IMG/VR virus record: IMGVR_UViG_3300031972_002994
Location: 1 to 33,794 of that record
Strand: one strand, 5' to 3'
From: a virus
Length of the DNA stretch: 33,794 nt
The notes under the pieces are model-generated. The model was not told the origin of the DNA. It did no database searches and saw only the letters and a program-made list of their open reading frames with translations. Positions 1 to 33,794 of the stretch are shown in pieces. The number at the start of each line of letters is the position of its first letter. Within the stretch, counting starts at the first letter, position 1. The translations under genes were made by a program, and so were the position numbers.

Positions 1-200
1 AGGCGATCAGGGCCTGAGACGATGGCGCTCTGCGCCTCGTCGCCACACCCGCCCCGCCGCAGCTCAGCACGTTTTTACACGGCCTCGACTCTTAGCGGCC
101 GTCAGTCATGTCCGCTTGCGGCAGGAACGTTAGGCGACGTTGCATCCGTTTCCCTATAGCCTAAGACAGCATCTGCTCAGGGGCGAAGCGGCTATGAACG

Positions 201-2789
201 ATGACTAAAGTTCCCTTCAGGGTTTCCGCACGCGCCGCGCGCCTGATCGGTCGCGAAAACGTAGCCACGTCGCATGGCGCGGTCACGGAACTGGTAAAGA
301 ACGCGTATGACGCCGACGCCAAGGTCTGCGCAGTGCTTTTCGTCCGACGCTGGGCCGCCCTGCCCAAGTCATTCAGTCGTCAGGAACTCTCGGCGGTCCG
401 AAATCTGTTCGCGGATGTCGACGCGATTGTCGAAGAGGTCAATGGCCGCTGGCAGCTGAAGGATGACGTTGAGGCCGCTGATGCAGCGAGACTGGCTGAG
501 TCTCTCGATCAGGTGCTCGATCTGTGGATCGTCGACAACGGGCACGGGATGTCGTCGGACATCATAAACGAACGCTGGATGGTGATCGGCACGGACGCCA
601 AGGAACTGAACGTCCGCTCACACGGTGGACGGATCGTAACTGGGGCCAAGGGGATCGGCCGCTTCGCGCTTGATCGCTTGGGCGGCGAGAGCGACCTCTA
701 TTCTGGCCAAGAAAACTCAGGCTCCATCGTCCACTGGTATGTCGACTGGTCCGATTTCGAAGGTGCCGGCAAGATCGTGTCCGACGTAGAGGCGCTGCTC
801 GAAACCGAGACCCAGCCCCTGTCGGAAGTCTATCAGACAGCTGCGCTCGCCGATTTGCTGCCCGATGCGTTGCCGAAACCCTTGGTGGGGGATGTGGTCC
901 GCAAGCCTGAAGAAGACAGTCCGGGCGAGCCCATAAGCTGGATCAAGGGTACGGCGATCCGGATCGGACTCTTGACCGACATTTGGGACGCGACCGACAG
1001 CCTTCGGCTGAAGGAGACCCTGTCCTCGCTCTTGCCTCCGATGGAGCGCGCCGACTTTGACATCTATGTCTACGATCATCGCGCTCCGGAGAAGAGTGGC
1101 TTCATCGACAACCTTCCCCCCGATCAGTTCGACTACCGGATGATCGCGAACGTCAGGGCGGACGGAATGATCCGGATCAAGCTCGAGCGCCAGGAAATCG
1201 ACGCGGAACGGATACGGCCCAGCGTCTTCGACGCGGACGCGATGAAGCAGCCCGGCTTCACGCGGGATGACTTCAAACGAGGTTTCTACGAGTTCGACAC
1301 AGATCTCAGACGGCTGATGAGGCTGGACGAGGATGAGGACGTCGGACCCTATCAGAGCGTGGGCCCGTTCGATTTCACCCTCTACTTCTTCAAGCTTCAG
1401 AACCCGACTTCGGACAACCTCAAACACTATCCGCAGAAGAATTTCGATGTCTCACGCCGGCGCGCTTGGCTGAAAAACTCGGGAGGCATCCGCCTCTACC
1501 GGGACAACTTCCGCGTCCGCCCTTACGGCGAGCCGGGCTCCCAAGCCTATGACTGGCTGCTGCTCGGTGAGCGGGTGGCCCGCAACCCGGCCGCCGCCTC
1601 CCGCGCCAGTTGGAACGTCCCGCCCCAGCAGCTCGCCGGGACCCTCTACATCACAAAGGAGGACAACCCCGGGCTCGACGACCAGTCGAACCGGGAAGGC
1701 ATTCGCAACGAACGCACCTTCTCCATCTTCCGCGATATTGTGCGGGCGTTGATCAGTACGTTCGAGTATGACCGCTCCTATATCCTCAATCAGTTCAAGG
1801 CGGCTTTTGATCGCGACAATCCGCCTCCGCCGGACGTAGCCGAGGCCCTGCGTATCGTCAGCCAGTACCGGCGCGCCGCCTCGAGTAGCGGCGAAAAGCC
1901 GGGTGCATCGACGGTGGTGCCTCCCGTTGAGCCCGAGAAGGTGACGACCGACATCGGCCTCCTTGGCGACGCCTTGGAGTCCAAAGTCCACGAGTTGGAG
2001 GCTGCCAAGGACGACAACCAAGTCCTTCGGGGCATGGCGACCTTGGGCACGATTCTGGTCTCGTTCACGCACGAACTCAAGCAGATCAAGGCGGACATGG
2101 AAGCCCGCGGCGACCGCCTAGCCAGTTCGGTTCAGGCCGTGACCGATTCTGATCGGCTTGCGGAGGTCCCGGAGCCGGCGCGGCCCGCCAGCATAATCCG
2201 ACGGATGCGCCGACAGGATGAAAAGGTAAGCCGCTGGGTGGATTTTGCCTTGGCCGCGGTATCTCCGGCCAAGAGGCGACGGCGCGTGATCGATGCGCAA
2301 ACGTACCTCCGCGGCGTCAAGGGCTATTGGGACGAGTTCCTCGTTGGCCGGAAAATCCATCTTGACGTCGGCGAGGCCGGTGAGGGCGATCTGGGCATCC
2401 TAGCCCATGAAATCGACCTCGATAGCATCTTCTATAACCTCATCAACAATTCGGTCGAAGCCTTCCTCAAACCCTCAGGCCCGGGGACTCGACAGATCAC
2501 GATCAGGGCTACGGTGACCGACGGCCGTTGGATCGACATGGACTATCAGGACAATGGCCCGGGTCTCGCTTCGACCTTCAATGTCCCCGAGGACATCTTC
2601 ATGTTCGGTGTGACGTCGAAGAAGGACGACGACCTCGGGGATTCGGGTGGCACGGGCATCGGCATGTGGCTGCTTCGAAACGTCGTTGACGACTATGGCG
2701 GCACCGTGAAACTGCTTAGCGCGCTTGGCGAACCGGGCTTCAAACTCCTTGTTCGTCTGCCGGCGTATCGCGTGACCCAGGGGGCATAG
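201..2789 (+). CDS. Dual GHKL ATPase / histidine-kinase-like sensor protein
   Basis: An 862-residue protein with two ATP-binding GHKL modules. The N-terminal one (about residues 10-160) is of the Hsp90/MORC/MutL type: N-box E30 and N34 in ELVKNAYDADA, D112-N-G-H-G-M, and G148-A-K-G-I-G-R. The middle (about 160-590) is unassigned. A charged helical stretch (about 590-620) leads to an H-box-like FTHELKQ with His624, as in histidine-kinase DHp helices, followed by a C-terminal kinase-type ATPase (N746/N749/N750, D784-N-G-P-G, G816-G-T-G-I-G). No membrane segment is seen, so it is probably cytoplasmic. The ATG at 201 is the first usable start; the ATG at 194 stops at once, and the ribosome site is weak. 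It is first in a four-gene operon and its stop abuts the next ATG. Inference: it senses a signal by ATP-driven conformational change and phosphorylates the receiver protein encoded next. The DHp assignment is by motif only. Confidence 0.85.
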   Translation: MTKVPFRVSARAARLIGRENVATSHGAVTELVKNAYDADAKVCAVLFVRRWAALPKSFSRQELSAVRNLFADVDAIVEEVNGRWQLKDDVEAADAARLAESLDQVLDLWIVDNGHGMSSDIINERWMVIGTDAKELNVRSHGGRIVTGAKGIGRFALDRLGGESDLYSGQENSGSIVHWYVDWSDFEGAGKIVSDVEALLETETQPLSEVYQTAALADLLPDALPKPLVGDVVRKPEEDSPGEPISWIKGTAIRIGLLTDIWDATDSLRLKETLSSLLPPMERADFDIYVYDHRAPEKSGFIDNLPPDQFDYRMIANVRADGMIRIKLERQEIDAERIRPSVFDADAMKQPGFTRDDFKRGFYEFDTDLRRLMRLDEDEDVGPYQSVGPFDFTLYFFKLQNPTSDNLKHYPQKNFDVSRRRAWLKNSGGIRLYRDNFRVRPYGEPGSQAYDWLLLGERVARNPAAASRASWNVPPQQLAGTLYITKEDNPGLDDQSNREGIRNERTFSIFRDIVRALISTFEYDRSYILNQFKAAFDRDNPPPPDVAEALRIVSQYRRAASSSGEKPGASTVVPPVEPEKVTTDIGLLGDALESKVHELEAAKDDNQVLRGMATLGTILVSFTHELKQIKADMEARGDRLASSVQAVTDSDRLAEVPEPARPASIIRRMRRQDEKVSRWVDFALAAVSPAKRRRRVIDAQTYLRGVKGYWDEFLVGRKIHLDVGEAGEGDLGILAHEIDLDSIFYNLINNSVEAFLKPSGPGTRQITIRATVTDGRWIDMDYQDNGPGLASTFNVPEDIFMFGVTSKKDDDLGDSGGTGIGMWLLRNVVDDYGGTVKLLSALGEPGFKLLVRLPAYRVTQGA

Positions 2790-3461
2790 ATGGTGGAAGC
2801 CGAAGAGGCGGTCAAACCGAGCATCGCCTATATTGATGAACTCGAAGACGCGCGCGCGGACTTCTTCACCGATGCCTGGCAGAGCGGGCTGTTCGAGGCA
2901 GTCCATGTCCTAGCCCCCGAACCGACACTCGAGCAGATGCTCGACAAGCTGTCTGAACTGGGGGTCGATGCGGTCATCTCGGACTTCCGGCTCACAGAGG
3001 CCGGGCCGGTGGAATACAATGGCGAGGGCCTGCTGGACGCAGTGAGCGCTAGGCGCGCGGGATTCCCCTGCTTCATTCAGACATCGCTGCCAGAAGAGGC
3101 TTTGCTTGTCGCGGACGACGTCAACCGCGTCTATTCAAAGGACCCCAATGCGGGCACCGGGCGGCAGCAATTCCTGCAGCGCATTGTCCTCCAGATTCAG
3201 AAACATCAAAGCCGCATGGCGGCTTGGCAGAGCGAGTTAGACGAACTGCTCGCGATTGATCGCAATGAGCTGAGTAGTATGCAGGTCGATCGTATTCTGG
3301 ACCTTGACCAAGCTATTGAGGAAAACATTGGCGCGGATGACCCGGTCTCCCGCCAGGTCAAGCGAGACCTGCTGAGCGGAACCCTACTGAGTCGCCAAAC
3401 CGAGCTGCTCGAGGAGACGGAAAAACTTATTGCCGACATGCGCAAGGCCCTCAATGAGTGA
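2790..3461 (+). CDS. Receiver-domain (response-regulator-like) protein
   Basis: A 223-residue protein whose first ~120 residues keep the receiver signature: acidic pair D16/E17 in YIDELED, likely phospho-acceptor D65 in AVISDFRL, T98/S99 in IQTS, and K117 in VYSKDP. The remaining ~100 residues look helical and charged, with no recognisable DNA-binding output domain, so it may act by protein-protein contact rather than as a transcription factor. The ATG follows the upstream TAG with no gap and has a GGGGG ribosome site about 7 nt away. The stop overlaps the HNH gene start by 8 nt, which suggests coupled translation. It is probably the phosphorylation partner of the GHKL/kinase protein and may gate the HNH nuclease. 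Confidence 0.82.
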   Translation: MVEAEEAVKPSIAYIDELEDARADFFTDAWQSGLFEAVHVLAPEPTLEQMLDKLSELGVDAVISDFRLTEAGPVEYNGEGLLDAVSARRAGFPCFIQTSLPEEALLVADDVNRVYSKDPNAGTGRQQFLQRIVLQIQKHQSRMAAWQSELDELLAIDRNELSSMQVDRILDLDQAIEENIGADDPVSRQVKRDLLSGTLLSRQTELLEETEKLIADMRKALNE

Positions 3462-4062
3462 GCTCGGCCCGGTCCATGTCACGAGGCCAACCCGCCGCGT
3501 CGTCGCTGAACAGCCACGATACAGCCTTTACCGCAGCGACTTGCGTGAGGACTTCGTTCAGGCTTGCGGATACTGCGGCGACGACGACGAGCGCGCGGAC
3601 CCCTCGACGTTTCACATCGACCATTTCGCGCCCAAGAAGCAGTTCCCAGAACTGACGCTGGCCTACGCGAACCTCGTCTACGCCTGCAGGTTCTGCAACG
3701 TCTCCAAGTCGAACCACTGGATCGGAACAGAGGCCGCTAGTCCGAACGACGGCGCACGGGGATTCGTCGACCCCTGTTCGGATCAGTACTCCCATCATCT
3801 CGGTCGAGACATGAGCGGCCGAATCACTGCGAAGACGCCTCTGGGCGAATATGTGATCAGGCGACTGCGCCTGCGGCTCATCCGGCATGAATTGCTTTGG
3901 AAGGCCCGCAAGGCGCGCAGCTTGCGCAGCGAGATCAGCGACCTGATTGAGGCCTACAAAGGGCGTGGCAGGCCCTCTCATGACTATGCGCCGTTGCTGG
4001 AACGCTTTTACGACCTGACCCAATCCATCGAAGACTATGAACTCCGCGCCCTTCCTCGATAG
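3454..4062 (+). CDS. HNH endonuclease with zinc ribbon
   Basis: A 202-residue protein from the ATG at 3454. A TTG at 3430 would add eight residues but lies deep in the preceding gene. The nuclease core is clear: C38-x2-C41 and C78-x2-C81 form a structural zinc site around H54-x-D56-H57, with N73 in the ALANL-like helix, giving an HNH beta-beta-alpha metal fold. The C-terminal ~100 residues are basic and helical. It overlaps the receiver gene by 8 nt and the methyltransferase gene by 26 nt. By position it is the likely DNA-cleaving effector of the operon, with the methyltransferase protecting or marking self DNA. Its substrate and whether phosphorylation controls it are unknown. Confidence 0.85.
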   Translation: MSELGPVHVTRPTRRVVAEQPRYSLYRSDLREDFVQACGYCGDDDERADPSTFHIDHFAPKKQFPELTLAYANLVYACRFCNVSKSNHWIGTEAASPNDGARGFVDPCSDQYSHHLGRDMSGRITAKTPLGEYVIRRLRLRLIRHELLWKARKARSLRSEISDLIEAYKGRGRPSHDYAPLLERFYDLTQSIEDYELRALPR

Positions 4063-5695
4063 GCGGTCCGCCATTCGACTGACTGGCGCCGTCTACACAC
4101 CCAGTGCCGTGGCGGAAGCAGTCATTCGCGTCGCGATGCAGGAACTGCCTGTGCGTCGCCTGCGTGTCCTTGAGCCGAGCGCCGGCGACGGTGCCTTCCT
4201 CGGCCAGCTGGCGAGTTTGATGGGCGAGCACGACCACGTCGCCGTCGATATCGACAGAAAGGTCGTAGAGACTCTGGCCCTGAATAGGACCGCTTGGCCG
4301 GATTCGACGCGGCTGCAAGCGCAGGACTTCGTCGAGTTCGCCTGCGATAGGCTTGAGGAGGACTTGGCCCGATTTGACCTCATCGTTGGAAACCCGCCCT
4401 TCATTCGCAAGCACAACTTCCCGCCCGCGTTCAAGGCATCGCTCGCCCGTTTGTCGGTCTTGACGAACTATCCTTTGGCGGAGCTCAAGAACAGCTGGGC
4501 GGCATTCCTCGTGGCCTCCGCCCGGCTGGTGTCCGACGATGGCGTGGTCGCCTTCGTGCTTCCGTATGAGCTGATAACAGTCTCCTATGGGCAGGCGGTG
4601 CTCAAACGCATGCTCCACGCCTTTGAACGCGTTGACCTCTTTGTTTCGGACGAGAAGGCCTTCCCTGAGATTGAACAGGACGCCGTCATCTTTGTGGGCC
4701 GCCGGGCCACGGCTCAGCCGCCAGGCCTCTACGTCCAACGGGTCAAGAAAATGTCCAATCTGGCGAGCGCCGTCGAATACAGAATGGACACGGAAGATGC
4801 TCGGCCGATGGCGTTGGACCTCAACACTTTCCTGCTTGAACCGTCGTTAATTCCCGCGCTGCGCCGGATCGAGGCCGACCTTCCGAACTTCGCGGACCTG
4901 GCGACTAGCGCCCCTGGGGTGGTTACGGCAGCCAACGACTTCTTCATTCTCAGAGATGCAGAGGTCGAACGTTTGGGGCTGTGGCCATACGTCTTGCCGA
5001 TCCTCAAGAAGCAGAGCATCACCAATCGCTCGCCGATCTTCTCGGCCCGGGATTTCGAAGCGCTCTCGCAGCGCGAGCCTTGCCGTCTTCTTTACGTCAA
5101 GGGTCCGGTCGAGGAGTTCGAGGCCGACCTTCAGGCCTATATCGCGACGGGCGTCAAGGATGGACTTCCGGACCGGTACAAATGCCGTCATCGGAAGCAC
5201 TGGTACGAGGTCCGCTTAGTCCCGAGTGCGGCAGGCTTCTTCTTCAAGCGGTCCCACGGATTCCCGAGGATCTGCGTCAATGAGGCGGACGTCCATATCA
5301 CCGACACGGCCTATGGGCTTCACCCGAAAGCGGGCCGGACCATGCGCGGGATTTGCTATTCTTTCTATAATTCGGTGACCCTGCTGTTTGCTGAGATCAA
5401 CGGCCGCTTCTACGGAGGCGGCGTGCTGGAACTGTCGCCAAGCGAACTGAAACGGCTGCCGATCGCCTATCATGAGCCGACCGATGAGGAGTTCGACGCC
5501 TTCGTTGAGATCCACAGACAGGCCAAGAACGACCCCGAACCGATCTTGGATTTCGGGGATGAGTGGCTAAGCCGGCATCCTTCGGCGGCGTCTATCGATC
5601 TTCCTGCCGTGCGGCGTGCTTGGGCCTCGGTCAGAGCACACCGGCTGCGCCACAGCAGCCGATCCAAGGCTGCGCGAGCTGCGAGCGCCGAGTAA
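4037..5695 (+). CDS. DNA N6-adenine methyltransferase (NPPF/TaqI-Eco57I type)
   Basis: A 552-residue class I SAM-dependent DNA methyltransferase. The N-terminal part has motif X (TGAVYTPSAVAEAVI, about 16-30), motif I E46-P-S-A-G-D-G for SAM binding, acidic D71 and D97 in the next strands, and catalytic motif IV N119-P-P-F122, as in gamma-class adenine methyltransferases. Residues about 250-500 would hold the target-recognition region, as in M.TaqI or type IIG enzymes. No PD-(D/E)XK nuclease motif is seen in it, so cleavage would come from the separate HNH protein. The ATG at 4037 lies inside the HNH gene, so translation is probably coupled. It is the last gene of the operon. The C-terminal tail is Arg/Ala-rich and low complexity. 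Confidence 0.88.
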   Translation: MNSAPFLDRRSAIRLTGAVYTPSAVAEAVIRVAMQELPVRRLRVLEPSAGDGAFLGQLASLMGEHDHVAVDIDRKVVETLALNRTAWPDSTRLQAQDFVEFACDRLEEDLARFDLIVGNPPFIRKHNFPPAFKASLARLSVLTNYPLAELKNSWAAFLVASARLVSDDGVVAFVLPYELITVSYGQAVLKRMLHAFERVDLFVSDEKAFPEIEQDAVIFVGRRATAQPPGLYVQRVKKMSNLASAVEYRMDTEDARPMALDLNTFLLEPSLIPALRRIEADLPNFADLATSAPGVVTAANDFFILRDAEVERLGLWPYVLPILKKQSITNRSPIFSARDFEALSQREPCRLLYVKGPVEEFEADLQAYIATGVKDGLPDRYKCRHRKHWYEVRLVPSAAGFFFKRSHGFPRICVNEADVHITDTAYGLHPKAGRTMRGICYSFYNSVTLLFAEINGRFYGGGVLELSPSELKRLPIAYHEPTDEEFDAFVEIHRQAKNDPEPILDFGDEWLSRHPSAASIDLPAVRRAWASVRAHRLRHSSRSKAARAASAE

Positions 5696-6001
5696 CGCCG
5701 GTGCCGTGATCGACCGCAGACGGAAATGGGCTTGGGGTAGAGGGGAGATTGAAGAATTCGGTTGATCGAATCATAGGGAGGGACTGCGTCGCGGTTCAGC
5801 ACGCATGCCGTTCGGCGTTTCGGAGCTAGCTTCGCCACAGAGCTCAGTCCCAATGGCGACTTTCCGGAAGTGGGCGAGGTCCGCTGTTGGCGCATCCGCG
5901 AAGTCGAGAGTTTGCGCGCGCGCACGCGAAGCTAACCTCTCCAATTCCCACATGGGGGGCTGCGGAAGACAGTTCTTTGAGCGCTCAGGGAAGCGCCGCA
6001 G
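5696..6001. other. Non-coding gap between the methyltransferase operon and the prophage end
   Basis: About 306 bases with no convincing gene. It separates the + strand operon from the convergent ogr gene. A small hairpin (GCGCT, 6-nt loop, AGCGC) lies at 5979-5994 just beyond the ogr stop, without a following T-run, so it is at best a weak terminator. In P2 prophages the end of ogr lies close to an attachment site, so an att half-site could lie here, but I found no matching repeat elsewhere in the window. Confidence 0.5.
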
Positions 6002-6301
6002 CTACATCGCCTCAGCCGTGGCGACATCGACGTCGTTCGCCGGCGTAGATATGGGGGCGTTCGCGGCCTTGCGGCGCGTGACCGTGATCGGCAGGGCAAT
6101 GCGCGGGTTCGGATTGGCGCTCTGGACGATGGTGCGCTCGATGATGACGGAGGCCACGCCGGTCCAGCCGCATTCGAGATTCTGACACTGGAGATGGGTC
6201 TCGCGATAAGTCGCGGAGATCCCGCGCGAGGATCTGGTCTTTGCGGCTTCGCCGCAGTGGGGGCAAGGCACGCGCCCGCCGTAACGCTTCATTCCGAGCA
6301 T
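6002..6301 (-). CDS. ogr: Ogr/Delta-type zinc-finger late activator
   Basis: A 99-residue protein of the P2 Ogr/Delta family, which binds upstream of late promoters and recruits RNA polymerase. The family zinc site is present: C13-x2-C16 and C39-x4-C44. Beyond the ~50-residue finger it has a longer, hydrophilic C-terminal tail. Two in-frame ATGs (6301 and 6292) share a GGGGA ribosome site; the first is slightly better spaced. It is the last gene of the tail operon, as in P2, downstream of D. Its presence fits the four TGTTGT-N13-ACAACA dyads in this window, which are probably its binding sites. Confidence 0.88.
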   Translation of the reverse strand: MLGMKRYGGRVPCPHCGEAAKTRSSRGISATYRETHLQCQNLECGWTGVASVIIERTIVQSANPNPRIALPITVTRRKAANAPISTPANDVDVATAEAM

Positions 6302-6398
6302 TCTATAATCCCCGTCGCGTCCCCCGCTTCTGCTATAACAGAAAAGGTTCCGGACGCGCTTGAAAAAAACTTCAGGTTATGAGCCCCGTAACCCCGCG

Positions 6399-7454
6399 TC
6401 ATTGGGGCGTCGCGCCCGCTGCGGCGCCCAGTTCCATCTGCAGGCTGGTGCGGTAGCCGCCCGCTCCGTCGAGGCGATGGGTCGTCTCATCGATCAGCCA
6501 TTCCGCCGCGTCGATCTCAGGCTTGAATCCCTGAACCGTCACCTTTCGCTCCGGATAGAGGGCCGGGTCTCCCATCGCCAGGTTGATGGAAAACTTCGCC
6601 GCCTTGCGCTTTTGCTTGGCTTGATGCGCCTCCGCCGCCTTCCGAGCGGCGCGTTCGGTCGCGTAGGTCTTGCCCAGTCGTTTCGGATTGGACGAGGAGC
6701 CGACCGTCAGTTCTCGGCGCTGCGCGCTCGCTCGATCATGCCAAGCGGCCGTCACCCCCGAGTAGTTCTCACGCTCAGCCGACTCCCAGCGGCAGCTGTC
6801 GCCCTTTCGGCGGGTGATGGAGATCGGCGGAATGGGCTGGCCGCCGGCCGTCTCGCCGGCCCCCACGGCTGCAAACAGGAGGGTCTGGGCCTTCACCGTG
6901 GCAAGAGCGTCGTATTCCCGGCCCAGGCGGGCCAGAAGGGCGCTGTCGCTTTCTCGACCCTGCGTCAGATGCTGGATCACGATCGCCGCCATGCCGGGCG
7001 AGATCCGGGGCGTGAGCCCGTTCCGCGCTGCGATGTCGGACAGGACGGCGCCGAGGGTCGTGTTCGACCAGGTTTGTGACCGACGGCTCCTGAAGGCTCG
7101 CGTCAGGTCGGCCGACTTCGCCCGGATGGTCAGGACGTCGGGCGAGCCGCTCCAGCATCGCTCGTCCACCTTGAAGCTGCCCTTGTCGACCAGCTGCGCC
7201 GTCGCGCCGTCGCGCAACTCCAGCCAGCCGAGCTTCAAGGTGATCAAGGCGCCCGCCGGCGGGATCGACAGCTTGCCGTCATGATCCTTCAGAACAAGCT
7301 CGAGCTCGTCAGCGTCCGCGCCACGCTTTTCCGTAAGCGTCAGGCTTTCCAGCCGTGGGTTGACAGTGGCGCTGATGCTTCGCCCCTCGACGACAAGGTC
7401 GAAGACCGCCTTGCGGTGAACATAGCGCGCCGCCGCGCCGTCCGCCGTCGTCAC
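6399..7454 (-). CDS. D: Phage late control protein D (tail hub)
   Basis: A 351-residue protein matching the P2 gpD family, the hub at the baseplate end of the tail tube, structurally like gp27/VgrG N-terminal parts. The N-terminus (VFDLVVEGRSISATVNPRL) and the region around SLTLTEKRGADADELEL are typical. The C-terminus holds the usual charged stretch (KAKQKRKAAKFSIN) and an EWLIDETTHRLD motif. It overlaps U by 4 nt (ATGA), so translation is coupled, and it is followed by ogr. No damage is seen. Confidence 0.9.
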   Translation of the reverse strand: MTTADGAAARYVHRKAVFDLVVEGRSISATVNPRLESLTLTEKRGADADELELVLKDHDGKLSIPPAGALITLKLGWLELRDGATAQLVDKGSFKVDERCWSGSPDVLTIRAKSADLTRAFRSRRSQTWSNTTLGAVLSDIAARNGLTPRISPGMAAIVIQHLTQGRESDSALLARLGREYDALATVKAQTLLFAAVGAGETAGGQPIPPISITRRKGDSCRWESAERENYSGVTAAWHDRASAQRRELTVGSSSNPKRLGKTYATERAARKAAEAHQAKQKRKAAKFSINLAMGDPALYPERKVTVQGFKPEIDAAEWLIDETTHRLDGAGGYRTSLQMELGAAAGATPQ

Positions 7455-7870
7455 AACGCGGCTCCGGTCACGGTCTGTCCCGCATCGCCCTGGTCGTCGT
7501 CCACCCGCTTGAGGGTGATGACGAAATCGACCGTCAGGGCCTGGCCGTCGACCAGGAAGTTGCGCTTCGTTTCGTCCAGGTCGGTGATCACATAGGCGCC
7601 GTAGACGTAGCCTTCGCCATCGAGCAGCGGATAGGCGGCGCCGGCGTCCGCCATCAAGGCGATGTCATCCAGGGCCTCGGCATGACCGATCTGACCCGGC
7701 GCGAGCAGACCGCCCAGAGTGATCACGTCCTCGCCTGGACCGGCGTACTGGCTGGCCGGGCGCGCCCCTACCCTTTCGCCGGAAGGATGACGCCAGTTCC
7801 GCCGGCGCTGGAGCTGGTTGAAGAGCGCGGTGTCGATCGCAAAGTCGAACATGCCAAGGGCGAGCAGCAT
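7451..7870 (-). CDS. U: Phage tail protein U
   Basis: A 139-residue protein of the P2 gpU family, a tail-terminator or tail-end protein. The GMFDFAIDTALFNQLQRRRNW start and the C-terminal DFVITLKRVDDD are family-typical. It lies between T and D as in P2, with T ending just before it and D overlapping by 4 nt. An ATG at 7870 is used; a second Met six residues in is possible. Confidence 0.88.
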   Translation of the reverse strand: MLLALGMFDFAIDTALFNQLQRRRNWRHPSGERVGARPASQYAGPGEDVITLGGLLAPGQIGHAEALDDIALMADAGAAYPLLDGEGYVYGAYVITDLDETKRNFLVDGQALTVDFVITLKRVDDDQGDAGQTVTGAAL

Positions 7871-7872
7871 GA

Positions 7873-10725
7873 TCAGTCGCCCCAGGAATCGGCGTCGGCT
7901 TCGAAGCTCGCCGTATTGCCGCGTTGCAGACTGATCATCCGTTCCGCGACCTTGTTGACGAGGTCGTCAGACGTTTCGCCCGGCAGCTGGTGAATGTGGA
8001 TCTCGATCTTGGCGATCGACATCCCTGCCCCGCCCCCCGGCGGAGGCGGCCGGCGCGGTCCCGGCGGCGGCGCGAAGGCGGTGGGGGCGTCCTTGACCGT
8101 GATGACCGGCGATGAGACGCCGTCGGCAGCCGCTCCAGTCGCGGCAAGTGCGCCGGCGACGGCGACGGCGGATGCGGCGGCGCGCATGCGAGCGACGACC
8201 CGGTCCGTCCCCCCGAGAATGCCCACGCCCATCCCCGCCATGACGTCCCGACCGATCGCCGCGAAGACACGGGATGGCGAATGAGTGTCCAGCCTGGTGC
8301 GCGCGCCCGTCTCGGCCCGTCCGGCCGCCTCGGCCGCCGCAGCCTGAACCTGAGCGCGCTGCCCTCGAATGCCTTGGGTGAAGCCACGCATGGCGTCGGC
8401 GCCGGCGTTCATCAAACGCCCCGGCAACTCGGCCAGGAAGGTCCAGACTTCGGCGAAGGCAGCCCGGAAATCATTGAGGGGCTGAAAGTTGGCGATCGCG
8501 GCTTTTATGTCCGCGATTCCCCCTGAGACTGTCGCGCCGACCTGGGTCCAGACGCCGCTGACCCATCCCACCACGCCGCTCCAGTTGCGCACGACGAGAC
8601 CCAGCGGCGTGAAGTTGAGCAGGTAGAGCTTCACCGCGTCGAGCCCCAGGCCGACCAGCTGGGCGACCATGTCCCACAGGGCGCCGATGAAGTTGGTGAT
8701 CGGCTGCCAGTTTCGAATGATGAACCCCAGGGGCGTGAAGTTCATGATGTAGGCGGTCACGACCCCAATTGCGGTCTGGACGACGCCGGAGACACCGCTC
8801 CAGAGGCCCGCCAGCCAGGGGCCGATCTTCCCCCAGTTCCGATAGATGAGGTAGGCGCCGGCCGCGAGCGCAGCGACCGCCGCCACCACCAACAAGACGG
8901 GCCAGAGGAGCGCGTTTACGCCTACGGCGGCGCCGCCGGCGGCCGCTCCCGCCCCCGTCAGGCCGGCGATGACGGGCGCGAAAAGCAGGCCCGTCTGGGT
9001 GAGCGCCAACTGCAGCAGAGCGAACGGTCCAAGGACAGCGCCGATGACCAGGGCCAGCCCGCCGAACACCGTCAGGGCCGCGGCGATCACCCCCACAAGC
9101 GCCGCCACTACCTTGACGGCGTTCGGGTGAGCCCTGCTGAAGTCCCGCACTCCACGTGCGGCGCTGCGGACGGCCGAGGAGCCCGCCTTGATCATCGGCA
9201 GGAAGTTGGTCCCGACCTCGATGGCGAGGCCCTGAAGGGCGATCTTGCTCTGGCTGATCGCCGTCTTGGCGCCCTTCTGCCTGTTCTCGAACTCCTTCTG
9301 CATCGAGCCGGCGTAGAGGCTTGAGTCCGCGACCGCGTCGAGATTGTCCTTCAGAACATTCAGCTGGGTCAGCATGGGCGCGATGCCGGCGACCGATTCC
9401 GATCCAAAGAGCTGGGTCAGGATGGACGCTTGGCGATCGGGCGCCAGTTTCGAGATCCGCGTCATCACGTCCATGATCGTGCCGCCGGCGTCCATCTGCA
9501 TGGCCTTCGATACGGCTGACGCCTCGAGCCCCAGCTCCCGGTAGGCGATCCGCTGCGCCTTGGTGGCCGCCTCGCCCTTGGTCAGGGCGAGCATGGTGTT
9601 CTTGATGCTGGTGGCCGCGATCTCCTCCTCCACCCCCATACCCACAATGGTCGAGCCCAGGGCGGCGATCTGAGCGGCCGCAAGGCCGGCGACCTCGCCC
9701 AGCGGACCGACGCGGGTGACGACGTCGGAGATCTTCAGGGCCGTGGCGTTGCCGTTGTCGCCCAGATAGTTGATCTGATCCGCCAGGGCGCGCACCTGCG
9801 GCTGGGTCATGGCGAAGGCCGTTCGCCAGGTCGCCATCTTGGATCCTGCGTCCTCGGCCGTCGTATCGAAGGCGACGCCCATCTTGCCGGCGTCCTCGGC
9901 GAAGCCCAGCAGCTCTCCCCGTGCGATCTTGGCCTGGCCCGCCGCCGCTATGATCGCCGCCATGCCTTCCGGCGCCTGGTTGAGATTTTCAGACAGCTGC
10001 AGCACGTCCCGGTTCATCTGTTGGAACTGCTGGGGCGTGTCGAAATCGACGACCTTCCTGACGTCCAGCAGGGCGTCTTCGAAGTTCACCGCCTTGCTGC
10101 CGGCGAGCACAAGAGGCGCGGCCGCGGCGACGCCCGCGCCGATCGCAGAGGCGCCCGCCCCCTGCATGGTTCCAGCCAGGGCTTGGCTCCGGTCGTAGCG
10201 GTTGCGGGCCGTCTGCATTCGGCGCTGCCGCTCGCCGACCTCGGTCAAGCGGCGCGCTTGGTCGCGCAGCACCTGATTGGCCTCGCGCATCTGCCGCGTG
10301 AGCTTGGCTTGCGATCCGCCGAGGTTTCGCGCATCGAGACCCGCCTCCTTCAGCTTGGCCCGCATCTCGATCAGGGCGCGGATCTGGCCTTGCTCCTGCG
10401 ATTGAAGTTCACGAACCTTGGTGCGGGCGACCTCCAGCGCCCGCCCCATCTGTTTGGTCGGCCGTTCGGTCTCGCTGTGGGCGCGGCCGAGACGAGCGGC
10501 TTCCGCGCGCGCCGCCTCCATGGCCGTCCGGGTGGCGCTGAGGCGGGTTTCCATCGTCCGATAGGACTGGACGGTCTTGGCGGCGCGCTGGAGCTCGACG
10601 ATCCGGTCCCGCGCAGCCTTCACGCCTTGGGCGGCCGATCCGCTTTCGCTCGAGATGCCTTTCAGAAAACCCACAGCGTTTCCGCCGGCGCGGAACAGGA
10701 GATCCAGGCGGAGCTTCTTGTCCAT
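7873..10725 (-). CDS. T: Tail tape measure protein (gpT)
   Basis: A 950-residue TP901-type tape measure protein that sets tail length. It opens with MDKKLRLDLLF at 10725; an upstream Met at 10767 lies inside the E' coding region and is rejected. An AAGGA ribosome site overlaps the end of E'. The first ~190 residues form long coiled coils rich in Arg, Glu and Ala. The conserved TP901 core follows (about 195-520, with VNFEDALLDVRKVVDF). Strongly hydrophobic segments lie around 535-640, then W-G repeats with a recurring NFTPLG motif, and a Gly/Pro-rich stretch before the C-terminus. Its length fits a contractile tail of ordinary P2-like size. Confidence 0.93.
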   Translation of the reverse strand: MDKKLRLDLLFRAGGNAVGFLKGISSESGSAAQGVKAARDRIVELQRAAKTVQSYRTMETRLSATRTAMEAARAEAARLGRAHSETERPTKQMGRALEVARTKVRELQSQEQGQIRALIEMRAKLKEAGLDARNLGGSQAKLTRQMREANQVLRDQARRLTEVGERQRRMQTARNRYDRSQALAGTMQGAGASAIGAGVAAAAPLVLAGSKAVNFEDALLDVRKVVDFDTPQQFQQMNRDVLQLSENLNQAPEGMAAIIAAAGQAKIARGELLGFAEDAGKMGVAFDTTAEDAGSKMATWRTAFAMTQPQVRALADQINYLGDNGNATALKISDVVTRVGPLGEVAGLAAAQIAALGSTIVGMGVEEEIAATSIKNTMLALTKGEAATKAQRIAYRELGLEASAVSKAMQMDAGGTIMDVMTRISKLAPDRQASILTQLFGSESVAGIAPMLTQLNVLKDNLDAVADSSLYAGSMQKEFENRQKGAKTAISQSKIALQGLAIEVGTNFLPMIKAGSSAVRSAARGVRDFSRAHPNAVKVVAALVGVIAAALTVFGGLALVIGAVLGPFALLQLALTQTGLLFAPVIAGLTGAGAAAGGAAVGVNALLWPVLLVVAAVAALAAGAYLIYRNWGKIGPWLAGLWSGVSGVVQTAIGVVTAYIMNFTPLGFIIRNWQPITNFIGALWDMVAQLVGLGLDAVKLYLLNFTPLGLVVRNWSGVVGWVSGVWTQVGATVSGGIADIKAAIANFQPLNDFRAAFAEVWTFLAELPGRLMNAGADAMRGFTQGIRGQRAQVQAAAAEAAGRAETGARTRLDTHSPSRVFAAIGRDVMAGMGVGILGGTDRVVARMRAAASAVAVAGALAATGAAADGVSSPVITVKDAPTAFAPPPGPRRPPPPGGGAGMSIAKIEIHIHQLPGETSDDLVNKVAERMISLQRGNTASFEADADSWGD

Positions 10726-10730
10726 GCGAG

Positions 10731-11245
10731 CTAGTCCTTCTTGGGCGGTGCGTGGACCCGGTTCCACCAGGCGACGGCGCGCTCGCGCTCATCGAACAGT
10801 TCAGCGAGAGGGAGGCGGAGCAGCTCTTCGCGCGACCAGTGGAAGACGCCGGCGATGTCGGAGATCGCCTCCTCTACGCATCCAGGCCACCCGCGACCTT
10901 CTGACGCTTCGTCAGCAAAAAACCGACGATCTCCCCGGTGATCTGGGCCGCATCCTCGGGCGCCAGGGTCAGGAACTCGGCCGTAGGGATGACCGGATCA
11001 GAGATGCGCGGTACGACGATCGAGGCGGCGTTGACGTCCATGGTGAAGAGGTCATTGAACTTGGTGCCGCGCAGATGGCCCGTGTCGGGTTTGCGAAGGC
11101 GGATTTCGTAGACGTCCGCCCCTCCCCGTTTGATCGGGTTGTCCAGATCGACCCAAACTTGGCGGTTGCCGGCCGCGTCGATCAGCGGACGGCCCTTGTC
11201 GTCGACCAGGGGCTTCTGGTCTGCGGCGGCGGTGGGTTCGGTCAT
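10731..11245 (-). CDS. E': Frameshifted tail assembly chaperone gpE+E'
   Basis: This is the predicted -1 frameshift extension of E: 110 codons in the E frame, then 61 codons in the E' frame, about 171 residues in all. The E' frame is open from the slippery heptamer to the TAG at 10731. It encodes the family-typical motif DIAGVFHWSREELLRLPLAEL followed by a helical ERERAVAWWNRV and a short tail. The T start follows the E' stop by five bases. P2 and other long-tailed phages make such a pair at a fixed ratio to chaperone the tape measure. The shift itself is inferred from sequence. Confidence 0.88.
10874..11245 (-). CDS. E: Tail assembly chaperone gpE (unshifted product)
   Basis: A 123-residue tail assembly protein of the gpE family, translated in the zero frame and ending GGLDA at 10874. 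It starts with ATG at 11245, three bases after the stop of a 48-residue ORF. It sits between the tube protein and the tape measure gene, the usual place of tail assembly chaperones. Near its 3' end is a T-TTT-TTG slippery heptamer in the correct phase for a -1 shift into E'. Confidence 0.9.
   Translation of the reverse strand: MTEPTAAADQKPLVDDKGRPLIDAAGNRQVWVDLDNPIKRGGADVYEIRLRKPDTGHLRGTKFNDLFTMDVNAASIVVPRISDPVIPTAEFLTLAPEDAAQITGEIVGFLLTKRQKVAGGLDA
10916..10922 (-). promoter_or_regulatory. Slippery heptamer for -1 frameshift
   Basis: On the minus strand the sequence reads T-TTT-TTG in the phase X-XXY-YYZ relative to gene E (codons GGT TTT TTG). Slippage by one base moves ribosomes into the open E' frame. 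The same heptamer type is the known P2 E/E' shift site. No strong downstream pseudoknot was worked out. Confidence 0.9.
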
Positions 11246-11247
11246 AG

Positions 11248-11394
11248 TCAGGCTCCCCGGAGCAGGTGCGGCGGCAAGGTCTGCATGCGCGCCGTGAATC
11301 GACCCTCGGCCGCCCGACGCGTCTCAGCGTCGGGTCGCCGGCGCGCGACCGCGGCCGGGGTCAGGATTGCAGATGGGATGCGCCGGTCGGTCAC
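11248..11394 (-). CDS. 48-residue protein between FII and E
   Basis: A GTG-started ORF (MTDRRIPSAILTPAAV...) that fills the FII-E gap almost exactly. Its start lies two bases after the FII stop and its stop is two bases before the E ATG. It is basic, rich in Arg and Ala, and has no recognisable domain. The tight fit and lack of other content in the gap support it as a real gene of the tail operon. It could be a small tail assembly factor. A perfect 8-bp hairpin (11314-11321 with 11328-11335) lies inside it. Not identified by family. Confidence 0.6.
   Translation of the reverse strand: MTDRRIPSAILTPAAVARRRPDAETRRAAEGRFTARMQTLPPHLLRGA
11314..11335 (-). other. 8-bp hairpin between FII and E
   Basis: CCCGACGC and GCGTCGGG flank a 6-nt loop. 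The stem is perfect and GC-rich, with no T-run, so it is not an ordinary terminator. It sits in the tail operon, where mRNA stability between the highly expressed tube gene and the low-expression chaperone gene may need to differ. That role is an inference. Confidence 0.4.
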
Positions 11395-11396
11395 GA

Positions 11397-11906
11397 TCAG
11401 CGGGTGATGGCGCGGAGCTGGGCCCAGCGATCGACGCCGTAGACCAAGAGCTTCTTATTCAGCGTGTCGATCTCGAACTCGACCACGCCGTTGCGGACTT
11501 GTTTGTAATAGACGCAGTCCGTTTTGTAGCTGACGCCGTTCTTGGAGCCGATCTCCTGCTCCCCGGTGTCGATCTCGTTGGTGCGACCGCTCACCGTGAT
11601 CTGGACGTCGTCGTAGGCGGCGATGGCGTCGTTCTTGTAGGCGCCGGCGAAACGGAGCTGCTGCCCGTCCAGGCGCGGATCGCCGAATCCGGCGTTCAAC
11701 TCGGGCACCTCCCCCCCATAGTTGTGCATGAACTCCAGGCCCGCGATGCTGCCCGTATGGATCTTGGCGGCCGCGCCCATGCCGGCGCCGAGATACTCCT
11801 CGGTGTTCATGACCAGCTTCGGCAAGGTGATGGTGCGCGCCTGGCCGGCGAGCGAGCGGCCGCCGGCGAAGACGTTGAAGTCGTGAAGATTACGCGGAAG
11901 GTTCAT
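11397..11906 (-). CDS. FII: Major tail tube protein FII
   Basis: A 169-residue protein of the P2 FII family that forms the inner tail tube. The start NLPRNLHDFNVFAGGRSLAGQA and the end ELRA-like WAQLRAITR are typical. A strong AAGGAG ribosome site precedes the ATG at 11906, as expected for a protein made in many copies. It follows the sheath gene FI with a 56-nt gap. Confidence 0.93.
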   Translation of the reverse strand: MNLPRNLHDFNVFAGGRSLAGQARTITLPKLVMNTEEYLGAGMGAAAKIHTGSIAGLEFMHNYGGEVPELNAGFGDPRLDGQQLRFAGAYKNDAIAAYDDVQITVSGRTNEIDTGEQEIGSKNGVSYKTDCVYYKQVRNGVVEFEIDTLNKKLLVYGVDRWAQLRAITR

Positions 11907-11962
11907 GGATCAGGCTCCTTGGCGGCGCGCGGCCGGGATGATGGCGTGACGGGCGGGCCAGG

Positions 11963-13120
11963 TCAGGCGGCGGCGGCGAAGTAATCGGCGTAGAATTCGT
12001 CGGTGATCTCGCTGGTTACCCCCAGATCCTCGAGCGGCGAGGCATCGGTGAAGCGGTAGCCGATCTTCAGCTTGCCGGCGCCCAGGCTCTCGGCGGTGTT
12101 GCCCGACGAAAGGAAGGCTTCGCCGCCGACCAGGCGGCCGGCCGTGACCTCGCGACGAAACAGTTTGTTGATGTTCTCGACGATGTCCGTCGGCAAGGAG
12201 CCGATCAGGGGCTGGTCGATATAGGGGAAGAGCCCCTCGACGATGGTGTCGCGCAGAACCTGGTTCGTCCGCACGGCGCTTTCGAACCTGTATCGGTCGT
12301 CCGTGGTGCAGGTGCGGTTGCCCCAGAAGCGGAAACCGTCGCGCCAGATCAGGCCGGTGACGTCCGCGCCGTTGATCAACCCCATCTCGGTCTGGGCGCT
12401 GCTGAGATCCCATTCGCGCGGATCCACGATGCCGATCACGCCCGGCAGGATCACGTTGGAAATCGTCTTGTGGTAGCCGACCGTTCGGTCCAGCAAGGCG
12501 CGAAGGCCCACGGCGACGGCTGGGGCGAATGTCTCGACCGTCAAGGTGGAGACGGCGTCCGTGGCCTGGAAGGTCCGATCGATCAGCATCAGCTCGCGCT
12601 GGGTGAAGCCGTCCCGATAGGTTTTCACCTCCGCCGGGGTCTCGCCCTGGGCGGCGGCATAGGCGATGGCGGATAGCCGGGCCGCGGCAGTCGCCAGGGC
12701 CGTGGCGACCACCTGGGTGTCCAGGCCCGGAGCCGCCAGGATGCGGGGACGGAGCTGGATCGCCTGTTCCGCCAGGCGAAGCTTGGCGACGCCGGCGACG
12801 ACCTTCTGGTCGAGATCCGCAGCGATCTCGGCCGGCGTGTCGCCCACGCCCTCAGCGACCCGCACGACGACGCCGATCGAGGGGCCGAACGCCGCCAGGG
12901 CCTGAAGCGTCCGCGACAGAGTGCCTTGGACGCCGGCGTCGGCGATCAAGCTCTCAGGATCGGTCACCGCCACCGCGGTTTCGAGCGGGAAGACCTCGGC
13001 GTCGGCGTCGGAGGCGGTGCAGACCACGCCCCAGATCGAGGTGGCGGCCACGGCCAGAACGACGTTGCGCGCTGGCGCTTCCTGGTGGCTGATGCCGTGG
13101 GGTCGGGGCGAAAGGGCCAT
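11963..13120 (-). CDS. FI: Tail sheath protein FI
   Basis: A 385-residue contractile tail sheath protein of the P2 FI family. The N-terminus (HGISHQEAPARNVVLAVAATSIWGVV) and the conserved region with LINGADVTGLIWRDGFRFWGNRTC, characteristic of sheaths, are intact, as is the FADASPLED-like C-terminal part (FTDASPLEDLGVTSEI). It lies between W and FII in the same leftward operon. Its presence shows that the encoded particle is a myovirus-type contractile tail. Confidence 0.94.
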   Translation of the reverse strand: MALSPRPHGISHQEAPARNVVLAVAATSIWGVVCTASDADAEVFPLETAVAVTDPESLIADAGVQGTLSRTLQALAAFGPSIGVVVRVAEGVGDTPAEIAADLDQKVVAGVAKLRLAEQAIQLRPRILAAPGLDTQVVATALATAAARLSAIAYAAAQGETPAEVKTYRDGFTQRELMLIDRTFQATDAVSTLTVETFAPAVAVGLRALLDRTVGYHKTISNVILPGVIGIVDPREWDLSSAQTEMGLINGADVTGLIWRDGFRFWGNRTCTTDDRYRFESAVRTNQVLRDTIVEGLFPYIDQPLIGSLPTDIVENINKLFRREVTAGRLVGGEAFLSSGNTAESLGAGKLKIGYRFTDASPLEDLGVTSEITDEFYADYFAAAA

Positions 13121-13137
13121 GGGCGGGCTTCCTTGGT

Positions 13138-13491
13138 TCAGGCTGGGCGGAGGGAGACGCTGAGGGTCGCGAGCGCGGGGCGAGGCCGGTCGGTGCGCAC
13201 GACGTCCAACAGAAGCGAGGGCGCATGGGCGGCGGTGAACTGCAGCTGGACCCGGCGCAGGCGAATGCGCGGCTCATTGTTGAGCAGGGCCATGGCCGTG
13301 GCCGCGAAGATGCGGATCCGCGTCCGTGCGTTCAGCGGCTGATCGATCAGATCGGGCAGGTCAGAGCCGTAGGCCCGGCGGCCGATGCGCGCGTTCAAGG
13401 GTGTGGTCAGAATGTCGCCGATCGACTGCACCAGGTGCGTGTCGCTGTTCGGGTCGAGGGCGCGCCCGTTGTGACGGTTCAGGCCGGTCAT
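13138..13491 (-). CDS. W: Baseplate wedge protein W (gp25-like)
   Basis: A 117-residue protein of the gpW/gp25 baseplate wedge family. It carries the family motif SIGDILTTPLNARIGRRAYGSDLPDLID with the conserved R-x-x-YGS and the helix that nucleates sheath polymerisation, then RIRRVQ-like RIRLRRVQLQF. It overlaps V by 4 nt (ATGA). In P2 it sits between V and J; here the next downstream gene is FI. Confidence 0.92.
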   Translation of the reverse strand: MTGLNRHNGRALDPNSDTHLVQSIGDILTTPLNARIGRRAYGSDLPDLIDQPLNARTRIRIFAATAMALLNNEPRIRLRRVQLQFTAAHAPSLLLDVVRTDRPRPALATLSVSLRPA

Positions 13492-14048
13492 GGGCGGGGT
13501 TTGCCGGACACGCCCTGGCCCGCGGCGACGGAGCCATGCAGGTGGGTTTTCAGACTGATGTCGCCGGCCTTGACGTCGCCATCGGCGGCGATCGAGCCGG
13601 ACGTCTTCAAGTCGCCCTGGATGTGGACGTCTCCGCTCACGGTGACGCCTTGCGGCGCGGTGATGACGGCCGAGCCCGGCAGGTCGAAGTCGAGCCGGTG
13701 GGTCTCAGGATCGTATTTGATCACGGCCCCGTCCTTGAACCGGATGGCGACCGCCGCGCCGAGGAACAGTGGCGCAAAGACCGACGACGGGAGGCCGCCC
13801 AGGATCACCGCCTGTTCGACGTCTCCCTCAGAGGCCAACACCTGGACCTGTTCGCCCACCGTGGGGGGAAGCCAGATTTTCGTGTCGCCGGCGGCCATCA
13901 GCCAGTCGATCGGCGGGGTCAGCTCTTCGCCGAAGCGGACGACGGCCTTACCCGCCTGGAGATCGACCCTGTCGATCACACCCACGCGCGCCAGATTCCC
14001 GATCGTGAGATCGGTTTCGGCGTTAGACGTGGACGGGGCGCGGGTCAT
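13488..14048 (-). CDS. V: Baseplate spike protein V
   Basis: A 186-residue protein of the gpV family, the membrane-piercing tail spike. An OB-fold-like N-terminus (IGNLARVGVIDRVDLQAGKAVVRFGEELTPPIDWL) is followed by a beta-helical needle (VTVSGDVHIQGDLKTSGSI) and ends with an H-x-H iron-site motif in LKTHLHGSV. The ATG at 14048 is chosen; the longer frame to 14114 begins inside the Ogr-like dyad and is rejected. No Shine-Dalgarno is visible before this ATG, and it lies 58 nt from the dyad centre, so the mRNA may be leaderless. Confidence 0.92.
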   Translation of the reverse strand: MTRAPSTSNAETDLTIGNLARVGVIDRVDLQAGKAVVRFGEELTPPIDWLMAAGDTKIWLPPTVGEQVQVLASEGDVEQAVILGGLPSSVFAPLFLGAAVAIRFKDGAVIKYDPETHRLDFDLPGSAVITAPQGVTVSGDVHIQGDLKTSGSIAADGDVKAGDISLKTHLHGSVAAGQGVSGKPRP

Positions 14049-14093
14049 GCCGGCGGACGATGGCGCAGCGGCAAACGGCTTTCGCGGCGCGGC

Positions 14094-14118
14094 TGTTGTC
14101 AGACGCGCCCGCACAACA
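14094..14118 (-). promoter_or_regulatory. Ogr-type activator site upstream of V
   Basis: A dyad TGTTGT-N13-ACAACA (extended by C/G to 7-bp arms) centred at 14106. The 13-nt core on the plus strand is CAGACGCGCCCGC, identical to the site at 18237 and to the reverse complement of the one at 25885. The known Ogr/Delta sites are TGT...ACA dyads about 55 bp upstream of the start of transcription. That predicts initiation within a few bases of the V ATG at 14048. Confidence 0.85.
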
Positions 14119-14129
14119 GGACGAGGCGC

Positions 14130-14564
14130 TCAGTCGGCGCCGGTCAGGAGCTCGGGCGCCAGGGTCGGCCAGTCGATCGCCTCTGGAAAACCCGCCTGCT
14201 CAGGCACGTCGCGCAGCGCCTGGATGTGCTCCAAGACCAAGCGGAAATCCTCTGCGGTCAAGGTGGTGGTCAGGCCAAGGGCGAGTTCGTCGCGGTGCCG
14301 TTCGACCAGATAGCGGAGCCCGGCGATCTCCGCGTCCCGACGTCGGCGGGCCCAGGCCGCCAGAGTCTCCACCGAGGGCGACGGCGGATCGACGGCGGCG
14401 GGTGCGCCGTCCGGTCCGGCCTGCAGTATCTTGCCCGCCGAGACGGCGGCCATCAGGACGGCGTGGTCCTGGGGCGTGACCTCAACGATGTCGGCCGGCA
14501 GATCGGCGCTCCAGAGGCCGTCGTCATAGAAGGCGCCCGTCGCGCCGCTGAAGAAGAGGGTCAT
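14130..14564 (-). CDS. G: Tail fibre assembly protein (gpG-like)
   Basis: A 144-residue protein downstream of the tail fibre gene. The N-terminus MTLFFSGATGAFYDDGLW and the following PADIVEVT are typical of tail fibre assembly chaperones. The middle has a helical hairpin with RRRRDAEIAGLRYLVE, and the C-terminus resembles DUF4376-type ends (DWPTLAPELL). It would help fold or trimerise the fibre. Fifteen bases separate it from H. Confidence 0.75.
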   Translation of the reverse strand: MTLFFSGATGAFYDDGLWSADLPADIVEVTPQDHAVLMAAVSAGKILQAGPDGAPAAVDPPSPSVETLAAWARRRRDAEIAGLRYLVERHRDELALGLTTTLTAEDFRLVLEHIQALRDVPEQAGFPEAIDWPTLAPELLTGAD

Positions 14565-14579
14565 GATGCGCTCGGGAAA

Positions 14580-16691
14580 TCAAGCATAGGGATCGATGTA
14601 GCCGCCGCCGCCGCCGCCGCCGCCGCCGCTGCTGTAGGCGGGGTCCGGCGCGCCGTTGACGCGACCCAGGGCGATCCATTCGTAGCCGTCCAGGTTCCCG
14701 GCCGAGCCGTTGGCGCGGTTGGCGAAGAAGACGATGCGGTCCTGGTACCGACCGACGACCTGCATGTAGTAGTCGGAATTGACGTTGCTTCCGGGGTTGC
14801 GTGGCGTCGCCAGGGCGACCAGGCACCCGCCGCCGAAGGCGACCGGCAGGTAGGCGTGGGTCGGACCCTCGGCGATGTTGGAGGTCACGACGCCCCACTG
14901 GATCATCAGCCCCGTGCCGGGGACGACGGCGTAGCCGCTGGCGCCGATGGACGAGGCCGCATCGGCCGTGTGCAGGAAGGCATGGGACACCAGGCCGTCG
15001 ACGGTGGCGACGAACCGCGCGCCGTTCCAACCCATGACCATGGTGTGGGCGTTGCCGTCCGGGTTGACGATGGTGATCTTCGAACCCGGATCGAAGTTGG
15101 CGTCGCTCCACAGCCTCGCCCAATAGGGTTGGTGGTCGCGGGTGATCGCCATGCCGACCCACAAATCTGGCTTGGTGTCGGGATCGGTCGCCCGACCGAC
15201 ATAGACGCCGCCCCAGCCGCCGTTGTTGTCGCGCCGGCCCGTCTTCATGAAGTAGCCGTAGCCGCCGGGGCTCCAGGCGCTGTCCGGCGTCAGCATGGCC
15301 GTCCACCCGGTCGGCCGGTCGCCATAGTCCTGGTAGCTGTTCATCTTCACCAACGGCCCGGCTCCGACGCGGCCGAGGTTCGTTTCGGAGACGGAGACCT
15401 TGTCGGCCGGGTTGAAGGTGGCCGAAGTCCAGACCGTGCCGCCAGCAGAGATGAGCGGCGCGTTCGGCAGGACGTAGTTGAAGCCGTCGAAAACGAGGAA
15501 ATGGGCCAGGTCGCCCAGATAGACGACCCCACCGCCCGCGCCGTCGAGCACTCGCACGTCCGCAAAGGTCGCGCTTGTTCCGAGCGTGGCCTTGGTCGCC
15601 GGGTTGAAGTTGCCCGAATGCCAAACCTTGGACGCGATGCCGCCCAGCAGTTCGGTCACGTCGAAGAACAGGCCCCGCAAGGCGCCCGTGGTCTCGAAGA
15701 TGCGAAGCTTGTTCTTGTAGAGGTCGATCGCCACGTCCGCCTCAAAGGCCGTCTCGCTGGTCGGCCGCTTCAAGCGGACTTCGCCGCCTTCAGGCCCGCC
15801 GCCGCCTTCGAAGGTCGGGGTGTTGATCGGAGCCTTGCCCGCCAGGGCTGCGACGAGCCCGGTGATCTTCTCCATCGCCAGAGCCGGGATGCGGCCGACG
15901 TCGAAGACCCCAGAGGTGACGTCGCCCGCGCCATGTTCGTGGACCGTATTGGCCTTGCCCGCCAGGGCGTTTGCCAGTCCGGTGATCTTCTCCATCGCAA
16001 GGGCCGGGATGCGGCCGACGTCGAAGACGCCTGAGGTCACGTCGCCGGCGCCGTGCTGATGAACCGTAGGGGCCTTGCCGGCGAGAGCTTCGGGAAGGCC
16101 GTCGATGGCGGTCATGGCGTGGCGGTGGACGGCGGCCGCGAAGTTGCTCGCCCAGGACTGCAGCGTCTTCAGAAGGCCGAACGGGGTGACGACGAGGTCG
16201 GCGCGCGCGCCGGCGGCCGCCTCTTCCCAGGTCGCAAGTTCGACCACCCCCACCCGTTCCGTCGTCGCCTGCGGATTGATGAAGCCGGTCCCGCCGAACT
16301 GGATCGCCGCCGTGTCGATGGTGACCAGGGCGATGTCGGCCGACAGCAGGACCATGGCCCCGGCGCTCTTCTCCACGATCACGTCGGAGGCGCTGAAGAC
16401 GGCGAACAGAACGCCGGTGGACAGATAGAGGCCGAAGGCGCGGACCGAATAGACGTCGGCCGTCTCGTCATTGATGGTGACGTGGATGACGTCGTCGCCG
16501 ACGACGTCGCCGCCGAAGGTGGTGACGCGCTTGATTTCGCCCGGCAGGGCGGTGAGCCCCTTCAGAGAGCCGGCCGTGTGGAGGTTGGATATCCCGACAT
16601 GGGTGATGGTGACGGCCGAGGTTCCGGTATTCGGCGCATTGACCATGGCGGCGCGGCCGGCGTCGGTGATGGTGATCGTCAGTCCGGCCAT
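14580..16691 (-). CDS. H: Tail fibre protein H
   Basis: A 703-residue tail fibre. Residues 1-160 match the conserved P2-like fibre attachment domain (MAGLTITITDAGRAAMVNA, through IDTAAIQFGGTGFINPQATTERVGVVELAT). The shaft has 40-residue repeats (about 205-290) containing ALAGKAPTVHQHGAGDVTSGVFDVGRIPALAMEKITGL-like units, then further shaft repeats with VWHSGNFNP-type and W-SATFNP motifs. The C-terminus is presumably receptor-binding and ends with a run of nine glycines before YIDPYA. It lies between I and G. The receptor is unknown; the host is presumably related to the strain carrying the window. Confidence 0.92.
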   Translation of the reverse strand: MAGLTITITDAGRAAMVNAPNTGTSAVTITHVGISNLHTAGSLKGLTALPGEIKRVTTFGGDVVGDDVIHVTINDETADVYSVRAFGLYLSTGVLFAVFSASDVIVEKSAGAMVLLSADIALVTIDTAAIQFGGTGFINPQATTERVGVVELATWEEAAAGARADLVVTPFGLLKTLQSWASNFAAAVHRHAMTAIDGLPEALAGKAPTVHQHGAGDVTSGVFDVGRIPALAMEKITGLANALAGKANTVHEHGAGDVTSGVFDVGRIPALAMEKITGLVAALAGKAPINTPTFEGGGGPEGGEVRLKRPTSETAFEADVAIDLYKNKLRIFETTGALRGLFFDVTELLGGIASKVWHSGNFNPATKATLGTSATFADVRVLDGAGGGVVYLGDLAHFLVFDGFNYVLPNAPLISAGGTVWTSATFNPADKVSVSETNLGRVGAGPLVKMNSYQDYGDRPTGWTAMLTPDSAWSPGGYGYFMKTGRRDNNGGWGGVYVGRATDPDTKPDLWVGMAITRDHQPYWARLWSDANFDPGSKITIVNPDGNAHTMVMGWNGARFVATVDGLVSHAFLHTADAASSIGASGYAVVPGTGLMIQWGVVTSNIAEGPTHAYLPVAFGGGCLVALATPRNPGSNVNSDYYMQVVGRYQDRIVFFANRANGSAGNLDGYEWIALGRVNGAPDPAYSSGGGGGGGGGYIDPYA
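14601..14627. repeat. (GCC)9 microsatellite in the tail fibre gene
   Basis: Nine consecutive GCC triplets on the plus strand encode nine glycines (GGC) at the fibre C-terminus. Such tracts can change length by slippage in whole codons, so the glycine run may vary among relatives without breaking the frame. Confidence 0.9.
15832..16071 (-). repeat. 120-bp tandem repeat in the tail fibre shaft
   Basis: Two near-identical 120-bp units plus a partial third encode 40-residue repeats with the shared core GAGDVTSGVFDVGRIPALAMEKITGL. Differences are mostly synonymous. They could lengthen or shorten the fibre shaft by recombination. Confidence 0.85.
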
Positions 16692-16692
16692 G

Positions 16693-17253
16693 TCAGGCGG
16701 CCTCCTCGAGCTGCAGGCGGCGGTAGTGGGCCGGGCGCGCCCCGGCGACGATGCCGAGGGCGGCCTCGGCCTTCAGGCCCTGGGTGAAGGTGAAGTGAGA
16801 GCGCGCGGGCTTGGTCCTGGCGATCTCATCGATCACCTCGTCCACGAAACGCGCAGTGGCCGGCTCGCCGCCCTCACCCGTCAGGGTCAAGACCACTTCG
16901 AAGGTGTGGGGCGCGCCCGGCGGGTTCATCTGCCACGGCTCGCGGATGGCGATCTGACCGCCGAACGCCTGGACGACCTGACGCACGGAGGCTGCCGTTC
17001 CCTTGATGCGCTGGATGGCGATCGCCTGGGCCACAACGGCCCGCTTGATCGGTTCGGACCAGCCGGAGTTCCAACTGTCGATCGAGAGAGCGTAGGCGAG
17101 CCAAGGCAGGAGGTGGACCGGGCAACGCTCCGGGCTCCAAAGATCTCGCAGCGGAACCGGCGTTTCGTCGAGGCGGGCCGTGACGGCCTCGAGGGCTCGC
17201 TCGACGGCGGTGGCGTTGGGCGGCAGCAGGCTGGGTCGGGGCGTCGCCGTCAT
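16693..17253 (-). CDS. I: Baseplate / tail protein I
   Basis: A 186-residue protein of the P2 gpI family, a baseplate component at the wedge periphery. The start MTATPRPSLLPPNATAVERALE and the conserved LWSPERCPVHLLPWLAYALSIDSWN segment are diagnostic. The ATG at 17253 overlaps the J stop by 4 nt (ATGA); a longer frame to 17316 lies within J and is rejected. The gene ends two bases before the H start, as expected for a coupled cluster. Confidence 0.93.
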   Translation of the reverse strand: MTATPRPSLLPPNATAVERALEAVTARLDETPVPLRDLWSPERCPVHLLPWLAYALSIDSWNSGWSEPIKRAVVAQAIAIQRIKGTAASVRQVVQAFGGQIAIREPWQMNPPGAPHTFEVVLTLTGEGGEPATARFVDEVIDEIARTKPARSHFTFTQGLKAEAALGIVAGARPAHYRRLQLEEAA

Positions 17254-18191
17254 TCGCCCAGCCCCGCATGGATCACGTCGATCGCCAGGCAACGGGCAGC
17301 CTGGAGGCGGCTGCACACCACATTGGCGGCCGGTTCGATCAGTTCGACGTCCTGCACGCCCTCCGCCGCCAGGGCGGCGATGACTCCCGACCGTGTGACG
17401 TCTCGGCCGAGACGAAAGGCCCCCGCCAGATAGGCGTCCAGACGGGCGCGCGCCTCCTGGAGCACCACCTGGGCATCGGGACCGGCGAAGGTCGTGATCC
17501 TGGCGCTGATGGCGAAGGTCAGGATCTCGGCCGCCCGGACCATGACGTGGTCGGTCAAGGGGCGAACCCGCTCTGATCCCACAACGGACTCGACCGTCGT
17601 CAGGAGCGCCTCGGAGGGCACGCCGTCGCCCAGGCGAGACAGGACGGTCACCACCACGTCGCCGGGCGCGGGGCTGGTGCAGCTGGCGTCCAGCACATCG
17701 CCGGACGCACCCAAGGCATGGGAGACGTAGGCCCCTTCCGGTCCTGCGACCGAATAGGCTTCAGGCGCGAGGAGCGCGCGGCGACGCAAGGCTTCGTCCG
17801 ATTCCATCACCGCAGGGGTCTGGTTGACGGGATCGGCGGGCGTGACCACCAGGCGCTGGACGCCCAGCAGCGCGACCAGATTGTCCAGGTCCGCGCCATA
17901 GGCGCCGGCGATGGTGACGGCGCGCGCCGCATCATTGATCCGTTGGCGCAGGATCAGCTCGCGATAGGCCATGACCTCGATCAGCTTCACCAGGGGTTCG
18001 CTTCTCAGCGTCAGGACGGCCGTGAGGGCCTCGACCTGGTCCGGCGCAACGGCGCTGATGAACTGGAGGAAGACGGATTTGGCCTCGGCCACCAACTCCT
18101 CGAAGCTGAGCATCTCCACGACGGCCGGCATCGGCAGTTTGGACAGATCGACGGCGGTCGAGCCGCTGGCTTGGCCTGCATAGGTGGACAT
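17250..18191 (-). CDS. J: Baseplate assembly protein J
   Basis: A 313-residue gpJ baseplate wedge protein (gp6-like). The start is MSTYAGQASGSTAVDLSKLP, followed by MPAVVEMLSFEELVAEAKSVF and ELILRQRINDAARAVTIAGAYGADLDNLVALLGV, which are family-typical. The frame extends to 18257 only because it reads through the Ogr-like dyad. The ATG at 18191 has no Shine-Dalgarno and lies 58 nt from the dyad centre, as for V and P. It leads the J-I-H-G operon. Confidence 0.93.
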   Translation of the reverse strand: MSTYAGQASGSTAVDLSKLPMPAVVEMLSFEELVAEAKSVFLQFISAVAPDQVEALTAVLTLRSEPLVKLIEVMAYRELILRQRINDAARAVTIAGAYGADLDNLVALLGVQRLVVTPADPVNQTPAVMESDEALRRRALLAPEAYSVAGPEGAYVSHALGASGDVLDASCTSPAPGDVVVTVLSRLGDGVPSEALLTTVESVVGSERVRPLTDHVMVRAAEILTFAISARITTFAGPDAQVVLQEARARLDAYLAGAFRLGRDVTRSGVIAALAAEGVQDVELIEPAANVVCSRLQAARCLAIDVIHAGLGE

Positions 18192-18236
18192 GGCGAGGGT
18201 TGTCGCCGTGCCCTGCCCGACCATGCGACGACGCCC

Positions 18237-18261
18237 TGTTGTCAGACGCGCCCGCACAACA
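18237..18261. promoter_or_regulatory. Ogr-type activator site between J and R
   Basis: A TGTTGT-N13-ACAACA dyad centred at 18249 in the intergenic space between leftward J (start 18191) and rightward R (start 18320). The core CAGACGCGCCCGC has the same orientation as at V, so it points to J, whose ATG is 58 nt away. R lies 71 nt away in the other direction and has its own GGAG ribosome site. Whether the site also activates R is untested. Confidence 0.85.
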
Positions 18262-18319
18262 TGGCGAACTGCCCAGGACCGGACCCAGCCGCGAGGAATC
18301 CGGCAGCGGAGTAGCCCCG

Positions 18320-18832
18320 ATGAAAAAACCCGAAAGCCTGCTGGCCTGTTTGGCCGACGCCCTGGACGCCAAACATCACGTCAAGGGCGACACGTCGCGC
18401 CTGCAGATGGTCATCAGCAATCTGAGCCCCCAGGCCGACGCGCGGCCGGGATCGGGCTTCAGCCTGAGCTATACGCTTGAGATCAACCTGCCGGACTTCA
18501 AAGGCAATCCGATCGAAGTGATCATTCCCTTGCTGCAATGGCTCGAGCGATGGCAGCACGACCTGATCGCCAGCGCCGACAAGGCGGCCAAGGCGATCGA
18601 CATGACCTGTGTCCGCCTGGATGCGAACCGGTACGATCTCCATGCGGCGGTGAACCTGACAGAGGACTTCGGCTACGTGGCTCGTCCGGACGGCGCGGGC
18701 CATGACCTGGTCGCCCTGGAGCCGCCCCGCCCCATGGCGCTGGAGCGGGGGGCGCCGCTCCACGCCGTTTTCCTGGATGACGCCCTGGTCGTTCATTGCG
18801 CCGCCCATCCAGGCGAAGCGGTCGCACCCTGA
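18320..18832 (+). CDS. R: Tail completion protein R
   Basis: A 170-residue protein of the P2 gpR family, needed to finish the tail. The start MKKPESLLACLADALDAKHHVKGDTSRLQMVISNLSPQ matches; upstream in-frame sequence to 18200 is non-family and overlaps the promoter region. A GGAG ribosome site is 8 nt upstream. It and S are on the plus strand, opposite to the neighbouring J-I-H-G and lysis genes, unlike P2, where R and S follow the lysis genes in the same direction. Confidence 0.85.
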   Translation: MKKPESLLACLADALDAKHHVKGDTSRLQMVISNLSPQADARPGSGFSLSYTLEINLPDFKGNPIEVIIPLLQWLERWQHDLIASADKAAKAIDMTCVRLDANRYDLHAAVNLTEDFGYVARPDGAGHDLVALEPPRPMALERGAPLHAVFLDDALVVHCAAHPGEAVAP

Positions 18833-18842
18833 TCGCGACGCC

Positions 18843-19526
18843 ATGGAGGATCTGCAGCACCTTCACCAGCTGGCCGAGCAGATGCTGGAAAAGCTGGCGC
18901 CCGGCCAGCGCCGACGCATGCTGTTGCGCATGGCGCTGGAGATGCGGCGCGCCAACCAGCGACGGATGGCGCGCCAGGTCGCGCCGGACGGATCGCCCTG
19001 GGAGAAGCGGAAACCCCGCCCCAAGGCCAAGCCGGCCAGCCGGCCCGCCCGGTTCCTGTATCCCTCAAGCGGTTTCGGCGAGCCCCGTGTGGTGGACATG
19101 CGAAGCTGGATCGGTCGCGGCGACTATTTGATCGGTTTCGACCGCGAGGCCGGCGGCCTGCGGACATTCGAACGAGCCAAGATCGTGCGCTGGATCACGC
19201 CGCTGGGAACCGCCGGCGCGGACGGCGACCCAGCGCCGCCGTCGAAGGCGCGGCCGGCGCAGATGTTTCGCGGCCTTCGCTCCGGCCGCCATCTGAAGGC
19301 CGGGGCGGACGGAGACAGCGGCTGGATCGAATTCACCCAGCGGGCAAGCCGGATCGCCCTGATCCACCATGACGGCCGCCGCGACCGGGTCGCACCCGAC
19401 GGCCCCGAGGTTGATTATCCACGGCGGGAACTGATCGGCTTCGGCCGCGACGACGAAGCGCGCCTGGTCAATATGTTCATCGACGAGGCAAGCGACGCCT
19501 TGGGCTGGGGATCGCGGTCGTCTTAA
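18843..19526 (+). CDS. S: Tail completion / virion morphogenesis protein S
   Basis: A 227-residue gpS-family protein. The ATG at 18843 follows the R stop by 10 nt. The start MEDLQHLHQLAEQMLEKLAPGQRRRMLLRMALEMRRANQRRMARQVAPDGSPW is typical of the family. The central ~50 residues contain a disordered insertion (ITPLGTAGADGDPAPPSKARPAQMFRGLRSGRH). It is longer than the ~150 residues usual in P2. The end (LIHHDGRRDRVAPDG, then YPRRELIGF) is conserved. Confidence 0.85.
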   Translation: MEDLQHLHQLAEQMLEKLAPGQRRRMLLRMALEMRRANQRRMARQVAPDGSPWEKRKPRPKAKPASRPARFLYPSSGFGEPRVVDMRSWIGRGDYLIGFDREAGGLRTFERAKIVRWITPLGTAGADGDPAPPSKARPAQMFRGLRSGRHLKAGADGDSGWIEFTQRASRIALIHHDGRRDRVAPDGPEVDYPRRELIGFGRDDEARLVNMFIDEASDALGWGSRSS

Positions 19527-19892
19527 GGCTCCGTAGAGGCGGCGGCGCTGTCGTCATCTCAGCGCTAAGGTGGCCTGTACGGCACATTCCGCTGTGGCTC
19601 GTGAAGCGGACAAGCCGCCGTCTCGCCGTCCGGCCAAACGGCTGGGCAAGGACGCAGGTTGCAAAGGAATGGATTGATGGGGCCGGGATAAGCCTGGCGC
19701 GGACAATGGGTCGGACCGTGTCGCCAGATGTTCAGCTCATCGGAGTCCAGCGGCTTGCAACGACGCCGCCGCTTGGGTCCATCCCATACGAAAGGCGTAT
19801 CCTCTTCCAGACGCCCCCCGACATCATGGCTTGAATCCGGCCCTTACGTCGTCCTAGGTTGTACGTCCATCTATCCAAGCGCGCGGCGAGCC
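19527..19892. other. Gap between S and the 118-residue ORF
   Basis: About 366 bases with no assured gene. A GTG-started frame at 19601-19834 (77 codons, VKRTSRRLAVRPNG...) is open but shows no family and no ribosome site, so I leave it uncalled. No repeat or clear terminator was found. The segment may contain the promoter for the following small gene. Confidence 0.4.
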
Positions 19893-20249
19893 ATGTCCGT
19901 ATTTCTGATCAGCGACGGCGACCTGGTGCGACTGGCCCGCTTCGCGGCCGCGCACATGCCTTTGCCCAGCGGCCTTTGCGCGGACACATTGGCTGCGCGG
20001 TTCAGGGCCGCCAACATCCAAGCTTGGCGCGACCAATATCCAGACGCAGCCAATCCCGCCCTGGCGGCGACGCCGACCGCATGCGCGCCGAAAGACGCGC
20101 CCGGCTCATCGCGAGAGATGCTCGAGATCCTGCGCACCACTCGCGACCTGCGCTATAATGCGGCGATCGAGCCGCGGACCCTGCTTTCGGGGATCCTGAT
20201 CCGGGCGGCTCGGCGCGCCGGTCAACTCCGGATGGGAACGCCGCATTGA
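19893..20249 (+). CDS. Hypothetical 118-residue protein
   Basis: The ORF starts MSVFLISDGDLVRLARFAAAHM and shows regular high-GC codon use. It has helical, Ala-rich content and a conserved-looking end (LRTTRDLRYNAAIEPRTLLSGILI). No membrane segment or motif is recognised. A longer frame to 19728 has low-complexity, unlikely sequence. It overlaps a short membrane-peptide ORF downstream by a TTGA junction, so the two may be co-translated. It sits in the R-S strand segment and may be an extra phage gene rather than a tail component. Confidence 0.55.
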   Translation: MSVFLISDGDLVRLARFAAAHMPLPSGLCADTLAARFRAANIQAWRDQYPDAANPALAATPTACAPKDAPGSSREMLEILRTTRDLRYNAAIEPRTLLSGILIRAARRAGQLRMGTPH

Positions 20250-20350
20250 AGACCAGGTCGCTTTTGGTCGTTGTGCTGGCAGGCGGAGGATTGGCGATCT
20301 GGATTCTGGTCGCCGTGGCGGGATGGCTCCTGGCCCGGATGTTTAGCTAG
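20246..20350 (+). CDS. 34-residue single-span membrane peptide
   Basis: A TTG-started ORF (MKTRSLLVVVLAGGGL...) encoding one hydrophobic helix and ending ARMFS. It overlaps the preceding stop by three bases (TTGA), the same arrangement seen at the endolysin start. It converges with the Rz1-like gene, sharing the bases CTAG at their stops. It could be an extra lysis or membrane factor. The short length makes it uncertain. Confidence 0.45.
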   Translation: MKTRSLLVVVLAGGGLAIWILVAVAGWLLARMFS

Positions 20351-20664
20351 GGCTCAGGAGCGGCCATTGGCGCCTTAAGCCAGGCCGCCTCATCCTCATG
20401 TTCGCCGTCGTGGACGTCCACGGCCAGCTGGCGCGCGGCGTCACAGGCGAGGATGGCGGCGCCCCGCGCCTGGACGAGCGCCTCGAGATCGGCCCAGGTG
20501 GCGTTCGCCGGCAGGCGCGGCAGGACACAGGCGGCCCTAGCGGTCGCGGGCATCTCCCGCTGGGGCGGCGTCGGCAGGGCAGACGGCCGGACGGATCCGG
20601 CACAGGCGCTCATCAGCGCGGCGCAGGCGGTCAAGGCGATCGGCGTCAAGCGGTTGGTTCGCAT
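20347..20664 (-). CDS. Outer-membrane spanin, Rz1-like lipoprotein
   Basis: A 105-residue lipoprotein: MRTNRLTPIALTACAALMSA then Cys21 as the lipidation residue, followed by a Pro-rich mature start. It begins inside the Rz-like gene and overlaps it by 128 bp in another frame, the usual i-spanin/o-spanin nesting. With the partner it would fuse the inner and outer membranes at lysis. Its tail beyond the Pro-rich region is longer than in lambda Rz1. Confidence 0.75.
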   Translation of the reverse strand: MRTNRLTPIALTACAALMSACAGSVRPSALPTPPQREMPATARAACVLPRLPANATWADLEALVQARGAAILACDAARQLAVDVHDGEHEDEAAWLKAPMAAPEP

Positions 20665-20986
20665 CGGGAGCAGCTCTGGCTTGGGTGATGAAATCGGCGG
20701 CGACGACCTGGGCCTGGCGCACCTGATCGCGCGTCGCCTCGACGCGGCGCGTGGTGTCCCGCTCGCCTGCGACCTCCCGCGCCCGGGCGCCGGCGTCCAG
20801 GGTGGCGAGGACAGCCCTGTCTTCAGCTCGATCAGCGCGCCTTCGCGTCAGGTCCAGGGGGTCGAAGCGGAAGCCCAGGCCGCCCAGGGCGACGACGACC
20901 AGCCAGAGGAAGGCGATGAGCGCCAGGCCGGACAGGGCCCAGCCCCAGGGCGAGGCGAAGTTGAAGGTGCGGGTCCGGGTCTTCAC
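20537..20986 (-). CDS. Inner-membrane spanin, Rz-like
   Basis: A 149-residue protein with one N-terminal membrane helix (residues ~15-38, WALSGLALIAFLWLVVVALGGL) and a long periplasmic charged helix (RRRADRAEDRAVLATLDAGARARE...), typical of i-spanins. It overlaps the endolysin stop by 4 nt (ATGA) and hosts the o-spanin start. Confidence 0.75.
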   Translation of the reverse strand: MKTRTRTFNFASPWGWALSGLALIAFLWLVVVALGGLGFRFDPLDLTRRRADRAEDRAVLATLDAGARAREVAGERDTTRRVEATRDQVRQAQVVAADFITQARAAPDANQPLDADRLDRLRRADERLCRIRPAVCPADAAPAGDARDR

Positions 20987-21366
20987 GGGAAGGCCCTCCG
21001 GTCCAGTTCGAAGTGTGGGCCGTCCCGAAGGGTTTTCCAGTCTCCGCCCCAGACGATGGGCGTCTCGAGCTCCGTCGCAGCCGCCTTGAAGGCGGCCGCG
21101 ATCCGGCCGTAGAGAGGCCAGTCCCAGCGGACCTGTCCATCCACCAGCGCCGCGACATCCACGGCATGACCGGTCAAGTGGCGTGAGCGTTGGGTGCGGC
21201 TGGCGCCGGCGGCGACCAGGGCGGCCTGTCGATCGGACGAGCGGAGCCCTTCGGTGATCATGAAATCGACCGGACTCTTGACGATCGCCCGTTCGACGAC
21301 GGCGACCAAGGCGGGGTGGACGCCGGTCAGGTGCGCCCTGGAGCGGGAGGACAGGCGAAAGCTCAA
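20983..21366 (-). CDS. Endolysin, M15-type peptidase
   Basis: A 127-residue peptidoglycan peptidase of the M15 (VanY / L-alanyl-D-glutamate) family. The zinc-binding motifs are present: S-R-H-L-T-G-H-A-V-D-V (His and Asp) and a C-terminal DGPHFEL. No signal peptide is present, so a holin must release it. The TTG start overlaps the upstream stop as TTGA; the longer frame to 21603 reads out of frame through the holin-like gene and is rejected. P2 itself uses a different endolysin (gene K), so this is a module exchange. Confidence 0.82.
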   Translation of the reverse strand: MSFRLSSRSRAHLTGVHPALVAVVERAIVKSPVDFMITEGLRSSDRQAALVAAGASRTQRSRHLTGHAVDVAALVDGQVRWDWPLYGRIAAAFKAAATELETPIVWGGDWKTLRDGPHFELDRRAFP

Positions 21367-21641
21367 GACGATTCTCCAGACGGTCGGTTGAACGGGAGGC
21401 GGATCCGCAGCTCGGCGAATATCCGCGCCAGCTCGGCCGCGCTGGGCGCGAGCAGGTAATAGGTGACGACCAAGGCGAGCAGGCCGATGATCCAGAGGGC
21501 GACGAGTTGCAGATCTTCCGCCGGCATCCGACGGACCAGCCACCACAGCAGGGCTATCGCTGCGATGGTCAGCGCCCAGGTGTAGAGGCGGCGATACAGC
21601 CACCTGCTCTCAGGCAGCGGGTCTTGCGGATCGGGCGTCAT
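21363..21641 (-). CDS. Putative holin, two membrane helices
   Basis: A 92-residue protein with two hydrophobic segments (TWALTIAAIALLWWLV and LVALWIIGLLALVVTYYLL), a short charged N-terminus and a basic tail. It starts by ATGA overlap with the preceding gene and leads directly into the endolysin start, the place of a holin. No family assigned from sequence. Confidence 0.65.
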   Translation of the reverse strand: MTPDPQDPLPESRWLYRRLYTWALTIAAIALLWWLVRRMPAEDLQLVALWIIGLLALVVTYYLLAPSAAELARIFAELRIRLPFNRPSGESS

Positions 21642-21874
21642 CGCCGCTCCTCCCGCTCGAGCTGGGCGCGAATCCAGGAGACGTCGGTCTGAATCTTGAC
21701 CAGGTCGCCGCGGCGCAGCGGCGCGGTCGTTTCGTGAAGCTCGGTCGTGCGCGCCTCGACCTTGGCGCCCCAGATGACGATTCCCGCCAGCTGGGCCGCC
21801 AGAGCCAGGCAGAAGGCCAAGGCCGCCCAGGACGGGAGGGCGATGGGTTGGGACTGCAGGGGTTGGGTGGTCAT
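21638..21874 (-). CDS. Small membrane protein of the lysis cluster
   Basis: A 78-residue protein with one hydrophobic helix (SWAALAFCLALAAQLAGIVIW) and a helical cytoplasmic or periplasmic tail (RRGDLVKIQTDVSWIRAQLERE), which resembles DUF2730-like phage proteins. The ATG at 21874 comes just after the X stop. It may be an antiholin or holin partner of the two-helix protein downstream. This role is inferred from position. Confidence 0.55.
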   Translation of the reverse strand: MTTQPLQSQPIALPSWAALAFCLALAAQLAGIVIWGAKVEARTTELHETTAPLRRGDLVKIQTDVSWIRAQLEREERR

Positions 21875-21876
21875 AG

Positions 21877-22095
21877 TCAGTCCCACAGATTGATCGTGGG
21901 CGCCGTCGCCGGCGCCGTCGCGAGCGTGGGGATGACCACAGGCGTGCCACGCGGCAGGAAGGGGCCGTGGTCCGCCAGGTTGGGATTGGCGCGCAGCACC
22001 TGCTCGACCGCTGGCGCGCTGCGGCGCAGGTTGCGCCAGCAGATCGCATCGACCGTGTCGCCTTCCAGGGCGGTGACAGTGAGAGGGCCGGCCAT
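21877..22095 (-). CDS. X: Phage tail protein X
   Basis: A 72-residue gpX-family protein with a LysM-like fold (VTALEGDTVDAICWRN... then LRANPNLADHGPFLPRGTPVVIP). It overlaps the L stop by one base, as in the L-X pair of P2. Confidence 0.88.
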   Translation of the reverse strand: MAGPLTVTALEGDTVDAICWRNLRRSAPAVEQVLRANPNLADHGPFLPRGTPVVIPTLATAPATAPTINLWD

Positions 22096-22583
22096 CAGAG
22101 CGCCTCGGCCATGATGCGCGGACGGCCGAGGAAGTCCCGAACCGCATAGGAGACGTTGCGAAGATGGGTATCGACGTCGGCCCGCAGCGCCTCCGCCCGG
22201 TCCGCGCCGGCGCCGGACAGCTGCGGCCCCAAGGCGCGCTCGCCGACGTCGGCCGCCACGACGGAATAGACCGCGCGAAACCAGCGCAGCTCATAGTCCG
22301 ACCGACCATCTACCGTCATCCGGCCGGGCACGTCGGCCAGGCGCGCATAGCCGGCGGCTTCCTGCTGGGCGCGCCAAGCCGCGAGTTCATGGGCGATGTC
22401 CAGCATGGCCTGGCGGACGGCGTCGCGCAGTCGTTCGGTTTCGCCGCTGGGCACACGGACGGCGTCGCGAACGGCGATCAGATTTACGGACGGCCACCAG
22501 CCGTCGCAGGCGATCTCGGCGGCCGCCGGATAGGTCGGGGCGGCCTGGTCGTCGCTGCCGGGAGGGGGGAAAGAGATGTTCAT
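22095..22583 (-). CDS. L: Head completion protein L
   Basis: A 162-residue gpL head completion/stabilisation protein. Conserved elements are WWPSVNLIAVRDAVRVPSG and the C-terminal SYAVRDFLGRPRI. The start (MNISFPPPG) lies in the left arm of an 11-bp inverted repeat. A gap of 161 bp, the longest in the head operon, separates it from M. Confidence 0.88.
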   Translation of the reverse strand: MNISFPPPGSDDQAAPTYPAAAEIACDGWWPSVNLIAVRDAVRVPSGETERLRDAVRQAMLDIAHELAAWRAQQEAAGYARLADVPGRMTVDGRSDYELRWFRAVYSVVAADVGERALGPQLSGAGADRAEALRADVDTHLRNVSYAVRDFLGRPRIMAEAL

Positions 22584-22637
22584 GGCGCTGGAGCGGTCCG
22601 GTTCTGCTGTGTCGCCTGTGGCGACGACATCTCTTTC
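22569..22637 (-). promoter_or_regulatory. 11-bp inverted repeat at the L start
   Basis: GAAAGAGATGT (22569-22579) and ACATCTCTTTC (22627-22637) are perfect complements, with a nested GTCGCC-TGT-GGCGAC hairpin (22611-22625) between them. In the minus-strand mRNA the arm at 22569-22579 covers codons 2-5 of L, so the fold would place the start codon in a closed loop. It may regulate translation of L or process the M-L message. Confidence 0.55.
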
Positions 22638-22744
22638 GTTCGGTCGCGCCGGCTACGGCGGTGGGGGGCTGGTCGGACGCTGCAGACGGGCGAACCCGCT
22701 GTTGTCGGGCCAGCCCCGCCGCCGAGCGCCGGGGGGCGAGCGGG

Positions 22745-23758
22745 TCAGCCGGCTCCTTCCGGAGACGGCGGGTTCTGGGGAGCGCTTGCGCCCTCGATGG
22801 CGGACGCGAGGGCCTGGACGGCGTCAGCGGCGGAGACGTCCTGGGGGAGATCGTCCTCCGGCTTGCCCAGGACCTTCTTCAGCTTGGACACCTCGCCCTT
22901 GACGCCGGCGCGGGGGTCCAGCTTCATGGCGGTCATGTAGCGGCGCAGCGTCGCCTCCTGGCGCTGGCGAACGTCTTCTTCGTCTTCCAGATCGGCGCCC
23001 GCCATGATGGCCTTGCCGATCGCCTTCTGCAGCTTGGCGGTGACCTCGTCGGGCATGTCCGCATCGACGGTGACGATCAGATCCTCGAGCATGGGCAGGA
23101 CCGCATGCGGGAAAGGCTCGGCTTCCGGGTCGGCCAGGTCGTAGGCGGCGATGGCCGCTTCAGCGATCTGTTCGACGATGAAGACTGCCGGGGTCCGCTT
23201 GACGTGAGCCGGCATCTCCAGACCGTAGCGGAGGACATGCTCGGCCATGGGCAGGGCCGTCAGATAATCGCCGATGTCGATCGTCCACATCAGGATGGTG
23301 GTGAAGATCGAGTCCAGCGGGCCGCGATCGCCGCGGCCGCCCGCCAGAACGCCGTCACACCAGCCGCGATAGTTTGGGACCAACTGACGCTTCAGCTCGA
23401 TCTTGCGGCTCTGGGCCTGGATCGCCTTCAGCTTGCGCTTGTCGTCCTGCAGCATGAGCAGGGTCTTGGCGGCCTCGCTTTCGAGATAGGGGTCGTTGGC
23501 GGCCTCGACGTCCAGATGAACGCCCGAGGCGGCAAGGATGGCGCCGGACGTGCTCGCCACCAGGAAGGCGTGTCGGCGCGCCGCAGGTGAAATCCTCTCG
23601 ACCCGGATCGGAGGGACCACCCGATCGGGCGACTGCGCGGGAACGATCACGACCTTCTGTTTAGGGCGCGCGACGTCGGCGGCCGCTTCGACCGCCTCGC
23701 GGCGGCGGGCTTCAGCCCTGGCCTTCGCCTGGGCCGCGATGCTCATCGTCGATTCCAT
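22745..23758 (-). CDS. M: Terminase small subunit / endonuclease M
   Basis: A 337-residue gpM-family terminase subunit. The conserved block includes LVPNYRGWCDGVL, then IFTTILMWTIDIGDYLTALPMAEHVLRYGLEMP, then ADMPDEVTAKLQKAIG. The N-terminal ~80 residues (AQAKARAEARRREAVEAA...) and a long C-terminal acidic/Pro tail make it larger than P2 M (~247). A second Met (MSIAAQAK) at 23746 is an alternative start. Confidence 0.88.
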   Translation of the reverse strand: MESTMSIAAQAKARAEARRREAVEAAADVARPKQKVVIVPAQSPDRVVPPIRVERISPAARRHAFLVASTSGAILAASGVHLDVEAANDPYLESEAAKTLLMLQDDKRKLKAIQAQSRKIELKRQLVPNYRGWCDGVLAGGRGDRGPLDSIFTTILMWTIDIGDYLTALPMAEHVLRYGLEMPAHVKRTPAVFIVEQIAEAAIAAYDLADPEAEPFPHAVLPMLEDLIVTVDADMPDEVTAKLQKAIGKAIMAGADLEDEEDVRQRQEATLRRYMTAMKLDPRAGVKGEVSKLKKVLGKPEDDLPQDVSAADAVQALASAIEGASAPQNPPSPEGAG

Positions 23759-23792
23759 GATCCGGGTGCTTTCAAGTGTCGTTTGCCGGCGC

Positions 23793-24836
23793 TCAGGGCT
23801 CGGCCGTGGCGCCGATCTGGATGTTTTCGATCAGCAGCGCCCAGTCATGATCCTCGAAGACATAGTCCTCGTTCACGGACTCGAAGGTCTCGATCCGGTT
23901 GCGTCTGGCGTTGTCGACGATGGTTCGACGACGGGTGCCCTCCTGCTCATAGATCGAGAGGTTGTCGAAGGGCGTGATGAGGATGGAGAAGGGTCGCATA
24001 TAGGGGACGCGCGCGGCCGGGCGTCCGCCCAACTCCTTCTTCGACATCAGCACTTCAAGCGCCAGGCGTTCCGTGGGCGCCTCTTCCCGATCGACCATCG
24101 GGAAGTATTTCTCATGCAGGAGACCGTCGCCGACGATACAGTTCAGGTCGGTCGAGGCGCGCACCCATTCAGGCAGGAAGGAGTGGATGGCGTCGTAGAC
24201 CAGGGCGTCCAGATTCCGATAGTCGCCCGCGCCGGCGGCTGGATCCACGATGATCTTGCCGTCCTCCTTGGCCCCCTCGGCGAAGACGTGGGTCGGCTTG
24301 TTCTCACGCAGTTTTTGGAGCCAGCCCTTGTTCACGTCTTGCAGGAGGGGATTGTTGACCCGATTAGTCTGGGGCGCGGCCGAGGTGCCGTTGAAGCCGA
24401 TGATGATCCGGTCGCGGGCCTGCTGTTTGACGATCTGATCGCGCAGCCGGGTCTGGAAGTTGGGGAACTTGGCCCAGAGATCCAGCTTGGCGTACTTCAC
24501 GTGGGTGTCGGAATCCGTCTGGCGACACAGGAAGGTGTCGTTGTCCAGGGTGGTCGGATCCTGCGTCTCGCGGTCCTGATTGTCGGTGTTCGTTCGACCC
24601 GCCAGGGTGCCGCCGATGCCCAGGCCGATCTTCTCACCCGATTGCTCCGGCACCGGGACGATGTTGATCAGCTTCAGGAAGCCGGACGACTCCTGCTGGC
24701 GCTCGATCAAGGTCTGCTGAACGCTGGGCGCGACGGCGAAGGACTTCTCGGCGTGCACGGTCGTTTGGAGGACGCCGTTCAGCTCCGCCTGCCGGTCGAG
24801 ATATTCGTTGAAGAGTTGGCGGGTGTCGTTGCGCAT
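23793..24836 (-). CDS. N: Major capsid protein N
   Basis: A 347-residue P2 gpN capsid protein (HK97-like fold family). It has the typical MRNDTRQLFNEYLDRQAELNGV start, DIVPV-like INIVPVPEQSGEKIGLG segment, a TRLRDQIVKQQARDRIIIGFNGTSAA central motif, and the NEDYVFEDHDWALLIENI end. It follows O with a short gap. Fully intact. Confidence 0.95.
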   Translation of the reverse strand: MRNDTRQLFNEYLDRQAELNGVLQTTVHAEKSFAVAPSVQQTLIERQQESSGFLKLINIVPVPEQSGEKIGLGIGGTLAGRTNTDNQDRETQDPTTLDNDTFLCRQTDSDTHVKYAKLDLWAKFPNFQTRLRDQIVKQQARDRIIIGFNGTSAAPQTNRVNNPLLQDVNKGWLQKLRENKPTHVFAEGAKEDGKIIVDPAAGAGDYRNLDALVYDAIHSFLPEWVRASTDLNCIVGDGLLHEKYFPMVDREEAPTERLALEVLMSKKELGGRPAARVPYMRPFSILITPFDNLSIYEQEGTRRRTIVDNARRNRIETFESVNEDYVFEDHDWALLIENIQIGATAEP

Positions 24837-24894
24837 CAGTCAGGTTCCGTCGGCGATCGGCAAAAGGGCGTAGAGGCAGGGCGAGGCGTGGTGA

Positions 24895-25794
24895 TCAGCA
24901 GTCCGTCTTTTCCACGCCGCCGCCTGGGCCGGTGGCGGCCGGGCGGGCGCGGTATTGAGTGTCGTGCGTCTTTTCGACGGATCCCTTCAGGGCGGCGTAT
25001 TCACTCTCGAGCTTGGCGAAGCGCGCGCCGGCGTCCGTGGCGGATTGGGTCAAAGCCTGGTTGAAGGACTGGCTCAGTTCCTTCATGCCGGCCGTGAAGG
25101 CTGCGGCCAGTTCGGCCATGCCCTGTCCGCTGGCGGTTTCCTGCTGGACCGGCGTCTTGGGCTCGTCGCCCTTCAGCGCCTTGGCGAACTTTGCGGCGAT
25201 CCGATCAATGATGGTCTCGGAGGAGTCCGACGGGTCGGCCGCATCCTGGAATTCGATGGTGGTGGCGAAGGCGGCCGAGAAGAGGCAGGTCTCGTGCTTC
25301 TTGCGGCTGTCCAGGTCGGCCTTGCGGATCTTGGCGAAGGCGTCGTCCGTGCGCGCCGAGAACTGCAGGGCCTCGGTGCCCAAGGAGGCCGGGCTGTCGG
25401 TCGCGGCCAGGCCCATCAGATAAGCCTTGCCGGTTCCGGAGAAGTTCGGCTCGACCTCGATGGAGGTGAACTTTTTCTGGTCGGCGGCCAGATAGCCCTG
25501 GAGGGTTTCGTTGCCCTGGATCTGGGCATAGAGGGCGACGCGCTTTTCGGTCTTTCCCGCGATCTCGATCTCGTCTTCCTGGACGCGCAAGGCGATGACG
25601 TCGCCGAGCGCCGGAAAGGGGCCGGCGGCCGAGGCGTTGCGGAAGTGCTCGACGTTGACGCGGGCCGTGTAGGTCGCCGGGTTGTAGTTGGCGGCCATGT
25701 CGCGCAGCCACTGCGGTTCGATCGTGCGCCCGTCCGAGGCCGTCAGGCCGGCGACGGCGATACGGGTGAACTTGGTCGTCAGCGTCTTGGACAT
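24895..25794 (-). CDS. O: Capsid scaffold and protease O
   Basis: A 299-residue gpO, combining an N-terminal serine protease with a C-terminal scaffold. The likely catalytic triad is D21, H50 (in VNVEHFRN) and S111 (in FTSIEV), close to P2 D19/H48/S107. The C-terminal ~100 residues are helical, with a Gln-rich stretch and GPGGGVEKTDC at the end. A GAGG ribosome site precedes the ATG at 25794, 103 nt from the Ogr-type dyad. It heads the O-N-M-L-X-lysis operon, divergent from P. Confidence 0.93.
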   Translation of the reverse strand: MSKTLTTKFTRIAVAGLTASDGRTIEPQWLRDMAANYNPATYTARVNVEHFRNASAAGPFPALGDVIALRVQEDEIEIAGKTEKRVALYAQIQGNETLQGYLAADQKKFTSIEVEPNFSGTGKAYLMGLAATDSPASLGTEALQFSARTDDAFAKIRKADLDSRKKHETCLFSAAFATTIEFQDAADPSDSSETIIDRIAAKFAKALKGDEPKTPVQQETASGQGMAELAAAFTAGMKELSQSFNQALTQSATDAGARFAKLESEYAALKGSVEKTHDTQYRARPAATGPGGGVEKTDC

Positions 25795-25884
25795 CGGGCC
25801 TCGGGCGATCTGGGCGGCAGCCGGGCGACCCGGCCAATGAGGCCGCAGATCACCGCCTGATCGCCCGTTCTCTCAAGGCGGGCC

Positions 25885-25909
25885 TGTTGTGCGGGCGCGT
25901 CTGACAACA
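25885..25909. promoter_or_regulatory. Ogr-type activator site between O and P
   Basis: A TGTTGT-N13-ACAACA dyad centred at 25897. Its core is the reverse complement of those at 14094 and 18237, so it points rightward to P. The P ATG at 25955 is exactly 58 nt from the centre, without a Shine-Dalgarno. O (leftward, 103 nt away) would have a leader of ~50 nt if the same site serves it. Confidence 0.88.
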
Positions 25910-25954
25910 CCCGACCGTCAGCCGCCGACGAGCGGCCCGGTAGCGTCCGCCGCG

Positions 25955-27847
25955 ATGAGGACGCGGCCGAAAAAGACCGAAACGCCGAGCGGCGGCAGCG
26001 ACGACCTGGGCGCGCTGCTGGCCGCCATGGGCGGTTTCGCCTTCCCCGTCGCCGCCATGCTGGATGAGCGGCGGGCGGCCAAGTTCCTGTACTGGTCGAT
26101 GTGGCGGCCGACGGACATCGCCCGCCTGCTGAACGTGTCCGAGAACACCGTCGCCAGCTGGAAGAGCCGCGACAAGTGGGACGAGGCCGGGCCGATCGAA
26201 CGGATGGCGGGCGTCACAGAGGCCCGATACGTCGCCCTGACCATGAAGGCCACGAAGACCGGGGCCGATCTCAAGGAGATCGACGCCCTGCTCCGCGCGG
26301 CCGAGCGCCTGGCCCGGCTGCGCCGCTATATGGACGGCGGCCACGAAGGCGACATCAACCCCAAGGTCGCCAACCGCAACGCCGGGCCGAAGAAGAAGCC
26401 CGAGCGGAACCGCATCACGCCCGACCAGGTCGAGATCCTGAAGGCGACGATGCTGAAGCGGATGTTCGGCTATCAGCGGACCTGGTGGTCGAAGTCGGAT
26501 CTGCGGTCACGCATGATCCTGAAGAGCCGCCAGATCGGCGCGACCTATTATTTCGCGCTGGAGGCCCTGATCAAGGCGCTGGAGACCGGCCATAATCAGA
26601 TCTTTCTGTCCGCGTCCAAGAACCAGGCGAACGTCTTCCGCGGCTATATCCGCGCCTTCGTTCTGGAGGTCATCGGCGTCGAGCTGACCGGCGATCCGAT
26701 CGTCATCGACCGGGGGCATGACGAGGACGGGGTTCTGCTGGAGCAGCCGCAGCTGATCTTTCTGGGCACCAATGCGCGGACGGCCCAGGGCTATCACGGG
26801 GATTTCTACTTCGACGAATTCTTCTGGGTCTTCGGCTTCGAGACGCTGAAGAAGGTCGCCAGCGGCATGGCGATGCAGAAGAAGTATCGCAAGACCTACT
26901 TCAGCACGCCCAGTTCGGTCACCCACGAAGCCTACGCCTTCTGGACGGGTCTGGAATGGAACCGCAAGCGCGCCAAGGACCGGCGCCGCGATTTCGACGT
27001 CAGCTGGGCCGCCACCAAGGACGGCCAAATGGGGGCCGACCGGATCTGGCGTCACACGGTCACGATCGAGGACGCCGAGGCGCAGGGCTGCGACCTGTTC
27101 GACATCGAGGATCTGCGCGACGAGTATTCGGCGCCGGAGTTCGACAATCTGCTGATGTGCGGGTTCGTCGACGACACCCTGAGCGTCTTCCCCATGACGT
27201 CGCTGTCGCCCTGTATGGTCGACGGCGAGGACGCCTGGCCCGACGTCGATATGGCGCGGATCTTCCTGGGCGCCGGCCGACCCTACGCCGGCGAGGTCTG
27301 GCTGTCCTATGATCCCAACGGCAACGGCGAGAACGCGGACGCGGCCGGCCTGGTCGTGGTGGCGCCGCCGCTGAAGCCCGGCGGCAAGTTCCGCGTGCTG
27401 GAGCGCCAGCAGTTCAAGGGATCGGACTTCACCGAGCAGGCCGAGGTGATCCGCGCCTATACCAAACGCTATCGGGTGACGAAGATCGACATCGACGGCA
27501 CCGGCATCGGCGGCGCCGTGGCGCAGCTGGTCCGGGCCTTCTTCCCCCAGATGACCGAGCATCGCTATGACCCGGTTCTGAAGACCCAGATGGTCTACAA
27601 GGCCCTGGACGTCATCGGGAAGCACCGACTGGAATACCACGTCGATTTCCGCGACCTGACCGGCGCCCTGCTGTCGATCCGGCGAACGATGACCGCCAGC
27701 GGCCGCCACGTCACCTATGAGGCGAGCCGCACCAAGGACAGCGGCCACGCCGACCTGGCCTGGGCTCTTTTCCAGGCCCTGTTCAACGAACCCCTCGCCG
27801 CCGGCATCGGCGGCGCCACCCGATCCAGCGTGGAGATCTCACAATGA
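25955..27847 (+). CDS. P: Terminase large subunit P
   Basis: A 630-residue gpP terminase. An N-terminal helix-turn-helix (WRPTDIARLLNVSENTVASWKSRDKW) is followed by the ATPase with a Walker A-like K190-S-R-Q-I-G-A-T197 and Walker B-type F-Y-F-D287-E288. The C-terminal RNase H-like nuclease has D453 in LSYDPNG and the DIDGTGIGGAVAQLV segment. The ATG at 25955 is chosen; the frame extends to 25889 only across the dyad. Q overlaps by ATGA. Packages DNA from cos. Confidence 0.93.
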   Translation: MRTRPKKTETPSGGSDDLGALLAAMGGFAFPVAAMLDERRAAKFLYWSMWRPTDIARLLNVSENTVASWKSRDKWDEAGPIERMAGVTEARYVALTMKATKTGADLKEIDALLRAAERLARLRRYMDGGHEGDINPKVANRNAGPKKKPERNRITPDQVEILKATMLKRMFGYQRTWWSKSDLRSRMILKSRQIGATYYFALEALIKALETGHNQIFLSASKNQANVFRGYIRAFVLEVIGVELTGDPIVIDRGHDEDGVLLEQPQLIFLGTNARTAQGYHGDFYFDEFFWVFGFETLKKVASGMAMQKKYRKTYFSTPSSVTHEAYAFWTGLEWNRKRAKDRRRDFDVSWAATKDGQMGADRIWRHTVTIEDAEAQGCDLFDIEDLRDEYSAPEFDNLLMCGFVDDTLSVFPMTSLSPCMVDGEDAWPDVDMARIFLGAGRPYAGEVWLSYDPNGNGENADAAGLVVVAPPLKPGGKFRVLERQQFKGSDFTEQAEVIRAYTKRYRVTKIDIDGTGIGGAVAQLVRAFFPQMTEHRYDPVLKTQMVYKALDVIGKHRLEYHVDFRDLTGALLSIRRTMTASGRHVTYEASRTKDSGHADLAWALFQALFNEPLAAGIGGATRSSVEISQ

Positions 27848-28926
27848 CCCCGGCCCTGCCCTCGCGCGGCCGCGCCCTGGCGCGCGCCCGCACCTCCGCC
27901 GGATTCGGTCGCGCCGTTCAGGGCGAGATTTCGCCCCCCGCCAAATCGGCGGCGCCCATGGTGTTCAGTCTGGGCGACGCAGAGCCGGTGCTGAACCGGC
28001 GCGACTTCATGGAGCATCTGGAATGCTGGCCCATTCAGGGCGTCGGCGGGTCGTACTATGCGCCGCCCCTGCCGCGAGACGTGCTGAGCCGGACCGCCAA
28101 CGTCACCTCCCACCATTCCAGCGCCTTTCGCGTCAAGGTGAACCAGCTGTTGCGCGACTTCATCCCGTCGCCGCTGCTGGACCTGCACACCTTCGAGGGG
28201 CTGGTTCTGGATCACCTGGTGTTCGGCGATTTCTTCGTCGAGCGGGTCAACAACCTGGCCGGCCGGCCGATGGCGCTGAAGCGCAGCCTGGCGCGCTATA
28301 CACGGGTGGGGGTGAACCCCGGCGCGTTCGTCTTCCTGTCCGGGTTCATGAAGGAGCATTGGTTCGATCCGGGCGCCGTCTTCCACGGGATGCAGCCCTG
28401 GCTGGACCAGGAGATCTACGGCATGCCCGAATACCTGGGCGGCCTGCAGTCCGCCTTTCTGAACGAGGGAGCGACGCTGTTTCGGCGCCGGTATTTCCTG
28501 AACGGCGCCCACGCCGGCTTCGTCATGTACGTCGGCAAGGGCGGGCTGGCCGAGGACGACGCCGAGACGATCAAGTCGGCCATCCGCGACACCAAGGGCG
28601 TCGGTAATTTCAAGAGCCTGTTTCTGCATCTGCCCCAGGGCGAGAAGGATTCGGTGCAGATCCTGCACCCCGGCGAGGCGGCGGCGAAGGACGAGTTCGT
28701 GGGCATCAAGAACATCACCCGCGACGACGTCCTGGCGGCCCATCGGGTGCCGCCGCAGCTGCTGGGGATCATTCCGCAGACGGCCGGCGGGTTCGGCGAC
28801 GTCGAGAAGGCCGAGCGGGTCTTCTACCTGACGGAGATCGTGCCGCTGCAGCAGCGGTTCCGGGCGATCAACGATTGGTTGGGCGTCGAGGTGGTGCGGT
28901 TCAGGGAGCGTGAAGCGGCCCTCTGA
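27844..28926 (+). CDS. Q: Portal protein Q
   Basis: A 360-residue gpQ portal protein. It has the family-typical HLECWPIQGVGGSYYAPPLP, FLPSPLL-like segment with LVFGDFFVERVNN, and a C-terminal HRVPPQLLGIIPQTAGGFGDVEKAERVF. It is encoded on the plus strand after P with an ATGA overlap, the same paired arrangement as in P2. In P2 the cos site lies just beyond Q. Confidence 0.94.
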   Translation: MTPALPSRGRALARARTSAGFGRAVQGEISPPAKSAAPMVFSLGDAEPVLNRRDFMEHLECWPIQGVGGSYYAPPLPRDVLSRTANVTSHHSSAFRVKVNQLLRDFIPSPLLDLHTFEGLVLDHLVFGDFFVERVNNLAGRPMALKRSLARYTRVGVNPGAFVFLSGFMKEHWFDPGAVFHGMQPWLDQEIYGMPEYLGGLQSAFLNEGATLFRRRYFLNGAHAGFVMYVGKGGLAEDDAETIKSAIRDTKGVGNFKSLFLHLPQGEKDSVQILHPGEAAAKDEFVGIKNITRDDVLAAHRVPPQLLGIIPQTAGGFGDVEKAERVFYLTEIVPLQQRFRAINDWLGVEVVRFREREAAL

Positions 28927-28929
28927 CCC

Positions 28930-28954
28930 TGTTGTCAGATGCACCCGAACAACA
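28930..28954. promoter_or_regulatory. Fourth Ogr-type dyad after Q
   Basis: TGTTGT-N13-ACAACA with core CAGATGCACCCGA, three differences from the other sites, starting four bases after the Q stop. Its orientation matches the V and J sites on the plus strand, that is leftward, but no leftward gene starts 58 nt away. Rightward, com begins 199 nt from its centre. It may activate com/methyltransferase expression with a leader, or be a relic. Confidence 0.7.
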
Positions 28955-29140
28955 GGTCCGACTAGCGCCAGCAGCTCCCGTCTTCGATCAGGGGCCGCCC
29001 TCGTTTTCGAAAGAGGCGGGGGCCGGGTGTTTGCCGCACCCGAGCCGCCGAGAGCAAGACCTCAGCACGTCGGGGGGTGCACGCCCCCTTCGCCCCGCCA
29101 CCGGCCTGACCGGCAGGGGCTCGCTTGGGTTGAGTCTCAC
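28955..29140. other. Non-coding Q-com interval, candidate cos region
   Basis: This GC-rich interval lies where P2-type cos sites lie. The stretch GAGGCGGGG at 29013-29021 matches part of the P2 cohesive-end sequence as I recall it (GGCGAGGCGGGGAAAGCAC type). A G5-TGCACG-C5 hairpin (about 29072-29088) and a CCGG-n5-CCGG repeat follow. The cos call is a hypothesis from memory and position. Confidence 0.35.
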
Positions 29141-29326
29141 ATGACTGCAAAGGTTTTCTCCGTCTCGCGCGAGGCGGTTCGCTGCGCCAGCTGCTCGGCG
29201 CTGCTGTTCAAGTCCGAACCCGGCGCCCTCGCCGGCGTCATCGAAATCAAGTGCCGGCGCTGTTCGGCCTTGAACGTCTTGAGGCCCTCGAGCCCCAAAC
29301 CGATCGCCCAGCGAGCGGCACAGTAA
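29141..29326 (+). CDS. Com-like zinc-finger regulator
   Basis: A 61-residue protein with C15-x2-C18 and C38-x2-C41 in MTAKVFSVSREAVRCASCSALLF and IKCRRCSALNVLRP, resembling the Mu Com family of small RNA-binding translational activators that switch on a downstream DNA-modification gene. It is followed after 12 bases by a DNA methyltransferase, consistent with that role. A longer frame starting at 28910 runs across the dyad and interval and is rejected. Confidence 0.78.
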   Translation: MTAKVFSVSREAVRCASCSALLFKSEPGALAGVIEIKCRRCSALNVLRPSSPKPIAQRAAQ

Positions 29327-29338
29327 GGATCGGGCTTT

Positions 29339-30257
29339 GTGGCTCTTCATACCGAACACGCCCTCGCGGACTTGCGAGGACTTTCTCTCTGCGCCGGCTA
29401 CGGCGGGCTCGACCTCGGCCTGCATATCGCCGAGCCCGGATATCGCACTGTGGGTTACGTCGAGCGGGAAGCCCATGCGGCGGCCGCTCTCGTGGCCCGG
29501 ATGGAAGACCAGGCCCTGGCTCCGGCGCCTATATGGGACGATCTGCGATCCTTTGACGGCCGACCGTGGCGCGGCCGCGTTCATATCGTCTCTGCCGGTT
29601 ATCCCTGCCAACCCTTCAGCCAGGCCGGGCGACGCCGCGGCGAACACGGCCCCCGGCACCTGTGGCCCGAGGTCGAACGGATCGTGCGCGAGGTCGGCCC
29701 CCGATGGGTCTTCCTGGAAAACGTCGAGGGCCATCTGTCCCTGGGATGTCGGGAGGTCGTCGGAGACCTTCAGCGCCTGGGTTACGGCGTCAAGGCGGGC
29801 CTGTTCACGGCGGCTGAAGCGGGCGCGCCTCACATACGGAAGCGGCTGTTCATTCTGGCCGACGCCGACGGCGCAGGATGCGGGCTATTTCCCGGACTTC
29901 GTCCTGGAGGAGACGAAGGCGGGCTTTGCCGGGCCGTTCGATGTGACGGAGGGCAGTTCGGGCCAGTTCAGCCTGGCGAACGCCGCGCGGATCTGGATGA
30001 CGATCTTCAACCTGTTGCGGGGGCTGGATGCGGTGCCGGCGAAGCCCTGCCGCCGCTCTTCGCGCCACGTCCGGGTGAGTTTCCGGCATGGGACCGGCTC
30101 CTATGTGACCGGCCTGATCTCGAACCCGCCCTTCTACGAGCTGGTGATGGGATGGCCGATCGGCTGGACCGCACCCGAGGCGCCGGTAACGGGGTTTGCA
30201 GCCTGGCTGCAGCGATCGCGTGGCGCACTCTCAGAGGCGCTGGCTGAAGACCGCTGA
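29339..30257 (+). pseudogene. C5-cytosine DNA methyltransferase, frameshifted
   Basis: The first ~170 codons from GTG 29339 hold C5-methyltransferase motifs: SLCAGYGGLDLGL (SAM), VSAGYPCQPFSQAG with catalytic C90, FLENVEG (127-129) and RKRLF. Near 29855 the family-like sequence jumps to the +1 frame: there WPTPTAQDAGYFPDF and, at the end, NPPFYELVMGWPIGWTAPEAPVTGFAAWLQRSRGAL continue as in phage methyltransferases. The first frame stays open to 30247 but with unlikely sequence. Either a base indel or a short deletion, or an undetected programmed shift, explains this. Likely non-functional as it stands. Confidence 0.75.
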
Positions 30258-30392
30258 AGTACTTCGGTGCTGAGCGTGGATCACGCCTGCGCGTCGGCGG
30301 ATCATAACGTGCGGAGGAGAATTTCAGGCTGCGCTGCTGCCAGAGGGGCGATGACGGCCAGCGGCAGGGCACCCTCCGCTGGCCTAGCCTCA

Positions 30393-30581
30393 TCAGCAGG
30401 GAACCTGAGTTGTAATGACCTCACATTGCCCGGTGTCTCTGCTGCAGAGGACCAAAATGTCGAAGCAGATGTCGGCAGAGTCCGAAAGGGTCTGGGCGCG
30501 AGCAGGCGCCACGGAGAAAGCAAAGCTGCTGGCGACGGCTGCCGCAAGCACAGCAAACGACGTAATACGTGATCTGTTCAT
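30393..30581 (-). CDS. Small exported Cys-rich protein
   Basis: A 62-residue protein with a signal peptide (MNRSRITSFAVLAAAVASSFAFSVAPARA, probable cut before QTLSDS) and a ~33-residue mature part with four Cys (CFDILVLC and GQCEVITTQVPC), likely two disulfides. GGAGGG stands five bases before the ATG at 30581, so this is preferred over 30593 and the longer frame. It is on the minus strand among accessory genes and could be a lysogenic-conversion (moron) gene; function unknown. Confidence 0.6.
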   Translation of the reverse strand: MNRSRITSFAVLAAAVASSFAFSVAPARAQTLSDSADICFDILVLCSRDTGQCEVITTQVPC

Positions 30582-30663
30582 TCTACCCTCCATGCGATGA
30601 GCCCCGAGCGGCCTCGAGGCAAAACACCATGACACGTCGTACGTGTTAGTCAACAATCTTGGG

Positions 30664-31023
30664 TTACCGCACTAGAATTGTGCCGTGATCGTCTTTGAAG
30701 GAAGCGCGGCCGACACGGCCGCTCTCATCTTGATAGACGTCAAACCAGGCCCACGTGCCCCGGGGAAAGCGGGTCGCGTCCAATATGACCGTGGCGTCGC
30801 CCTCCAGCGCCCCAACCGCCTGCTCGTCGAGCGGACACTGCGAGCGGGTCGAGATTTCGCAGTTCGTCAATGGATGCCCAGTACCGGGCCACCAACATTG
30901 GACAACCGCCTTTGCCCTCCAGGGACGACAATCTGGTGCGGACGCAACGACGGTGCTTGCAGTCGGAGCGCAGCTAGAAATTAGTAGGGCAGCAGCCAAA
31001 ATCCCGAGCATTGCCAGCTGCAT
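30664..31023 (-). CDS. Putative lipoprotein
   Basis: A 119-residue protein with a lipobox: MQLAMLGILAAALLISSC, then a mature part of ~100 residues with DATVILDATRFPRGTWAWFDVYQDESG and several Cys. A strong GGGAGGA ribosome site precedes the ATG at 31023; the longer frame to 31107 has none. It sits next to the other exported gene, same strand. A surface-directed role such as superinfection exclusion is possible but unsupported. Confidence 0.65.
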   Translation of the reverse strand: MQLAMLGILAAALLISSCAPTASTVVASAPDCRPWRAKAVVQCWWPGTGHPLTNCEISTRSQCPLDEQAVGALEGDATVILDATRFPRGTWAWFDVYQDESGRVGRASFKDDHGTILVR

Positions 31024-31101
31024 AGCATCCTCCCTTCTACGCAATCCCCACTGTCGGCTAAAACAACCCAGAATGCAACCTGATTGCCGCAACTTGCCAC
31101 A

Positions 31102-31116
31102 GAACATTACAGGAAC
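31102..31116. promoter_or_regulatory. LexA-type SOS box (GTTC-N7-GTTC on the minus strand)
   Basis: The plus strand reads GAAC-ATTACAG-GAAC, whose complement is GTTC-N7-GTTC, the direct-repeat LexA site of many alphaproteobacteria. It sits 72 nt before the GTG at 31188 and 79 nt from the lipoprotein start at 31023. A TTGCCA at 31094 and A/T-rich bases at 31117-31123 could be the promoter around it. The downstream operon contains an SRAP (SOS response-associated) gene, which fits. Confidence 0.72.
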
Positions 31117-31187
31117 ATTTTTACTTCCCCTACTGTCTGTCAGCAGGTAGAGCGCGCGGCGGGTCGGTCGGCTGTCAGGAGCGGATC

Positions 31188-31460
31188 GTGAGTGAGCAGA
31201 GGTCGCGGCGCGGGCCGCAGGAGTTTGAAGCCGGTCGCGGCCGGCGCATGGTGGTCCAGTGCCTGGCGCCGGGGTGCGGCCATGGGCGGCTGATGGATCC
31301 GCGCCCGCTGTTCGGGGCCGGACGGCAATGGCCGCCGGAGGGGCCGTCCTATCGGTTCCGATGCGTCTGCGGATCGCGAGCGTCGCAGGTTCGCTACACC
31401 ACCAACGTCAGCCTCAGCGACGGCCCGATCTCGGCCCAGGCCATAAGCCTGTGGCTCTGA
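31188..31460 (+). CDS. Small zinc-binding protein 1
   Basis: A 90-residue GTG-started protein with an AGGAG ribosome site. Cys25 and Cys30 (CLAPGC) and Cys59/Cys61 (CVC) could bind zinc. The rest is basic and polar. It is first in a three-part plus-strand group after the SOS box, ending one base before the next ATG. Family not recognised. Confidence 0.6.
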   Translation: MSEQRSRRGPQEFEAGRGRRMVVQCLAPGCGHGRLMDPRPLFGAGRQWPPEGPSYRFRCVCGSRASQVRYTTNVSLSDGPISAQAISLWL

Positions 31461-31461
31461 C

Positions 31462-32415
31462 ATGGGGCGCAAACGACCGGACGTAATCCGGACGCCGCCC
31501 AGCCCGATCGAGGCGTGGAATATCGGGCAGATGGTCCGGCGCGGCTGGGACGTCGTCGCCGACTGCGATCGGTGCCACACCAGTCTTCACGTGGATCTGG
31601 TCGCCATGGCGCGATTGACCGGGCCGGATCTGATCCTGTGGGGCATGACGCCGCGGTGTCGGAGCTGGATCGACTACGGCGACGGCCGGTGCCCTGGACG
31701 AGTCCGCTTCCGCGCGCGTTCCATCTATGGCGGCACCTGGGTGCCCGTCAGCGACGAGGCCCATCGATCGAGCGCACTCACGACGCAGCGAATGCTGGCG
31801 TCCAAGCCCGCGGCCGATCCCGACCATCCTGGAGGCGACGACATGTGCAACAACTACAGGCTCCACGTCCCGGCGAGCGTGATCGGCGACGTGCTGAAGA
31901 CGCAGGGCCTGGCCCTGACCTTCGCCGGCGGGCAGGTGCCGAACTTCGCCGGCGACGTCCGCATCGGGGACAAGGCGCCGGTCGTCACCCTCCGGGGCGA
32001 GGCCGCCAAGCTGGCGATGACGCCCTGGGCGTGGAAGTCGCCGCAGGGACGGCCGGTGTTCAACTTCCGATCGGACGGCCGCGCCTTCCCGCTGGAGGGC
32101 CGGTGCCTGATCCCGGCCGACGGCTTCTACGAGTTCACTGCGCCCCAGGCCGGGCACACGCGCAAGACCAAGTGGCTGTTCACTGCGGCGGCCGAGCCCT
32201 GGTTCTGGATCGCCGGCATCATCCGCCAGGACGCCTTCGCCATGCTGACGACGGAGCCGGGTCCATGCGTGGCGCCGATCCACGATCGCCAGGTCGTGGT
32301 GCTGTCCCTGGACGCCGGGCGCGCTTGGCTGGACGGTTCAGCTCCGGCCGAGCAGCTGCTACGCCCCTCCCCCGCCGGCGCCCTCGCCGTCCAGCAGGTC
32401 TACCCGACCCCCTAG
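31462..32415 (+). CDS. Zinc-ribbon domain read in frame into SRAP protein
   Basis: A 317-codon ORF whose first 127 residues form a small zinc-binding region (C35-x2-C38, C66 and C77) followed by a Pro/Asp-rich linker, and whose remainder is the SRAP domain listed separately. No stop separates them. If read through, it gives a fusion with the SRAP catalytic Cys internal, which would block its N-terminal chemistry. Either the fusion is real or the second part is mainly made from the internal ATG at 31843. Confidence 0.6.
   Translation: MGRKRPDVIRTPPSPIEAWNIGQMVRRGWDVVADCDRCHTSLHVDLVAMARLTGPDLILWGMTPRCRSWIDYGDGRCPGRVRFRARSIYGGTWVPVSDEAHRSSALTTQRMLASKPAADPDHPGGDDMCNNYRLHVPASVIGDVLKTQGLALTFAGGQVPNFAGDVRIGDKAPVVTLRGEAAKLAMTPWAWKSPQGRPVFNFRSDGRAFPLEGRCLIPADGFYEFTAPQAGHTRKTKWLFTAAAEPWFWIAGIIRQDAFAMLTTEPGPCVAPIHDRQVVVLSLDAGRAWLDGSAPAEQLLRPSPAGALAVQQVYPTP
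31843..32415 (+). CDS. SRAP-domain protein (HMCES/YedK type)
   Basis: A 190-residue SOS response-associated protein. Family members crosslink to abasic sites in single-stranded DNA through Cys2. Conserved residues here are C2 in MCNNYRLHV, N74 in FNFRSDGRAF, E98 in RCLIPADGFYEF and H147 in APIHDRQVVVL. A GGAGG site 9 nt before the ATG supports this internal start. It is near the short end of the family. Part of the SOS-box operon. It could protect phage DNA or serve in a phage repair/replication context. Confidence 0.85.
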   Translation: MCNNYRLHVPASVIGDVLKTQGLALTFAGGQVPNFAGDVRIGDKAPVVTLRGEAAKLAMTPWAWKSPQGRPVFNFRSDGRAFPLEGRCLIPADGFYEFTAPQAGHTRKTKWLFTAAAEPWFWIAGIIRQDAFAMLTTEPGPCVAPIHDRQVVVLSLDAGRAWLDGSAPAEQLLRPSPAGALAVQQVYPTP

Positions 32416-32585
32416 GCCCCGCGGCCGTGGATCCCCGAGGCCCGCGCTTTTCCCCCCGCCTCGCCTGCGCGCTTTAGGGGTCGCAATCCTTGCATACATA
32501 GGCGGGCCGACGATCCCAGCCCGGCGGGACGCAGCGCGCCGCCCGCAGAGGTGAGACGCTGGTGCACATTCTTGCACCCGTGCGG

Positions 32586-33314
32586 CTATCGGCATGCAAA
32601 GCAGACGCACCGCTCACCCGCCGGTCTGTAATGCGTAAGTCCATGCACCACTCCGCCCTCAGCATCGATCCGGTCTTTGATGATATCGAAGTACCGCGCC
32701 TCGCCTCTGTTGTAGTACCGCCGCAGGGCGTAAGCGATCAGGTCCGCCGCCTGGATCAGACGGGTAGCTCGCGAGTCAACAAACAGCGGTGTTTCCGCCA
32801 TGTTGCGGACGCGGCCCCAGCGGTGGCCGGATGTCTTAAACGTCAGGGACAAGCCCTGCAGTGAGGTTTCATAGGAGGTCTTGTCGAGCACGATGAGACC
32901 GCGCTGCGTGTCGCCGGCCTGATGCAGCCTTCCCAACATGCGGTCGAACCGATTGATCAGCTGCTCGAAAGCGAACTCCATTGGATCTTCGGGAGAGATT
33001 GACGCGCGATGAACTGCGGCACCGAATACCCGGACGGGTGGACGCATGGATGCGATAGCACGCAGCGCGTCACAAAAAGCCTCCTCGCGCACGGCCTTCT
33101 CCAGTCCGCGCCAGTGCTTTTTTCCACTGAACATATCAGCCCCACGAAACTCCAACGTATGTGGGGAGTCAGGCCAGTACTTCGCAGCGACATGGTCGAG
33201 TGCTTGGCTTAGCCAGTGCGTCTGGCGCTCGAACACCGAAAGACCCGCAAGGAAGATATGCTGGTCATCCCGGTTGCCGACTGAACCCGAGTCGTCGAGG
33301 TAGAGAAGGTGCAT
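32586..33314 (-). CDS. DUF3800 protein
   Basis: A 242-residue protein with the DUF3800 signature: an N-terminal LYLDDSGSVG acidic motif, a GLIVLDKTSYE segment, and VDSRATRLIQAADLIAYALRRY near the C-terminus. The family has an RNase H-like look with several conserved Asp; biochemical function is not established. It is often found in phages and defence islands. It has a weak ribosome site. It converges with the SRAP gene with ~170 bases between them that hold nothing recognised. Confidence 0.8.
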   Translation of the reverse strand: MHLLYLDDSGSVGNRDDQHIFLAGLSVFERQTHWLSQALDHVAAKYWPDSPHTLEFRGADMFSGKKHWRGLEKAVREEAFCDALRAIASMRPPVRVFGAAVHRASISPEDPMEFAFEQLINRFDRMLGRLHQAGDTQRGLIVLDKTSYETSLQGLSLTFKTSGHRWGRVRNMAETPLFVDSRATRLIQAADLIAYALRRYYNRGEARYFDIIKDRIDAEGGVVHGLTHYRPAGERCVCFACR

Positions 33315-33425
33315 CGCTTAAACGAAAAAGGCGGCCGGGCGAAGCACCTGGCTCCAACGACCTGCTAAGGCAAGTCTCCCAACCGCGAGGTTGATATATA
33401 AGCCAGCGGGTTAAGCAATCAACAA

Positions 33426-33461
33426 GCGAGTACGATCTCGCCCGATAATTCCTGTACTCGC
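33426..33461. repeat. 8-bp inverted repeat
   Basis: GCGAGTAC (33426-33433) and GTACTCGC (33454-33461) are perfect complements with 20 bases between. A weaker 6-bp pair (GTTGAT/ATCAAC, 33390-33423) lies beside it. No gene is assured here; it may be an operator or part of an mRNA fold. No T-run follows. Confidence 0.4.
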
Positions 33462-33539
33462 CCTGGAGGCAATGGCGGTACGGTACTTCCACCCTCGCTC
33501 CTCCCGCAATGCCCTCGGGGTCTCTTCCTGGCAAGTGCC

Positions 33540-33794
33540 TCGAGCGCCCGCCCGAACGGCTCGTTCATGCTGACGACCGCCTGGTCGGCCATGGCGGCGA
33601 AGCGGACGCGGCTTTTTGTTGGGGGGGGTGACTTAAAGGTTCAGTTGGGCGGTGCGGCCGGTGCGGTAGCGGCGTTGGGTGTCGCCGGGCAGGCGGGTGG
33701 TGGCGCCGGCGGCGTAGCCGCCCTCCTCCGCCACGCGGTGGGCGGCCTCGGGATCGGACGCGCGATCGGGCGCGGCTTGAAGTCGCCGGCGCCC
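33540..33794 (-). pseudogene. Partition/stability determinant-like gene, frame-broken, cut by window end
   Basis: Reading leftward from the window end, pieces in different frames form a plausible single protein: GAGDFK, then APDRASDPEAAHRVAEEGG...RRYRTGRTAQLNL ending in TAA at 33633, then RFAAMADQAVVSMNEPFGRALEALA. Together these resemble the small proteins annotated as stability/partitioning determinants beside ParA. The breaks fall at or near runs (TTT, C8, A5), so indels in homopolymers, real or from sequencing, are likely. Family match is from memory. Confidence 0.45.

Follow-up and report, generated by a model that had tools for sequence, protein, structure and literature searches.

A four-gene operon at the left edge of a P2-like prophage, encoding a MORC-like ATPase fused to a histidine kinase (HK), a predicted stand-alone receiver (RR), an HNH nuclease, and an N6-adenine-type methyltransferase (MTase), belongs to a conserved, coinherited, and mobile unit. 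With moderate confidence, we propose from its sequences that this unit is a mobile restriction-modification-type defense operon with a two-component switch, in which the nuclease would be gated by phosphotransfer. The window, i.e., the whole stretch of DNA analyzed, is a virus contig of 33,794 bases, whose gene content according to profile matches is that of a P2-like prophage (phrog_603 regulator, tail, tape-measure, sheath, fiber, baseplate, terminase, capsid, scaffold, and portal genes). The operon lies at 201-5695, as the original prediction had it: the open reading frames and our reading of the sequence agree on four genes that abut or overlap, all on the + strand, opposite to the tail genes (Table 1). 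It adjoins the phrog_603 gene, which we take to be ogr-like, and the G+C content of its region is 60-61%, versus 62-71% in the rest of the window.

Table 1. Predicted features of the operon and of the adjacent prophage genes in the window.
Feature	Coordinates	Strand	Description	Evidence
HK	201-2789	+	862 aa; MORC/TopoVI-B-like GHKL half (~1-540) and histidine kinase half (~578-862)	Pfam, profile matches, AF2/Foldseek, motifs
RR	2790-3461	+	223 aa; predicted receiver (D16/E17, D65, T98, K117) with helical C-terminal extension 124-222	
HNH nuclease	3454-4062	+	202 aa from ATG 3454; H57, N73, Cys 38/41/78/81; distant PtuB/retron HNH similarity	
MTase, N6-adenine-type, M.Eco57I_C family	4037-5695	+	552 aa; NPPF 119-122 at 4391-4402	
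Presumably Ogr-like transcription regulator (context)	6002-6301	-	phrog_603, 7e-23	
Presumably P2 gpD-like tail protein (context)	6399-7454	-	phrog_52, 3e-129	

Two further observations concern this prophage setting. A second methyltransferase gene of the window (29339-30247, +) is phage-type (phrog_363, 8e-55) and of a family that differs from that of the operon MTase. At two other loci (L020 and L022), a C5 MTase, an HK, and a long receiver stand directly after a tail gene that is presumably gpD-like, near the slot that the operon occupies in the window.

The HK combines two GHKL domains with a kinase H-box, as the original prediction had read from the sequence. Pfam recognizes HATPase_c_3 (2e-12) and HATPase_c (4.7e-13), both of which are present in 10/10 HKs checked. 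In a profile built from 17 HK relatives, the C-terminal half resembles sensor kinases (3a0r, 1.1e-20) and the N-terminal half resembles MORC3 (6o1e, 5e-9; 5ix1, 8e-9). Searched with Foldseek, the AF2 model (mean pLDDT, 78; pTM, 0.58) leads to TopoVI-B, MORC2, and HK853/ZraS-type kinases; the TopoVI-B and MORC2 alignments, which bear on a possible S5-type domain after the GHKL domain, extend over some 630 columns with a low TM-score (0.25-0.28 of the query). A BbrUII/HgiDII restriction-enzyme NCBIfam model also matches residues 93-168 (3.1e-9), far under its cut-off. H624 (codon 2070-2072), N746, N750, G786, G817, G819, and G821 are conserved in 26/26 rows, and E625, D784, and G788 (the last two belonging to G1) in 25/26 each. 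In the MORC-like half, E30 and N34 are found in 24/24 covering rows, and D112, G114, G116, K150, G151, and G153 in 25/25. The exceptions are L049, which deviates at two kinase G1 positions, and L047, which deviates at E625 and at two HNH cysteines. Across the two-component motifs (H-box, N, G1, and G2 of the kinase; D, T, and K of the receiver), key residues are kept in all 26 rows.

The RR of the window has no credible Pfam match. Four of 11 RR relatives weakly match Response_reg (best, 0.00025), and the RR profile weakly matches solved receivers (FixJ, E 0.0015). In the AF2 model (mean pLDDT, 87), a (beta/alpha)5 fold precedes helices that run to the end, and D65 (codon 2982-2984), T98, and K117 lie where strands 3, 4, and 5, respectively, terminate; compared with receivers by VIA-align, mainly over residues 7-145, the model gives Z values of 14-15, with a maximum of 15.4. 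The D65/T98/K117 set pointed out in the original prediction is intact in 26/26 rows, and D16 is kept in 25, with E in the remaining one. An apparent loss of K117 in L032, unaligned there in 1 of the 11 rows of a first alignment, was dropped, the residue being aligned in 26/26 rows of the fuller alignment. The kept triad, the weak profile matches, and the modeled fold together mark the RR as a predicted receiver. Neither Pfam nor the AF2 model revealed a recognized DNA-binding domain in the RR, which disfavors an ordinary transcription-regulating two-component system.

The HNH open frame spans 3430-4062 (210 aa); its most probable start codon is ATG 3454, which makes the gene overlap the stop of the RR. 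Numbered from this start, the H54, D56, H57, and N73 residues of the original prediction are where it placed them, although H54 is conserved in only 13/26 rows. Conservation is strongest at C38, H57, N73, C78, and N82 (26/26) and at C41, D56, and C81 (25/26). The protein matches Pfam HNH (3.9e-9) and PtuB models (57.7 bits) and, weakly, PtuB structures. The MTase bears the predicted NPPF motif and matches M_Eco57I_C (3.5e-25) and the PADLOC MTase_II model (5e-108). Its family is mostly found without the other genes, so that the MTase could be an exchangeable passenger: only 5/59 viral loci carry it with other operon genes, and a plasmid search at E to 1e-30 returned 48 records, and, among the 30 matches listed, 3 can be assigned to this operon because they coincide with records found by the RR and HNH searches.

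We catalogued 27 records, comprising 18 virus contigs (17 retrieved by scanning a viral collection, plus the window; this share is biased by the choice of collection), 4 genome loci, and 5 plasmids. An HK of this clade is present in 26, and it is followed by an RR and an HNH in 25, the contig of L056 ending at the HK. An N6-type MTase adjoins 24 of these 25 HK-RR-HNH sets; the remaining contig, L045, ends after the HNH. The co-occurrence that the original prediction called for is thus found, with the proviso that the counts of 25 and 26 overstate the number of independent cases, since L052-L054 are near-copies; repeats of one contig were counted once. The last record, L039, was added by the HNH scan; its contig starts inside the RR and carries the HNH and an M.Eco57I_C MTase. 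Three short, weak matches from the same scan (L042-L044) stand outside the counts.

The type and position of the MTase vary among these sets. The type seen in the window lies downstream in 12/25, and another N6-MTase subfamily accounts for 10/25, upstream of the HK in 8 and downstream, after a small regulator gene, in L004 and L028. L032 and L049 carry other N6 MTases upstream, their type being assigned by Pfam (Eco57I/N6 MTase in L032, as in L049). Two earlier readings were rejected. The MTase of L008 is not absent, a gene of another subfamily lying upstream of the HK there, as also in L050-L055 and L057; and the L032 MTase does not belong to that other subfamily, its score having come from its own inclusion in the model (16.7 bits when left out).

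HK queries retrieved relatives from viral contigs, genomes, and plasmids. Named carriers are Gluconobacter, Mesorhizobium, a Rhizobiales isolate, Rhizobium, Ensifer, Salipiger, Bacteroides, and Deinococcus, and they span Alphaproteobacteria, Bacteroides, and Deinococcus. The core occurs on plasmids of the last five of these genera and also on bacterial genome contigs. Reciprocal plasmid searches returned four records with the RR (E to 0.01) and five with the HNH (E to 1e-8), all with this core; the Deinococcus copy was missed by the RR query. Among INPHARED phage records, the HK query found no match at E 1e-5. The unit is rare: around G001, the Mesorhizobium genome that carries L005, it was detected at E to 1e-25 in 1/385 genomes of the same class and in 2/146 of the same genus, G001 itself being included in both counts. 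Since the gene set recurs in distant taxa, across phyla, we rejected the possibility that the genes are chance neighbors.

Two of the copies are interrupted. In Salipiger profundus pTPRO7 (L030, 6451-9100), an IS66 element splits the first HK residues from the remainder, so that copy looks broken. In Rhizobium phaseoli N161 (L028, ~9760), a stop interrupts the HK frame; the RR, HNH, and MTase frames are open.

The genes also share their history. The distance matrices of HK, RR, and HNH correlate at 0.87-0.96 (21 records), and each correlates with that of the MTase at 0.90-0.92 (11 records); 0/2000 permutations gave values as high, in a test that set aside L028, L030, L039, L053, L054, and L056. 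In an HK tree of 81 rows, made by a quick method with SH-aLRT support only and excluding L028 with its broken HK, a single group with an SH-aLRT of 97 unites all 24 HNH-linked kinases with the truncated L056. Among the 57 rows without an HNH, 30 neighbor C5 MTases, Vsr nucleases, or a longer receiver, and 12 neighbor other N6 MTases.

Copies of the operon lie on prophages, on plasmids, and once between AbiE and DISARM genes. The last case, L004, is flanked by AbiEi/AbiEii and by DrmC/DrmB/DrmA, and Drm genes were seen only there. The defense-rich neighborhoods expected in the original prediction are thus found at this locus, but the other flanks scanned showed little: defense genes were few and, among the genes of four loci scanned, mainly those of L004. 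In two genomes of one genus (L005, 10001-18155; L158, 4318-12498), diverged operon copies have the same molybdopterin-dehydrogenase-type gene as a neighbor, but the orientation of the operon relative to that gene is opposite in the two; this points to a possible hotspot of insertion.

A comparison of L004 with L005 illustrates the exchange of parts. Their HK, RR, and HNH are 72%, 66%, and 70% identical, whereas the MTase is of the window type in L005 and of the other subfamily in L004 (356 bits against a model of that subfamily built without L004 and L028), with the caveat that the L004 MTase lies ~0.7 kb from the HNH, adjoining the DISARM genes, and may belong to DISARM. A nuclease restricted to one site would hardly survive such a swap, so it may be the MTase that confers target specificity; alternatively, the nuclease could be nonspecific. 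The nuclease position varies as well. In L060 (1628-6738), L062 (7838-12940), and L067 (5912-10995), an MTase-HK-RR set is followed by a metallo-beta-lactamase-fold protein (PF00753, 3/3), and the HNH appears to have been replaced by another hydrolase on the same signaling chassis. These three loci likely form a sister clade of the HNH-linked kinases, a position that has a support of only 82 in the HK tree. In L063, L086, and L087, the gene after the N6 MTase, HK, and receiver encodes a ~250-263-aa protein for which Pfam gave no match, a possible further effector.

Kinases of the HEF_HK type and receivers of the Response_reg_2 type, 91.6% of them linked over 644 regions, have been described beside restriction-modification genes, among which HNH_2 was the endonuclease domain represented best and C5 MTases were prominent; it has been speculated that such pairs may control restriction-modification systems (Bellieny-Rabelo 2021, PMC8011034). 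As there described, these pairs resemble the operon in their soluble kinase, with an N-terminal HATPase_c_3 and a C-terminal HATPase_c, and in its location beside a divergent receiver and restriction-modification genes, including HNH variants. They differ in having mainly C5 cytosine MTases, whereas here an N6-type MTase and an HNH form a tight unit. From its sequence, the operon is predicted to be the same kind of system, in a separate clade. HEF_HK (PF19191) and Response_reg_2 (PF19192) each passed the cut-off in 0/15 records and, likewise, in 0/14 control genomes, none of which thus served as a positive control; HEF_HK was also absent from 10 HKs in a separate domain scan, and none of 11 RRs matched Response_reg_2, even at E up to 10. 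The C5/Vsr relatives likewise remain below both cut-offs. Sub-threshold HEF_HK matches were found in the kinases of two C5-type loci, L011 (0.006) and L024 (0.016), and in no HK of this clade; the published family thus appears closer to the C5/Vsr branch. In the HK tree, the 30 rows of that branch without an HNH have the arrangement nearest the published one. Apart from its operon, G001 holds a second, distant HK match (contig C23, ~116249-118737), with a sub-threshold Response_reg_2 match ~2 kb away; this locus is perhaps a pair of the published type.

The original prediction had put the set forward as a candidate new system, without recognizing it as a named one. No PADLOC 2023 model naming it was seen, the HNH and the MTase being judged on the best 25 of 82 and the best 25 of 44 matches, and no paper in the open literature, many subscription papers and all bioRxiv preprints aside, was found to name the exact gene combination; but the association of a kinase-receiver pair with restriction-modification genes was published in 2021 (PMC8011034). 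That MORC-like GHKL proteins accompany restriction-modification genes, which the prediction had taken as known, was indeed reported in 2008, with paraMORC1 possibly co-occurring with HNH nucleases (Iyer 2008, PMC2292703). The MORC-type N-terminal GHKL ATPase half and the restriction-modification setting are common to both; as far as those loci are described, the operon differs by an additional receiver and a full histidine kinase half, and there is no helicase among the four genes.

In Detocs, a phage cue drives a kinase-receiver relay that feeds an effector. Detocs is a three-gene defensive two-component system whose best-described member has a PNP effector (PMC11249213). The operon would share with it the defensive relay feeding an effector, and it differs from the Detocs described there by its four genes, with an HNH instead of the PNP effector, a MORC-like kinase half, and an MTase. 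Pfam finds no PNP domain in the four proteins, and Detocs members with other effectors stay possible matches. A nuclease adjoining an adenine MTase in one operon recalls type II restriction-modification, from which the unit differs by the relay proteins alongside and by the exchange of MTase type without exchange of the nuclease. The HNH resembles PtuB of Septu and of retron PtuAB, but the HK has no PtuA match, there is no reverse transcriptase among the four genes, and the PtuA matches of the HNH protein itself, at residues 21-177 and 35-161 of the 210-aa frame, coincide with its HNH region. As for DISARM, no Drm match was found for the HK and RR, nor among the best 25 of 82 matches of the HNH and the best 25 of 44 of the MTase. 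Histidine-kinase-like ATPase and receiver domains also appear among the predicted systems of DefensePredictor whose domains have no validation as defensive; the likeness was judged by the description in the legend of Fig. 6F only (2026, PMC13092281). WonAB, with an ABC ATPase and a PD-(D/E)xK nuclease, was set aside as unrelated from its published description (PMC12137116).

In the mechanism that we propose, the MORC/TopoVI-B-like half of the HK would act as an ATP-driven clamp sensing a cue from foreign DNA or infection, and the kinase half would autophosphorylate H624 and pass the phosphate to D65 of the RR, as the intact and conserved motifs suggest. Through its helical tail, the RR may activate or release the nuclease by acting on the HNH protein, while the adenine MTase would mark resident DNA. 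The MTase may also be the source of target specificity, since the HK-RR-HNH core stays in place when the MTase type changes. The HK may have alternative roles, acting on other receivers or as a phosphatase. To our knowledge, no restriction enzyme is known to be switched by a kinase-receiver relay, and searches of the open literature brought up no counter-example. More tentatively, the operon could be one form of a phosphorelay-gated restriction family, in which a MORC-like clamp-kinase would detect unmodified DNA, a stand-alone receiver would switch on an exchangeable nuclease (HNH or metallo-beta-lactamase-fold), and an exchangeable MTase, not the nuclease, would determine the choice of target.

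Other functions can be envisaged. A phage cue might drive the relay to abortive infection, in the manner of Detocs, with the HNH cutting the nucleic acid of host and phage alike, whatever its sequence, and the MTase being a separate epigenetic or self-limiting factor. The precedent of a three-gene defensive two-component system (PMC11249213) speaks for this, as do the similarity of the HNH to PtuB-type retron/Septu effectors, its closest among the matches listed, and the replacement of the putative effector in the three metallo-beta-lactamase-fold loci. We nevertheless consider it rather unlikely, as an N6-type MTase, which an abortive nuclease would not need, adjoins nearly every copy. An improbable alternative is that the relay times gene action and not each cut: the HK would sense the loss or dilution of methylation, and the RR would delay or release the nuclease, sparing a new host. 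The published speculation on the control of restriction-modification systems (PMC8011034) is compatible with such timing, and copies on prophages and plasmids would be expected to enter unmodified hosts; but an RR in which no DNA-binding domain is recognized would be no ordinary transcription regulator.

It is also conceivable, although very unlikely in our estimation, that the operon is cargo serving the prophage, excluding rival phages or shielding the prophage's own DNA, and not bacterial defense as such. The position next to the ogr-like gene and the 18 of 27 records that are virus contigs, a proportion biased by the choice of collection, fit this possibility. Against it stand the copies on the plasmids of five genera and on bacterial genome contigs and, moreover, the exclusion of rivals would still count as defense.

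We therefore retain, at the strength given above, the reading as a restriction-modification-type operon with a nuclease gated by phosphotransfer. We regard the original prediction, in which a phosphorelay gates the HNH and the MTase marks self, as supported in part. Being a four-gene set with clear point mutants, it should be simple to test. If true, the proposal would join bacterial signaling to DNA restriction, and prokaryotic MORC-like proteins, kin of the eukaryotic chromatin ATPases, would gain a testable role as sensors of foreign DNA.

Follow-up and report, generated by a model that had tools for sequence, protein, structure and literature searches.

The late promoters of coliphage P2 (PP, PO, PV and PF) go with a zinc-finger activator, Ogr, and a dyad about 55 nt from the transcription start; a single site between P and O fires both ways, and the start of V is annotated on the first base of its ATG. 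All this resembles what is seen or predicted in the P2-like prophage of Caulobacteraceae, of the Brevundimonas type, described here, an isolated IMG/VR virus record (IMGVR_UViG_3300031972_002994) of 33,794 nt, the whole of which is called the window below. However, the coliphage consensus is TGT-N12-ACA, P of P2 has a 23-nt leader, and V and J form one operon in P2, whereas they belong to two in the window. The Stenotrophomonas phage Smp131 has the same operon split as the window (PP', PO', PJ' and PV') as well as an Ogr homologue, but P2-like sites are only proposed there and leaders are not mentioned in the accessible text of that report (PMC3931495). The motif TGTTGT-N13-ACAACA was proposed for Ogr in the Ralstonia phages phiRSY1 and phiRSA1 and is matched exactly in the window; in contrast to the present proposal, the accessible text on these phages suggests neither a fixed spacing nor a leaderless start (PMC5694545).

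Leaderless mRNAs, with AUG at the 5' end and no Shine-Dalgarno sequence (SD), as predicted for the window, are known from Caulobacter crescentus, where 375 of them are translated as well as SD-led ones; these are, however, messages of host genes and not bound to one activator (PMC4117421).

In the window and in many relatives, a dyad is located 56-60 nt before the ATG of the first gene of late operons, an arrangement that, judged from the sequences, very probably yields messages beginning at the start codon. The Ogr activator class and the exact dyad are already known, but a spacing-locked leaderless architecture of Ogr late promoters appears to be undescribed: a literature search found neither a fixed activator-to-ATG spacing nor leaderless late operons in P2-like phages, the original P2 promoter papers, which might mention a leaderless V mRNA, being outside its scope.

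Predicted activator dyads and gene starts in the window

The features of the window that matter for this question are the following.

6002..6301, minus strand: Ogr/Delta-type zinc-finger activator with an exact CX2CX22CX4C pattern, downstream of D
13488..14048, minus strand: gene V (baseplate spike, PF04717), predicted to be leaderless, ATG 58 nt from the dyad centre
14057..14062, minus strand: -10-like hexamer CATCGT, 8 nt before the V ATG, assigned from sequence
14094..14118, minus strand: predicted activator dyad of the V operon (V W FI FII E T U D), TGTTGTGCGGGCGCGTCTGACAACA reading toward V, centre 14106
17250..18191, minus strand: gene J (baseplate wedge, PF04865), predicted to be leaderless, ATG 58 nt from the dyad centre
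18199..18204, minus strand: -10-like hexamer GACAAC, 7 nt before the J ATG, assigned from sequence
18237..18261, no strand assigned: predicted J/R activator dyad between J (minus) and R (plus), centre 18249
18320..18832, plus strand: gene R (PF06891), divergent from J, ATG 71 nt from the J/R dyad, SD GGAG
24895..25794, minus strand: gene O (capsid scaffold/protease, PF05929), divergent from P, ATG 103 nt from the P/O dyad, SD GAGG
25885..25909, no strand assigned: predicted P/O activator dyad between O (minus) and P (plus), centre 25897
25941..25946, plus strand: -10-like hexamer TAGCGT, 8 nt before the P ATG, assigned from sequence
25955..27847, plus strand: gene P (terminase large subunit), predicted to be leaderless, ATG 58 nt from the dyad centre

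Genes P, J, V, O, R, S, D and I were identified by Pfam, and among the named relatives a Brevundimonas intermedia prophage is closest, with 88% identity in the P protein. A pattern search of the window gave four perfect copies of TGTTGT-N13-ACAACA (14094-14118, 18237-18261, 25885-25909 and 28930-28954). With up to two mismatches allowed there are five matches, compared to 0.22 expected, and none of 100 shuffles reached five. An imperfect dyad at 22605-22629 (two mismatches) was discarded, since neither the spacer nor the distance from gene L is suitable.

The original prediction, made from the sequence of the window alone, listed three of the perfect copies correctly and overlooked the one at 28930-28954. 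It had also described a common core and a common orientation of the three dyads toward V, J and P, and this was borne out by perfect matches: the asymmetric N13 core, GCGGGCGCGTCTG toward the gene, is oriented identically relative to all three genes, and V (14048, minus), J (18191, minus) and P (25955, plus) all have the A of their ATG 58 nt away from the centre of the dyad. The claim of exactly 58 nt holds for these three starts, but not across the relatives, where the distance is 56-59.5 nt.

As had been predicted too, SD matches of at least 4 nt are absent at the V, J and P starts of the window. Since roughly half of the window's remaining late genes and 75.4% of the C. crescentus genes (PMC4117421) have no SD either, its absence is by itself weak evidence. 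The J dyad is the sole dyad upstream of the divergent gene R and the P dyad is the sole one upstream of the divergent gene O. The SDs of R and O (GGAG and GAGG) are placed at a suitable distance from the start, and the predicted leaders of the R and O mRNAs have lengths of about 12-16 nt and 45-48 nt, respectively. The first 40 nt of the coding region fold less strongly than internal stretches with a similar G+C content (-5.4 versus -10.4 kcal/mol). Such an unstructured 5' end is expected of leaderless mRNAs, but bacterial starts of all kinds commonly show it.

The Ogr/Delta gene (PF04606, E 9.5e-17) is encoded near D, the dyads head late operons, and P and O diverge from a common site, all of which is typical of late promoters of the P2 type. 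The strict coliphage form TGT-N12-ACA was not found, the inner pair in the window being TGT-N13-ACA. By its form, the window dyad is a variant of the P2-type site and not the coliphage site itself. Among 16 prophages, divergence of Ogr tracks divergence of the half-sites (Mantel r 0.61, with 3 of 5000 permutations as high and phage phylogeny uncorrected), which favours Ogr as the protein that binds the dyads but falls short of proof.

Spacing between dyad and start codon in related phages

We searched 390 Caulobacteraceae genomes and examined 20 prophage regions. Three of these (L300, L304 and L306) have no recognisable dyad and were excluded, and their J starts show good SD pairing energies; the panel thus consists of 17 prophages and the window. 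Its dyad arms were derived from dyads with a start 54-80 nt away, and no dyad was scored for J of L289, which has a GTG start. The alphaproteobacterial panel is made up of a single family, because a class-wide search of the alphaproteobacteria outside Caulobacteraceae gave only two near-full-length P homologues, both of them distant.

In the 17 prophages, the sequence of the dyad is phage-specific and yet common to the late promoters within each phage. The TGTTGT..ACAACA types are found in Brevundimonas prophages, while L301 has CTGTCA..TGACAG, L302 TTGTAAAT..ATTTACAA, L303 TTGTGAT..ATCACAA and L305 CCGTCAG..CTGACGG, and the spacer is N13 or N14 among the relatives. Despite these changes, the comparison of related prophages that the original prediction had proposed revealed a conserved spacing: in 46 of the 48 P, J and V promoters of the panel (P 18/18, V 13/13, J 15/17), the dyad centre and the ATG are 56-59.5 nt apart, although these counts are not independent, as the prophages are related to one another. 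Both exceptions are J genes with an SD, at 69 nt in L302 (GGAG) and at 77 nt in L303 (AAGGAG). Only three of the 46 promoters with the ATG at 56-59.5 nt have an SD-like match of at least 4 nt, so that an AUG start and the lack of an SD, as expected of leaderless mRNAs, are the rule here. When ATGs in any frame are counted, the window of 56-59 nt contains one in 51 of 54 promoters and every other 4-nt window gives 0-11; six of the 54 were added after the spacing had been seen, and without them the count is 46 of 48. In L293 and L295, J begins at a residue different from that in the window, and yet its ATG keeps a distance of 58.5 nt to the dyad. The promoters with a longer spacing carry SDs; across the panel, O starts 91-111 nt from the dyad, mostly with an SD of at least 4 nt.

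Upstream of the ATG, positions -14 to -8 have an A+T content of 0.47 in the panel, versus 0.18 in the rest of the 32 upstream nucleotides, and the best 7-nt A+T window among 2000 shuffles reached 0.34. This is the place where a -10 element is expected for transcription starting at the ATG. The -10-like hexamers of the window match the consensus poorly.

Six further open reading frames of 113-553 aa have an ATG 55-57 nt from a dyad (L297, 17011; L298, 5284; L302, 5589; L303, 4419; L295, 5025; L299, 4105). Several of them are on the opposite side of the dyad from J, and they are likely to be leaderless late genes.

Outside Caulobacteraceae, in a set of mostly Pseudomonas and xanthomonads with some other genera, P has an in-frame ATG 55.5-60 nt from the dyad in 29 of 32 non-redundant loci. 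The other three (Acinetobacter and related genera) have it at 79-81 nt, as in P2, where the P start codon is 79 nt from the activator centre when computed from the record. J usually has a longer leader in this set, being located at 74-104 nt in 11 of 17 loci; in the other six it is found at 56-58 nt, and two of these (L090 and L091) are Brevundimonas-like contigs. The start codons cluster around 57 nt or else are 69 nt or more away, and hardly any fall between, as would be expected if the transcript start is fixed and the leader either absent or of the size needed for an SD. In the Pseudomonas phage Sirocco (L333, OR683410), P at 5169 (minus) has a GTG as its annotated start, at a distance of 36 nt to the dyad, and an in-frame ATG is present at 57 nt. 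This annotation is probably wrong, the GTG being upstream of any plausible transcript start.

Probable start sites of the late messages

In the P2 record, the region between P and O contains a single activator site (3057-3087), from whose centre the start toward P is 56 nt away and the start toward O 55 nt; the V start coincides with the first base of the V ATG, and F starts 57-59 nt from its activator centre. In the record of phage 186, pJ starts 58.5 nt from the B site. Given this range of 55-59 nt for P2 and 186, the leaders in the window and its relatives should have about 0-4 nt, and those of genes with the ATG at 58 nt about 0-3 nt; for P2 this calibration is record annotation with a spread of 55-59 nt, from sites with a different spacer, and a leader of 1-4 nt cannot be told from none. 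The step from an Ogr site to a start about 55 nt away, and from there to an ATG at the 5' end, which the original prediction had taken, is supported by these distances. It is also backed by the ogr gene, by the spacing that is kept while the dyad changes, by the -10-like stretch and by the SDs at longer spacings.

From the sequence comparisons, we infer that Ogr binds the dyads, where transcription starts and that translation is leaderless. Ogr (6002-6301) would bind the dyad and bring the host RNA polymerase to a weak -10 element. The first transcribed base would be 55-59 nt away from the centre of the dyad and would coincide with the P, J or V ATG or be removed from it by about 4 nt at most. 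The mRNAs led by these genes would then be translated leaderless and without an SD, a mode in routine use by Caulobacter ribosomes. The same dyads would also fire oppositely toward O and R and give SD-bearing leaders. We are fairly confident that the P, J and V mRNAs are leaderless in this sense, with no more than about 4 nt in front of the ATG.

It is conceivable that the dyads are Ogr sites but that initiation occurs 15-40 nt upstream of the ATG, which would result in leadered non-SD mRNAs. Most C. crescentus genes have no SD and yet have a leader (PMC4117421), and lack of an SD is frequent at the other late genes of the window, both of which would fit. However, initiation would have to occur 18-43 nt from the dyad centre, as opposed to 55-59 nt in P2 and 186, and neither the ATG held at 56-59.5 nt despite the changes in the dyad nor the A+T stretch at -14 to -8 would be explained; we therefore regard short or medium leaders as unlikely. 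It is much less probable still that the start codons are misplaced and the true ones located downstream, behind SDs and ordinary leaders. In-frame downstream ATGs do exist in J (+60) and P (+72), and the N-terminus of P cannot be aligned to distant homologues. The original prediction had named downstream starts with ribosome sites as evidence that would speak against it, but the ATGs at J +60 and P +72 have no SD, and protein-like conservation begins just after the 58-nt ATG in J and V. Among close relatives, the codon-position bias of substitutions starts right after this ATG in both genes and is absent upstream; the differences to L006 by codon position are 0/0/5 in J and 0/1/7 in V, and those upstream are without phase bias. 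A further ATG upstream of J, 25 nt from the dyad, was discarded, since it precedes any plausible transcript start and is missing in L006, L007 and L288.

The dyad is longer than the TGT-N12-ACA of P2 and its binding by Ogr is predicted, so the dyads might also be sites of another regulator, for instance a repressor, or another DNA element, with a spacing that was inherited and not selected. Against this stand the position of the dyads at the head of late operons, the exact match to the Ogr motif proposed for phiRSY1 and phiRSA1 (PMC5694545), the presence of ogr and the correlation between Ogr and half-site sequences. Moreover, shared ancestry leaves unexplained why the distance stays constant through N13 and N14 spacers and differing dyads, and we consider this explanation to have very little chance of being correct.

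If the P, J and V messages are indeed leaderless, the start codons of these genes could be read from the DNA without experiments, and some public annotations, like that of P in Sirocco, would be wrong. A start codon, a DNA-binding protein and the site that this protein binds would be linked in their evolution. In addition, a leaderless and an SD-led operon would form a matched pair wherever both are fired from one activator site, which would be a clean natural test of how well leaderless mRNAs compete late in infection, in alpha- as well as gammaproteobacteria. Only tentatively, one could go further and suppose that P2-like phages follow a design rule of leaderless initiation, either ancestral or recurrent, in which one activator site sets the stoichiometry of the particle via the type of leader. 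The geometry of the activator would fix the transcription start and the start codon of the low-copy terminase/portal and baseplate operons, and the high-copy scaffold/capsid operon fired from the same dyad would keep its SD leader. This speculation fits the pattern of leaderless terminase and baseplate operons and a leadered scaffold/capsid operon, together with a leadered tail sheath in P2 and Sirocco.

The fourth dyad and other loci in the window

Two features beyond gene Q concern the perfect dyad that was missing from the original list.

28930..28954, no strand assigned: fourth dyad, a perfect match directly downstream of Q
29141..29326, plus strand: Com-like zinc ribbon (PF10122), 199 nt beyond the fourth dyad

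The fourth dyad is kept in L088/L005 and in L008/L288, which B. intermedia VKM B-1499 carries, and is weaker in L293. No ATG of a long open reading frame was found at about 58 nt on either side of it. The Com-like gene is followed by a DNA methyltransferase in the window, similar open reading frames are present in L088 and L293, and the block between the dyad and com is conserved across L008, L088 and L293. This block is possibly a cos-bearing region or a leader. By inference, com and the methyltransferase are likely to be expressed late from the fourth dyad, on a message whose leader of about 140 nt runs across the conserved block; 28930-29326 is a candidate for an Ogr-driven late DNA-modification operon.

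In the methyltransferase region itself (29339-30247), the homology to C5-cytosine methylases spans just the first half of the family profile, and L008 and L293 have another open reading frame in its place (KPVAPYIGGKRNLARRL, adenine methyltransferase-like). The difference may reflect either an exchange of modules or a truncated gene.

At the far end of the window, a DUF3800-VI RNA motif (Rfam RF02915, 42.7 bits) at 33332-33385 (minus) is located directly upstream of a DUF3800 gene at 32586-33314 (minus). The region 201-5695 encodes a double-HATPase protein (201-2789), two small open reading frames and an Eco57I-type methylase (4037-5695), and this cluster looks like a defence island adjoining the prophage.
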